From: Gigantopelta aegis | Lineage: Eukaryota; Mollusca; Gastropoda; Neomphalida; Peltospiridae | Direction of reading: 5' to 3' | Assembly: GCF_016097555.1 (NCBI RefSeq) | Contig: NC_054706.1 | Location: 24,852,539 to 24,916,538 of the forward strand | Length of the DNA: 64,000 nucleotides | Part shown: in pieces, positions 1-64,000 of the stretch | Layout of the letters: every line of letters starts with the position of its first letter | Position numbering within the stretch: the first letter of the stretch is position 1 | Notes under the pieces: model-generated | Databases searched by the model: none | What the model was told of the DNA's origin: nothing | Seen by the model: the letters and a program-made list of their open reading frames with translations, nothing else | Position numbers and translations under genes: made by a program

Positions 1-250
1 ACGTTCACTACACTGATATTCGTGGACATGTTACTAAGTGGGTTACTGGGCAGTGATCCGTTACCCGTGGATGTGGTGTTTCTGCCAAGAGTCCTGGCTA
101 CACAGGAAGGTGTATTCCAGGAGTTGGAGCACGTGGTCCAGGGCAGGACGGCGCTGAAGGATGAGTAGAGGTAGTAGAGGGTCCAACAGACGAGGATGTT
201 GTAGTACGTGGTGCCGCCCAGAGCAAGTAGGAACCACGCGTAGCCCATTC
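1..250 (-). CDS. SLC6 transporter gene A, TM3/EL2 exon (cut by window edge)
   Basis: The exon encodes TM3 and the start of the large extracellular loop 2 of a Na+/Cl--dependent SLC6 symporter, a plasma-membrane carrier of amino acids or amines. It starts after an acceptor AG at 251-252. Readable landmarks are [12 protein letters not shown], the TM3 [17 protein letters not shown] and the loop cysteine pair spaced C-x8-C ([10 protein letters not shown]), followed by several N-glycosylation sequons. No stop or frame break is seen up to the window edge. The TM2 exon lies at 2678-2809 and joins in phase 1. The later exons must lie to the left. It is collinear with 44412-44661 and differs by scattered substitutions only. 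Substrate cannot be assigned. Confidence 0.9.
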
Positions 251-253
251 CTG

Positions 254-830
254 GAGGATACGGACGAAAGAAAACAATGTTTTATTTGATGACACACTCT
301 ACACATTTTAATTACTGTTACATAGCGTCGAACATGGAAAGGAACCCCACTGCTGTCACGCGTACGCCATGGAGGAAATGGACTAAAAGAAAGAATGGTT
401 TATTTAACGACACACTCATCACATTTTAATTACTAGCATATGTCGGTTGACATATGGTTAAGGACTGCACAGATAATGAGAGAGGAAACCTGCTGCTGCC
501 ACGCGTACGTCATGGAGGAAATGGACTAAAAGAAAGAATGCTTTATTTAACGACACACTCAACACATTTTCATTATGGTTATATGGCATCGGACATATGG
601 TTAAGGACCACACAAATAATGAGAGAGGAAATCCGCAGATGACGCCATACAATGGGCTACTCTTTCCTATCAGCAGCAATGGATCTTTTATATGCACCAT
701 CCCACAGGCAGAATAGCACATACCGTGGCCAATGGGTCCACGAACGGGTATCGATTCAAGACCGACCGTGCATCAGGCGAGCGCTTTACCACTGCCTATG
801 TTCCGCTCTGAGGAAAAAAGAACAAGGAAA
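254..830 (-). mobile_element. SINE-1 cluster, three nested tails and one full copy
   Basis: Three successive minus-strand copies of the 3' tail of the main SINE begin near 275, 390 and 535; only the last continues through the body and into the tRNA-like head (about 740-810). The tail motif tttatttaacgacacac recurs. The same SINE is at 44676-45055 with fewer tail copies, so the insertion predates the gene duplication and the tails were amplified in this copy. Confidence 0.8.
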
Positions 831-2060
831 AAGGTTAGTTTCGTATAACGGCACCACTAGATAACATTGGTTACTTAATCATTTAATAATTCTGAAATAT
901 AGTCTTTAGAGTAACCTAGCTAAACAAAATGTATTAGCAGCTGGATATTATTATAGTGTTTTCCCTAGCTTGTTTTAGCATGGTGTGGCACCATACTTCA
1001 ATAGTATAGCGTCATCGTGCCTTAATCGGCACCGTGCTGCTTTGGAACCAAACAAGCCTTTTTCAATAATGAATTCTAAAATTGTCTATAAAACACTAAA
1101 AATAATATATTGTTAATTAATAAACTATCCCTATTATTTATTTTGTCATTCATTTATTAAAGCAAACACATTCATTACATTTATTTTTATTTCTATTAAT
1201 TGTTTCTCGTTAATGAAAACAAAAGTGCCCTAAACATGGTGAAAATGTCCCAAAAATGTTTAGTCTACCATGTCTTTCCTAATTTGTAGGGAAAACACTA
1301 TTTTATATGCAGATTCCCACAGGCAGGACGCACACATCATGTCATTTGATATACATGGATACATATTAATGGATCCACCGATCCAAAAGCAACTAAAGTC
1401 TTTCGGAACCATTCTGTTTTCTTTATTGGAATGAAATAAAAATATACCAAGAAGAACAACAAAATACTCATATTTTTCATCGTATCTCGGTCTTTGTTTA
1501 GTTGTCTGCCTGTATGTGTGTCTCTCTCTGTCATATCAGGACAAATGTGTACACATACATAGTTGCTTCCCCTTACGTCGCTCGTAAATGAGTTTTAATG
1601 GCTGAGAAAGCCATAAATATTACGTTTTAAAGACTGTGAAAACGAAATCTTTCGTTTACAGACTACTACAACTGAGAAACTATGTGCAAAGCACTTAATA
1701 AATATATGGTATTCCAAAAACGTTTATCGTAAATATTTTCGAACCGTAATATTGCCCGACATGAAGACCACTCTGCGAAAACAATACATGATCATTATAT
1801 GGAGGTTTTAAGCATCGCCACTAAATAATGGGCTTTTAACCCATAAGGTTCACCAATCTAATATTACAACAACTATTTTGCAATATGCATTCTATTGAGT
1901 CGAACAAAGGCAATTTTGTAGACTAATGTTACAACACATTATCGTAATTTGCCATAAACAGATGATATACTCAGACGATGCATAATTTTAAAAAAAACGT
2001 TCCTAGTGTAATTAGTTCCGTTAAATTAAATGGAATTTGAAATCCCTTGAGGTTCATACA
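831..2060. other. Intron of gene A, no gene seen
   Basis: AT-rich intron between the TM3 and TM2 exons. It is alignable by eye with 45060-45984 and 47723-48130 of the other duplicate. At about 1300-1400 there is an eroded SINE-like stretch (acaggcaggacgcacac). No open frame with family features was recognised. Confidence 0.6.
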
Positions 2061-2199
2061 TATTTGAAAAGTGCTTGAATTTGGATGATTGTAATGAAAA
2101 GCACTTGCATTTGTTTAGTATGTCTCATGGTGAACAAGAAGTTACGTTTGGTTTTGGTAAAGGGAAACAACTCGTCGTATTAACTATATATTTGTCCTG

Positions 2200-2400
2200 A
2201 TATGTGTCTTTCTCTTTCATTGAAATTTGTATGTACCGCTATTGGGTCCTGAAGGATGTAAACGTAACCCATAAACAGGTCAAAAGAAACAAGCCAGTCA
2301 CGACAACACTACATTGTAACAGCCTTCACAAGAACAGGTGTTGTTTCTTCTTTGTTTTTGTTTTTTGTTGTTTGGTTTTTTTAGGGGTTTCTTTTTGTTC

Positions 2401-2442
<42 letters not shown>

Positions 2443-2640
2443 GTGTGTTGTGTGTTGTTTTGTTTTGTTGTTGTTTTTGGGTTGTTGTTTTTTGTTGTTG
2501 GTTTTTTTTGTGGGGTTTTTTTGCGTAATTGTTTTTTTTTGGGGGGTCGTGTTTGTTTTTGTACGTTTTTTTTTGGGGGGGGGTTGGGGGGGTTGGGTTT
2601 TTTTGGGGGGTGTTCTTTTTTAAATAAAGTTTGCATATAT
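2200..2640. repeat. GT/T/G-rich low-complexity block with shared ~75-bp leader
   Basis: A leader containing cacgacaacactacattg and cacaagaacaggtgttg precedes a (GT)n tract at 2403-2440 and a long T/G-rich run with G homopolymers to about 2615. The same leader plus GT tract is present at 48340-48480 and at 26770-26900. Reading frames here are low-complexity artefacts. Confidence 0.75.
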
Positions 2641-2677
2641 AGTTCCTACTATATCAAATGTCTTGTATTTCAATCAC

Positions 2678-2809
2678 CTTTAAACAAAGGACACAGATTC
2701 CACACTTTGGCGGGACCAAGATTGGTGAATTGTGGGTAGGATACTTCCAAGAAAACCAGAGGTGTTGCGAGAAATACCATCCAAATCAAGTAAGGAAGCA
2801 GGAATGCAC
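2678..2809 (-). CDS. SLC6 transporter gene A, TM1b-TM2 exon
   Basis: A 132-nt exon bounded by acceptor AG (2810-2811) and donor GTGATT. It encodes the end of TM1 and all of TM2: GAFLLPYLIW, MVFLATPLVFLEVSYPQF, then NLGPAKVWNLCPLFKG. The Tyr after LP and the Glu of FLE are the conserved TM2 positions. The usual GGIP is ATP-like here and the usual ELALGQ is EVSYPQ, which is unusual for the family. Both ends are phase 1 and join the flanking exons in frame, giving YKSGGGAFLLPY upstream and CPLFKGMGYAW downstream. Confidence 0.93.
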
Positions 2810-2883
2810 CTTTAAAATATAACATAATATACAACCAAAACAATATGGAAAGAAAGAAGACTTAAAACAATGCTTGACGTGCC

Positions 2884-3210
2884 TAAAACAAAAGAAGTTT
2901 GTTTTGTTTAACTACACCACTAGAGAACATTGATTTATTAATCATCGGCTATTGAATGTCAAACATTTGGTCGTTTTGGCATATAGCCTTAGAGAGGAAA
3001 CCCGCTACATTTATTTCATTAGTAGCAAGGGATCTTGTATATGCACCATCCCACAGACAGAATAGCACATACCACGGTCTTTGATATACCAGTTGTGGTG
3101 CACTGGTTGAAACGAGATATAGCCCAATGGGCCCGCCGACGGGGATCGATCCCAGACCGACAGCGCGTCAAGCGAGCGCTTTATCACAGGGCTATGTCCC
3201 GCCCATTGAC
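2884..3210 (-). mobile_element. SINE-1 (type b), near full length
   Basis: The minus-strand copy runs from the 3' tail (gtttgtttaactacacc) to the tRNA-like head ending near 3208, where the B-box-like ggatcgatccc and A-box region (inverse of agccctgtgataaagcg) are seen. It is shared with 48840-49165, so it was already present before the gene duplication. Confidence 0.85.
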
Positions 3211-3289
3211 GTGCCTAAAGACAGCACGGGAAAATAAATTCTATACCAATCTTCACGACGCCACAAAGGGTTAAATTAAATGTCTCAGC

Positions 3290-3340
3290 TTATATAAATT
3301 TATTTATTTATTTATGCAATCATTCGTTCGTTCATTTATT
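3290..3340. repeat. (TTTA)n microsatellite next to SINE head
   Basis: Short runs of ttta/ttcg tetranucleotides. The equivalent place at 49210-49255 carries a purer (TTTA)n run. Confidence 0.7.
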
Positions 3341-3479
3341 TATTTACTTAGTTATCCTAGTTTCAAAACAATATAAAAAAGACTGTATATCCAAATACGA
3401 GCATCTGGCATCACACAAAAATAATTCGCAATCTTCATTATAACGGCTAATTTAATACCGCTCTGAAGGTTTTATGCAA

Positions 3480-4600
3480 ACAATGTAGAAAAGTTATGGT
3501 AAAACTAGAAATTATTTCTTAATTGCAGAAACATTACTATCACTGTTTGATACGTATGTGGCAGTATTTTAAATTATGTCTGTGACGTTTGTTTATTGGG
3601 GTTTTAACAAAGCAAATAGCCACGAGATCCTACATTTGCAATTCCGTAAACATATTTTAGGCGTGAAAATTAGCACTTCTATTATGATGGTATATTTTGA
3701 ATTAGGCAGATCATCTTTTTTGCACTGTTATTGGATACATTTGTTGAATACAGATAACTGTATTTTTAAAAGGTCATGCCACCCTGTATGTCGAGTGCAT
3801 AAGAAAACCACTTGCTATTAACTGGGTTAGTCAAATACTAGACCTCCTTACTAATGGTATTGGTCAAATATGGTATAATTAAAATGTAAAAGAAAAAATG
3901 CAGTACATTTATATCACTATTCAAAGAGATTGATAGATCAATTTATGTTTGCTGTATTCAACAATTTTCCAAAGTGTCTGTTATACAAATTCATTTTAAT
4001 AATTGTTGCATACAACCTTACCTTCATAAACCTATTGGCCTGAAATATAAACATATTTGAGTAAATATAGACTATTTTCCCATATTCTTTGTTTAGACTT
4101 GGGCAGTTACAACAATATTGTCAGGAATAATAGAATTCATTTCATTTCAACTTATTGTCATGCTTATATCCAATTATGGTTCAAGCGCGCTCTCCTGGGC
4201 ACACACTTCAGCTATCTGGGCTGTCTGCCCAGGACAGTGGGATAATAGAATATGTAGTCTGTGCAATATGAATGTAGTAGAAGACGAATATCACTTTGTT
4301 CTAGTGTGTCCTGTGTACAGTAACATAAGATATAATAAATATATTAAACCTAATTATTGTAACAAACCATCAACATTTAAATGTAATGAACATGACACAA
4401 TAGGATTTTTCACGATATTTCGTATGCCAGTCGTGGAGCAGTGGTCAGAACAGGAAAGCCACAAATAGGCTTGTCCATCGAGCACTAATACTACAAAAGC
4501 ATTCGCCCTATCACTGAGCCATATACCTCGCTCCAAAAATACAGAAGCAGCAGCAACAACAACAGCATCATTAATGAACAATAAGAGTAAGCAAAAAAAA
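3480..4600 (+). mobile_element. LINE 3' fragment (RT C-terminal region), decayed
   Basis: Plus-strand pieces read as the C-terminal part of a non-LTR retrotransposon protein: ANSHEILHLQFRKHILGVK, then WIHLLNTDNC, and a zinc-knuckle-like CSLCNMNVVEDEYHFVLVC. The Cys/His spacing (C-x2-C-x8-H-x4-C) matches the tail of the longer LINE at 17521-18843. The frame is interrupted by several stops and shifts. It lies antisense in the gene A intron between the TM1 and TM2 exons and has an allelic partner at 49440-50530, so it predates the duplication. Confidence 0.75.
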
Positions 4601-4815
4601 TGTTTGTGCCATTAAAGACTGGTTCCCATAAAATGTATCAGGTGGTATGTCGCCGCAGAACACAGTTGCAGACGGTCTACGACGGATCGTTAAAGTTGAA
4701 ATGCATAGGGACATGATATACGTGTGTCTGCGACGATTTATGGCCAGTTACAGATTTTATGGTAAGCAGGTAACTATTACACAGTATTTAAATTGTGTTT
4801 TCCCGCGTTACTCAC

Positions 4816-4935
4816 CGCCACCACTCTTGTAACATATGTAGGGGAATCTCCAAACATTGCCATATCCAACCATCAGCCCGAGAAGCGAGAAGAAATACTC
4901 TGTCCATCGGTTCCAGATCATTGTCGGTGATTCTG
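4816..4935 (-). CDS. SLC6 transporter gene A, TM1 exon
   Basis: A 120-nt exon with acceptor ttacag and donor GTGAGT. It encodes ESPTMIWNRWTEYFFSLLG followed by LMVGYGNVWRFPYICYKSGG. The GNVWRFP signature carries the Na+-binding Asn and the gating Arg of the family. The position that is Asp in monoamine transporters (four residues before the N of GN, V-D-L-G-N) is Gly here, as in amino-acid, GABA and glycine carriers. It joins TM2 in phase 1. The N-terminal exon upstream was not found; an in-frame Met within ESPTM could also be the start. Confidence 0.94.
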
Positions 4936-5079
4936 CTGTAATCTTTTAAACAAAATTGTCACTTAGTATCAAGTCCAGTGTTCCGCCCATCAATATATCA
5001 TATTTGATAAACTGAGCAATGCAATTGTTGTCCTTCATATCGCATTCAGCGCTATTCATTATATCCGTTACATTCAGTC

Positions 5080-5345
5080 ATCCATCCATCCATCCATCCA
5101 TCCATCCATCCATACGTCCATGCATTTATCTACCCATTCATCATCTATTATCCTTTCACCTCTCCGTCAATTCACCCATTCTTTAATACATCCATCCGTC
5201 TAATATATCCATCCATCAATCCATTTACCAGCTCATGCGTCCATTCGTGTATGTGTGTATGCATCCATCCGTCCGTCCGTCTGTTCGTCCCTCATTCCGT
5301 CCGTCCTTCCTTCCCTCCCTCTATCCCTGCATCCAACCCGTCATG
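5080..5345. repeat. (CCAT)n/(CCGT)n microsatellite field
   Basis: Runs of catccatccat at 5089-5115 and gtccgtccgt/ttccttcc at 5267-5330. It is shared with 52325-52600 in the duplicate. Serine/proline-rich open frames across it are artefacts. Confidence 0.85.
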
Positions 5346-5614
5346 CCATTATCCCTTTCTACCGAAGGGTGGCACCTTACACTTATTTACTTTCAAGAAA
5401 ACTTTTGTTTTCTTACAAGATAGCAACTTGAATTTCATTAAATCCTCCCTTGCTTCTTCCTACAGTGTACATTAATGGGGTCAAAATCCCTCTGTTATAT
5501 CCCTCAGCAATATTTTAAAATGTATTCTTTTAAGACAGCATATCTCGACCACCTTAGAAACGCTTGCGCAGTCTAGACCCCTTCCTCACGAATATATTCC
5601 TGCACACGCACCTG

Positions 5615-6098
5615 TTAAAGGGACATTCCTGAGTTTGCTGCATCGTAAGATGTTTCCGATTAATAAAATATTTCTATGATTAAACTTGCATATTAAATAT
5701 ATTTTCTTGTTTAGAATAAATTAATAAAATGAAACGTAACTATGAACATATAAAATTCGTTTGGTGACCATAAGTGGTATGAAAGTAGTTCCGTTCTAAA
5801 AAGCTATATTGCTTCTTGTTTAGAATATCATTGTCTATATATATGCAATGTGTTTCTGGTTATCTTAATATTTTTAAGAAGCCTAAATTGGATTTTGTAC
5901 GTGCGAAACAACATATTTTAGGAAATAAAATGAAATTTAACCTAATACAAATATTAGTACGATCAGAAACACGTTTAATATACAGCCACTAATATTTTAT
6001 GCAGAACAATATATTTAATATGTAATTACAATCGTTTAAAAGTCACTATTAGTCGATAACATCTTAAAAATTGAGCAAACTTAGGAATGTCTCTTTAA
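5615..6098. mobile_element. TTAA-flanked MITE, family 1
   Basis: Terminal inverted repeats ttaaagggacattcctgag at the left and the inverse form (aggaatgtctctttaa) at the right, with TTAA at both ends. This layout fits a piggyBac-type non-autonomous element. It contains an extra ~110-bp segment (aaacgtaactatgaaca...) that recurs at 41320-41400. The duplicate copy is 52912-53290. Confidence 0.7.
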
Positions 6099-6581
6099 TA
6101 CCATATTTCAGTCGGTCTGTATGTTTTCCTGTCCGCGTCAAGAGAAACATTTGCGTTGACAATACGTTGGTCAGGTGGTCACGTGTTCTCTAATAACCTA
6201 TTTCGGCCAACACGCTTCAGAGTAAAAGTCATTTGACCTTGCTGGTGACCTTGTGGAAACGAATGTTTGACCAGTCGTCCAGTTGTGACAGTCGTCCGGT
6301 GTTTAAACAGTAATATTATTTATTAGTATAAAGCAATAAAATTACTGTTTCAAGACAAGCCATGCTTAGGTTCAATAAACACAATATTATTTAGCGTAGT
6401 TAAAATAAATACAAATATTATCGGAGTTTTAAAGAATAAATTGACATTAAAGCTACTTTTACACAAACCAACATATTAATTAAAATAATGTATAAGAAGG
6501 AAACACATTTTATTTACAGTTTAAAGGCGTCGGACATATGGTTAAGGACCATACATATATTGAAGGAGGAAACCCGCTGGA

Positions 6582-6750
6582 GGTTTTTAGGAAATAAAAT
6601 GAAATTTAAACTATTACAAATATTAGAACGATCAGAAACACGTTTAATATACAGCCACTACTATTTTATGCAGAAAAATATATCGTTAAAAAGTCTCTGT
6701 TAGTCGATAATATCTTACAAATTGCAGCAAACTCAGGAATGTCCCTTTAA
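6582..6750. mobile_element. Truncated MITE of family 1
   Basis: Only the right half is present: it begins near aggaaataaaatgaaattt and ends with the inverted terminal repeat and TTAA (gtccctttaa). It abuts a short SINE-1 tail fragment at 6490-6580. Confidence 0.65.
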
Positions 6751-6799
6751 GTATGGACACGAAATAGCATTGATGCAAATGAACACCGTGACGCCGGAG

Positions 6800-7130
6800 C
6801 TGCGAGTGCATTAACGTTTTGTTTTGGTGCGACGGAACCTAAACTAACAGAGAAATTGTAACTATCAAAAATTACAAAACGTACCAAATGCAGAATGAAG
6901 TTCCTGACTAACAGTGAACCATACAGGTCCTTGGGTCCAATGCACCACTCCTTTATTACTTGTCACATTTGCGAGTGACAAAACGTTTTGTTTTGGTACG
7001 ACTTCACCTAAACTAACAGAGAAATCATAAATATGAAAAATTAAAAAACATACCAATTGTTGAATGAAGTTTCTGACTTACAATGAAACACACAAGTCCT
7101 CGGGTCCAGTCCAACACTCTTATGTTGCCT
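6800..7130. repeat. Two tandem units of ~165 bp
   Basis: Two diverged copies of a unit that starts near cgttttgttttggtgcgac and ends near gtcctcgggtccag. The same two-unit structure is present at 53353-53660 in the duplicate, so the doubling predates the gene duplication. No coding content is apparent. Confidence 0.7.
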
Positions 7131-7639
7131 CTATATCACATGTCCTGGTATATTAAAAATCTAAGATACCAAAACGTGACCTGGAATCATTTTGTTCACG
7201 TTTTTTTTAATAACCGGCAAGACACAACGTGTGTCCGTCCATATTCGACCGTATATTACCTCCGTGACAATTCTGGGTGCCTGCTATACACAACACAAAA
7301 GGTAAGGCTACGCGACACTGCTTGTTGTCAGCAGTCGTGACCTTGTTGAAACAACCCTTTGACTTTGCTTTGTGTAGAGATACGAAGTTTGATTATTGTA
7401 AACGGTTTTGCCGTTCAGATTTGTACCAGAGGATGTCACACGAACACGGACGGGATGTAGGTCAGTAGGTAGAGCGCTCGCCTGAAATGCTTGGGTCGCA
7501 GGATCGAACCCGCTCAAAGCAAATGAAAAGAGTTTAAATGGTTGAAATTTGTGACGTGTGTGGACAAACCATAATTGTATAAATCGTCTCATAATTTCTG
7601 GAAAATTATTTGATGTTTTCTTCAAAAGTTAAAAACGTT

Positions 7640-7895
7640 TATTTTCTTTAACGACACCACTAGAGCACATTGATTTATTAACTATCGACTATTGGATGTC
7701 AAACCTTTTGGTAATTTTAACGTATAGTCTCAGATAGGAAACCCGCGCCATTTTTCCAATAGTAGCTAGGGTCTTTTATATCCATCATCCTACAGACAGG
7801 ATAGCACATATCACGGCCTCTGATATACCAGTCGCGGTGCATTGTCTGGAAAGAGCAATAGCCCAATGAGCCACCGACTTGGATCGATCCAAAAT
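7640..7895 (-). mobile_element. SINE-1 (type b), head truncated
   Basis: It has the 3' tail (taacgacaccactagagc) through the body to ggatcgatcc near 7888, where the tRNA head is lost. It is absent from the equivalent place in the duplicate, so it is younger than the duplication or was deleted there. Confidence 0.8.
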
Positions 7896-7996
7896 CTTTT
7901 CCTTTAATGCCGTTAAACATATACCTTGTGCAATACATGCAATACTCTTTTTTTCCGACTGTATTTATTATTCACAGCTGCGTCAGTACAATTTTG

Positions 7997-8282
7997 TTGA
8001 AGAAAGGAAATGTTTTATTTAACGACGAGCTCAACACATTTTATCTACGGTTATATGGCGTCGGACATATGGTTAAGGACCACACAGATATTGAGAGAGT
8101 AAACCCTCTGTCGCCAATTCATGGGCTACTCTTTTCGATTAGCAGCAAGGGATCTTTTATATGCACCATAACACAAACAGGATATATACCACGGCCTTTG
8201 TTGCACCAGTTGTGAGGCACTGGCTGGAACGAGAAATAGCCCAATGGATCCACCGACGGTGATCGATCCTAGACTGACACTA
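7997..8282 (-). mobile_element. SINE-1 (type a), head truncated
   Basis: Minus-strand copy with tail ggaaatgttttatttaacg and the body block containing gggctactcttttcgatt. It ends near the B-box-like gatcgatcc. Confidence 0.85.
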
Positions 8283-8356
8283 TTTTGTTGAAGGCTGATA
8301 TTAACAAAACAAAGCACATGGCACGAGTTGAAGTTTATTAGTTGAAACCCTAAAGT

Positions 8357-8470
8357 CCTGGACCTCGTTTTATGAGGCGATCTTAGAGCTAAGATCACAT
8401 TAGGTGCGTAGCGTCCTTATGTGCTAAGGTGATCTTAGCTCCAAGATCGCTTCAAAAACGGGGCTCTGGA
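8357..8470. mobile_element. Short palindromic element (gatcttag hairpin)
   Basis: Arms containing gcgatcttagagctaag and the inverse ctccaagatcgcttc face each other across a short loop. A second member sits at 9068-9160, so this is a small dispersed foldback/MITE family. Confidence 0.7.
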
Positions 8471-8529
8471 CATAGTTACTGGCGAGTCCAAATCTAGAGG
8501 TAATCCCTAACCTTAAATGCCCTTCACTG

Positions 8530-8770
8530 AACTCTCGATCCCCGTCGGTGGGCCCATTGGGCTATTTCTCGTTTCAGCTAGTGCAACACGACTGGTATAT
8601 CAAAGGCCGTGGTATGTGCTATCCTGTCTGTGGGATGGTACATATCGAAGATGGAGCGTGTTTCCTCTCTAAGACTACAAGTCAAAATTACCAAAATGTT
8701 TGACTTTCAATAGCTGATGTTTGATACATCGATGTGCTCAAGTGGTGTCATTAAACAAAACACACTTTAA
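8530..8770 (+). mobile_element. SINE-1 (type b), plus strand, head truncated
   Basis: It starts inside the B-box region (cgatccccgtcggtgggc) and runs through the body to the tail (gtcattaaacaaaacacac). Confidence 0.8.
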
Positions 8771-8779
8771 CTTTTTTAA

Positions 8780-9427
8780 GTACAGAACTTGCTGTTAAAG
8801 GGGAGCTGTCACTCTTGCACCCTATCACTCCCCTGAGACTAGTTTCAGGAGATGAATTTTAACTCCTCTTAGCATGCGAATTTATATGGTGTCATGATGG
8901 TAATATTTTAAATGGCTCCCCATACTCTACATAATGGAGCAATTAACCACTTCCCTCGTTTCTTTACGTCGAGGTCTGTAGTACAAACATGGAACATTAT
9001 AGGCCCGAATTACACATAACCGGTTTATGTCTTATACGCGTGTAACTACATACATTTACAATGCTTAAACACCTTAGCACTAAGATCACCTTAGTGCATA
9101 AGGTAGCGGTGCACTTAGGGTGATCTTAGGGCTAAGATCGCTTTGTGGAACGGGGCCCTGTTTATGACTTACACGCGTGTAACTACATACATTTGCAATG
9201 CTTAAACACCTGCGTTTAAGAAAAACAGACTTCGTAAATTCGGCTCATAATCTTTGACTGAAACGTGTGCTAGACTGTGCACCACTTCTAATAAGATTGA
9301 TTCTTTGGGATTTTGAAACGAGCTTTAGTGCACGTCAACAGGTGACTACATAATACAATCCATTGTTCTACATCAGGTGATTCAGTATTTAGTCCGTTTG
9401 TGAGAAAAGGAAACCGATGAACTGGCA
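8780..9427. other. Right part of duplicated segment; no gene seen
   Basis: Unique-looking sequence that matches 55190-56277. It contains one copy of the ~140-bp stretch that is tandemly amplified to five copies in the other duplicate, and the palindromic element at 9068-9160 absent there. No coding potential was recognised. Confidence 0.65.
9068..9160. mobile_element. Short palindromic element, second copy
   Basis: Arms cttagcactaagatcacc and the inverse ggtgatcttagggctaag around a short loop. The flanking ~47 bp (gtgtaactacatacattt...) is doubled on its two sides, whereas the duplicate at 56020 has it once, which marks the insertion. Confidence 0.7.
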
Positions 9428-9525
9428 TGTATACTCTGTCGAAAAAGAAACGCATAGGCGAAATATTCATGGAATTATCTCTTTAACAGAAAGTGGCATA
9501 ATTTCGTTATTTATGATAACCAGTC

Positions 9526-10671
9526 AATTCGTACCATAGTCATTTCGTACCATAGTCATTTCGTACCCAGTTTTACCATTTTGTACCCAAGTCATTTCGT
9601 ACCCTGGTCATTTCGTACCATAGTTATTTGGTCATTTCGTACCCAAGTCATTTCGTACCATGGTTATTTCGTACCATGTCTGTTTGGTCATTTCGTACCT
9701 TGGTCATTCATTTCGTACCTCAATCATTTATTGTGCAGCTTAGTTGAATGATAGATAGTAAAAGGTCGAATTACTACCCCTGCAGAACAGTCTTGTGTCA
9801 GAGGGAAAACACAAGAAACTACAGAGGAAGGGTGCCAGAGTCACACAAAAAGGTGCTCTTCGAAATGTAGGCACTTTATAGTGACGGGAAAATCAGCGTC
9901 GACCGCCTGTTGAAAATCTGTTCCAGATAGGTGCGTGTCGCTGATGACTGAAACCGCAACGCTGGTGATTTCAAAAGTGTCTTAATTGTAGCTTGAGTAT
10001 AGTGCTGTGTTTTGTTATGAAATTATGAAATAAAGTTATAATTATTTCAAGATCGTATGTATTTTGTTATAGTTAATCATAGACTAGACCACACAATGAT
10101 ATTCTACATCGATACTGATGTGACTGTTGATTATAACGAGTGTTTATCCAACAGCAATAAGGCAGGTATAGGCAAAGAATCTGTCGACAGTGGTTTAAGG
10201 ACGTAGGCCTATATAAGATGCGGCGTCTCGTATCATATGAAATGATCACCAGTGCCATGGGTTACTTGTCAGTTCGTGTGGCAATATACATATGTTCAGA
10301 AAAGTGAATTCAATAGGGTTAATGGCCACTGAAACACATTTCATCGTTAATTTACTTCTCTTATTCATTTAAACCTTTGCTCACTTTACAAGGTATGTTT
10401 ACATGTCAACGTTTATTCGTCAAGAATAAATATAGCAAGTGGCATACCATGACAAAAATAAGATACCGAGTACGAAATGACTATGGTACGAAATGACCAA
10501 ACATTATGGTACGAGATGGTAAAAAGTAGGTACGAAATGGCTATGGTACGAAATGACTGTGGTACGAAATGACTAAAGCACTATGGTACGAAACGACTAT
10601 GGTACAAAATGACCATAAACTATGGTACGAAATGGATGGTACGAAATGCCTTGGTACGAAATGACTAGTAA
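9526..10671. mobile_element. Foldback-type element with tandem-repeat arms
   Basis: The left arm (9526-9735) is a string of units like ttcgtaccatagtcatt. The right arm (10462-10671) is the same string inverted (acgaaatgactatggtac). The ~725-bp spacer has no recognisable protein. Long inverted repeats made of short tandem units are the hallmark of foldback elements. It interrupts the Tc1-like element between its left end and its transposase. Confidence 0.75.
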
Positions 10672-10689
10672 CCGTCGTATCACAGTCAA

Positions 10690-11813
10690 ATTTGACATGA
10701 GTATGTGACAATGTTCTTACTATGGACTGACAGTGACGGCAGTGGAGGCGTTTTCGTCACCAAACATCGTCGCACGAGGGCGCTGAAATCGGTACCTTGT
10801 GTGGCCGCCAGCAGCAGCAATCACTGCTCGACATCTCCTTGGCATAGACTGAATGAGTCTCTGAATCCGGGCACGTGGAATCCTAGCCCATTCTTCCTGC
10901 ATTGCATGTGACAGTTGCGGAAGCGTTTCAAGCTCCAGTTCACGCTGGCGTTCACGTCTGTTCAGTTTGTCCCACAGATGTCCACTGGGGTTGGAATCTG
11001 GCGATCTTGATGGCCATGGCAGCACATTAATGTTCTCATTCTGTAGGAAATCCATTGTTACAGGTGCCGTATGCGGCCTGGCATTGTCCTGCTGAAAGAG
11101 TTCTCTCTGTCGATCAAAAATAGGAAGCATTGTACAGAGAAGAATTTCACCCCGTAGCGTACAGCTGTCAGGTTGCCCTGTACGAACACAAGTTCACTTC
11201 TGCCGGTGTATGAGATGGCTCCCCACATCGTGACACTCCCTCCACCAAATCTGTCAACTTGGATGACGCAGTTGTTGACAAAATGTTCATTGCGGCGTCT
11301 GTACACACGTTGTCGTCCATCACGTCGCTGTAGAAGGAAACGTGACTCGTCGCTGAACTATGTTCGCCGCCAGTTTCCCAAGTTCCACCCCTGTACGTTC
11401 GTGCACCAGCGAACACGTAAATGTCGATGTTGACGTCGCAGGATGGGGCCAACATACAGTCAGTCTCCTAGCTCGTAAACCAGCTTCTCGAACTCGGTTC
11501 CGAATGGTTTGTGCAGACACCCTTCTCAAACCAGGTATGCGTCCAGCAGTATTCATTGCTGTGGCAGTTCGATGACGGCAATGCAGAACCCGGATGTAGC
11601 GATGTTGTCCTGCAGTTGTTATGCGAGGTCTTCCACTTCTGGGCCGGTCTTCAGCTGATTGAAACTGCTGGTACCTGTCCCAGAGACGTGAAATGGTGCT
11701 CTGATGGACGTTCATGTGGCGTGCGACTTCTGACTGCGATTCACCCAACTGGAGGCGGCCTATTGCAATGTTTCGATTCGGCAGGCTTAGTCTTGGCATC
11801 TTGGTTATTGTAA
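10690..11813 (-). pseudogene. Tc1-like transposase, frameshifted
   Basis: Minus-strand remnants in order: N-terminal helix-turn-helix region (MPRLSLPNRNIAIGRLQLG, then VHQSTISRLWDRYQQF), GRPR linker, a middle part around 11168-11306 with FGGGSVTMWGAIS, and the C-terminal catalytic part with FQQDNARPHTAP and a final HLWDKL where the family has an acidic residue four positions earlier (Gly here in PSGHLWD). The frame changes at least twice between 11060 and 11455, so it cannot encode a whole enzyme. Confidence 0.85.
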
Positions 11814-11844
11814 GGAGAAATATTTCAGACATACTGCGCATCAT

Positions 11845-11900
11845 ACGGGCGCTTTACCACTGGAATATGATCCGTCTCTACCTATATCAAAGCCGTTAGA
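11845..11900 (-). mobile_element. SINE-1 head fragment
   Basis: A short piece matching the tRNA-like head (gcatcatacgggcgctttaccactgg region), fused to the broken end of the Tc1-like element. Confidence 0.5.
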
Positions 11901-12489
11901 GTTGCCACCTACAATTGTTTTCTCTACTCAAGAGAATGAAAAGCTACTTCTAATATGTTGCAGAGCTCCACAGAGTATTCAACATTTTAAAAAAACAACA
12001 ACAAAGGAACAGATTTTTCTTCGTCTTTCCCCGAGCTTATAGCAATTCAAAGTTAAAGCACACATCTCAAGTATTTATGCTGTCTGTCTTTCTGTCCAGT
12101 ACAGGCGTTAAGGACTGGTTTCCAGTGGTTTAAACATGAAAGAGAAATCAGTACAGTGATCTCCCTCCTCCCAGCTGAGACCATAGAACTCATCCTGAGT
12201 TGAGGCCGGTACTGGGGTGCGATCCTATCACCTACTAGGGACAAAGGCTCATAGGTTGGTGGTGGGGGGGGGGGGGGGGTTTATAGGTATATGCATGTAT
12301 ATAATAAAATGAGGTGATAGCCTTCCGTATCGAGTAGCTTTCTATCATGTTCACCCTGAAAACTGAATAGTGTGCGAACAAAATTCCGAAGCAGATTTTG
12401 AGAGTAGGGGAAACTTAATTTGGAATAACTTTCCTTAGAATCACCCAATCATAACAATTCACCAGTCAAAATGTGTGTTTTGAATTACA
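11901..12489. other. No gene seen; contains G homopolymer
   Basis: Non-repetitive sequence apart from a run of about 18 G at 12264-12281. No recognised coding or RNA feature. Confidence 0.5.
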
Positions 12490-12615
12490 CATCAAATTCT
12501 GGTCTGGCCCATTGCTGCTAATGGAAAAATATAGTCAAAATTGCCGACATCCAATAGCTGATTATTAATAAGTCAATGTGCTCTAGTGATGTCGTTAAAT
12601 AAAACACATTTTTAA
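12490..12615 (+). mobile_element. SINE-1 (type b) 3' fragment
   Basis: Only the body end and tail are present, from ttgctgctaatggaaaaat to gtcgttaaataaaacac. Confidence 0.75.
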
Positions 12616-12742
12616 ACATTAACTTACAAATTGTGTTACTTAGTAATAACAATCATAAAATATAATTAATTTATATGTTATTTAATTATAGCAATGATTA
12701 TCCCCCATTCACCCCGATGAACGCACACACTTGTAACCAAAT

Positions 12743-14238
12743 ATATATACTCTTCAAAAGAAGAAACGCAAAACCACATTGTCGTAACATTTGGAGAATT
12801 GATTTAATTATTGAATGGTGAGTCCGATAATTACCAAATGTTGCAGGATTATTCACAATTCACTCTAGTCCATTGTGAGTAAGTGATAGGACACACCACC
12901 AAGGTCAAGGTCATCTGGAGTCAATACCGGGTGTGGCCTCCGCGTGTGTTGACAACTGCCTGGCACCGCCTGCCCATTGAAGCAACCAGAGTACGGATGA
13001 CGTCCCGGGGGATGGTGACCCACACGGCCTGCAAGGCTGCTGCCAGCTCGGGCAGGGTCTGGGGCTGTGGTTGTCGCTGTCGGAGGCGTCGGTCCAACTC
13101 GTCCCATAGATGCTCAATTGGGTTCAAATCCGGTGATATCGATGGCCAAGGAAGGACATTAATGTTGTTGTTCTGTAGGAAAGCCGTTGTGAGACGTGCT
13201 GTGTGAGGCCTGGCGTTGTCATGTTGGAACACTGCGTTGGCGTTGGCCATAACTGGAACGATGTGTGGCCGGAGGATCTGGTCAATGTAGCCCTGTGCAT
13301 TCAGGTTGCCCTGCACGTGGACCAGGTCAGTTCTGCCAGTGTGTGAGATGGCTGCCCACACCATGACACTACCCCCGCCGAATCTGTCCACTTCCTGCAC
13401 GCAGTTTGCCGCATAACGTTCACCACGACGCCTATACACGCGACATCTTCCATCATGACGTCGGAGCAGAAATCGGGACTCGTCACTGAACCACACCTGT
13501 CTCCATCGCAGTTGAGGCCATTGTCGATGAATCTGGCACCACTGCAGTCGGAGTCGACGGTGTTGTGGTGTTAAGATGACACCTCGAACTGGACGTCTGG
13601 CACGAATTCCTACCTCACGTAGGCGGTTCCGTACGGTCTGGTCGGATATCCTGCGCAAACCTGGTATTGCTGCAGCTGTGGAGGTGGCAGTAGTCAATCG
13701 TTCCCGAAGGTGGCGTACCCGGATGTAGCGGTCCTGCCCGGGGGTAGTGACCCGTGGTCGACCGGATCTAGGGAGGTCACGTGTTGATCCATGTTGCTGG
13801 TAACGGTCCCACAGTCTGGAGATGGTGCTTGGGGACACATGGAATGCCCTGGCAACGGCCGTTCTGGATTCGCCTGCGTCTAGTCGGCCGATGGCATTGT
13901 TTCTCTGCGGTTCACTGAGACGTGGCATGTCCTGGATTGTCAACTGTCGGCCAGATACAGAGGCCAGGCAAGCGAACACCCTGCACTTTTATACTGTCGG
14001 TGTTCATGTTGCACGCGCAGACAACGCACGTGCAGTGGTGACATGGTTTGCACGTGGCTGCGTTTTTGCGAATATTCACATTTTGGAACTTTATTGTACA
14101 GTAGCTGCGTTTTACCGTATATGACCGTATATTCCATGCAATGACCGTATATTCACAAAGCATGAACCGGTAGGAAACATAAAATCGGAGTTATAACCCA
14201 TTTGTACCCTTTTGCGTTTCTTTTTTTGAAGAGTATAT
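12743..14238 (-). mobile_element. Tc1-like DNA transposon #2, apparently complete
   Basis: Inverted terminal repeats tatatactcttcaaaagaag at the left and the inverse (tttgaagagtatata) at the right flank a ~1.5-kb body with one long transposase gene. TA is present at each end. The ends resemble those of element #1 (tactctgtcgaaaaag), so the two are related lineages. Intact ends plus an open transposase make this the youngest-looking autonomous element in the window. Confidence 0.9.
12921..13928 (-). CDS. Tc1/mariner transposase, intact (335 aa)
   Basis: DDE-superfamily transposase that cuts and pastes its own element in the nucleus. I chose the start at MPRLSEPQRNNAIGRL (codon 18 of the longest frame) because it aligns with the start in element #1. 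Residues about 10-60 hold the paired-type helix-turn-helix (VSPSTISRLWDRYQQHG), followed by GRPRVT. The catalytic core shows VWFSDESRF (first Asp), FQHDNARPHTA (second Asp) and LNPIEHLWDEL (Glu), with 34 residues between the second Asp and the Glu, which is the DD34E signature of Tc1. GFGG-type GGGSVMVWAAIS lies between. No frame break is present. Length fits the family (about 340). Confidence 0.95.
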   Translation of the reverse strand: MPRLSEPQRNNAIGRLDAGESRTAVARAFHVSPSTISRLWDRYQQHGSTRDLPRSGRPRVTTPGQDRYIRVRHLRERLTTATSTAAAIPGLRRISDQTVRNRLREVGIRARRPVRGVILTPQHRRLRLQWCQIHRQWPQLRWRQVWFSDESRFLLRRHDGRCRVYRRRGERYAANCVQEVDRFGGGSVMVWAAISHTGRTDLVHVQGNLNAQGYIDQILRPHIVPVMANANAVFQHDNARPHTARLTTAFLQNNNINVLPWPSISPDLNPIEHLWDELDRRLRQRQPQPQTLPELAAALQAVWVTIPRDVIRTLVASMGRRCQAVVNTRGGHTRY

Positions 14239-14394
14239 ATAAGCGAAATCGACCCAGAACTCTTATTTAGAAACAATAATACTTTTGAAAAACCCACATA
14301 CAAAAGCTGATATAGCTGTTTCAAAAGTACAGTGTACCCCTCGTGCAGATAATCCCTAATAAAATGTTTGCTTTTTAATATTTAAAAAGAAGGA

Positions 14395-14725
14395 AGGAAG
14401 GAAATGTTTTATTTAACGACGCACTCAACACATTTTATTTACGGTTATATGGCGTCAGACATATGTTTAAGGACCACGCAGATATTGAGAGAGGAAACCC
14501 GCTGTCGCCACTTCATGGACTACTCTTTTCGATTAGCAGCAAGGGATATTTTATATGCATCATCCCACAGACAGGATAGTACATACCACGGCCTTTGTTA
14601 CACCAGCTTTGGAGCACTGGCTGGAACGAGAAATAGCCAAATGGGTCCACCGACGGGGATCGATCCTAGACCGACCGCGCATCAAGCAAACGCTTTACCA
14701 CTGGGCTATGTCCCGCCCATATTTA
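14395..14725 (-). mobile_element. SINE-1 (type a), full length
   Basis: Complete minus-strand copy: tail aaggaaatgttttatttaac next to (AAGG)n, body, then the tRNA-like head with B-box-like ggatcgatcct and the A-box region to gggctatgtcccgccc. An A-rich run follows at 14728-14741. Confidence 0.9.
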
Positions 14726-14831
14726 AAAAAAAAAAAAAAGACTTACTGTTTGTTGTGTACATGGGTTATAGGACATTCATAGCTAGGACTAAGAGCAGTT
14801 TGCACGAGTATATGTTGATGTGGCATTTATG

Positions 14832-15035
14832 GATGGCTCTCACTGGCCTCGGTGGCGTCGTGGCAGGCCATCGGTCTACAGGCTGGTAGGTACTGGGTTC
14901 GGATCCCAGTCGAGGCATGGGATTTTTAATCCAGATATCAACTCCAAACCCTGAGTGAGTGCTCCGCAAGGCTCAATGGGTAGGTGTAAACCACTTGCAC
15001 CGACCAGTGATCCATAACTGGTTCAACAAAGACCA
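14832..15035 (+). mobile_element. SINE-2, tRNA-headed
   Basis: Head reads cctcggtggcgtcgtgg, then ggtaggtactgggttcgg and atcccagtcgaggca: an A-box region and a good B box (gggttcggatccc). The body contains aatgggtaggtgtaaacc. It is distinct from SINE-1. A second, inverted copy is at 40985-41165. Confidence 0.75.
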
Positions 15036-15060
15036 AAATGACAAAACTGACGGCTGAAGA

Positions 15061-15219
15061 TTTCTTTTATTAAACAATTTCACATGAATTGCGCTATAGG
15101 CCAATACACATAACCTATAAACACCATTTTTAACACGATTACCCACCACCACCACCACTACCCATCCTCCGACGAATCTGCGTAGCACGTCTCTCAAAAA
15201 ATGACAAAATAAACTACTT

Positions 15220-15316
<97 letters not shown>

Positions 15317-15815
15317 AAATCCGAACAAAAACAATACGTTCCACGCTTAGGCGAGGGAACCTAAACATTTTTTAAAAACTGGGTTAATTTAATGTTACAA
15401 TTAAAGGTCAACCTACCTATATGCATCACATTTCCCAAAGACTCAATCTTTTTAGACTATTTGCAAATACTATAATCTAAGACGTGATCCAATAAGCAAA
15501 ATTAATAATAAATATTACGATATATCCTATCTGTAGCGAATACCATCGGTTTTTGTGTTTTTTTCTGTGTCAGCTGGAAATACCTGTCTCTTCGACTGGT
15601 TCTTCTAAATATGTTCATAATGTCAACCCGTGAAACCGGATATCAAGTTTGGCTATCTATAAAGTATTTGGATAAAGTTACAAACAAGAGAGACACAAGC
15701 GGCACAGTTTTCACAGAAAAACATCCATAATAACAAGATCACAGATGTGCCAAAATGTGAACAAGAACTAATATTTCTGCATAGTAGAAATTCGTCTTGT
15801 AAACAGTCAAGGCTC
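15061..15815. other. Low-complexity and AT-rich sequence, no gene seen
   Basis: Includes a ~28-bp poly-A run at 15218-15245 continuing into (TA)n at 15246-15301 and (AAT)n to 15315. The rest (15320-15815) shows nothing recognisable; it is the region downstream of the gene B tail stop, so the 3' UTR is expected here. Confidence 0.6.
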
Positions 15816-15817
15816 AG

Positions 15818-16942
15818 TCATTCATTTTGGTGAACCGCCAGAGATGTCCGTTCATCATTTAGCCGTAACCCATTCTTGTACACCCGTTTTTCATTTAGCC
15901 GTAACCCATTCTTGTACACGGGTCTATCATTTAGCTGTAACACATCATCGTGCACCTGTTCATCATTTAGCCGTAACCCATTCTTGTACACCCGTTTATC
16001 ATTTAGTCGTAATACATTTTTGTACACCCGTTTATCATTTAGCCGTAACACATCATAATGCACCCGTTCATCATTTAGCAGTAACCCATTCTTGTACACC
16101 CGTTTTTCATTTAGCCGTAACCCATTCTTGTACACCCGTCTATCATTTAGCTGTAACACATCATCGTGCACCCGTTCATCATTTAGCAGTAACCCATTCT
16201 TGTACACCCGTTTATCATTTAGCCGTAACACATTCTTGTACACCCGTTTATCATTTAGCCGCAACACATCACCGTGCACCCGTTCATCATTTAGCAGTAA
16301 CCCATTCTTGTACACCCGTTCATCATTTAGCCGTAACCAATTCTTGTACACCCGTTTATCATTTAGCCGTAACACATCATCGTGCACCCGTTCATCATTT
16401 AGCAGTAACCCATTCTTGTACACCCGTTCATCATTTAGCCGTAACCCATTCTTGTACACCTGTTTATCATTTAGCCGTAACACATCATCGTGCACCCGTT
16501 CATCATTTAATCGTAACCCATTCTCGTACACCCGTTCATCATTTAGCCGTAACACATCATCGTACACCCGTTCATCATTTAGCCGTAACACATCGTCGTA
16601 CACCCGTTCATCATTTAGCCGTAACACATCGTCGTGCACCCGTTCATCATTTAGCCGTAACACATCGTCGTGCACCCGTTCATCATTTAATCGTAACCCA
16701 TTCTGTACACCCGTTCATCATTTAGCCGTAACACATCGTCGTGCACCCGTTCATCATTTAATCGTAACCCATTCTTGTACACCCGTTCATCATTTAGCCG
16801 TAACACATCGTCGTACACCCGTTCATCATTTAGCAGTAACCCATTCTCGTGCACCCGTTCTCGTAAAGCTTTCTTCGCCTCTTCATCTTCTTTATAAATA
16901 GCAGGAACCCATAGAGAACTCGGGGTGATGGCGGCACGGTAT
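15818..16942 (-). CDS. SLC6 gene B last exon: cytoplasmic tail with 12-aa repeats
   Basis: Acceptor ttccagag ends at 16943. The previous exon ends in AG, so the joined codon is Arg, followed by YRAAITPSSLWVPAIYKEDE, which fits the P-x3-W-G-P-A-type segment that follows TM12 in SLC6 proteins (Val replaces Gly). After EAKKALRER the frame enters about 28 repeats of 12 residues, consensus RV[HY][DK][DN][VG]LRLNDE, and ends TSLAVHQNE at the stop at 15818. Near 16703 one unit lacks a T, which shifts the frame and creates a stop at 16687-16689; downstream units remain open for 285 codons. The assignment to SLC6 rests on phase, strand, position and the short motif, and is an inference. Confidence 0.7.
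15847..16862. repeat. 36-bp minisatellite, about 28 units
   Basis: The unit reads, on the plus strand, catcatttagccgtaaccc then attcttgtacacccgtt. Two unit types alternate (cattcttgta versus catcatcgtgca). In the left two thirds they form a period of three units (108 bp), one of the second type followed by two of the first. Unit length is a multiple of three, so both strands stay open over long stretches. Confidence 0.95.
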
Positions 16943-17520
16943 CTCTGGAATATGTATCACATTAACATTACATATAAACAGGAGAAAAAAACAACAACAT
17001 ATACAGTAGAATCTCATTGGCTCGAACGCCCAACGGTCGAACCTACCGGTATTCTCGAACCAAGAACAATGTCCCGATTTTTTCTCTCTATTAAACCCTT
17101 TTATTTTGGTGCTGTTTGGTCGAATACCCCTAGGGTCGAACAGAAGCTTTCTCTCGAACCAGTTTATTAGTCCGAACTGTAAAATTAAACATATATAGCT
17201 CGAACGACTAAGTCTATCCGAAGAAATACAAAAAATAATTTATATTTATTTACGAATTTTTCATTGACCCTTTCACGTCAGTCACAAAGTAAGTTAATAT
17301 AAATTCGGAAGTGGAACGAATTAATCCTAGATCATATGCCGGCTTCTCATGTTGTTTATTTAGCACCTATCGGTAATTATCTTTCTAGTACAACTTCAAC
17401 TTCTTTATTCACATAAAGACCACCAACGGTGGTACATGTGCCAAGGTGGATGGTGGCAATATACATGTATAACATACTGTACATACATATAATATATACT
17501 GCTACAAATAATAAACTTAA

Positions 17521-18843
17521 TTACTGTTGATCTCTAAATTTTGTCATTATAAGACTAACAAATTTACTAAGTTTTCGTAATCTTGACAGCCGTTTCTCTT
17601 GCAACAACATAGAAAACTTATAGAAGTTTGGTCGTGTTATAAATTCTTTTTTTAAAAATAATTTTCTTTCTGTCAAAAATGCAGGACATTCAAACAAAGT
17701 ATGATATTCATCTCCTACACACTCATTCTGGCATAATGTACAATATCTTTCCAAGTAAGGGATGTTACTCCAACGACCTCGTTCTACAGGTAATAAGTGG
17801 TTACCAGTTCGAAATTTAAGCAACGGAAGTGATACAGTTTTTGGCAGAAATATGTAAAATTCTTGATTAAATTCCGGTTTAATACAATTATAAATTTTAC
17901 CTTTTGAGGTATTTAACTTATTACTATTCCATTCTTGGCGAAATTGATCTTTAAGTCTTGTTTCTATTAAAGATATCAACCATCCCTTACTTGAGAAACC
18001 TTGTTGTTGCCACACAAAACTCAGCCCACAATTATCTAAAATACGTTTAACATTATCTAACCAAGGAGACATATATCCATTACAATATTTATATAATAAA
18101 TTCTTATATAAAATAGAGATTAATTTATTATCCTTATCCAAAATAATTTTACACCAATATGATATTATCCTTTTATATATTTGTAAACGAATTGGCATTT
18201 TACCTGTTTCTCCATACAACATATAATTAGGAGTGTTTTTCTTTAATTTTAAACAAATTTTAATAAAATTACTTTGTAAGCGTTCAAGAATATCAATATT
18301 ACTATATCCCCAAATTTCAGAACCATATGTCATAATTGGTATAATCATATGATCATAAGCTTTAAAAATGCAATCTAATGGCAAACTGATATTTCTAGAT
18401 TTTCTTAATAAGGAAAAAGTTGCTTTAGAAGCCTGTTCACTTAAATGTTTTATAGCTTGGGTATACTTTCTATTTTTATTGAACTTAATTCCAAGGTACA
18501 TATAACTATCAACTATGTCAATAACAATATTATTAATATTAAATTGAAATTTCTTTTGTTTTGTATATCCTGAACCAAAAATTAATACTTTAGTCTTTTT
18601 GTAATTAACCTCTAAATGCCAGTCTTCACAATATTTTTGAAAACAATTCAATATATATTGTAAATCAATATCATTATCAGAAAAAAGAACTGTATCATCT
18701 GCATACAATAACAACAATAACTTTAAACCATTTTGGAGCACTACATCAGATCGCACATCCATTACCGTAATTTCTTGACAATTATTATATTGTAACCAGG
18801 TCTCTAAGTCATTCAAAAACAAAGAAAATAATAATGGTGACAA
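17521..18843 (-). pseudogene. LINE RT C-terminal half
   Basis: 440 open codons starting in RT motif B/C: SPLLFSLFLNDLETWL, then LLYADDTVLFSDN, which holds the YADD active site. The thumb and linker region follow (MTYGSEIWGY, YWCKIILDKDNK). Near the end is a zinc-knuckle-like CTLCQNECVGDEYHTLFEC (C-x2-C-x8-H-x4-C). The block just upstream (18844-18900) has one or more frame breaks that separate it from the preceding RT segment. Confidence 0.9.
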
Positions 18844-18882
18844 ATTTTCACCTTGTCTAACACCTTTTTCACATGGGAAAAA

Positions 18883-19143
18883 TCAAGATATTGTATTATT
18901 ATGAGCAATACATGATTTAATATTACTATATATCTTTATAATTAATGTCATTATTTTACCAGTTATTCCATAAGTGATCAATTTTTGCCAGAGTCCAATT
19001 CGCCAAACATTATCAAATGCTTTTCTAAAATCAATAAAACAACAAAACAATTTTTTCTTTGACGATTTTAAAATATCAATTATGCTATGTAACACAAACA
19101 TATTGTCTACTGTTGAATAACCTTTTCGAAATCCCGCTTGCAC
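18883..19143 (-). pseudogene. LINE RT middle segment
   Basis: Carries the RT motif GFRKGYSTVDNMFVLHSII and the first catalytic-Asp region FIDFRKAFDNVW (F-x-D-x-x-K-A-F-D). It is out of frame with the flanking segments. Confidence 0.88.
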
Positions 19144-20549
19144 CTTATTAAGAATTTATTTTCTTCAATATATTTTGTAAGCCTAAGGTTTATAACCGAG
19201 GTAAGTAATTTCCCAAAACAGCTCAATAAAGTCAGAGGTCGGTAATTTTCTGGATTAGTATCGTCTCCTTGTTTTTTAAATAAAGGTTTTATAATACCAA
19301 TTAGCCAATTTTCCGGTAAAATACCCGTTTCTAAAATCAAATTAAACAATTCGAAATAGAAATTAAGTAATAAAGCACGTGTTTCAATTAAATATTCATT
19401 TTCTATTTTATCTATTACTACAGCTTTTCTGCATTTTAAATTGTTAATAGCATTCATAATCTCATCCTTAGTTATTTCTTTATCAAGTTCGTTTGTATCC
19501 AAATTTTCTGGAATTCCAAAATCAAACGCTTCATCATTCGAATTACTATTCAGATTCTTAAAAAAGTCATACAAACTTTCTATATTAATTTTATTCTCTG
19601 TTCGTTTTGTTTTGGTGTTCAAAAACTTCCAAAATTGCGAAGGGTCTTCCTTTAACATACGCGTAAACTCGGTTTGTAATTTCTGTTTATGCTTCTTTAG
19701 ATGTTTATTAACAACATATTTATATTGTCTATTAATAATTTTAACTTGTTCTTTTTCTCGTTCAGACTTTGTTACCATATATTTGTGTTTAGCCTTTTTA
19801 AACTTCTTTTTCATTTCTTTACATTCCGTCCCATACCAAGCATATTTTGGTTTTCTCTTACTTGAGTTTATTTTAAGCACACCAAATACTTTCCGAGCGG
19901 TGTTAATAAAATGATTTGACAAATCAGTCACAATAGTATTCACAGTTCGTTCTGGGTCACTCTGACCTGCACGTGCAGACCGTGCCTGCTTCACCAAGCT
20001 GTCAATGAAAACCATGTCAATTTCTGTTACAAATGTGTTCGCTTCAGAGTCGACAAATCTACGAGGCCATCCTATTTTGTTGTTAGTAGCTACCTGCTTT
20101 ACTCGATTGTCATTAAACCTATCAATGCTAGATAAACGTATTTCAACAGGTTTATGTACATCACTATAAAAATATGAAAATTTTAATATTTTAAAATTAT
20201 TAATTAATATAGCTGATTCAAAGGATGCTATACAATAATCTAGCACACTGCAATCTTTACAAGTAGTTTCTCCAATATATTTATCACCACCCATCCTCCC
20301 ATTGAAAATAAACATTGTAGTAGCTTTGCATACATCTAATAATAAATGTCCATATTTATTTGGATTACTCATATCTTGCGATACTCTGTTTCTAAGAATA
20401 CCATACATTTCAAAAATTTCTAATTTATTGATGTCGTTTAAATCTTCATTTTGTAGTCCAACAAACCGTGCTACATTATTATTAAGTTCACATACAGATA
20501 ATAGTACTACGATAATCGTGAGCTGAATGAACCTTGCATGAAACACCAA
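19107..20549 (-). pseudogene. LINE endonuclease end and RT start
   Basis: The first part shows endonuclease motifs: FIFNGRMGGDKYIGE and SVLDYCIAS (the S-x-L-D-Y motif). Only the C-terminal half of the endonuclease is present, so the copy is 5'-truncated. The C-terminal part shows the RT start: NWLIGIIKPLFKKQGD, NPENYRPLTLLSCFGKLL. Between them is a lysine-rich linker (KMKKKFKKAKHKYMV region). Confidence 0.88.
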
Positions 20550-20580
20550 TCAATTGATGAGCCTAGTTCGGCCTCGCCGG

Positions 20581-21072
20581 TTTACTTTAATCATTTTAAT
20601 CGCTACTCTACGCATCAGCTTTTAACTTGAAATACAGGAGAGATCAATGTAATGTAGTGATTGCAACAATAAAAGGTAAAGGGCCTCCGCCTGTGCTTCA
20701 TGCACTTTCATTCTTTTCTCAACGTTGTCAATACGTCGCAAAAGATTCTACAACAGCAAAATAAAGAACGATTTTTTAAATTAATAAATATTTATAAATA
20801 CAGACTACCAGTGTGTTTGTTATTTGTTTATTCAACGGTGATAAATAATAGTTACAAATATGTATCTCATCCGACATTTGAAGGCGACTTCGTTACTCAT
20901 GAGTCAATCGGATCATCTCGCCCAAGCCAGTTTTACGGAAATATGCGAGGTATTCCGATTGGTTTTTGTGTTACAGAAGCACCCGACAACGGCCGAATGC
21001 ATGGTTCGAACTACCCGATGGGTCGAACAGACTTTGATGCACCGACAGTGTTCGAGCCAATGAGATTTTACT
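20581..21072. other. Right interior of Tigger-type element, no gene seen
   Basis: AT-rich sequence leading to the right terminal repeat, with the characteristic gtcgaac/gttcgaac motifs at 21004-21055. Confidence 0.5.
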
Positions 21073-21103
21073 GTATTTGCCAAATTTATTAAACTGTCTG
21101 TGT

Positions 21104-21440
21104 AAGTAGTATGGGGGCCTGCCGGGCGTCATGACCTACTTTTCCGTGATCACGTGACATTGATAGGAGACAATGGATTTGGTGCAGGTGTGTGACCTTG
21201 GTAGGAGACAATGGCCTTGGTGTAGACAATGGCCTTGGTGTAGGTGTGCGACTTTGGTAGGAGACAATGGGCTTGGTGCAGACAATGGCCTTGGAAAGGT
21301 ATGCGATCATGGTAAGAGACAATGGCCTTGGTGCAGGTGTGCGACCTTGGCAGGAGACGATGGGCTTGATGCAGGTGTGCGACCTTGGTAGGAGCGACTG
21401 GTGCAGGTGTGCGACCTTGTTACGAAACAATGGCCATGGA
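21104..21440. repeat. Left terminal repeat and subterminal array of the fossil element
   Basis: The outer ~60 bp matches the inverse of the right end. It is followed by repeated gagacaatggccttggtg and gtgtgcgaccttggtagg units. Confidence 0.8.
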
Positions 21441-21643
21441 AAGGCCTTGGTCTACTTGGACTGGTCCCGACGTCCTTGGACTGAGCTTGGGGTGCCTCCC
21501 TCGGGTATAAAAAGGGTGCTTTTGGCTTCATTGGCATTCGCTTGCCGAAAAGTTCATAGACAAGATCTACATCTAGTTTGTTTTAGAGGTTGATGATATT
21601 CACATTTTTGTGGTTTGTTGCTTTTTTATTTTGAAAGAAGAAG

Positions 21644-22164
21644 ATGGCATCGGGACATTCATCAAGTACTACTCAGTGCGCTGGTCAGGGTGAAAAATCG
21701 CGATGCCAACTAGAAATTGGGCAAAATGTATACGTTATGGCCCAACCATGGAAGCAAGAACGTTTGATACATATCCGGAAATTCGACAGTGATAACTGGG
21801 AAACATTCCCCACCAAACGAGGCATCGCTCTAAATCTGAAACGATTTCATCCTTGAAACAAGGGAAGGATAAAACATTGGTCAGACACCTTGGAGTCAAT
21901 GTTCATGCTAGTATGGACAAGAACTTTGCTGAAGTGGACCTGTGTCAGTGGTGGTGGTGTGATGAAACGAAATCTGTGAAGCCTTCGAAGAAGGGAATAT
22001 TCCTTTCTCTACAACAGTGGGAGAAACTGAAAGACTGTTTCACAGTCATGTGTGACTTTGTACCAGAGCTGAACTCGATTGTGCCCTTCGCCATGCAAGA
22101 CGACCATCAAATGGGATTTCTTCAGTGTAACTTCTGCAACCCGAACGAGTGTCACCAGTGGTGA
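21644..22164 (+). pseudogene. PC4-like (transcription coactivator) domain remnants in fossil element
   Basis: Two neighbouring stretches resemble the PC4/SUB1 single-strand DNA-binding fold: one with IRKFDSDNWETFPTKRGIAL, one with KPSKKGIFLSLQQWEKLKDC. The P-T-K-x-G-I-x-L and L-x-x-W-x-x-L patterns are typical. PC4-like proteins are known in some large and mid-size DNA viruses and their relatives. Fossil, not considered functional. Confidence 0.6.
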
Positions 22165-22569
22165 ACGAGTGTGACAAACATTTTGTTTTGGATGAACTCG
22201 AAGGTATAAAAGAATGGATTTATAGTTTATACTTCATTTGCTTTATGACTGTGCTAGAGAACAGACGTGCTTTATGATTCTGACATTCTTGTGTCTTGTT
22301 GCACTCTTATCTGGAATGAAGAAAATGGCATCGTGATATTCGAGCAGTGTTAGTGGCAGCAGCAGTAAAGACGAGGACGACGTCTTGGTCTGCAAATGTT
22401 CAGAAAGACATACAATCAAATGTAAAAGAGTGACTACCAAACAAGATGAGAAGAGTACTCAGTATACGGATCAAACGGATACTACACGTGAAACTGGGGA
22501 TAGAATTGAAGATGGCGAACTCGTGGATGAACCTGCAGATCAGACGGATGCTGCCTGTGAAACAGATGT

Positions 22570-22858
22570 TGCCTATGAGAATGACTGCTATTCAAGACGT
22601 TACTTGTTCTGCCATCGTCCCGAAATAAAACATTTCTATGCCCGGATGCTAACGTATGCTCGGTGGCCCATACAATTACGTCAAAAACCAAAATAACTTG
22701 CCAAGGCCGGTTTCTACTATACGGGAGACCACGATGCCATCACCTGTTACTGTTGTGGACTTTGCGTCTACCGGTGGAAGAAGACAGACGACCCAGTGAT
22801 GGAACATTACAGACTCTCTCCGAGATATCCCTATGTGAACAACATGTTCAGACATTAA
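22570..22858 (+). pseudogene. BIR (inhibitor-of-apoptosis type) domain remnant
   Basis: The stretch shows LTYARWP, AKAGFYYTGDHDAITCYCCG, W-K-K-T-D-D-P and MEHYRLSPRYPYV in the order of a BIR zinc domain (R-x-x-x-W-P, GF-x-Y-x-G-x-x-D-x-x-x-C-x-x-C, W-x-x-x-D-x-P-x-x-E-H). IAP-like genes are carried by several insect and molluscan DNA viruses and related elements, taken from hosts. Part of the fossil. Confidence 0.7.
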
Positions 22859-23619
22859 ATGTTTCTGACACTTAAGTCCTATGTTTTCATGTTGTAAATA
22901 AAACTGTGAAAAACAGGTTTTGTTTTCTTATTTATGCCCTGCGTCCATGAGTGGATCCCTGGACGTGTCCCAATCATTTTGAGTCGTGACACTGGTAGAG
23001 GGCAATATTTCGGTCACAGTGTTTCTTGGGAGCTTGCACGATGGCAAGTTGATAGTTGTGCTTGGGAGGAGGAGGGACACTGGTCATACGTGTCACACAC
23101 ATTCAAACACTCCTGTACCATATCGTTATGCGCATACATCAGAAGGTATATAAGTAAAAGGGTAATGATGTTCGTCATTTGAGGTAGAACCTTCAGAGAA
23201 GTAACATGTCAGATCAGTACAAATTGTACGTTCCCGACGTGGATAAGTGGACCCATTTCTACAAGCTGCAAGCACAGGGCAAACTCAGCTCAGCTCGGAT
23301 CGATGTCTAGAACTCTACGATCCCACGTGGAAAAAAGAAAAAGAAGAACAGAACAAGCCCCCGGCACCCAATGTGGTCATGGTCTCCCCCACGGTCTCTA
23401 CAGGTGGTAGAGCAAGCCAAGGCCGATCTGAAACGGAAACAACAAGAACAACAAATTGGTACGGGTTGGAAAGCTCCGAAACGGCAGAAGCATTTCTAAA
23501 TATACTATAAAATGGGACAGACAACGTCACGTCATTTAGAGTCGTCATGCAGAGCACATGTTCAGAATGTGGTTTCACATTCTCGAGAATGTTAAGACAT
23601 TTTCAACAAAAACATGCTA

Positions 23620-23790
23620 AAGCTCTACCGCCACCACCACCACCACCACCACCACAGTAGCAGCCACCACCACCACCACCATAGCAGCAGCCACCACCAC
23701 CACCACCACAGCAGCAGCAGCCACCACCACCACCGCAGCAGCAGCAGCAGCCACCACCACCACCACCACCACAGCAGCAGCAACCATCTA
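23620..23790. repeat. CAC/CAG-rich trinucleotide block inside fossil element
   Basis: Interrupted (CAC)n and (CAG)n runs. Histidine/serine or glycine-rich frames across it are low-complexity. Confidence 0.85.
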
Positions 23791-24690
23791 AGCTGTTGCA
23801 TCCCTTCACCATGATCGTGTCGGGACCCACTTCGTGTGGAAAGACATTTTTGGTATACAAACTGCTAAGGGGTGGTAAAATCTTCCCACCGCCTAAACGC
23901 ATCATCTGGTTCTACAAACGATGGCAACCCCTCTACATCATTGGGGCAACCGTTAGAGTGAAATTTGTTCAAGGCATACCCATTATCTAGCGTTGTTCAA
24001 CAACCCCATCGACAAGCAGCAAGTTCTGACGTTGGCATGGCAGATTTATCGGGAAAATACTCATCATTTGATGCAAAAGTATGAGGAAGCTACCCACAGA
24101 CCCTACGGACATCTCATGGTGGACTTGAAACCGACCAGGCCCGGACACTGGCATCTTTGGCCTAATGGTTTAGAGACGGGGCCATCCGAATGGTATAAAA
24201 GCACGAGCGTAACGGCGAATGTCTCAGAAGACGTGCAACCACCGTCGGAGAAAGAGCTCTACGTTCAAATCATGCAAAGGGACGCATTCAAGAGAAAACT
24301 ACCAGGCATACCCGTCTACGAAAGTGACGATGAAGAAGATGATGAGGTAGAACACTATCTTGCGATACGTGTGGTCTGGTCTTTAAAGACGGAAGCGACT
24401 TGCAGCGACATCTGCGATTTAAAACGTGCGAGAAGGGAAGTAAAGAGTCGTCGCCCGATCTGGAAAACGAAGGCGTTTGTCTTATGGTGGAACGTGAATT
24501 CGATATCAATCGTGACTATTTCGAAAGCAAGAGGAAACGCTACGAAGAAAAAAACATGTCCCAAGATGCCATCGAAAGAAACACGAAGACATTGCAATGG
24601 AAGTTATTTAAAGACACGTACTCTCGCTTTCTGACATATATGTATTACTTTGACAAAGGCCCAACACGAGAAAAATTCTACAATTTGTGA
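23790..24690 (+). pseudogene. Packaging-ATPase-like remnant of the fossil element
   Basis: A P-loop reading GPTSCGKTFLVYKLL (Walker A, G-x-x-x-x-G-K-T) directly follows TMIVS and is followed by PPPKRIIWFYKRWQPLY. This arrangement matches the FtsK/HerA-type genome-packaging ATPases of Polintons and kin. An acidic stretch (YESDDEEDDEVEHY) and basic segments follow to about 24690. Broken fossil. Confidence 0.6.
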
Positions 24691-24699
24691 ATCCTAACA

Positions 24700-25129
24700 G
24701 AACTCTATTATTGAACGAATGAATGAATTGCTCAACGGCGAGCACAAAGAAAACGTCGACTATGTGTCAAAGAAATACAAATGAATGAAAACCACCACAC
24801 ACGCATTCTGTCTGGCGTCATTAAAGTCTCACTTTAAACCAAACCATACCAGAGTATGCAGATAATTTGCATATGATCACCAGGCGCGGCACAGTATAAA
24901 ACATAGTGGTACAGTTCGAGGTTGCAAACATTTGTAGCGTTTTCTGCTACTTATTATTTTTATTTTTTTTACGAGAAATGGCTTTTATTGTTATTGATTA
25001 TTCTTGGTGTTGAAGTCAACTTGAATAAAAAGCAAAAGAGACTGAAAAAAACACGCGTGTGTGTCCACTGTGAACATACAAAACCAACAACACAATAGAC
25101 GTTATACAGTGAAGGCAAAAAGCTTACAC
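24700..25129. other. Interior of fossil element, no gene seen
   Basis: AT-rich sequence between the last coding remnant and the right subterminal array. Nothing recognised. Confidence 0.5.
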
Positions 25130-26446
25130 CAAGGTCACACACCTGCACACCAATGATACCAAGGTCACTACCTCCCAACACCAAGGCCATTGTCTGCACC
25201 AAGGCCATTGTCTCCTACCAAGTACAGACATCTGCACCAAGGCCATTGTCTTCTATCAAGGTCGCACACTTACACCATGGCCATTGTCTACACCAAGGCC
25301 ATTGTCTCCTACCAAAGTCGCACACCTGCAACAAGGCCATTGTCTACACCAAGCCCACTGTCTTCTACCAAGGTCGCACACCTGCACCAAGGCCATTGTC
25401 TCTTACCATGATAGCATAACTTTCCAAGACCATTGTGACGGTACATGCTCTTAAATTTGTTTCGCCTGTGGCGATTTTAATTGTGTTAGAGGGCCGTGTG
25501 CAGTTTCATTGCCCGTAGCCCGGGTGGGCAACTTGTTACGTAATACTTCGCGCGATCGGGCATTCCAATATGCACTTAGTCCAGCTGTGGAGGCCATGTG
25601 GCGAGTAGTTACGTAATACCTCTGCGAGTGCGGTTTCGACGACCGTGATTTGGCGACGATGGCGTCAGTAAGTCTGACGATCAGAGAGAAATATACCGAC
25701 TCTAGTAGAGGTGAAATATCAGATGATAGGGGGAGGTACCGCCTTGTACCCCCAGGCGAATTCTGATTTCTATAATAAATAGCTAGTTTTTAGAGATATC
25801 GAGGAGAACGAACTAGGAAGGCTCCAGGGGATCACGGACGTCGTCCACTGAACGAACTATATTAGTTCAGACGGGACTTTGGTAATTATATATTTTCTGC
25901 TCTGTGTATAACCTTGATGTGATTGATGTGACTTTAAATATTTTTAATACTGTATTATACCAATATTCTTTAGACAGTGTCTTCGGTCATCTGACGAAGT
26001 AAATCGTAGACTTTTTGTTCTAACATTATATGAGTATTTGGTAATATAAAGCTTAGCCAGTCATCCTAGACGACCTAGGTAAACTGTAGGTTATTGTCTT
26101 TATTGTGATAGGTACCAGTATTAATTCTGTGTTACAAGGTTACTGAATGAGTAGTTAGGGTTAATTAAAAATTAACCCGTTAGGAATAGAGCTGTAATTC
26201 CTTTATTAATTAAGTTCCCCTGGAAGCGTTCCTAAATTATTACACGTTACTGAACGAGTAGTAAGGGTTAATTAAAAATTAACCAGTTAGGAATGGTGTT
26301 GTAATTCCTTTATTAAGGCCATTGTCTACACCAAGGCCATTGTCTCTTACAAAGGTCACACACCTGCACCAAACCCACTGTCTCCTACCAAAGTCACGTG
26401 ATCATGGAAAAGTAGGTCATGACGCCTGGCAGACCCCATACTACTT
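25130..26446. repeat. Right subterminal array and terminal repeat, split by an insertion
   Basis: Array units (accaaggccattgtctcc, caaggtcgcacacctgc) run 25130-25430 and resume at 26309-26400, then the terminal inverted repeat ends at 26446. The gap holds an unrelated insertion. Confidence 0.8.
25433..26308. mobile_element. Unclassified insertion, possibly a solo LTR fossil
   Basis: About 0.88 kb without open frames, beginning tgacggtacatgctctt. It contains a TATA-like tataataaatag and two direct repeats of ~105 bp (gagtagttagggttaatt and gagtagtaagggttaatt). Length and lack of coding suggest a lone terminal repeat of an LTR element, but ends and target duplication cannot be fixed inside the array. 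Confidence 0.35.
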
Positions 26447-26654
26447 GTGTATGCTTTCGCAGGAAAGGGAAGGAATGTTCGGCTACGGGAACGTGTCGGA
26501 AATATGTTTAGGTAGGGCACGTATGCTTTTAAAAAAATGTTTTACTACTTCACACGATAGGTCCAAATAATTTCGTGGTATAATTTCGTGGTATAATTTC
26601 GTGGTATACATCCTGTAACCTAGAGAGATAGCCAATGTAGCCGAAGTGTATGTC

Positions 26655-26687
26655 AGTGTGTGTGTTTGTGTGTGTATGTGTTTAGGT

Positions 26688-26741
<54 letters not shown>

Positions 26742-27042
26742 ATATGCGTGTGCGCGTGTGTGTGTTTTGTTCAAAATAAACAAGCTAGTCACGACAACAG
26801 TATATTGTAACAGCCTTCACAAGAACAGGTGTTGTTTCTTCTTTGTTGGTATTTGGTGTGTGTGTGTGTGCTTGTGTGTGTGTTTGTGTATGTGTGTGTG
26901 TTTAGTTGTGTGTGTGTGTGCGCGTGTGTGTGTGTGTGTGTTTAGGTGTCTGTAGGTGTGTGTGTGTGTGTGTGTTTAGGTGTGTGTGTGTGTGTGTGAG
27001 TTTTGCGTGCAAAATTTATGCAGATATCTGCCCTTGTGGGGA

Positions 27043-27086
<44 letters not shown>

Positions 27087-27102
27087 ACGTGTGTATATGG
27101 TC

Positions 27103-27134
<32 letters not shown>

Positions 27135-27250
27135 TTGTGTGTATGTGCGAGAGTGTGTGTGCGTGTGTTCGCGTGTGTATGTATGTATACGTGTGTGAGT
27201 ATGTATGTATGCGTGTGCATGTATGTGTATGTGTGTGTATATGAATGCGT
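26655..27250. repeat. Long (GT)n field with embedded shared leader
   Basis: GT/TATG-rich microsatellites broken at 26768-26855 by the ~90-bp leader (aaacaagctagtcacgac) also seen in both copies of the intron 2 region. Cysteine/valine-rich frames are artefacts. Confidence 0.9.
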
Positions 27251-27318
27251 GTGACCAAGGCAACATACTTAAACCTTTATCGAACATAATAACGAAAATA
27301 GGTAATAGACGGAGGTAC

Positions 27319-27476
27319 CTTCCTTTCTGAGAGAGCAGCTTTAATACAGCGCCACCTGGGATGGGAATCAGCACGATCACCATGAGCAACCAGCCAATGG
27401 ATTCAGCCCAGGCTGGATAGTACTGTCCTGCATACTGGACAGCCTCATACTTGATGTAGCTTAAAAGCCACAGTGA
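27319..27476 (-). CDS. SLC6 gene B, TM11-TM12 exon
   Basis: 158 nt, acceptor ttgcag, donor GTACCT, start phase 0, end phase 2. It encodes SLWLLSYIKYEAVQYAGQYY, PAWAESIGWLL, MVIVLIPIPGG and AVLKLLSQKG. The YP-x-W-A-x-x-I-G-W-L signature is the TM11/TM12 connector of SLC6, followed by the I-P of TM12. The next exon is 10.4 kb away at 16942, the intervening intron holding the GT field, the fossil element and the Tigger/LINE nest. Confidence 0.93.
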
Positions 27477-27534
27477 CTGCAATGATATTCCATTCGTATT
27501 AATATAAACATGTTTACCCATATAAAATTAAGAT

Positions 27535-27600
27535 TCAAACACGCTGTTCTGGGCAAACACCTCAGTTATTTGTCCTGTCTATCCAGGAAATTCAATAACA
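27535..27600 (+). mobile_element. LINE fragment
   Basis: A ~65-bp piece (gttctgggcaaacacctcag, tgtctatccagga) resembling part of the LINE 3' fragments at 4190-4230 and 50125-50170. Confidence 0.5.
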
Positions 27601-27619
27601 GTTGGTTAATGATTGGTTG

Positions 27620-27753
<134 letters not shown>

Positions 27754-28224
27754 ACAAGAACAAGACAAATGTAGACAGGAGCAGAAACAAGGATCTTTGT
27801 GAAACCCACTCTTTACGTCCAGTAGCAGCATACTTCAATTTTGAAATTCTTCAGTTAATTTTAACAGAATTATGTATATTTATTTATCACTAATAAATGT
27901 AAAAGCAGCAAGCATTGACACCTACCGCTATGCTAATGGACTTTTAATGATAATATTTGATTTCATTTGACCTTGCAACTATGCTTCAGGCGTTTCCCCA
28001 GGGCTGTAACGCATAGCGGGCCGACACGCCTTGGTCCGTAAAGTAAGCGCTTTGACGGCGTGTCAGCGTCTTAATTCAATTGCTGCTACGCGCAATAATT
28101 ACAACAAGTACGACCGTGGCAGTTGGTTACCTGTTGCAAACAACTTGTGTGACAGTAAAGAATTGACACTTTGCAGTTTTGGTTCATTCCATCTATATAT
28201 GATACAATTAACACGTCGCTACTA

Positions 28225-28290
28225 TTCGATTAGGAAATGTTTTATTTAACGACGCACTCAACACATTTTATTTACGGTTATATGGCGTCT
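28225..28290 (-). mobile_element. SINE-1 (type a) tail fragment
   Basis: Only the 3' end is present (aggaaatgttttatttaac to ggttatatggcgtctg). Confidence 0.75.
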
Positions 28291-28348
28291 GATATCCGAT
28301 TAGACGATTCATTATAGCGATAGTGGCCCTACCACTGTGATGTATTAC

Positions 28349-28448
28349 CAATATAATCGTCGGGGCGATAAATTTCCACGATATTTTGATGACGATCGAT
28401 GGAGTAAATCCCAGCATCATGCGGATATCAGACATCAAACGATCGAAC
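28349..28448 (-). CDS. SLC6 gene B, TM10 end-TM11 exon
   Basis: 100 nt with acceptor ttttttcag and donor GTAATA. In the conserved frame it reads DRLMSDIRMMLGFTPSIV, IKISWKFIAP, TIIL, matching the family block with D-R-F, D-I, M-x-G-x-x-P, the W-K pair and TP of TM11. It joins the TM11-TM12 exon in phase 0. The upstream junction is one base off: the TM10 exon ends in phase 1, but this frame needs phase 2, and the phase-1 frame meets a TGA after four codons. This is either a real one-base loss or a sequence error. Confidence 0.8.
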
Positions 28449-28579
28449 CTGAAAAAACAACGTCACTGTCATTGTTCAGTGTGGTCGTTAAGGGGACTAA
28501 CATAAGATTGCAACTAACTTAACATATTAAAATAATAATTAAAAAAAATTTTTTGAATAAAAGTTTATAGTTTAGAAGA

Positions 28580-28910
28580 AGGAAGAAGGAAATGTTTTAT
28601 TTAACGACGCACTCAACACATTTTTTATGTTACGGTTATATGCCGTCAGACATATTTTTAAGGACCACAGAGATATTGAGAGAGGAAACCCGCTGTCGCC
28701 ACTTCATGGGCTACTCTTTTCGATTATCAGCAAGGGATCTTTTATATGCACCATCCCCAGACACGGTATTACATACCACGGCATTTGATATATTAGTCGT
28801 GGAGCACTGGCTGGAACGAGAAAAAGCTCAATGGGCCCACCGACGGGAATCGATCCCAGACCGACCGCGCATCAAGCGAACTCTTTACCACTGGGCTACG
28901 TTCCGCCCCG
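28580..28910 (-). mobile_element. SINE-1 (type a), full length
   Basis: Minus-strand copy with aagaaggaagaaggaaatg at the tail side and the tRNA-like head ending gggctacgttccgcccc. Confidence 0.9.
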
Positions 28911-29179
28911 TATATCCAAGGTGTTTTTTGTTGTCCTAATGTTTGCAGTAGCTCAAATTTCCTTTTACGTTTTACTTCCTAATATATTTGTTGTTCGTAC
29001 GTACGAAATTATGTCCAGGTAAATTACAGTTTGGGCTACTACAGCATTAGAATAACGAGAAACCTATTGTATAGACACTGGCATTTTAAACAGGAAAATT
29101 AATTTTATGTGTAATTTTAACTGTTAAAAATGCTCAGTTAGTCGAAAACATGTTACGACGGCAGTACACTCAGAGCAGT

Positions 29180-29400
29180 CACTTTAGACAAAACAAACTT
29201 TAATTTCATTATACCCATATGCGCACCTGTGTACAGCACACACAGGCAGTCTTCAGACAAAACTAGCTACAATTTTGCATTAGCAGCAAGGGGCCTACTA
29301 TTTGCATTTCCCCATAGACAGGGCAGTACATACCGCGGTATTTTATATGCTTGTCGTGGGGCACTGGTTGGGACAGAGTGAAATCAAATGGGTCTGCCGA
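29180..29400 (-). mobile_element. SINE-1-related fragment, diverged
   Basis: Body elements (tagcagcaaggggcctact, ccatagacagggcagtac) are recognisable, followed by a ~23-C homopolymer at 29418-29440. Confidence 0.6.
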
Positions 29401-29593
29401 GTTGGTCTTCCTCCTCCCCCCCCCCCCCCCCCCCCCCCGAACACTCCACTCCGTACAACACAACATTCAAAGTAGATTTACACAATCATATTAAATGTCT
29501 TGAGTGTGCACAGTAATAACAAATACGACCATACCAAATCTGTATATATTATTATAACGAGATTTATGTAAATATGAAAAGTCAAAATATTAC

Positions 29594-29693
29594 CATAAAT
29601 CCAACTGATGATGGCAACCTCCATAAAGGCGATGGCTGGAAGCATATAGGCCGCAAAATACCAGTCTACCAAGGTCAACACGTACGCTCCGCC
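29594..29693 (-). CDS. SLC6 gene B, TM9-TM10 exon
   Basis: 100 nt, acceptor ttttcag, donor GTAATA, start phase 0, end phase 1. It encodes GGAYVLTLVDWYFAAYMLP, then AIAFMEVAIISWIY. The G-G-x-Y-V-x-x-L-x-D block carries the conserved extracellular-gate Asp, and the E-V/W-I-Y end is typical of TM10. It follows the TM9 exon directly (FITQ joined to GGAY). Confidence 0.93.
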
Positions 29694-29699
29694 CTGAAA

Positions 29700-30280
29700 A
29701 CCGAGAAATTGGATGGTTAAAGACGCCTTCTAGCTCCCCTGTCCTATACATGTATATTAGTAAGATATAATAAAATAAAAACAAAAACACAGACGCAGCT
29801 AACTTTTTAATTATTTTGTGTTTCGACTATATAGCCTTGGTGCATCATACACGTCTCTTCCCTCCTACCGACACTAATAAACTGTACAACTGAACGGGCC
29901 AGACGTGCCTTGTCTTGTTGCTATTGGCTACCAGGCAATTTCATCAGAACATGATGGAGAAATCCTCACAGGTTCCTGATCTAGATTACTAAATTAACAA
30001 GGAGACTGAGATCGAAGGATGGCGCGTCGTGCAAATAAAATAAAACTGATTGGCCTATTTCAAATAGTTTAAATATTAAAACTATGACCGATATTGCGGT
30101 TTTAACACGTGATTACACTGAATACCAATTGAGCCTGAATTTTATGTTTTTGTTATAGTCAAATCAGTCTTCATAACATTAGAATACACTTATTAGAGAT
30201 ATTCAAATCAATCATTTACTTCATAAGAATGATTTACATAAAGATATATATGTTAAACGTATTAGAACATAAAAGACTAT
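29700..30280. other. Intron, no gene seen
   Basis: AT-rich intronic sequence between the TM10 exon and the 30285 repeat; nothing recognised. Confidence 0.5.
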
Positions 30281-30284
30281 TGGT

Positions 30285-30735
30285 ATGCCAGGGCCGTATG
30301 TAGTGGGGTGGGGGGTAAGGGTCAATTATCCTTGGGGGGGGGGGGGGGTCAAAAGACCGTATATACCGTGTCCTAAGACAGAGGCGCACGGGCTCTCATT
30401 TTTAGTGGGGCAGACTGGCTTTTGTTTTGTCGAGTTAAACGAAAATGCCCGAATCGAGAAAACAATATTTATTTATATTAGCATTACTGCCAAATGGCTA
30501 TAGATAGGGTTGCAAACGAATCACTACGCATTTGTACTAATTTTACGGGTAGAATTATGGAAATACGTGGTAAAAAGGTTTCGTGCTAGCATATTTTGCC
30601 CGAATATCTCTATCATTGCTGCCCGAATTTGAATATTTGCTCCTTGACCGAATATCTCTATAATTTTCCCCGAATTTGAGTCTTTGCTCCAGCTCTAGGG
30701 GGCAATTGCCCCCTGTCTCGTACGCTTATGTCCTG
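30285..30735. mobile_element. Unclassified repeat with G-rich start and CCCC-rich end
   Basis: It begins ccagggccgtatgtagtgg with two G runs and ends gggggcaattgccccctg, a palindromic core, before cgtacgcttatg. This looks like a dispersed repeat; similar G-rich starts occur at 57003 and 63856. Family unknown. Confidence 0.4.
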
Positions 30736-30749
30736 AGACCCTTTTTTAT

Positions 30750-30750
30750 T

Positions 30751-30795
<45 letters not shown>
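30750..30795. repeat. (CA)n microsatellite
   Basis: About 45 bp of CA repeats after a T run. Confidence 0.95.
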
Positions 30796-30796
<1 letters not shown>

Positions 30797-30924
30797 CTAT
30801 GTTTGGCTAGATACAGCGCTGTACGTTGTGATCAAAAAGAAAACAAACAAAACAGAAAGAAAGATAGAAGAAAAACAAAAGAAGAAGATAAATAATACAG
30901 GTATATTCTGTTTATTTTGGTGGA

Positions 30925-32939
30925 TATTATCTGTATTGAACAAACCTGTGCTATGATATCGTCTGTATTGCATATACCTGCGTTATGATACCGCCTGTAT
31001 TGCGCACTCCTGTGTCATGATATTGTGTGCATTGCACATACCTGTGTTATGATATCGTTTGTATTGCACATACCTGTGTTATGATATCGTCTGTATTGCA
31101 CATATCTGTTATGATATTGTCCGTATTGCACATACCTGTGTTATGATATCGTCTGTATTGCACATACCTGTGTTATGATATCGTCTGTATTGCAAATACC
31201 TGTTATGATATTGTCCGTATTGCACATACCTGTGTTATGATATCGTCTGTATTGAACATACCTGTGTTATGATATCGACTGTATTACAAATACCTGTTAT
31301 GATATTGTCTGTATTGCACATACCTGTGTTATGATATACCTGTGTTATGTTATCGTTTGTATTGCTCATATCTGTGTTATGATATCATGTGTATTGCACA
31401 TATCTGTGTTGTGATATCGTCTGTATTGCACATACATGTGTTATGATATCGTCTGTATTGCACATACCTGTGTCATAATATCGTGTGTATTGCACATACC
31501 TGTGTTATGATATCGTCTGTATTGCACATACCTGTGTCATGATATCGTGTGTATTGCACATACCTGTGTTATGATATCGTCTGTATTGCACAAACCTGTG
31601 TTCTGATATCTGTATTGCACATAACTGTGTTAAGATATCGTATGTATTGCCAATGCCTGTGTTATGATATCTGTACTGCACATACATGTGTTATGATATC
31701 ATCTGTATTGCAAATACCTGCGTTATGATACTGTCTGTATTGCACATGCCTGTGTCATGGTATCGTCTGTATTGCACATACCTGCGTTATGATACTGTCT
31801 GTATTGCACATGCCTGTGTCATGGTATCGTCTGTATTACACATATCTGTGTTATGATATCGGCTGTATTGCACATGCCTGTGTTATGATATCAGCTGTAT
31901 TGCACATACCTGTGTTATGATATCGTCTGTATTGCACATACCTGTGTTATGATATCGTCTGTATTGCAAATACCTGTTATGATATTGTCCGTATTGCACA
32001 TACCTGTGTTATGATATCGTCTGTATTGAACATACCTGTGTTATGATATCGACTGTATTGCAAATACCTGTTATGATATTGTCTGTATTGCACATACCTG
32101 TGTTATGATATACCTGTGTTATGTTATCGTTTGTATTGCTCATATCTGTGTTATGATATCATGTGTATTGCACATATCTGTGTTGTGATATCGTCTGTAT
32201 TGCACATACATGTGTTATGATATCGTCTGTATTGCACATACCTGTGTTATGATATCGTCTGTATTGCACAAACCTGTGTTCTGATATCTGTATTGCACAT
32301 AACTGTGTTAAGATATCGTATGTATTGCCAATGCCTGTGTTATGATATCTGTACTGCACATACATGTGTTATGATATCATCTGTATTGCAAATACCTGCG
32401 TTATGATACTGTCTGTATTGCACATGCCTGTGTCATGGTATCGTCTGTATTGCACATACCTGCGTTATGATACTGTCTGTATTGCACATGCCTGTGTCAT
32501 GGTATCGTCTGTATTGCACATATCTGTGTTATGATATCGGCTGTATTGCACATGCCTGTGTTATGATATCAGCTGTATTGCACATACCTGTGTCATGATA
32601 TCGTGTGTATTGCACATACCTGTATTATAATATCGTGTGTATTGCAAATACCTGTTTTATGATATCGTCTGTATTGCACATACCTGTTTTATGATATCAT
32701 CTGTATTGCACATACATGTGTTATCATATCGTCTGTATTGCACATACCTGTGTTATGATATCGTCTGTATTGCACATACCTGTGTTATGATATCGTCTGT
32801 ATTGCACATACCTGTGTTATGATATCGTCTGTATTGCACATACCTGTGCTATGATATCGTCTGTATTGCACATACCTTTGTTATGATATCGTGTGTATTG
32901 CACATACCTGTGTTATGATATCGGCAGCATTGCCCATAC
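30925..32939. repeat. 32-bp minisatellite built on the TM9 exon-intron junction
   Basis: About 60 units. On the minus strand each unit reads gtatgtgcaatacagacg then atatcataacacag. The last ten bases equal the end of the TM9 exon and the first bases equal the start of its intron, so each unit recreates a CAG/GTATGT 5' splice site. Variants (shorter units, gtgtgtattg) form a higher-order duplication: a block near 31100-31850 recurs at about 31980-32520. Confidence 0.95.
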
Positions 32940-33071
32940 CTGTGTTATGAACGGCAGACCGAGCACACAAAGAAATAAACAGGAGCATGACGTCACTACC
33001 CATCTTCTCTTGCTGATGTTCTTGGGTAGCGTGTCGCACAGGAAGTTAATAACAACCTCTACCTGGACAAA
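32940..33071 (-). CDS. SLC6 gene B, TM8 end-TM9 exon
   Basis: 132 nt, 44 codons, phase 0 at both ends, acceptor gttacag, donor GTATGG. It encodes FVQVEVVINFLCDTLPKN, ISKRRWVVTSCSCLF and LCVLGLPFITQ. It continues LDSQ from the previous exon and leads into GGAY of the next, as in the family (F-x-x-V-E-x-x-I-T, D-x-x-P, then TM9). The donor is the seed of the adjacent 32-bp minisatellite. Confidence 0.93.
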
Positions 33072-33130
33072 CTGTAACATGACGTAATATATTGGTTACG
33101 TCATTGGAAAGCGCAATAGATATATAGAGG

Positions 33131-33277
33131 CTTTTTCGTGTTTTTCTCGAATACGATTTTTATGTCCAAAAGTGATGTTTGATAACCATATTTTCACGAA
33201 TTGCGAAGCAATGAGTAAAAATATGGTTTTCACACATCAGGAGTTGACATAAAAATCATATTCGAAAAAACATGAAA
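33131..33277. mobile_element. Palindromic element, ~147 bp
   Basis: Arms cgaatacgatttttatgtc and the inverse gacataaaaatcatattcg, with an inner pair around ccatattttcacg and aaatatggttttcac. Predicted long hairpin. Dispersed foldback-like repeat. Confidence 0.7.
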
Positions 33278-33763
33278 TGGTATATTTATTATATACATCT
33301 TTCCTAATTTTGACAGTATGTTTAGCTTTTGTATTAATATGTTTGCTTATCCTAGCAAAAACACGTAACGCCATGATATATTTCTTCCTTTGGGACTTTT
33401 TCATACAATTTATTTATAAATGGACTTAAATATGAAATATGAATACAAATTATCTTTATTGAATAATTATTAAAATAATTATTTTGAATACTACTGCTGT
33501 ACAAACATACCTTATAAAGCGATCCTACCCCCAAAAACCCCCACACAAAAACAAGACATGAATAGAAATGCAAGTTAAACTTCAACTTATACTAGACGAC
33601 AGGGTAATGTGTTATCCTTATTTAGCTTCGTACTCAATAAGTTATATATATTTTATACTTTTTTTCAAATTCAGTCCAATACATTGGTAATCATTAAATT
33701 TAATAAACGATGAAGCTACACTGACGTCAACAATTAAAATGTAATAATTTACAAGGGAAATAA
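33278..33763. other. Intron, no gene seen
   Basis: AT-rich; nothing recognised. Confidence 0.5.
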
Positions 33764-33930
33764 TTAAAAGGACATTCCTGAGTTTACTGCATTGTAAGAT
33801 TTTTCCGACTAATAAAATATTTCTACGATTAAACTTACATATTAAATATATTTTGTTGTTTAGAATATTAGAGTCTGTGTATTCAATGTGTTTCTGGTCG
33901 CCTTAATATTTGTAAGAAGACCATTTAAAT
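33764..33930. mobile_element. MITE family 1, left half
   Basis: Begins ttaaaaggacattcctgag and follows the family to ccttaatatttgtaagaag. The right half and inverted end are missing. Confidence 0.65.
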
Positions 33931-34911
33931 CACGAATTTGTTCCAAAGAAAATTATTCCAATATTTTCTCTATAACTAAAATACAGTGAAAATATGACTT
34001 TTTCGTGAATGTAACTTTGATGGTTTCTGTACGTCTATATATTTCATAACTATGAGTATAATAAATAAACAATAACTTACGAGTTACGAGGAATTACGGA
34101 TTATCTGTCCCGAGTGAAATTAATGTTGTCAGTCACGAGCTTTAGCAAACATGTAAACTAACATGACACAAACTATATAATATACAAGACATGAAAGTCT
34201 GACGAAACTGATGACGTCACGAAAGAACAGCAATGACGTCAAAAGCTATCTTTAGGTACATAAATCAAATGTAAGCAAGTGAGGTCACATTCGTAATGAA
34301 TTGATGTTTCTAGTTGGAAGTGAATGAACTACAAAGAAATTAGTTTAGAGCATGTTTAATTGTTAACAACAACAAATTGCTTAAACGATTTCAACAAAAA
34401 CTGAACACTGGTGGAGCTAAATGTTTTTTGAAAGATGATAATTGATTGTTTCAAGTCAACATTTACGAACACGAAAAGTGTGACCGGGCGTGCTTGACCT
34501 ATATCACGTACCGAGCCGTTTACAAAACAAGTGTATTCACAACGGCTGTTTTTTTAAAGTACCATAACTGTAACAGTGTTGTAATGGAGTCCAAACAGAG
34601 ACATCAGAATATTAAAGTGTAAAATCAGCACTACAAATATATTTTTGTTTTAAAAACAAGGTACCATTCGAAATAAATAAATATTGGTGTATGCCACTGA
34701 TTCGTTTTATTTTAAATTTATCTATCTAAAAATTCACTGTTGCTTGTAAAAGCTCATCAACGAGAGACTTGACAGTCGAGGAAATCGATGAAGTCACTAA
34801 ACTAACGTCATGACGTCAGAGAAAGATAGAAAATATATTCAGCCGCATATCACTGCCCATATATGTAATAAGACGTAATACTTTATTGACGTTAGTGGAA
34901 GCGTGGTAAGC
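33931..34911. other. Intron, no gene seen
   Basis: AT-rich sequence with several tgacgtca-like motifs (34210-34250, 34790-34820). No coding feature recognised. Confidence 0.5.
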
Positions 34912-35491
34912 CATGTCCACCAATCAAAACCTTACTTGCAGAATAATGCCAGTGCTTTAAAAATAATTTGAAAACATTCCGAATTATCCTGAAGGTATAC
35001 GACATGTTTCGTGTGAATTACGAATGCCTTATTTAGACCAGTAGAACTAATTTTAATCAGATTGCTAACAACACTGCGTGGTCGCCAATGTCCAGGTAAC
35101 ATTTCGTCTGTAAATAATAATTTAAATACTGATCAATCACACTTCGCCTTTTATAACGTTATTTAGAAGCATACAAATTCTAAAAATATCGGGGGAGTCT
35201 ATTTTAGTGGCCGAAGAACAGCGAACCATACTAATACGTACGGGATGGGTTATCAGTCTTCAATTTTACATTAAAAATTATTTATTTAATTATATATAAA
35301 ATAAAAAAATACCTAAATCAGTCTTCAGTTTTACATTACAAATTATTTATTTTATAAAATAAAACATGTTTTAAGGCATTCGTAATTCACACGAAACATG
35401 TCGTTTACCTTCAGGATAATTCGGAATGTTTTCAAATTATTTTTAAATCACTGGCATGATTCTGCAAGTAAGGTTTTGATTGGTGGACATG
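34912..35491. mobile_element. MITE-like element with 119-bp inverted arms
   Basis: Left arm 34912-35030 begins catgtccaccaatcaaaacc. Right arm 35373-35491 is its near-perfect inverse. The loop holds two tandem ~60-bp units (cagtcttcaattttacatt and cagtcttcagttttacatt). High arm identity suggests a young insertion. Confidence 0.85.
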
Positions 35492-35599
35492 AGCTCCAAC
35501 TGGCTGCTGTTAGATCAACATGTAATAGTGGAGCTAATTTTAATTATATTGATCTCGAAGTATTGGTATCTCGAAGTTAAGATAACGTTCATTTCTGAC

Positions 35600-35712
35600 C
35601 TGGCTGTCGAGGCCCGCCAGGAAGAGCATGATGAAGAATATGGCTGCCCAGATCTGTCCAAACGCCATTGTGCTGAGCGCTTCCGGGTACACGATGAAAG
35701 CGATGCCCGGCC
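35600..35712 (-). CDS. SLC6 gene B, TM7 end/EL4-TM8 exon
   Basis: 113 nt, acceptor ggttccag, donor GTCAGA. It encodes (G/W)PGIAFIVYPEALSTMAF, GQIWAAIFFIM, LFLAGLDSQ. The P-G-x-A-F-x-x-Y-P-E-A block is the EL4/TM8 signature and LDS carries the Asp and Ser of the second Na+ site. It ends phase 0 into FVQVEV. It needs a phase-1 donor upstream. Confidence 0.93.
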
Positions 35713-35719
35713 CTGGAAC

Positions 35720-36049
35720 CGAAACCGTAGTGTGGTTGACCTCCTAAATGGCCTTACACAATATAGGTCGAAATTTCATTTAACAGAAACTGCTTTGTTC
35801 AACTTGTTAAATGTACACAGATGTCATTTCTGTTATAAACAATAACGCTCAGTATAACCGTCACCAAGTGACAATGTCAGGGTTGCAGTGGTTATTTTTG
35901 TTTCTTTGGGGTTTTTAGACGGCGTCTGGGGGTTTGACCTTTTTGGGGGTGTTTTTGTTGTGTTTTTTTTGTTTTTTTTGTTTTTTATTTTGTTCTTGTT
36001 TTATTTTATTTTATGTGTTTACTATATGTAACCCTGCTACATAAAGGAA
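35720..36049. other. Intron, no gene seen
   Basis: Contains a T/G-rich stretch at 35890-36010. I looked here for a missing EL4 exon and did not find one. Confidence 0.5.
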
Positions 36050-36300
36050 CGTTTAGGTTGTATGTGGTGACCACCGAGCCAGTGCACCACGACTTGTATA
36101 TCAAAGGCTGTGGTATGTGCTATCCTGTCCAAGGGATGGTGGATATAAAATATCCCTTGCTATAATGGCAAAATGTAGCGGGTTTCCTCTCTCTGGCTGT
36201 GTCAAAATGACCATATATTTGACATCCAATAACCGATGATTAATTTTAAAAAAAAGCAATGTGCTCTAGTGGTGTCGTTCAACAAAACATGTTTGTTTAT
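36050..36300 (+). mobile_element. SINE-1 (type b), head truncated
   Basis: From ccagtgcaccacgacttg through the body to tggtgtcgttcaacaaaac. Confidence 0.8.
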
Positions 36301-36740
36301 GACCACCGTGTAGTTAGGCAGCCTTCATTAGGCAAGGCTATTTACACGGCTTACGTATTGATACCCACGTCGGTTTTAAGTAACAAGGATGGCGACCTCC
36401 ATTACGGTTGTATTTATTGAATTGATTCTTGATTGGATCTGAGTTCAAAAAGATCCTTGCGAAATACGGCATCGGGTAAGTACAAAGAAGACAGTCGGCA
36501 GTACAAATCAAAAGACGAGGAGTAGTTAGAACGATTCGAAACTGTTAAAAAGGCCTTAAAAAGATTTTTATTCGAACATTTTTAGTTTTATTTGAGATGC
36601 TGTATATAAAACATATGCGGCAAACTAAGTCAACTAAAATGAAACAGCATTCAGTTTAAGCAGATGAATTATGACTTATGGGGGGAGGGGACGGGTGAAT
36701 TTATATCTATATCATGTTCTAGCCGCCATAATGATTCAAC
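36301..36740. other. Intron, no gene seen
   Basis: No recognised exon on the minus strand between the SINE and the TM7 exon. Confidence 0.45.
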
Positions 36741-36829
36741 AATGATAAAGTATGCCAATGACGGCGAACACGACGAAACCGGCAAACATGCTGGTGAAAC
36801 AGTCGAGAGCGGTCACCAAGATGGCGTCC
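36741..36829 (-). CDS. SLC6 gene B, TM7 exon
   Basis: Acceptor acttcag. With the preceding AG the first codon is Arg: RDAILVTALDCFTSMFAG, FVVFAVIGILYH. The family has N-S/C-x-T-S at the Na1/Cl- site; here the Asn is Asp (GAC) in LDCFTS, while Thr-Ser is kept. After ILYH a TGC TGA follows, so a stop lies two codons on. The only candidate donor I see is GTTGAA (phase 1) directly after CATT, which would skip about 11 residues of EL4 that the family normally encodes here. The end coordinate is therefore tentative. Confidence 0.85.
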
Positions 36830-36841
36830 CTGAAGTTAACA

Positions 36842-37194
36842 TACATACACTCAGAAATCATTTAATATCAGTAATGTGCGCGTCTTAATTATTGATTACA
36901 AATTAATATTAATAAATATACAGAAAATTTAACTGTAGTTACTTATCACAAATATCTGTAAAAATAATGAAATAGTGTACTTGCAACTTCAATAATTCGT
37001 CTGTAAAGAGCTTTTCTTAAGTTTTCATTCATTGTTAACATTTTTAACTAATGGCGCTTTCAACGAATAAAAACGCATATTAAAGTTCTTATGTTGTATA
37101 GACTATCAGTGTTTGTTTATTCAATGTGTTTTCGTCGTCATAATGTTTTATAAAACCTGAAACTTCATTTTATTTCCTAACGTAATATACTAGA
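36842..37194. other. Intron, no gene seen
   Basis: AT-rich intron start between the TM7 exon and the 51-bp array. Confidence 0.5.
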
Positions 37195-37518
37195 ATGGTT
37201 TGTTCGAAATGATTGTGAAAAGAAATCCGTTGATATAGCTACTACAAAAGCACATTGAAATGATTGTGAAAAGAAATCCGTTGATATAGCTACTACAAAA
37301 CCACATTGAAATGATTGTGAAAAGAAATCCGTTGATATAGCTACTACAAAACCACATTGAAATGATTGTGAAAAGAAATCCGTTGATATAGCTACTACAA
37401 AACCACATTGAAATGATTGTGAAAAGAAATCCGTTGATATAGCTACTACAAAAGCACATTGAAATGATTGTGAAATGAAATCCTTTGCTATAGCTACTAC
37501 AAAACCGCATTGAAATGA
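37195..37518. repeat. 51-bp minisatellite, six units
   Basis: The unit reads gaaatgattgtgaaaagaaa then tccgttgatatagctactac. Units are nearly identical, the last most diverged. Being a multiple of three it gives a 106-codon open frame on the minus strand (FCSSYINGFLFTIISM repeats) that I regard as an artefact of the repeat. Confidence 0.93.
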
Positions 37519-37556
37519 TTGACTGTACAGATACAGATTCGGTAAATGAGAAAGGT

Positions 37557-37935
37557 TTAAAGAGACATACCCTAGTTTTTAAACACTAACGTATAATTTT
37601 GACTATTCGAGCCGTTTTTGATAACTGAAATCATGTTTTACTTAGATTTTATGATTTAGATTATTAATTTCCGTACATTCGATGTGTCTTTGGTCATCCT
37701 GGTGTTTTTAATATTTCAAAATGCATTTCTCATATTTTGAAAAACGCACGTGCGTCTGAGAAGTAACAGTTATGGAGTCAAGTTTTAGTCTGTTTTCAGA
37801 GTGTATTTCACCATTTCAAAGTCACAAAGACATGTTTCACTCAATTGCAATTTAATCCAAATGTGTTTCAGGTTTGTAGATTAACTAAACTTAGTGTTAA
37901 TTTTCACGGGTTGAAACTAGGGTCTGTCCCTTTAA
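37557..37935. mobile_element. TTAA-flanked MITE, family 2
   Basis: Ends ttaaagagacataccctag and the inverse (ctagggtctgtccctttaa), with TTAA at both sides. Other copies are 40371-40699 and 61941-62312. Interior shares gcacgtgcgtctgagaagt. Confidence 0.8.
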
Positions 37936-38229
37936 ATATGTAATTTTAGTCGCTAAAAAGAGTCTGTAATATATAGTGAGAAAAATGTTACACCGGCAAC
38001 AAACCAATGATAGCCTCTTTAAATTTAAAGAAATTATAGTAAAATAATTTTAAAAAAGAAGAAATTGAAAATATAAATAAGCAAGACGTTAAAATAACAA
38101 ATTCGCCAAACCACTATCCAACTAATAACATAAAATATAATAATTTGACATTGATTAATTACAATTTTAAAAACATTTCGCGGGCACACACCATTGGTAC
38201 CACCATTATCCAGGTAATTCTAAACTTAC

Positions 38230-38333
38230 CTATAGCAGTTGTTATGGAAACGGTTGTATCTAGATAGTGTGATAATGTTGGCGGATCCAATGCCGCATGA
38301 CCACATCACCTGGGTAGCGCTGTCAATCCAAAC
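38230..38333 (-). CDS. SLC6 gene B, TM6 exon
   Basis: 104 nt, acceptor acttcag, donor GTAAG, start phase 0, end phase 2. It encodes VWIDSATQVMWSCGIGSAN, then IITLSRYNRFHNNCY(R). Gln of ATQ and the Ser four residues on are the Cl--site positions known from this family. The aromatic gate residue before that Ser is Trp rather than Phe. The unwound TM6 segment reads SCGIGSAN, unlike the S-L-G/S-x-x-x-G of well-studied carriers, which may reflect a different substrate. Confidence 0.94.
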
Positions 38334-38339
38334 CTGAAG

Positions 38340-39210
38340 TAAACAGTTGATATCAAAAGATGCTGCACTAGGATAAACAAGGACAGGGAAGTGAAGTGGG
38401 ATAGCAAACTAGTGTGAAAGATAGGTGGCTCAATCGGAGCAGGAAGAGATTAATATTACTTATAGTGGAGCTTAGTAGGAGTGGAACTAGGAACGGGGCA
38501 TAACCCACACACACACACATACCACACCCACCCACACCCAAAGCAATTAATAATAATAAAACCAACCAACAAATAATACAATTAATTAATTAATTAATTA
38601 AAACAAGAAACAAAACAATAATAAATAATAAATAATTAATTGCATAACTAACGGTCAGACTAGTATAGTAGGTAATACTAGGTTTTCACGAAAAGTAATA
38701 AATGGTGCCAAATTTGCCAAATACATGGGGTTTTTTTACTTTGTAATATTTGTCATTAAAAAATGTCCATAAATTTTATAAATAATATTCACCTTTGTTT
38801 TTACGTCAAATGTCATGACTGGTGTTATTTTATTTTTTCAAATTTCTTGGAAAAACTCCATCCCACCTCATCCCAATATAGACCGTATTCTAACTAGCTG
38901 TGGGTATGATGGGTGGTTGCCTAACCAGAGGCGACGCTTGGTCTGGATCGGGGGGTGGGGGAGGGTCGAATATGAACCTTGTGGACCCTTTTGTCTATAT
39001 TTTCCCTGGACACGTATATAAATAGCCTAATATTGCACTGACCATGGGGAAGTGGGATCGTCAGAACCATGGAACAACACCCAGCCTCTGCTTCTGATAA
39101 ATACAAACTAAAGGATCTCGTCATTAAAATGGCTAATGTATTATGAAACTTTGACAACAGACTAAAATCAAATATGTCACATGGAGTTGTTGATATAATG
39201 ATTATAACTA
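38340..39210. other. Intron, no gene seen
   Basis: Holds a (TTAA)n run near 38580-38600 and a G-rich patch near 38950. Nothing coding recognised. Confidence 0.5.
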
Positions 39211-39213
39211 ATT

Positions 39214-39530
39214 GGGGCGGGGCGTAGCTCAGTCGTAAAGCGCTCGCTTGATGCGCGGTCGGTGTGGGATCGATCCTCGTCTGTGGGCCCTTTGGGCTAT
39301 TTCTCGCTCCAGCCAGTGCACCACGACTGGTACATCAAAGGCCATGGTATGTGCTGTCCTGTTATGGGATGGTGCATATAAAATATCCCTTGCTGCTAAT
39401 CAGAAAGAGTAGCCCATGAAGTGGCGACAGCGGGTATCCTCTCAATATCTGCGTGGTCCTCAACCATATGGTTCGACGCCATATAACCGTAAGTAAAATG
39501 TGTTGAGTTAAATAAACCATTTCCTGTCTT
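39214..39530 (+). mobile_element. SINE-1 (type a), full length, plus strand
   Basis: Head ggggcggggcgtagctcagt then gtaaagcgctcgcttgatg and gggatcgatcc: an A-box region (tagctcagtcg) and a B-box-like element of RNA polymerase III. Body to tagcccatgaagtggcgac, tail gagttaaataaaccatttcc. It is the best copy for seeing the tRNA-derived head. Confidence 0.9.
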
Positions 39531-39968
39531 ATAACCAATATACCAAGAACCGTCACTAACTAGGGATAGAGGTACACCAGGGAATACGAAAACATTTCCT
39601 GTCTTATAACCAATATACCATGAACCGTCACTAACTAGGGATAGAGGTACACCAGGGAATACGAAAACATTTCCTGTCTTATAACCAATATACCAAGAAC
39701 CGTCACTAACTAGGGATAGAGGTACACCAGGGAATACGAAAACATTTCCTGTCTTATAACCAATATACCAAGAACCGTCACTAACTAGGGATAGAGGTAC
39801 ACCAGGGAATACGAAAACATTTCCTGTCTTATAACCAATATACCAATACCCGTCACTAACTAGGGATAGAGGTACACCAGGGAATACGAAAACATTTCCT
39901 ATCTTATAACCAATATACCAAGAACCGTCACTAACTAGGGATAGAGGTACACCAGGGAATACGAAAAC
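39523..39968. repeat. 75-bp minisatellite, six units, seeded from a SINE tail
   Basis: The unit contains aacatttcctgtcttataac, caatataccaagaaccgtc and agaggtacaccagggaatac. The first unit begins in the tail of the SINE just upstream, so the SINE end plus flanking DNA was tandemly amplified. Units differ at only a few positions. Confidence 0.93.
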
Positions 39969-40113
39969 GTGACGTAGTTTACTTTTAAATTGCGCCTTTT
40001 TTTGTTGTTGTCTAATTAGAAAAATTCCTATATTACTGTGCCCTTGTTATTTACGCTAGGTACTACGCTGCTACCACCCCCACCCCCAAAGAAATCGTTG
40101 ACTCTGCCCCTGC

Positions 40114-40248
40114 CTGTAAAGTAAGAAGTTTCTCCCAGCGAGGAATGATGAACGCCTTAATTCCCTCCACGGCTCCCGGCAGCATCAACCCTCTTATGAG
40201 CAGCGCCAACAGCAGTACGTAAGGGACAGTAGCGCTGACGTAGACGAC
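40114..40248 (-). CDS. SLC6 gene B, TM5 exon
   Basis: 135 nt, exactly 45 codons, phase 0 at both ends. It encodes [30 protein letters not shown] and [15 protein letters not shown]. The V-V-Y-x-x-A-T-x-P-Y-V and RG-x-x-L-P-G-A-x-x-G-I blocks are diagnostic. The acceptor is cttttag. The donor that keeps phase is GCAGGG after CAG, that is, a GC-AG intron; joining to VWIDSATQ reproduces the family order. Confidence 0.92.
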
Positions 40249-40370
40249 CTAAAAGTAAAAAACCCCAAAACAAACACACAAGAGATTTATAAAGTAAAAA
40301 CATCGGTTCTTATCACAACTTAACGTAAGAAACGCTGATCTCAGTCTATAGAGAATAACTGATTATTGTC

Positions 40371-40699
40371 TTAAAGTAACATACCCTAATTTTTAAACAC
40401 TACGACGTTTTTTCACTATTAAAGTCATTTTTTATAATTTAAATTAAAAGTACTTACATTATTTAGAATATTCATTTTTGTATAACTGAAGTGGTTCTGG
40501 TCATCCTGGTTTTTGTAATATCCCAAAATACATTTATTATAATTTTAAAAACGCAAGTTCGTCTGAGAAATAATGGTTATAGAGACAAGCTCTAATACAT
40601 TTTTGGACGGTATTTCCCCGTTTAAACATCACAAACTTTGTAGATTAACTAAACTTAGTGTTAATTTTTGCGGGTTAAAACTAGGGTCTGAGCCTTTAA
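40371..40699. mobile_element. TTAA-flanked MITE, family 2
   Basis: Ends ttaaagtaacataccctaa and the inverse (ctagggtctgagcctttaa). Slightly shorter and more diverged than the copy at 37557. Confidence 0.75.
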
Positions 40700-40984
40700 G
40701 ATATCGGTTTTATTCTGTCACGGTTAGAGTAGCGAGTGTCACGAGGGTCTGTCGAGCGGCATTAAGCTTTCGACCTGAGCAGGATAAAGTCGATATCTTA
40801 AGACAGTAACCAGTTAGTTTATTTATCCTGCAATCCGCATAAAACGAAAAGTTAATGAAATTAACCGTTTTAATTCACAACTTTACCGTCTTTCACTTCA
40901 TTTTTCTTTTCAATTTATTTTCGTGCTTATATCCAATTATATCCAAGCTATCTGGGCTGTCTGTCCAGGACATTGGGGTTAGTT

Positions 40985-41165
40985 GTTAATTGTTAGTGGT
41001 TAGTTACAGGGAAGAGGATGTAATGGTCTTACACCTACCCATTGAGTCGTTAAAGCTCGCTCTATGTGGGAGCCGGTATCGGGCTGCGAACCCAGTACCT
41101 ACCAGCATTATGTCCGATGGCTTAACCACGACACAACCGAGGTCGGTTCCGGAAACCAGAGTAGT
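40985..41165 (-). mobile_element. SINE-2, minus strand
   Basis: The inverse of the copy at 14832: ggtaggtactgggttcgc and a cctcggttgtgtcgtgg head are visible when read on the minus strand. The body is aatgggtaggtgtaagacc. Confidence 0.65.
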
Positions 41166-41229
41166 ATGTCCACAAGTGTTGAATACCTTGTCGCCTACAG
41201 TATCCATACACACACAAAAAATAGGTCTT

Positions 41230-41890
41230 AAATAGCACCAAATTATTTCTTATTTTTAAATTAAAAATTGTCTTCAAAACAGTTTGTTTTGGTTTTTGTT
41301 TTTTAAATCAAAATAAATTAATAAAATGAAACGTAACTATGAACAATATAAAATTCGTTTGGTGACCATAAGTGGTATAAAAGTAGTTCCGTCCTAAAAA
41401 GCTATATTTGTGGCCGGAAATATAAAAATATATCTAGTCATCATATCTTGACAATTTCCATATAGTGATTGCTGGATAAAAATGAATATTATTAGTCTAT
41501 AGAAGAAAGAGTATTCTAACGAACGTACGATTCAACAACTGAATCCACATCTAGCAGTATACCAAATAGTATTTCAGCGGGTCAAAGTTCAAATTGCCAC
41601 ACTTTTTTTCATATGGCCAGTAAATTCAGATAATTTAATTAAAGTCAGTTTATCAGCTACTATAGACCTGTAGCACTATGTAATGTGTCCTACAAAAATA
41701 GGATGCCATTTTTTTTACAAATCTAGGGTAGTCAAAGATACTTCCCGTGATGTCTGAAACGAACAGTTTAACCCCCATTTTTATGAGTGGTGATATAACT
41801 TATATCCATTGTGCTTACGTGTGTCAGTTTTAGCCACATATGTTATTATTGTCGTGTATGTGATTTGATTTGGTGGAATGCACCTTATAG
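41230..41890. other. Intron, no gene seen
   Basis: At 41320-41400 lies a ~90-bp stretch also present inside the MITE at 5710-5815 (gaaacgtaactatgaaca, ggtgaccataagtggtat). Otherwise nothing recognised. Confidence 0.5.
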
Positions 41891-41896
41891 CCTTAC

Positions 41897-42027
41897 TTTT
41901 CCTACAGACCGGATTCCTTTGACGAGACACAGGAACACGACGAGCCAGGCTACAATCTGTGACACGAGAAGATGTAATTGTATATCACCCGGATGTTCAA
42001 TCCCGTCACTGATATTCAGCACGGTAC
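41897..42027 (-). CDS. SLC6 gene B, TM4 exon
   Basis: 131 nt, acceptor ttcaaaag, donor GTAAGG. It encodes (x)TVLNISDGIEHPGDIQ, LHLLVSQIVAWLVVF, LCLVKGIRSVGK. V-L-x-I-S-D-G-I-x-x-P-G and K-G-x-x-S-x-G-K are the TM4 signatures. It joins VVYVSAT in phase 0. The start requires a phase-1 donor from the TM3 exon, which I could not find. Confidence 0.93.
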
Positions 42028-42130
42028 CTTTTGAAGGGAAAAGAGAACAGCATTGTATAATATCATGGTATAGGTGTCAACTCTCCCGTTTTGACTGTCA
42101 GTCTCAAGGTTTGAGGACCTGCCTCAAGGC

Positions 42131-42599
42131 GGTGTCACACATTCGAGACCTAAACTCACGATCAGCTCCTTACCTTGACGATCTAAAAAAAATTAAAATC
42201 GCGGGGAGAACATACGAAATGTGGCGCCAAAAAAAAAAATGCCACGAGGTGAAGTCCAACTCACGTTTGTCAAGAGCTATACACGAGCATTAAGTCCACT
42301 TTAAGATGATGTAACGAGCGACTCCCGACCGTCACGACCATTTAAGAGCAGTTGACGACGGATTGGCGTCCGCTACCCGACGAAGGTAGATCGGCTGACT
42401 CTCACGATTGTTTTGAGCATGGTCAAAATGTTCGTGAGAGTTTGCCGACTTCTCACGTCCTTCAAGACACACTGAAGACCACTTAAGTCATATATCAGAG
42501 CCTGTCAAATGCTCCAAGACCTTTCACGAGGGACTCATGATTTTTTCACTTTTCGCATCGTCAGGTGATCGTGGAGCAAAATCGTGACTGTGTGACACC
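42131..42599. mobile_element. Possible MITE with ggtgtcacac ends
   Basis: Inverted ends ggtgtcacacattcgag and the inverse (atcgtgactgtgtgacacc). GC-richer interior without coding. It lies about 100 bp upstream (in gene orientation) of the TM4 exon acceptor. Confidence 0.5.
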
Positions 42600-42899
42600 C
42601 GCATAACGGCCACCTCTGATCTCACGTTTGTCTCCCGTTTAACAGAAAATATTCAGGTAAAAAAACATATTAAGTAAAAAAAACAAGTGAAATAAAAGAT
42701 TTAGAAAATAAATTATGATTTCCCGATTATTTCCCTATCCGAATGTCACAAAAATAACCCGGTTACTTCGAGGCCATGTAGCCATCGTAAGCATCTTGTT
42801 CGAATTGTTTATAGTTAGGCCTACTCCATTACGCTGTAACGTAAAAGCTGGGTAGATTTGTATGCGACAGCGGCGCTCAAGCTAATGCATTGTGGGATA

Positions 42900-43300
42900 G
42901 CGTCACGTTATAGCGTCTGATCTTGGCGCCGAACACAAGCTTGCAGAAAAGCATATTTGTCATCTGACATCATTATGCCAAGAAATGTAAATTCATCACC
43001 CGAAAGAGGCAAAAAGAAAGGCCCGCGTTATTGTATCAAGTTCCAGGTTAAATGGGTGACATAATTTGGCAGTGTTCAACGCAGCAAGAGGGACGAGCAC
43101 TCGTTCTTCTGCACAACTTATGTAGGCAAGATGAACAGTGATACCTGCTGCTTTGATGCAAATCTAAATAGCCATGTCCTTCAGTGCTGCAAGAGTGCAA
43201 CAAGAGTATACGACATGGAACACCCATCGTCAGCACCTACTTCCAAGAAATAAGCCTCAGCCAGAATATGTAACAACTCCTGACTGCCAGCAACAAGTTC
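42900..43300 (+). other. Possible small open frame, unassigned
   Basis: A plus-strand frame starts MPRNVNSSPERGKKKGPRY at 42974 and a cysteine-bearing stretch (NSDTCCFDANLNSHVLQCC) follows in another frame near 43130-43200. Without a recognised family it may be the remnant of an old insertion rather than a host exon. Confidence 0.2.
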
Positions 43301-43654
43301 ACCTTGGGGGAAGGGACTAGTTTACCCGATCAAGCAGGATATACAGTAAATCAAGGGGTTTTAATGAAGTGACTCCAGTTATAAACAGTTCACGACATGT
43401 AGTCCACCAAGTGTTTGGTATGGCAAAGTTACATGATGCAATCTGATGAGAAAGTACAATGCCATTAAATAAGACCTTTTCTTGTTCATCTCATTATATT
43501 TATAGCAACATATAGAATAACCCTAACTGTCCCTTACAGAAAATGAATTTAATACTGTGAAGTAAGTTCCAAGGGGATGTATAATTTAGGCTGCCAGAAG
43601 GTTTCAGATGCTGTCAGATTGTACCATTTTAAACCTAAAAATCCATATTTACCC

Positions 43655-43690
43655 CCTCCCCCCCCCCCCCCCCCCCCCCCCCCCCCGCTA
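43655..43690. repeat. Poly-C tract
   Basis: About 30 consecutive C at 43656-43686. Confidence 0.95.
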
Positions 43691-43779
43691 AAACCTACAG
43701 GTGAGATTTCTTCAGGGGTTGACACCTACATGTGTATTTTGACATGGTAAACTGTATGCTGATGAAAAGAAATAATGAA

Positions 43780-43850
43780 TGAATGAATGAATGTTTAACG
43801 ACACCCCAGCACGAAAAATACATCGGCTATTGGGTGTCAAACTATGGTAA
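43780..43850 (-). mobile_element. SINE-like tail fragment, variant
   Basis: (GAAT)n followed by gtttaacgacaccccagcac and catcggctattgggtgtca, a variant of the SINE-1 type b tail. Confidence 0.55.
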
Positions 43851-44335
43851 TGCAAACAAATAAAGTGATGATCAACATCAATATAACAATTCAAGATTTA
43901 AATAAAAACAGTGTAAAGAACTGTGCAAAAATACAAATATCACAGATAGATACTGAATTTTAGTCAAAATTTCAATTGTGCTGTATTTGCCATTCTCAAA
44001 GAGAATGTTACACCCCTGCACCACGGTGAGGTTACAGCACGCGCAGGGGATGAAAAGAAATAAGATGATGTATAAGTGGTTTTGAAAATTGTTCAAATTT
44101 CATCATCATCTTTTAAAATCAGTTTGTATCAACCAATCAACTTTTGATTGTACAATCGGTTAGAATGTATATGAACTTGAATTATTACAAATTATATTAT
44201 AAGGACCGTATAGGGAATATTCGTTGCAACATCATAACCCCACCCTACACCCACCCCAGAAAGCAACAAAACATCGACGATAAACAAAAAACACAATTTT
44301 AAAACGAAACTGAAATTTCAAAAGAAGTTGACCTA
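43851..44335. other. Intron, no gene seen
   Basis: AT-rich; no further exon found between TM3/EL2 and TM4. Confidence 0.5.
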
Positions 44336-44338
44336 CGA

Positions 44339-44661
44339 CCAGAATTCTTCAGTAGCTGTGTTAGTCTTCACCAATGGTGATGTCTCGTTCAGTGTGACCC
44401 AACTCGAACTAACGTTCACTACACCGATAGTCGTGGACATGTTACTAAGTGGGTTACTGGGCAGTGACCCGTTATACGCGGATGTGTTGTTTCTGCCAAG
44501 TGTCCTGGCTACACAGGACGGTGTATTCCAGGAGTTGGAGCAGGTCGTCCAGGGCAGGACGGCGCTGAAGGATGAGTAGAGGTAGTAGAGGGTCCAACAG
44601 ATGAGGATGTTGTAGTACGCGGTGCCGCCCAGGGCAAGCAGGAACCACGCGTAGCCCATAC
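44339..44661 (-). CDS. SLC6 gene B, TM3/EL2 exon
   Basis: Acceptor ctccag at 44662-44663. It encodes [38 protein letters not shown], then the loop with C-x8-C ([10 protein letters not shown]) and at least five N-x-S/T sequons (NNTS, NGS, NMS, NVS, NET), ending TATEEFW. Loop 2 glycosylation and its disulfide are family features. The 3' end is unresolved: candidate donors GTCGTA or GTAGGT near 44330-44340 leave phase 2, whereas the TM4 exon needs phase 1. Matching exon in gene A: 1-250. Confidence 0.92.
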
Positions 44662-44675
44662 CTGGAGGATACGGA

Positions 44676-45060
44676 CGAAAGGAAATAATTTTAATTACTG
44701 TTACATAGCGTCGAACATGGAAAGGAAACCCGCTGCTGTCATGCGTACGCCATGGAGGAAATGGACTAAAAGAAAGAATGGTTTATTTAACGACACACTC
44801 AGTACATTTTCATCATGGTTATATGCCGGTGGACATATGGTCAAGGACCGCACAGATAATGAGAGTGGAATCCCGCAGATGACGCCATGCAATGGGCTAC
44901 TCTTTCCTATCAGCAGCAATGGATCTTTTATCATTTTCACCATCCCACAGGCAGAATAGCACATACCGTGGCCAATGGGTCCACGAACGGGTATCGATTC
45001 AAGACCGACCGTGCATCAGGTGAGCGCTTTACCACTGGCCTATGTCCCGCTCAGGAAATA
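44676..45060 (-). mobile_element. SINE-1 with extra tail, shared with gene A
   Basis: Two tail copies (near 44685 and 44780), then the body and tRNA-like head ending at the gcctatgtcccgctc region. Counterpart of 254-830, which has one more tail copy. Confidence 0.8.
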
Positions 45061-45746
45061 AGAACAAGGGAAAAGGTTAGTTTTGTATAACGACACCACT
45101 AGATAGCATTGGCTACTTAAACATTTAATAATTCTGAAATATAGTCTTTAGAGTAACCTAGCTAAACAAAATAATATTAGCAGCTGGATATCTTTCATTG
45201 TGTTTTCCCTAGCTTGTTTTAGCATGGTGTGGCACTGTACCTCGGTAGTCTAGCATCATCCTAGCTAAATCTGCCCTGAGACCAAACAAGCCTTTTTTCA
45301 ATCATTAATTCTAAAACTGTCTATAAAACACTAAACAAATATACCGTTAATTAATCAACTATCCATGTTATATATCTTTTCATTCATTTATTAAAGCAGG
45401 CACATTAATTACATTTATTTTTATTTTTATGAATTGTTTGTCTTTAATGAAAACAAAAGTGTCCTAAACATGGTGAAAATGTCCCAAAAGTGTTTAGTCT
45501 ACCATGTCTTTCCAAATTTCTAGGGAAAACATTATTTTATATGCAGATTCCCACAGACAGGACGCACACACCATGGCATTTGATATACATGGGTACATAT
45601 CAATGGATCCACCGATGCGGTTCAATCCAACGATCGAAGCCAGTCTCCAAAAGCACCTATTGGAATGAAACAAAAATATACCAAGAACACCAACAAAATA
45701 CTTATATCTTTCATCGTAACCAGGTCTTTGTTTAGTTGTATGCTTG

Positions 45747-45820
<74 letters not shown>

Positions 45821-45984
45821 TCCTCTCTCTATCTCTCTATCTCTCTCTGTCATATCAGGACAAATGTGTACACAAACACAGTTGCTTCCCCTTATGTCGC
45901 TCTTAAATGAGTTTTAATGGCTGAGAAAGCCATAAATATTACGATTTAAAGACGTTCGAAAGCGAAATCTTTGGTTTACAAAAT
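45061..45984. other. Intron, no gene seen, with (GT)n
   Basis: Collinear with 840-1640. A (GT)n run of ~70 bp at 45751-45819 and (TC)n replace a short TGTG run in the other copy. Confidence 0.6.
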
Positions 45985-47722
45985 ATTATATTCCTCCTCG
46001 AGACAGCGAAGAATGCGGTTATGTTCAGCGAACGTCGAGGTTTCTCTCCCCCCCCCAACCCCCACCCCCCACCCTTGGGGCTGTGTTGCGCGAGCTTGGT
46101 CCTTTGACCAAGTATCGCGTTGAACACAATGGGAGTTCAGCTATTGTCACCTTGTATTACGGTGACAATAGACCGAAGCGCCCGAGCAGTAGGAGGAGAA
46201 AGCGTCCCAAGGCGGCTCAGGGGGGGTGGGGGGGGGGGACCAAACTCGGCGGCTCAACCGCCAGGGGCGGTCCCTTCTGCTTCAAAGAAGAAGTCGAGAC
46301 CGGCAGGGGCGGTTCAGGGGGGGCCAAAACCGGCAGCTCAACTGCCGGCGGTGGTCCCTCCTGCTTCGCCGCCCCCCACTACTCAGAAGCAGCAGACGCC
46401 AGGAGCGGCAAAGGTGAGGCCTAAGCTGTCAGCTCAACTGGCAGTGGCGGCCCCTCCCCCTGCAGCACCAGCGCCGATGGAGACAGGACCTGTTAAAGTG
46501 TCGTCAGCTCCAGCCAGCCCAACAAGCGTCTCCACGTGTTGTTGCGATGGCTGGTGCAGAGCGGGACACCAAGAAGAGGAACGTGTCGGTTCAGGACCCG
46601 TCTGACACCCAACCCACTACTTGGCAGATCGCCTGCGACAAGCTTCCTGGACGGTACCGCAAGTGTGTCAAGGGGGAGTTCACTGCTACCTCCCAACTGC
46701 CAGGCCCCTTCATCCCCAAGAGTTGGAGACCAACACCATCTGGTCAGGGGCGGTACCAGTTCCAGTACGTCGAGAAGAGTTGCACATTCTACTTGACGTC
46801 TGAGCGGAACGGGGTATATCGGCAAGGCCTGCTGAAATCAGACATGGATAATCCAATTGTCCATCGGATTATCAGGCTGATACTTCCAGAAGATTACCCA
46901 GCCTTACTTCGGGGAGAGTGCTACATTGACCTGCCTCACTTCTTCCCGAGGTTCCGAACCGATCACCCCAACATCTCGCCATGAGTTCCGCTAAACCTCT
47001 CCTAGGGCAGGAACCTCCTTTTTAGGCTTAGTTGGACTTTAAATCTTTTGGCCGTGGTTCAAAATTTTATGTTAATTTTTTTGTAAACAGTCCGACACAC
47101 TTTACTTTGGCAGCCCGTCTAAATTGCTCAAATCACCCTAACAACTTTTTGGCCGAGCACTCCAATATTTTTTGTTTCGGATTTTAAAGTTTATCCAGAC
47201 ATGAGTCGAATGTAGCAGCTCCTTTTGGCTTTAGGTCCCTCGACATAACTACTAAATTCGTATTCCAAATTCCGTCCACCTTAAACTCCCCCCCCCCCCC
47301 CCCCCCCCACCGGCACGGACCATATAGATCGGACTTTAAACTTTTAGACCTTCGTTCAAAAATGTTTGTCGAAATTACTTCTTTTTTTTAATATTATTAA
47401 ATAGTCCGACCCTCTCTTCTTTCTCTTATTTATTTTTGGACTGTCCTTCTAAAATGCCCCAAATTATATAAATATTCGGCCGAGCAGTCAATTCTTTTTA
47501 TTTTTAGCTTGTAACTTTTTTTTTTCTTCTTTTTTTTAATTCTATTAATTTTTTGTTTACTAATTGCTACTTTCAAAATTCTGCCCATTTTCAAGTCTAC
47601 CCCCCCCCCCCCCTCCCCCATCCCGAGTCAGGTCACCGATCTTATTGGAGGTCGGACTCTGGATGGGCGTGTTCGAAACCCTAGTGGTACATGGGCACGT
47701 TAAACTACTTATCTAACTATAA
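45985..47722 (+). mobile_element. 1.74-kb insertion of unassigned retroelement type
   Basis: It is absent from the equivalent point in copy A (near 1660). It holds Pro/Ala-rich and other open frames at 46083-46984, a long T/C-rich region with poly-C runs (47288, 47602), and a 3' module (ggcgtgttcgaaaccctag, catgggcacgttaaac) identical in kind to the end of the insertion at 58156-58833. The shared 3' end suggests a non-LTR type retroelement, but no RT is visible. Confidence 0.5.
46547..46984 (+). CDS. Unrecognised ORF (145 aa) within the insertion
   Basis: It begins MAGAERDTKKRNVSVQDP and ends RFRTDHPNISP. It has a mixed aromatic/charged composition with no membrane segment, and a Pro/Ala/Gly-rich frame precedes it. 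I recognise no family. Sitting in a mobile insertion, it may be an ORF1-like nucleic-acid-binding protein, but that is a guess. Confidence 0.35.
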   Translation: MAGAERDTKKRNVSVQDPSDTQPTTWQIACDKLPGRYRKCVKGEFTATSQLPGPFIPKSWRPTPSGQGRYQFQYVEKSCTFYLTSERNGVYRQGLLKSDMDNPIVHRIIRLILPEDYPALLRGECYIDLPHFFPRFRTDHPNISP

Positions 47723-48340
47723 ACTATTACAACTGAGAAACTATGTGCAAAGCACTTAATAAATATATGGTCTTCCGAAAAAAGGTTATCGGAAATATTT
47801 TCGAACCGTAATGTTACTCGACATGAAGACCACTCTGCGAAAACAATACATGGTCATTATATGGACGTTTTAAGCATCGACACTAAATAATGGACTTTTA
47901 ACCCATGGTTCACCAATCTAATATTACAACAACTATTTTGAAATATGCATTCATTTGAGTCGAACAAAGGCAATTTTGTAAACTAATGTTGCAATAAATT
48001 ACCGTAATATGCCATAAACAGATGATATACTCAGACGGTGCATTATTAAAAACGTCCCTAGTGTAATTAGTTCCGTTAAATTAAATGGAATTTGAAATCC
48101 CTTGAGGTTCATACATATTTGAAAAGTGCTTGAATTTGGATGATTCTAATGAAAAACACTTGCATTTGTTTATTATGTGTTATGGTGACATTGACAGTGT
48201 TAACAAGAAGTTACAGTTTGGTTTTGGTGAAGGGAAACAACTCGTCGAATACAATATATATTTGTCCTGATATGTGTCTTTCTCTTTCATTGAAATTTGT
48301 ATGTATCGCTATTGGGTCCTGAAGGATGTAAACGTAACCC
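47723..48340. other. Intron, no gene seen
   Basis: Collinear with 1665-2280 of the other duplicate; a 15-bp gatgttaacagtgtt-type gain at 48187-48210 is the only obvious difference. Confidence 0.6.
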
Positions 48341-48434
48341 ATAAACAAGTCAAAATAAACAAGCTAGTCACGACAACAGTACATTGTAACAGCCTTCACA
48401 AGAACAGGTGTTGTTTCTTCTTTGTTGGTATTTG

Positions 48435-48465
<31 letters not shown>

Positions 48466-48560
48466 GGGGGGGTATTTTGTTTGTTTGTTTGTTTTTTGTT
48501 GTTTTTTTTTTTGGTTTTTTTTGGGGGGGGTGTTTTGGGGGGGTTATGCCCTTTTTGTTT
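48340..48560. repeat. Shared leader, (GT)n and long G tract
   Basis: Counterpart of 2270-2620. Here (GT)n is short and is followed by ~24 G at 48449-48472 and T/G-rich sequence. Confidence 0.85.
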
Positions 48561-48626
48561 GTTTCTTTTTAAATAAAGTTTGCGTATATAGTTCCTAATG
48601 TATCAAATATCTTGTATTTCAATCAC

Positions 48627-48758
48627 CTTTAAACAAAGGACACAGATTCCACAGTTTGGCGGGACCAAGATTGGTGAATTGTGGGTAGGATACTTCCAAG
48701 AAAACCAAAGGTGTTGCGAAAAATACCATCCTAATCAAGTAAGGAAGCAGGAATGCAC
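48627..48758 (-). CDS. SLC6 gene B, TM1b-TM2 exon
   Basis: 132 nt with the same splice sites and phases as 2678-2809. It encodes GAFLLPYLIRMVFFATP, LVFLEVSYPQFTNLGP, AKLWNLCPLFKG. It differs from gene A by W to R, L to F and V to L. An Arg inside TM2 (LIRMVF) is unusual for a membrane helix; it could reflect relaxed constraint on this copy. Confidence 0.93.
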
Positions 48759-48839
48759 CTTTAAAATATAACATAATATACAACCAAAACAATATGGAGA
48801 GAAAGAAGATTTAAAACAATGTTTGACGTGCATAAAACA

Positions 48840-49165
48840 AAAGAAGTTTGTTTTGTTTAACGACACCACTAGAAAACATTCATTTATTAATCATCGGCAA
48901 TTGGATGTCAAACATTTGGTCATTTTGACATATAGTCTTAGAGAGGAAACCCGCTACATTTTTTTTTCATTAGTAGCAAGGGATATTTTCTATGCATCAT
49001 CCCACAGACAGAATAACACATACCACGGTCTTTGATATACCAGTTGTGGTGCACTGGTTGGAACGAGATATAGCCCAATGGGTCCGCCGACGGGGATCGA
49101 TCCCAGACCGACAGCGCATCAAGCGAGCGCTTTATCACAGGGTTATGTCCCGCCCATTGACGTGC
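48840..49165 (-). mobile_element. SINE-1 (type b), shared with gene A
   Basis: Counterpart of 2884-3210: tail gtttaacgacaccactag, head ending gggttatgtcccgccc. Confidence 0.87.
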
Positions 49166-49209
49166 CTAAAGACAGCACGTGAAAATAAATTCTATACCAA
49201 TCTTCACGA

Positions 49210-49260
49210 CGTTTATTTATTTATTTATTTATTCGTTTATTTATTTAGTTAGTTAGTTAT
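49210..49260. repeat. (TTTA)n and (GTTA)n microsatellite
   Basis: Counterpart of 3290-3340. Confidence 0.85.
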
Positions 49261-49439
49261 CCTAATTTTAAAAAGCTATAAAAAGGCTGAATTTCCAAAT
49301 ACGAACATCTGTCGTTACACAAAAGTAATTGGTGATCTTCATTATAATGGCAGATGTAGTACGGATCAGAAGGTAATATAAAACCAAAGTAGAAAACCTA
49401 TGGCCGCTTTATTTGGTAAAACTAGAAATCATTAAATTT

Positions 49440-50530
49440 TCTTAAATGCTGAAACATTGCTATCGCTGTTTGATACGTATGTTAGCAGTATTTTAAATTA
49501 TTGCTGTGAAGTTTGGGGTTTTATCAAAGCTAATAGCCACGAGATCCTACATTTGCAAGTCTGTAAACGTAATTTAGGAGTGAAAATTAGCACTTCTATT
49601 ATGATGGTATATTTTGAATTAGGCAGATCAACCTTTTTGTACATAAGTAGGAACATTCGCACTGTTAAATATTGGATACATTTGTTGAATACAGATTACT
49701 GTATTTTGAAAGAGTGTTATACCACCCTATATGTCGAGTGCAAAGAAAACAACTTGCTGTTAACTGGGTTAGTCAAATACGATACCTCCTTACTAATGGT
49801 ATTGGTCACATATGGTATAATTAAAATGTAGAAAATTGCAGTACATTTACATCACTATTCAAACAGTGAATTTATTCAATCTGTGTTTGCTGCATTCAAC
49901 AATTATCCAAAATTTCTCGTATACCAATTCATTTTAATAATTGTTGCATACAACCGTACCTTCAGAAACCTATTGGCCTGAAATATAACATATTTTGAGT
50001 AAATATAGACTATTTTCCCATATTCTTTGTTTAGACTTGGGCAGATACAACAATATTGTCAGGAATAATAGAATTCATTTCATTTCAACTTATTGTCATG
50101 TTTATATCAAATTATGGTTCAAGCGCGCTCTCCTGGGCACACACTTCAACTATCTGGGCTGTCTGTCCAGGACAGTGGAATAATAGAATATGTAGTCTGT
50201 GCAATATGAATGTAGTAGAAGACGAATATCACTTTGTTCTAGTGTGTCCTGTGTACAGTAACATAAGATATAATAAATATATTAAACCTAATTATTATCA
50301 CAAATCATCAATATTTAAATGTAATGTACATGACACAATATGACATTTCACGATATTTCGTATGCCAGTCGTGGAGCAGTGGTCAGAACAGGAAAGCCGC
50401 AAATAGGTTTGCCCATCGAGCCCTAATACTACAAAAGCAATCATCACTGAGCCATATGCCTCACTCCAAAAATATAGAAGCAGCAGCAACAACAACAACA
50501 GCAACATTAATAAACAACAAGCGTAAGCAA
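49440..50530 (+). mobile_element. LINE 3' fragment, shared with gene A
   Basis: Better preserved than its partner at 3480-4600: CCEVWGFIKANSHEILHLQV, LGVKISTSIMMVYFELG, VKYWIHLLNTDYC, then the zinc-knuckle-like CSLCNMNVVEDEYHFVLVC. EVWG matches the E-I-W-G of the LINE at 17521. Several frame breaks. It ends in a short (AAC)n-like CAGCAACAACAAC region. Confidence 0.8.
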
Positions 50531-50756
50531 AAAAAAAACACCGTTTGCGAGATTAACGACTGGTTCCCATAAAATGTATCAGGTGGTATGTCGCCGCAGA
50601 ACACAGTTGCAGACGGTCTACGACGGATCGTTAAAGTTGAAATGCATAGGGACGTGATATATGTGTGTCTGCGACGATTTATGGCCAGTTACCGATTTTA
50701 TGGTGAGCAGGTAACTATTACACAGTATTTAAATTGTGTTTTCCCGCGTTACTCAC

Positions 50757-50876
50757 CGCCACCACTCTTGTAACATATGAAGGGGAATCTCCAAACATTG
50801 CCATATCCAACCATCAGCCCGAGAAGCGAGAAGAAATACTCTGTCCATCGGTTCCAGTTCATTGTCGGTGATTCTG
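50757..50876 (-). CDS. SLC6 gene B, TM1 exon
   Basis: 120 nt, acceptor ttacag, donor GTGAGT, as in gene A. It encodes ESPTMNWNRWTEYFFSLLG then LMVGYGNVWRFPFICYKSGG. The differences from gene A are I to N after the Met and Y to F in the WRFPY motif. The Gly in place of the monoamine-specific Asp and the GNVWRFP Na+-site Asn are kept. No upstream N-terminal exon was identified out to 57000. Confidence 0.94.
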
Positions 50877-51173
50877 CTGTAATATTTTAAACACACTTGT
50901 CACTTATTATCACGTCCAGTGTTCCACCCATCAATATAAACTGACGATCAAAAGAAAGTATACCAATAATTTTTTCAAAGTATTAAAAACAACACAAAAC
51001 ACAAGTTGATGCAAATGTTATATTTTGAAAGTAGGCCTATAATAATTTGGCGATAAATAAACACGAGTATACTCAATAAAACCCATAAAATTATAATGTC
51101 ACAGTTCACAACAGCACTAGGGGTGAAATGTGCGATTTCATAAAGGACCACGCATAACGAAGGTAAATACATT

Positions 51174-51710
51174 TCACCACAAAGAACATGTTTCAATAGC
51201 GTGTATGTCCACCATGTGCAAGTATGCAAGCATGGACCCGACGTCGGACAAATTTCCGTCAATGACAATAAGGTCTGTCCGCTGTTGTTCACAGATACCG
51301 CCCCAAACCATCACAAATCCACCACCAAACGGTTCAGTCTCCTGAACACAGCACGGCGCTGTTATCTTTCCTGCACGTCGGTATATCCGAGTCCTGCCAT
51401 CAGCTCTGAATAACTGGAACCTACTCTCATCAGAAAAGAGTACACGTTGCCAGTTCTGATGTTGCCAACGTTGAAACTGACGTGCCCAACGTAAACGTCG
51501 AAGTCGATGTTGCCTTGTCAATGGCATCCCTCTGAATGGTCGATAGGCCCTGATACCATGCTGTCGTAGTCGACGACATACAGTGTGACGACTTATGACA
51601 TGTCCAAGGCCAGTCGCTGCAGATGACGTCATAGTGAGGAATCTGTTACGTAAGTGTAAGATGCGGAGATGGCGGTCCTCGTTGGCTGTTTTGACGCGAG
51701 GTTTTCCCAC
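51174..51710 (-). pseudogene. Tc1-like transposase, C-terminally truncated
   Basis: Reads GKPRVKTANEDRHLRILHL, RLRQHGIRAYRPFRGMP, VLFSDESRFQLFRADG (first catalytic Asp) and EPFGGGFVMVWGGI. The second Asp and Glu motifs are absent: after GNLSDVG the frame runs into unrelated sequence. The N-terminal DNA-binding part is also out of frame upstream. A non-functional copy from a different Tc1 lineage than #1 and #2. Confidence 0.85.
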
Positions 51711-51839
51711 TTCATGGTCTGTCTGCAGTCCTGCCAGTCACCCTGTAACGCTGTATCAACCTGGTGATCGTCAATTTTGTGCAATTCAGGATTCTTGTCA
51801 CATGGGCCTAAATAGCACCCAACTGCCCCATACCAATAG

Positions 51840-51950
<111 letters not shown>

Positions 51951-52324
51951 GTAGTTAGCCTTGCCATGTTCTCTGGTGTTTTACTGTTGACTCGGACATG
52001 TTCTAAGCAATGGCACCCTTTTTACACCCTTATGTGCACGAGTATTATGTTTCTCGTGCAGTATAAATTTGATGAATAAACTCATTTTGCACGTGCGGCA
52101 TCGCCCAACGCAGCAATGTGCGACTATTCGTCATTGATTGCATTATAACGAACAATACTGGAACCTATCTAACCTTCCATGAACGTGTATTGTGTTTATT
52201 TATAATAAAAATAATTGGTATACTTTCTTTTGATCGTCAGTTTATCATATTTGTTAAAATGAGCAATGCAATTATTGCACTTCATATCACATTCAGCGCT
52301 ATTGATTCTATTCGTTACATTCAG

Positions 52325-52600
52325 TCATCCATCCATCCATCCATACGTCCGTCCATTTATCTACCCATTCATCATCTATTATCCTTCCATCTCTCCGTCA
52401 ATCCACCCATTCTTTAATCCATCCATCTGTCTAATATATCCATCAATCCATCCATTTACCAGCCCATGCGTCCATTCCTGTATGTATGTATGTATCCATC
52501 CATCCGTCCGTTCGTCCGTTCGTCCGTCCGTCTGTTCGTCCCTCATTCCGTCCTTCCTTCCCTCCCTCCATCCCTGCATCCAACCAGCCATGCCGTTATT
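52325..52600. repeat. (CCAT)n/(CCGT)n microsatellite field
   Basis: Counterpart of 5080-5345. Confidence 0.85.
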
Positions 52601-52911
52601 CCTTTCCACCGAAGGCTGGCACCTTATATTTATTTACTTTCAAAAAACCTTTTGTTTTTTCACAAAATAGCAACCCGAATTTCATTAAATCCTCCCTTGC
52701 TTCTTCCTCCAGTGTACATCAATCAGGTGTGTGTGTGGGGGGGGGGGGATAATGGGGGGTTCGTGGATCGAAACCCCTCTGTTCGAGCAATATTTTAAAA
52801 TGTATTCTTTTGAGGCAGCATATCTCGACCACCTTAGAAACGCTTGCGCCTGCCACAGTCTAGACCCCTCCCTATAGAATATATTCCTGCACACGCACCT
52901 GTTAAAGGGAC

Positions 52912-53290
52912 TTTCCTGAGCTTGCTGCATCGTAAGATGTTTCCGGTTAATAAAATATTTCTACGATTAAACTTGCATATTAAATATATTTTCTTTTTTA
53001 GAATATCATTGTCTATATATGCAATGTGTTTCTGGTCATCTTAATATTTGTAAGAATCCCAAACTGGATTTTGTCTTCAAATAATCTCATACGTACTAAA
53101 AAAAATTTTTAGGAAATAAAATGAAATTTAACCTAGTACACATATTAGAACGATCAGAAACACGTTTAATATATAGCCACTAATATTTTATGCAGAAAAA
53201 TATATTTGATATGTAATTACAATCGTTAAAAAGTCTCTGTTAGTCGATAACATCTTAAACATTGCAGCAAACTCAAGAATGTCCCTTTAA
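52912..53290. mobile_element. TTAA-flanked MITE, family 1
   Basis: Counterpart of 5615-6098 but without the extra ~110-bp internal segment. Ends ttaaagggactttcctgag and the inverse (aagaatgtccctttaa). Confidence 0.78.
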
Positions 53291-53352
53291 GTATGGACAC
53301 GAAATAGCATTGATGCAAATGAACACAGTCACGCCGGAGTTGCGAGAGCCGT

Positions 53353-53660
53353 AACGTTTTGTTTTGGTGTAAACTTACCCTAAACTAACAGAAAAATTAT
53401 AAATTTGAAAAATTACAAAACGTACCAAATGTAAAGTGACGTTCATAATTTACAGTGAAACAAACAGGTCCCTGGGTCCAATGCACCACTTCTATATTAC
53501 TTGTCACATTTGCGAGTGACTCAACGTTTTGTTTTGGTGCGACTTGACCTAAACAGAGAAATTATAAATATGAAAAATTAAAAAACGTACCAAATTTTGA
53601 ATGAAGTTTCTGACTTACAATGAAACACACAAGTCCTCGGGTCTAATCCACCACTCTTAT
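53353..53660. repeat. Two tandem units of ~165 bp, shared with gene A
   Basis: Counterpart of 6800-7130. Confidence 0.7.
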
Positions 53661-53815
53661 GTTGCCTCTATATCACATGTCCTGGTACATTAAAAATCTA
53701 AGATACCAAAAAGTGATAATAACCAGCGAGACACAACGTGTGTCCGTCCATATTCGACCGTCTATTACCTCCGTGACAATTCTGGGTACCTGCTATGGGC
53801 AACACAAACGGTAAA

Positions 53816-54440
53816 GCCCCGGTCACACTGTTAAGGATCGTCTGGCCGAATCAACGACGGATGTAAACCTCACAGATGACCCCGGATAGTGGACTGTCCG
53901 CTGTCCCCTGCGAATGCACCATGGTTTAACTACGGTTTTCGACGGATAAACCAAGGATTGTTAAGGATAGGGGTTAGTTGACAATGGGGAGCGCTACGGG
54001 GAGCGCTACGGGTCGCTACGGATCTCTAAGGCTCGGTACAGTTTAGTACGGACCACAACGGATTGTCACTAGTGATGCCGGATCGTATCCGTGGCTAACC
54101 CGGCGTCCTGATCCTTAACAGTGTGACCGGGGCTCGAGGCCGGGGACTAATACGATTAAGTACGGATAAATACGGTTTAAGTACGGTTTATTACGAATTA
54201 GAACGGATTATTACGTTCTTGTACGGATCATTAAGAGTGTACTACGGTTGTTCGATCCGTGATGAATTTTTGGACATGTTCAAAATGTTCACGGACATAC
54301 AAGTACTACTAGGATTGATCAGGGATTTAATACAGCTACTGACAGCTACGGACCTCTACGGACCATCACGGATTGTCAGGAATGATGTCGGATCGTATCC
54401 GTGGCTAACCCGGCGTGCTGATCCTTGACAGTGTGACCGG
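53816..54440. mobile_element. MITE with ccccggtcacactgttaagg ends, partly doubled
   Basis: First unit 53816-54133 has inverted ends gccccggtcacactgttaag and its inverse (cttaacagtgtgaccggggc). A second, diverged unit with the same right end (ccttgacagtgtgaccggg) runs to 54440. Internal short motifs (tacggat, tacggtt) repeat many times. Absent from gene A side, so younger than the duplication. Confidence 0.75.
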
Positions 54441-54482
54441 GTCGTGACTGAAAATATCAAGAGTATCGTATTTATGTTATTT

Positions 54483-54785
54483 TGGGGCGGGATGTAGCCC
54501 AGTGGTAGAGCGCTCGGTCGATGCGCGGTCGCTGGGCTCAATGGGCTATTTCTCGTTCCAGCCAGTGCACCACGACTGGCATATCAAATGCCGTGGTATG
54601 TACTACCCTGTCTGTGGGATGGTGCATATAAAAGATCCTTTGCTGCTAATCGAAAAGAGTAGCCCATGAAGTGGCGACAGCGGGTTTCCTCTCTCAATAT
54701 CTGTGTGGTCCTTAACCATATGTCTGACACCATATAACCATAAATAAAATGTGTTGAGTGCGTCGTTAAATAAAACATTTCCTTC
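54483..54785 (+). mobile_element. SINE-1 (type a), full length, plus strand
   Basis: Head ggggcgggatgtagcccagt, body, and tail gtcgttaaataaaacattt with ccttcctt at the end. Confidence 0.9.
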
Positions 54786-54861
54786 CTTCTATTATTTACT
54801 CTTTGAATCACAATTCTAGTATACAGTATAGTTATACTAATAACGTGCATTAGTATAGACC

Positions 54862-55180
54862 GGGACATTACGTAGCCCGGTGGTAAAACGCTCGTCTGAT
54901 GCGCGGTCGATCTAGGATCGACGACCGTCAGTGGGCCCATTGGCCTATTTCTCTCTCCAACCAATGCAGCTCGACTGGTATATCAAAGGCTGTGGTATGT
55001 GCTATCTTGTCTTTGAGATGGTGCATATAAAATACCCCTTGCTATTAATGGAAAAATGTTGCTGGTTTCCTCTCTAAGACTAATAGTCTGTGTCAAAATT
55101 ACCAAATATTTGACATCCAATAGCCGATGATTAATAAATCAATGTGCTGAAGTGGTGTCGTTAAATAAAACAAACTTTAA
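54862..55180 (+). mobile_element. SINE-1 (type b), full length, plus strand
   Basis: Head gggacattacgtagcccggt, B-box-like ggatcgacgacc, body (atggaaaaatgttgctgg) and tail gtggtgtcgttaaataaaac. It shows that type a and type b share the head and differ in the 3' half. Confidence 0.88.
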
Positions 55181-55189
55181 CTTTTTTTA

Positions 55190-56012
55190 GTACAGACCTT
55201 GCTGTTAAAGGGGAGCTATCACTCTAGCTCCCTATCACTCCCCTGAGACTAGTTTAAGGAGATGAATTTTAACTCCCCTTAGCATGCGAATGTATATGTT
55301 GTCATGATGGTAATATTTAAATGTCTCCCCATACTCTACATAATGGACAAATTAACCACTTCCCTCGTTTCTTTACGTCGAGGTCTGTAGTACAAACATG
55401 GAACATCATAGGCCCGAATTACACAAAACTGATTTATGTCTTATACGTTATGATGGTAATGTTTAAATGGCTCCCCGTACTCTACATTAAGGAGCAATTA
55501 ACCACTTCCCTCATTTCTTTACGTCGAGGTCTGTAGTACAAACATGGAACATTATTACACAAAACTGATTTATGTCTTATACGTTATGATGGTAATATTT
55601 TAAATGGCTCCCTGTACTTTACATTAAGGAGCAATTAACCACTTCCCTCATTTCTTTACGTCGAGGTCTGTAGTACAAACATGGAACATTATAGGCCCGA
55701 ATTACACAAAACTGATTTATGTCTTATACGTTATGATGGTAATATTTAAATGGCTCCCCGTACTCTACATTAAGGAGCAATTAACCACTTCCCTCATTTC
55801 TGAGGTCTGTAGTACAAACATGGAACATTATAGGGCCGAATTACACAAAACCGGTTTATGTCTTATACGTTATGATGGTAATATTTTAAATGGCTCCCCA
55901 TAATCTACATTAGGGAGCAATTAACCACTTCCCTCATTTCTTTACGTCAAGGTCTGTATTACAAACATGGAACATTACAGGGCAGAATTTACAAAACCGG
56001 TTTATGTCTTAT
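55190..56012. repeat. Five tandem units of ~140 bp
   Basis: Units start near 55306, 55451, 55589, 55735 and 55872 with gatggtaatatttaaatgg and contain acgtcgaggtctgtagtac. Copy A (8890-9050) has a single unit, so the amplification followed the duplication. Confidence 0.85.
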
Positions 56013-56289
56013 ACGCGTGTAACTACATACATTTACAATGCTTGAACACCTGCGTTTAAGAAAAACAGACTTCGTAAATTCGGTTCATAATCTTTGACTG
56101 AAACATGTGCTAGACTGTGCACCACTTCTAATAAGATTGATTCTTTGGGATTTTGAAATAAGCTTTAGTGCACGTAAACAGGTGGCTACACAATACAATC
56201 CATTGTTCTACATCAGGTGATTCAGTATTTAGTCCGTTTGTGTGAAAAGGTAACCGATGAACGGGCATGTATAATAAATAATGTTAAAA

Positions 56290-56875
56290 CTCATAAAAAA
56301 ACCACATATTTGTTGGATGGCTGGTGGTGGTGGTGGTGGTGGTGGTGGTGGTTTGTTGGTGGATGATTGTTTATGTTTGTTGACTGGTAGTGGTTGTGCT
56401 GGATATTAGTGGTTGTTGGTGGATGGCTGTTGCTTGCTGATTTTGGTGGATGTTATTGACGGTTGGTGGTGGTTGTTGATGGTTGTGGTTGATGGTTGTG
56501 GTTGTTTCTTGACTGGTGGATGTGATGGCTATTAGTGGTTGTTGGCGGATGGCTGTTGTTTGCCGTTTTTTTGTGGATGTTGGTGATGGCTGGTGGTGGT
56601 TGTCGTGGTTGTCGTTGTGGTTAATGGTGGTTGTAATGATGGTTAGTGGTGGTTGTGGTTCGTGGTGGTTGTGGAGGAGGTTGTAGTCATGGTTCTAACG
56701 ATGCTTGTAGTGGTGGTGGTTGTGGTGGTGGTTATGGTGGTGGTTGTGGTGGTGATGGTTGTATGTTGACTGATGGTGGTTGTGATGGATAGTGGTGGTG
56801 GTGGTGGTCACGGAGATTGTGGTTGGTGGTGGTTGCGGTGGTGGTGGTGGTGGTTGTTGTTGTTGTTGTTGTTGT
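56290..56875. repeat. TGG-rich minisatellite/trinucleotide field
   Basis: Long irregular TGGTGG/GGTTGT repeats ending in (TTG)n. The Gln/Pro/His-rich minus-strand frame is low-complexity. Confidence 0.9.
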
Positions 56876-57002
56876 TGGAAACTCTGTAACATTTTAAAAT
56901 GAGTTTTTCTTTGATTGTAGACCATGTCTACGGAAACATTTGGCGCGACAGCACAATCGGTCTTTGTATGCCGGTACATCGATTTTAAAGTGTCTTCTCA
57001 GT

Positions 57003-57182
57003 TCAGGGGCTGATCTAGAAAAAAACATTGGTGGGGACTAAGGGAAAAGGTGCATATGGATTAACTCGCAAAAAGAGCAACCCAATGATTTTAAAATCAT
57101 TTTCGTGTCAGAAAAAAAACATTTTTAGGAGGCGGGTACCCTGATCCCCCTCCCACCCCCGCCCCTGAATCTGCCTCTGGAG
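57003..57182. mobile_element. Short element with caggggctgatct ends
   Basis: Inverted ends caggggctgatctag and the inverse-like cccctgaatctgcctctg. It contains ccctgatccccctccc. Small dispersed repeat, family unknown. Confidence 0.4.
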
Positions 57183-57339
57183 TGTGTGGTTATTATATGA
57201 TATTTTAACTAATAGAGTGTTTTAACGACTAAAGGTACTAATTAAATACGTGGGTGTTTTCGGGGGGGGGGGGGGGGGGGTTCAGTACATCTCATTTTCT
57301 GTCAATCACTCGTGTTTCAATTCCTGGCTCAAACGTCAC

Positions 57340-57586
57340 TCAGTAAGTCAGTTAGTCAGTCAGTTAGTCAGTCAGTCAGTCAGTAAGTCAGTTAGTCAGT
57401 CAGTTAGTCAGTAAGTCAGTAAGTCAGTAAGTCGGTCAGTCAGTCAGATAGTCAGTCAGTCAGTCAGTCAGTCAGTCAGTCAGTCAGTTAGTCAGTCAGT
57501 CAGTTAGTCAGTCAGTCAGTCAGTTAGTCAGTCAGTCAGTTAGTCAGTCAGTTAGTCAGTCAGTCAGTTAGTCAGTTAGTCAGTCA

Positions 57587-57632
<46 letters not shown>

Positions 57633-57742
57633 TAGTCAGTCAGTCAGTAAGTTAGTCAGTTAGTCAGTCAGTCAGTAAGTCAGTTAGTCAGTCAGTTAGT
57701 CAGTCAGTTAATCAGTCAGTCAGTAAGTCAGTTAGTTAGTTT
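57340..57742. repeat. (CAGT)n microsatellite, ~400 bp
   Basis: Tandem cagt units with frequent TAGT and AAGT variants. Confidence 0.97.
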
Positions 57743-57839
57743 GAGGTGCACATTCAAAGCAAGTTGTTTCAGCGCATGCCTGTCTTGGGTGCAGGTTCTG
57801 ATGTGTTCCAGCCTTTTCCGTTCAAGACACCACGAGGAA

Positions 57840-58085
57840 GGGAGGGACGTTGCCCAGTGGTAAAACGCTCGCCTGATACACCTTCGATCTGGGATCGATC
57901 CCCATCTGTGGGCCCAGTGCATCACGATTGACGTATGAAAAGGCCGTGGTTTGTGCTATCCTATCTGTGGAATGGTACATATAAAAGATCCCTTGCTACT
58001 AATGTAACAAATTTTGGCGGGTTTCCTCTCTAAGACTATATGTCAGAATTACTATGTGTTTGACATTCAATAGCCAATGTTTCAC
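57840..58085 (+). mobile_element. SINE-1 (type b), plus strand
   Basis: Head ggacgttgcccagtggtaaa, B-box-like ggatcgatcccc, then a shortened body and the type b 3' half. Confidence 0.82.
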
Positions 58086-58094
58086 TAATCAGGT

Positions 58095-59070
58095 TTGTTT
58101 TGTTTAACGACACCACTAGAGCACATTGGTTTATTAATCATCGGCTATTGGATGTTGGTACTTAAAATTAAATATTAAATTAATCATCGCTGGATTTTTT
58201 GCGCCACTCTCCTAGTGGCACCAGCGATTAAACTTTTATAACCCTTTGACGTCACTCTTCAAGTGATGCCGGTTTGGGAAGTTATAATAACTTCCTAAAC
58301 AACTAGTAGGCTGCCAGGATTGGACTGAACTGCGGTTGGACACGGTGTGGAGGTGGGGGTGATGGGATGCTGGGAGTTAAGGCATTCTTTGGGACTATAT
58401 GCGTAGGCGGTTCGGCCTTAGGTTTTGTGTAGGGCCGGCCTCCCCTCCCTCTCGACCCTCACCTGATCACACCAATGTTTAAAATATGACTGGTAGCCCC
58501 TTTCCTCTTAACCTCCCATGGGCTTAATGAATATTGTTTAAGAATTATTATTAATTTTAGACCAGCCTATCTAAATTTGCGCCGAAAATATATTATATTA
58601 ATAATTTATATAGGTTAGGAATGTTGATATTTTTCTTTAAGGGCGCAGCCAAAACTTTTTAACCCCAACTCTCCCCTTTTTATACTTTTGGCGTTAATAT
58701 TCAAAATTTCCCTTATTTGTTAGGTTATCCCTGTCCCGAGTCAGACCCCCGATCCTATCGGAGGCCGGACTCGGGATAGGCGTGTTCGAAACCCTAGTGG
58801 TATATGGACACGTTAAACCAGTTACTAAGCTAAGCTATTGGATGTCAATCATATGGTAATTTTGACACAGTCACAGAGATGAAACTCGCTACATTTTTAC
58901 CATTAGTAGCAAGGGATCTTTTATATGCACCATCCCACAGACAGGATAGCACATATCATGGCCTTTGATATACCAGTCGTGGTTTCACTGGCTAGAACGA
59001 GAAATAGACCAATAGGCTCACCGACGGGGATCGATCCTAGATCGACTGCGCATCAAGCAAGCGTTTTCCC
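58095..59070 (-). mobile_element. SINE-1 (type b) split by a later insertion
   Basis: The tail part is 58095-58155 and the rest 58834-59070. The break is filled by a 678-bp insertion flanked by a 12-bp direct repeat. Confidence 0.87.
58156..58833 (+). mobile_element. Retroposon insertion with 12-bp target duplication
   Basis: gctattggatgt is present on both sides (58144-58155 and 58834-58845). The insert ends with cccgagtcagacccccgatc, ggcgtgttcgaaaccctag and cacgttaaaccag, the same 3' module as in the insertion at 45985-47722. No open frame. Likely a 5'-truncated or non-autonomous retroposon. Confidence 0.75.
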
Positions 59071-59261
59071 ACTGGGGCCTCTTTTAACTAATCAATGTGC
59101 TCTTGTGGTGTATTTAAACAAAACAAACTTTAAGACAAGAGAAAAGATGGGGAGGAGACGGCCGGGTGGGGTGGTTTTTCCTCGTACACTCAAACAAACA
59201 GCCCGGTATAAGTGGTTACCGACCCCAGGTAATTTATATTTCAGTTATTGGACACCTTACT

Positions 59262-59550
59262 GTCGTGGAGCGGGACGTATCCCAGTGGTAAAGCGTTCGC
59301 TTGATGCGCGGTCGGTCTGGGATCGATCCCCGTCGGTGGGCCCATTGGGCTATTTCTCGCTCCAGCCAGTCCACCACGACTGGTACATCAAAGGCCGTGG
59401 CATGTGCTATCCTGTCTATGGGATGGGGCATATAAAAGATCCCTTGCTGCTAATCGAAAAGTGTAGCCCTTGAAGTTGCGACAGCGTGTTTCCTCCCTCA
59501 ACCGTAAATAAAATGTGTTGAGTGCGTCGTTAAATAAAACATTTCATTTA
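59262..59550 (+). mobile_element. SINE-1 (type a), plus strand
   Basis: Head gtggagcgggacgtatccca and gtaaagcgttcgcttgatg, B-box-like gggatcgatcccc, tail gtcgttaaataaaacattt. Confidence 0.9.
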
Positions 59551-59687
59551 TTCCTTACTGTCGCCCTATAGTTAAAAATCAATATAATGGACAAAATGGA
59601 CGCCATAGGCAGCCCGATTAGATTACCAGAAGACCACTGGAGGAGATTGTGGGTGGTGTGGAATTTGGAATGGAAGAGTTAATAAAG

Positions 59688-59880
59688 ACCGTGGTATATG
59701 CTACCCTGTCTGTGGGATAGTGCATACAAAAGATCCCTTGCTACTAATGGAAACATTTAGCGGGTGTACTCTCTAAATCTGTGTTTTAAAATGTATTAAA
59801 TGTTTGGCATCGAATAGCCGGTGATTACTAAATCAGTCAATGTCTACTAGTGGTGTCGTTAAACAAAACAAACTTTAACC
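59688..59880 (+). mobile_element. SINE-1 (type b) 3' half
   Basis: From gaccgtggtatatgctaccc to gtcgttaaacaaaacaaac. Confidence 0.8.
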
Positions 59881-60035
59881 ATCCATCGATTCATCCATAC
59901 GTACCTACATACTAACCCACTAACCTACATACCTACATACTTATATACATACATACATACATACATACATTACATACCTAGCTACGTACCTGCATACATA
60001 CTTACCTAGATCCATACATCTACATAGTTACACAG
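59880..60035. repeat. (CATA)n/(CATC)n microsatellite
   Basis: Tetranucleotide runs such as atacatacatacatacat. Confidence 0.85.
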
Positions 60036-60215
60036 CGTAGTTCATACTATTCCCTATGATATGCCACTCACGAATCACTGGTTGGAATAAGAAAACTCTA
60101 TAGCTCCACCGACCGTCTATTGTAGTCCATGCCATACGAACGGGTAAAATCCCACTGGTTTTGGCACGCACGTACAGTTTCAAACTTTTCACATGCCTTT
60201 AAATAGTTTAAACAG

Positions 60216-60216
60216 A

Positions 60217-60246
<30 letters not shown>
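60216..60246. repeat. Poly-C tract
   Basis: About 30 consecutive C. Confidence 0.95.
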
Positions 60247-60247
<1 letters not shown>

Positions 60248-60264
60248 CACACACCCCACCCCAC

Positions 60265-60475
60265 CCCCGACTGGTATTATCAAAGGCTTTTGTCTGTGTC
60301 GTCCTGTCTGTGGGAAACTGCATATAAAAGATTTTTTGCTGCTAATGGAAAAATGTCACAGGTTTCCTCCCAAGACGTGTTAGAATTACTAAATATTTGC
60401 CATCCAATAGCCGACGATTCATTAATTAGTGTGCTCTATGGAGGTGTAGATAAACAAAACAAACTTTGAACGGTT
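60265..60475 (+). mobile_element. SINE-1 (type b) 3' part
   Basis: From cgactggtattatcaaagg to gtgtagataaacaaaacaaac. Confidence 0.75.
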
Positions 60476-60529
60476 TAAACAAATGTAACGAAGTATTTTG
60501 TATTTTATAATATGGCATCTCTTGGCCCA

Positions 60530-60815
60530 AGACTCGCTTGATGCGCGACCGGTTTAGGATCAATCCCCCTCGGTGGGCCTATTGGTTTATTTCTCGTTCC
60601 AGCCAGTGCACCACGACTGGTATATCAAAAGCCGTGGTATGTGCTACCCTGTCTATGGGTGCATATAAAATATCCCTTTCTACTAATGGAGAAATGTAGC
60701 GGGTTTCTTCTCTAAGACTATATGTCAAAAATTACCAAATGTTTGGCACCCAATAGCCGGTGATTAATAATCAATGTGCTCTAGTGGTGTCGTTAAACAA
60801 AACAAACAAACAAAC
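60530..60815 (+). mobile_element. SINE-1 (type b), plus strand
   Basis: Partial head (ctcgcttgatgcgcgacc), body and tail gtggtgtcgttaaacaaaac followed by (CAAA)n. Confidence 0.85.
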
Positions 60816-61017
60816 TCTTGGCCCAAGATGTGCCAAGGATACCTTGGGCCGAGCATTGCCCAAGATGTCCCAACTGGGACACCTTGGGCAATTAGGACAT
60901 TTTAGGCTGCGACACGCCGGCCTGCGTGGTGGGGCTGCAGTTGTCGGCTGCGAAGGAACTCATGCGCCGCCTCTGGTGCTCTCATCCTCCTGCCTTCTCC
61001 TTCTATTCGTCCTGGCC

Positions 61018-61150
61018 CCGTGCTTATAAACCTTAAAGTCTAGACTTTAATAAAGTTCAGACTTTAACGTCATGGCAACGCCATTCAAATAGCATTACGT
61101 TAAAGTCTGGACTTTATTAAAGTCTAGACTTTAAGTTTTATAAGCACGGG
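61018..61150. mobile_element. Near-perfect 133-bp palindrome
   Basis: Arms cgtgcttataaaccttaaag and the inverse around a short loop, with internal tctagacttta/aaagtctaga motifs. It would form a strong hairpin. Possibly a miniature foldback element. Confidence 0.85.
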
Positions 61151-61167
61151 CCCTGGTCGTCGTTGGA

Positions 61168-61412
61168 AGGAAGGAAGGAAGGAAATAGTATATTTAACGG
61201 CGCACTCAACACATTTTATTTGCGGTTATATGGCGTCGGACATATGGTTAAGGACCACACAGATATTGAGGGAGGAAACCCGCTCTCGCCACTTCAAGGG
61301 CTACTCTTTTCGATTAGCAGCAAGGGATCTTTTATATGCACCATCCCATAGACAGGATAGCCTTTGATGTACCAGTCGTGGTGCACTGGCTGGAGCGAGA
61401 AATAGCCCTAAG
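61168..61412 (-). mobile_element. SINE-1 (type a), head truncated
   Basis: (GGAA)n tail, then tagtatatttaacggcgc and body; ends near gagcgagaaatagccc. Confidence 0.85.
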
Positions 61413-61940
61413 GGTGGTGGTCGTCGTTGGATGCTTTGCCCCGTAAACTAACGTGACGTAGGCCTTGTCCCCGGTGTAGGACACTCGGAATTCATCCCCC
61501 GTGGTGGTCGGTGGGGGGGGGGGGGGGGGGGGGGAGCGGGATCAACAGTGCAGCTGGAGACATCCATAGGAAAACGCAATAGCTCCAACGAGATGGTCGA
61601 TCCTTTGTTGTAGTCCATGCCAAACGAACGGATTACAACCGAGCGAAAATTCCACTCGTTTTGGCACATACGTACAGTTTTTTTTTAATGTCAAAAAGTG
61701 TAGCTGGAGACATCAATTTTCGTGACTGGTAAGTCAGACGCGGAGTCTGTCCAATGCGTGCGAGCCACCTCTCTGCTGAACATTGTGAGTCAGGTTGTCA
61801 GGAGTAAAAATAAAAACACACATTAAAAAGACGAGTTACTGAGCTAGATTCCGCCCCATTTATATAATGAATTATTTCGATAACGCAGACTGCTAGAGGA
61901 ATGTAGAAATGTTGACACGTATAATCTACTGAAAAAAAGG
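61413..61940. other. No gene seen; contains G homopolymer
   Basis: A run of about 25 G lies at 61512-61535. The stretch cgaacggattacaaccgag is an echo of 60115-60180 (diverged repeat). Nothing coding recognised. Confidence 0.5.
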
Positions 61941-62312
61941 TTAAAGGGACATAACCTAGTGTGTTTTAAACACTAAGGTATATTTGTAACTATTATAGCC
62001 ATTTTTGATAACTGAAATCATACTTTATTTAGATTTTATGGTTTAGATTATCAATTTCCGTACATTCGAAGTGGTTTTTTGGTTATCCTGTTGTTTTCAA
62101 TATCACAAGATGCATTTCTTATATTTTCAAAAACGCACGTGCGTCTGAGAAGTAACAGTTTTAATCTATTTTTAGAGGGTATTTCACCATTTCAAAGTCA
62201 CAGACTCATGTTACACTTAGTTGTAACTTTATCCAAATGTGTTACAGGTTTGTAGATTAACTAAACTTAGTTGTTAATTTTCACGGGTTGAAACTGGGGT
62301 CTGCCACTTTAA
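61941..62312. mobile_element. TTAA-flanked MITE, family 2
   Basis: Ends ttaaagggacataacctag and the inverse-like gaaactggggtctgccac then tttaa. Confidence 0.78.
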
Positions 62313-62423
62313 AGCTAGTTTTCTTGGGTATGTATCTCAGGTGCTTGTTCCGTCTGGACAGAGTTAATGGATTACTATACACGAATCTTGTTTATCTTCA
62401 TTTATAGTCGTGCTCACGGTTAA

Positions 62424-63259
62424 GGATAGTTCTTCAAGATAAACGTCTCGGTAAGATATTTATTATTGTGATGTTTATTGCTGTGCCGTGACGTTTATCC
62501 ACTGTATCGAATGTTCCATTTGAACTCAGGATTTAATCAAATCAGACATATGTGATTTTTATAAAAGCCTCAACACGTACAACAATATATTTCAACAAAT
62601 TTAAGACCAAAATATTGACTATAATACCTTTGGTAATCTTTCCAGGATTAGATGTTTGAAGATGACACATTTTATCCCGGTACACGACAAAATCGAAAAT
62701 GTGGAATGAAAATATTGCGGAATGACAATTATTCATACCAAGAATTTTACTTCCATCCAGTAAAAAGAAATATATCGGAACTGAATGGAATTGAGTATGC
62801 ATTATTCCACTGGATGGACGTAAAATTTGTGTTACGAATAATTGTCGTTTCGCCATATTTTGATTCTACATTTTCGATTTCACGGTGTACCAGGATACAA
62901 ATAACTTTCAAAACGTGCCTGAACCTCTTTTGGATATAAGGACATATATAAATATATATGTTAATAAAATAACAGTAACAGTAACGTTCAAATGTGTCAT
63001 CTTTAAACATTTAATCCTGGAAAGGTTACCAAAGGTATTGTAGTTAATATTTTGGTCTTAAATTTATTAAAATATGTTGTTATACGTGTTGAGGTTCTTA
63101 AATAAATCACACGATATACCTGATATTTTTAAATCTTGATTTTATTAAATCTACGAGTGCAAATTGAAAATTCGATCCAATGGATAAACGTCACGGCACA
63201 GCAATAAACATCACAATAATAAAAATCGATCCGAGACGTTTATCTTGATGAACTACCCA
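62424..63259. repeat. Imperfect palindrome of about 830 bp
   Basis: Outer arms ttcaagataaacgtctcgg versus its inverse near 63228-63250; middle arms cctcaacacgtacaacaata versus inverse near 63070-63095; inner arms attttacttccatccagt versus inverse near 62810-62825. The centre lies near 62785. The right arm is longer because of an ATA-rich gain near 62940. The tip is about 50 bp from the start codon at 63311. Confidence 0.85.
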
Positions 63260-63310
63260 GGATATAGGTTCAACTATTCTATTACACATTTTATCCAGAT
63301 AACCCTGAAG

Positions 63311-63383
63311 ATGTTATCCCTGGTTGGAGTTTTGTGTCTGGCGACAGTGATGTTTGCTCACCCACATGAGAGAGAAAAGCGAG
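63311..63383 (+). CDS. First coding exon of a small secreted protein
   Basis: ATG followed by MLSLVGVLCLATVMFAHPHE and REKR, then donor GTTAGT after GAG. The first ~17 residues form a classic signal peptide (short n-region, hydrophobic core, cleavage near FA-HP). A dibasic KR right after suggests a propeptide cleavage site. Only this exon is in view; the remainder is expected to the right of 64000, since no further acceptor plus open frame was recognised. Product unknown. Confidence 0.6.
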
Positions 63384-63432
63384 GTTAGTGGACGATTGTT
63401 CTTTAATTACCGTTTCATATAAAACCACTAAA

Positions 63433-63852
63433 TTAAAGGGACTCTCCGGAGTTTTTAGCTCTATCAAGACTTCCGTTTGTTCCCCAACAAAGTAAACCCA
63501 CATCATTTTCTTGTTTCTTTTAGAAACATGTTTTAAATACAAGGCATTATACGTATATATATATATTTGAAATTACCTTTGGCCGAATTATTTCAAACTC
63601 CATTTGGCCATTGGGAGAACTAAGAAATTGGTACGTATGAAATGATTTTAGACAAACATCGATAGTGAGATACTACAAAACATTATGCATTAGTTATAGC
63701 TAAATTCATATCGTAAGAAAGTAAACTGCAATTTTTATAATGTAAAAAAATAATATTTTATTTGCTGAATACATTTTTAAAATGTAAAAAAATAATATTT
63801 TATTTGCTGAATACATTTTTAAAATGGCTAAAACTTTAGGATATTCCCTTTA
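63433..63852. mobile_element. TTAA-flanked MITE, family 3
   Basis: Ends ttaaagggactctccggag and the inverse-like taggatattccctttaa. It carries a 42-bp tandem doubling at 63740-63824 (gtaaaaaaataatattttat). It lies in the first intron of the secreted-protein gene. Confidence 0.72.
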
Positions 63853-64000
63853 AGTATGCAATTGGCATAGCTAGGATTTTATATGGGGAGCACCAACATT
63901 GGGGCAAACGCTGTCTATTAACCGTGTAATAGGGAGACAAGACTTTTTTTTAAAAGATTGTGTAGAAAAAGAGGCGTGACCTCTAAGGCCCCTTCTGGCT
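63853..64000. other. Right edge, no gene seen
   Basis: Begins an unknown repeat-like stretch (ggcatagctaggattttat). Nothing coding recognised. Confidence 0.4.

Follow-up and report, generated by a model that had tools for sequence, protein, structure and literature searches.

A probable unprocessed SLC6 transporter pseudogene of Gigantopelta aegis with a tail minisatellite of coding origin

Introduction

Minisatellites that lie within coding sequence and yield protein VNTRs are well known, with the exon 3 repeat of DRD4 and the repeats of mucins as familiar examples. The SLC6 carriers have among their motifs NVWRFP in TM1 and P-x3-W-x-P-A in the tail. No repeat-built SLC6 tail of the kind described below appeared in a title or the start of an abstract among the literature matches listed, in a coverage that leaves out most subscription journals. 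In this study, we analysed a 64,000-nucleotide stretch of contig NC_054706.1 (positions 24852539-24916538; hereafter, the window) from Gigantopelta aegis, a hydrothermal-vent peltospirid snail (by its taxonomy). An SLC6 gene in this window, here called copy A, carries an array of 36-nt repeats in its tail exon. We put a probability of about 0.88 on the reading in which copy A represents an unprocessed pseudogene whose minisatellite was born in coding sequence, and in which no long-tailed transporter would be made from the sequence as assembled.

Results

Membership of the gene family in SLC6 is firm, judging by domain matches: the annotated proteins P0029 (copy A), P0001 (copy B) and P0122 (copy C) score 226.9, 393.9 and 74 bits, respectively, against SNF (PF00209), for which the cut-off is 27. 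An initial annotation of this DNA had called the locus an SLC6 transporter gene, and the P0029 match, far over the cut-off, agrees with that; copy A nevertheless appears to belong to SLC6 by descent, not as a working gene. The solved structure closest to P0001 by sequence is GlyT2, followed by a proline transporter and GlyT1. The tail motif was present in 75 of the 120 proteins among the matches listed.

Copy A lies on the minus strand and runs from TM1 (50862) through a terminal exon. Its exons were placed at 50757-50862 (TM1, starting at the ATG of P0029), 48627-48758 (TM2), 44337-44661 (TM3/extracellular loop 2), 41897-42027 (TM4, with a 2-nt deletion), 40114-40248 (TM5), 38230-38333 (TM6), 36754-36829 (the remaining part of TM7, its 3' end and donor deleted), 35600-35712 (TM8), 32940-33071 (TM9), 29594-29693 (TM10), 28349-28448 (TM11, with a 1-nt deletion after the acceptor) and 27319-27476 (TM12). 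The exon pieces TM1 to TM12 occur in this order on the minus strand in copy A and on the plus strand in copy C; the pieces used were taken from A, and the test of order rests on C and on the family match. When copy C was spliced at the same junctions, its 13 exons gave 621 codons with no stop until SLEVHSSV-stop, a reading that passes over a defective TM10 acceptor in C, and the exon model is thereby supported. P0029, the NCBI protein for copy A, spans only the 5' half of the gene and skips the TM4 frameshift. Five of its six aligned stretches are 96-100% identical to copy A, and the sixth (TM2) reaches only 66% because the alignment overruns the exon. P0029 also includes a stretch from 46613-46834, between its TM2 and TM3 parts and outside the best SNF-matching stretch, which is probably a gene-model artefact. 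In four of four copies the TM5 exon is followed by CAG/GCAGGG (40113-40100 in A; a slash within sequence marks a splice boundary). This candidate GC donor, through which the P0001 and P0029 models read, probably belongs to a conserved GC-AG intron.

Three paralogues were available for comparison. Copy C (24002340-24024138 of the chromosome) and copy B (24039276-24065943, including a 5-kb run of N) lie on the plus strand. Copy D stands in tandem with copy A on the minus strand, its first exons occupying 1-4921 of the window (TM1, 4921-4814; TM2, about 2807-2676; E3, 248-1) before it leaves the window leftward. P0001 was also considered as the copy at the window's left edge and was rejected, its exons sitting at 24.04-24.07 Mb of the chromosome. 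Copy D could be traced leftward to TM7, and no TM8-TM12 exons of it were found in the 20 kb covered. A genome search with TM10-12 returned 22 matches; the TM12 part matched at 87-96% in A, B and C only and at no more than 38% elsewhere (best candidates scored). In copy C, the TM1 and TM2 exons occur twice in tandem (24002340-24004587), the second TM1 being altered at both tryptophans of N-W-N-R-W. Further left, copy D (24841287-24848335) has another exon resembling TM6, along with a weak additional match to TM7, which suggests one more partial tandem duplicate.

The terminal exon of copy A (15818-16944, minus strand) codes for YRAAITPSSLWVPA and then the array, as the initial annotation had proposed, and ends in TSLAVHQNE-stop. 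The tails of A, B and C begin alike (...YRAA.TPSSLWVPAIYKED...) and have a common acceptor, CAG/AGATACC, which in the window occupies 16947-16945 and opens the exon at 16944 in phase 0. The acceptor first suggested for this exon (GAG/A, exon from 16942, phase 2) had to be given up, the shared CAG/AGA lying two bases upstream of it in all three copies. A splice at 16943/16942 was rejected as the native site, given that B and C keep SVAK/SVAE codons and a GTAGGT donor that are missing from A. The downstream acceptor restores the frame only because a deletion has shortened copy A's TM12 exon at its end; when the CAG/AGA acceptor is joined to what remains of that exon, the tail falls out of frame. 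The last intron of copy A (16945-27318, minus strand) holds inserted elements and measures about 10.4 kb; its counterparts in B and C span about 0.6 and 0.4 kb. Measured up to the tail exon from the final TM12 codon common to the copies, the distances in A, C and B are 10,376, 416 and 638 nt, which include 2, 12 and 12 coding nt, respectively.

Several mobile or repetitive elements were noted in and around copy A. In the last intron, 21156-25408 holds an element with plus-strand open reading frames, with a PC4-like match (E 1.6e-6) and with adenovirus IVa2-like ATPase and C2H2 matches that are both weak and sub-threshold. It is flanked by minisatellite arrays at 21156-21433 and 25178-25408, apparently reverse complements of each other as judged by eye from Tandem Repeats Finder consensus units. 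In the same intron, a minus-strand reading frame at 17521-18882 matches reverse transcriptase (RVT_1, 58.9 bits) and is probably a LINE; the minus-strand frame upstream of it (19107-20549) had no Pfam match at E up to 0.1. Units of 32 nt form a 2-kb array at 30923-32950, in the intron between TM9 and TM10, and a Tc-like transposase frame (HTH_Tnp_Tc3_2, 45 bits) lies at 51177-51737, upstream of the TM1 exon.

The array in the tail exon consists of exactly 28 head-to-tail units on the minus strand, from 16857 to 15851, encoding the 12-residue unit RV[HY][DKE][DN][VG]LRLND[EK] and its variants. Tandem Repeats Finder placed it at 15848-16860 with 28.2 copies and also reported a 108-nt period; units three apart differ on average at 2.9 of 36 positions, and neighbours at 5.5 of 36. 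Twenty-seven of the units measure 36 nt, whereas unit 5 (16713-16679) measures 35 nt, a base being missing at about 16704, after which the frame stops in YRMGYD-stop. Beyond the array follows RTSLAVHQNE-stop, ending at 15818, and both the first and the last units are in the ancestral frame. The count of about 28 repeats running to TSLAVHQNE-stop and the one-base loss near 16703, both given in the initial annotation, were reproduced. As in coding minisatellites, the unit is coding-derived, its period is a multiple of 3, and it lies in frame.

The origin of the unit was apparent from the paralogues on the same chromosome. At the same place and in the same frame, the tail of B carries one unit (in P0001, RYRAAITPSSLWVPAIYKEDAEERQALRERVCEDILRLNHERISLADHQN) and that of C carries two (P0122 ends RYRAATTPSSLWVPAIYKEDEEERKSLRERVYGDVLQLNDERAHDDVLRLNDERVSLEVHSSV), compared with 28 in A. 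The array might instead be non-coding satellite DNA next to an SLC6 exon, with one frame open by chance; long open stretches cross it on the plus strand too, and the window contains other tandem arrays. This is barely credible, however, when the unit is the in-frame coding tail of B and C, and when an ungapped search of 164 kb (5.2 kb of it N), allowing up to 9 mismatches, found matches outside the array solely in the tails of B and C, at their three units. Given the one or two in-frame units in those copies, the array reflects expansion of an ancestral coding unit and not chance. On these sequence comparisons, an ancestral coding 12-mer has expanded in situ, and the in-frame origin first proposed for the minisatellite stands.

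Ten exon edges and the TM7 exon, whose end was aligned, were surveyed for lesions by comparing copy A with whichever of B, C and D were available. Five lesions were found in copy A, in TM4, TM7, TM11, TM12 and the array. In the TM4 exon two nucleotides are lost (GTACC--GTGCTG, versus GTACCACGTGCTG in D and GTACAACGTGCTG in C; over the shorter stretch GTACC--GTG of A, D reads GTACCACGTG), and the shifted frame leads to SYRAEYQ-stop. The TM7 exon of C and D goes on GGC TA(T/C) ATG GCG GAC ... CAAG/GTA. This segment is missing from A together with its donor, in a deletion of 62 nt by alignment to D or 86 nt by alignment to C, with a loss of about 50 coding nt (YMADYLG...). GYMADYLGK was also considered as a separate exon missing from A, and was rejected as being the TM7 exon end in C and D. 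In TM11 a single nucleotide is lost (CAG/GT-TCGATC in A, versus CAG/GTGTCGATC in C and CAG/GTGCCGATC in B), and canonical splicing into this exon gives ...IYGSIV-stop. At the end of the TM12 exon, a 14-nt deletion (junction 27318-27319, minus strand) has taken away, relative to B and C, the final 10 coding nt along with the native donor, GTAGGT: C reads GGAAGTGTGGCTGAG/GTAGGT and B reads GGAAGTGTGGCTAAG/GTAGGTACCTCC, whereas in A, GGAAG is followed directly by GTACCTCC. A donor-like GTACCT remains there.

With splicing at canonical sites, copy A meets stops after the TM3/extracellular-loop-2 exon and after TM10, and its frame is not intact at TM4, TM7, TM11, TM12 or the array. Copy A has kept its introns, has a homologous coding copy, and has acquired several changes that destroy frame or splicing relative to its paralogues, which is the pattern of an unprocessed pseudogene. 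The initial annotation had taken the array to be the tail of this carrier. That claim is not supported, given the four other disabling lesions, two of which remove native donors, and the stops that canonical splicing produces.

The quality of the assembly bears on this conclusion. The published G. aegis genome was assembled from PacBio long reads with wtdbg2, followed by two rounds of Racon and one of Pilon (PMC7895826); that hologenome paper also mentions that RNA was extracted and sequenced. Given this method, indels of 1 and 2 nt, above all in the array, could be consensus errors. Copy A might then encode a functioning carrier whose tail is a long repeat, its lesions being assembly errors or a dead allele of the one animal sequenced. 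Three of the five lesions are 1- to 2-nt indels, which would be typical of noisy long reads processed in this way, short-read polishing of a 1-kb array would be difficult, and the exons are otherwise well kept, as the dN/dS values below indicate. The 14-nt deletion at the TM12 donor and the 62-86-nt deletion of the TM7 end and donor, however, would be a different kind of error from those of long-read consensus, and the missing TM7 segment had no second location in the window (ungapped search, minus strand). We therefore regard a working copy A as decidedly improbable. Damage is also present in the other copies. Copy B has gained 2 nt and lost 1 nt in TM7, where P0001 is frame-shifted, and the TM10 acceptor reads CGG in C versus CAG in A and B, in agreement with the annotated P0122 starting inside TM10. 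No intact family member was found in this assembly among A, B and C, each of which is damaged, and the incomplete D. With B and C lesioned as well, the lesions alone do not set copy A apart.

Selection on the exons was estimated from shared exon codons, excluding those at lesions and using an exon only where both copies of a pair had it available. The dN/dS was 0.29 for A-B (930 nt), 0.33 for A-C (1695 nt) and 0.37 for A-D (1005 nt), compared with 0.27 for B-C (930 nt), 0.34 for C-D (1005 nt) and 0.10 for B-D (240 nt only). Restricted to three exons, the A-D comparison yielded 0.48 or 0.62, depending on the method. By these codon comparisons, the exons evolved under purifying selection. In six BLAST-matched segments of A and D, the 493 nt of exon contained 22 mismatches and 0 gaps, and the 4011 nt of intron contained 310 mismatches (7.7% divergence) and 45 gaps. 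The lack of exon gaps against 45 intron gaps indicates that the frames were kept for much of the time since the duplication.

The array itself gave a different picture. The 23 distinct variants among its units (27/28 units) comprise 7 synonymous, 16 nonsynonymous and 0 stop changes, close to a neutral expectation of about 6.4, 15.7 and 1.0 (0.28/0.68/0.04; transition weight 2); shifted into the two alternative frames, they gave 3/20/0 and 9/11/3. The variants fit neutral drift, and the residues show no apparent sign of constraint. Gaps were counted by wraparound alignment, a rough measure: 1 in 1007 nt of the copy A array, 23-28 events in 2028 nt of the intronic 32-nt array (28 as a whole, 19 + 4 on two parts), and 0 in three other arrays with units of 8, 51 and 75 nt. 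The low gap count is at most a weak hint that the frame mattered while the array grew.

These data bear on whether the array grew while copy A still worked, such that a long, frame-kept and sequence-tolerant tail once existed and was lost later. The single gap per 1007 nt and the ancestral frame in the first and last units agree with such a history. So does the absence of stop variants in the coding frame, where one of the other two frames gives three. Array units differ from their consensus by 9.9%, which is comparable to the 7.7% A-D intron divergence and implies that the array is not very young, although unequal exchange duplicates units and blurs such dating. Only about 3 gaps would have been expected from 23 variants at the intronic ratio of 310:45, however, and only about one stop variant, so that one gap and zero stops are weak evidence; the array residues, moreover, carry no mark of constraint. 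We consider growth in a working copy a tentative possibility, with odds of about one in three. It seems unlikely that copy A, when alive or in some animals still, encoded an SLC6 carrier whose tail had grown in frame from one or two to about 28 units, with variable length and tolerance of sequence change.

Similar tails were sought in proteins. Among 121 tails (the last 90 residues of the 120 matches listed, plus P0122), only that of P0122, paralogue C, contained a tandem repeat when units of 8-30 residues with at least 60% identity were counted. With the repeat as query and the candidates restricted to 8000, at 0.55-1.75 times its length, six proteins matched at E<=10, namely P0122, a G. aegis SLC6 fragment, and five MORN_2 proteins with weak matches (E 0.002 to 1.3). 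The length-limited searches yielded no protein that contained the array, and none with the 3' half of copy A within the lengths searched. In Pfam, no family reached its cut-off on the repeat; DUF1806 (22 bits; cut-off 27) and MG2 were sub-threshold. MORN_2 (PF07661) was rejected as the identity of the repeat, since Pfam gave no match to it at E up to 0.1. The structure of the repeat, modelled from a single sequence of 298 aa, was strand-rich but of low confidence (mean pLDDT 56.6). A functional beta-solenoid-like or MORN-like domain could be read into the weak MORN_2 likeness and the strand-rich model, but the Pfam result and the low pLDDT speak against it, as does the KN-type unit, which is not found in B or C, where the units belong to the D-V or D-I type. 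We judge such a domain highly improbable. The initial annotation's idea that the tail serves as a scaffold or retention signal was likewise not upheld, given the neutral variants, the lack of any protein with the array in the length-limited searches, and the low-confidence model.

Discussion

Taken together, our data suggest that copy A is a dead duplicate that probably makes no long-tailed transporter, and the genomic evidence argues against translation of the array in vivo. In the ancestral gene, the cytoplasmic tail would have been short, holding the 12-residue unit E-R-V-x-x-D-V-L-x-L-N-D once or twice. The 36 nt behind that unit grew to 28 units in copy A, partly as 3-unit blocks, presumably by unequal exchange or slippage. 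Either before this expansion or after it, copy A lost its frame, as well as two of its native donors. The array is now most likely an ordinary neutral minisatellite, and we infer that it is not expressed.

Copy A is an example of a startling repeat-tailed protein that appears to be a dead duplicate. The sister genes, with 1, 2 and 28 units, offer what may be a natural series of the birth of a coding minisatellite in a transporter tail. If the long tail was ever made, it would raise the question of how much cytoplasmic repeat SLC6 carriers tolerate.

Compared with known systems, copy A shares with SLC6 carriers of the glycine-transporter-like kind the SNF domain, NVWRFP in TM1 and the P-x3-W-x-P-A tail; it differs from them in being broken and in having 28 repeat units in its tail exon. 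It resembles unprocessed (duplicated) pseudogenes in its retained introns, its 7.7% intron divergence from the neighbouring copy D, and its several independent lesions. Unlike them, it has no clearly intact parent copy in this assembly, the other copies being lesioned or incomplete as fetched. Finally, like the VNTRs of DRD4 exon 3 and the mucins, the array has a unit that is a multiple of three, derives from an expanded coding segment, and is organized in higher-order blocks, whereas its host gene, as assembled, appears to be dead.
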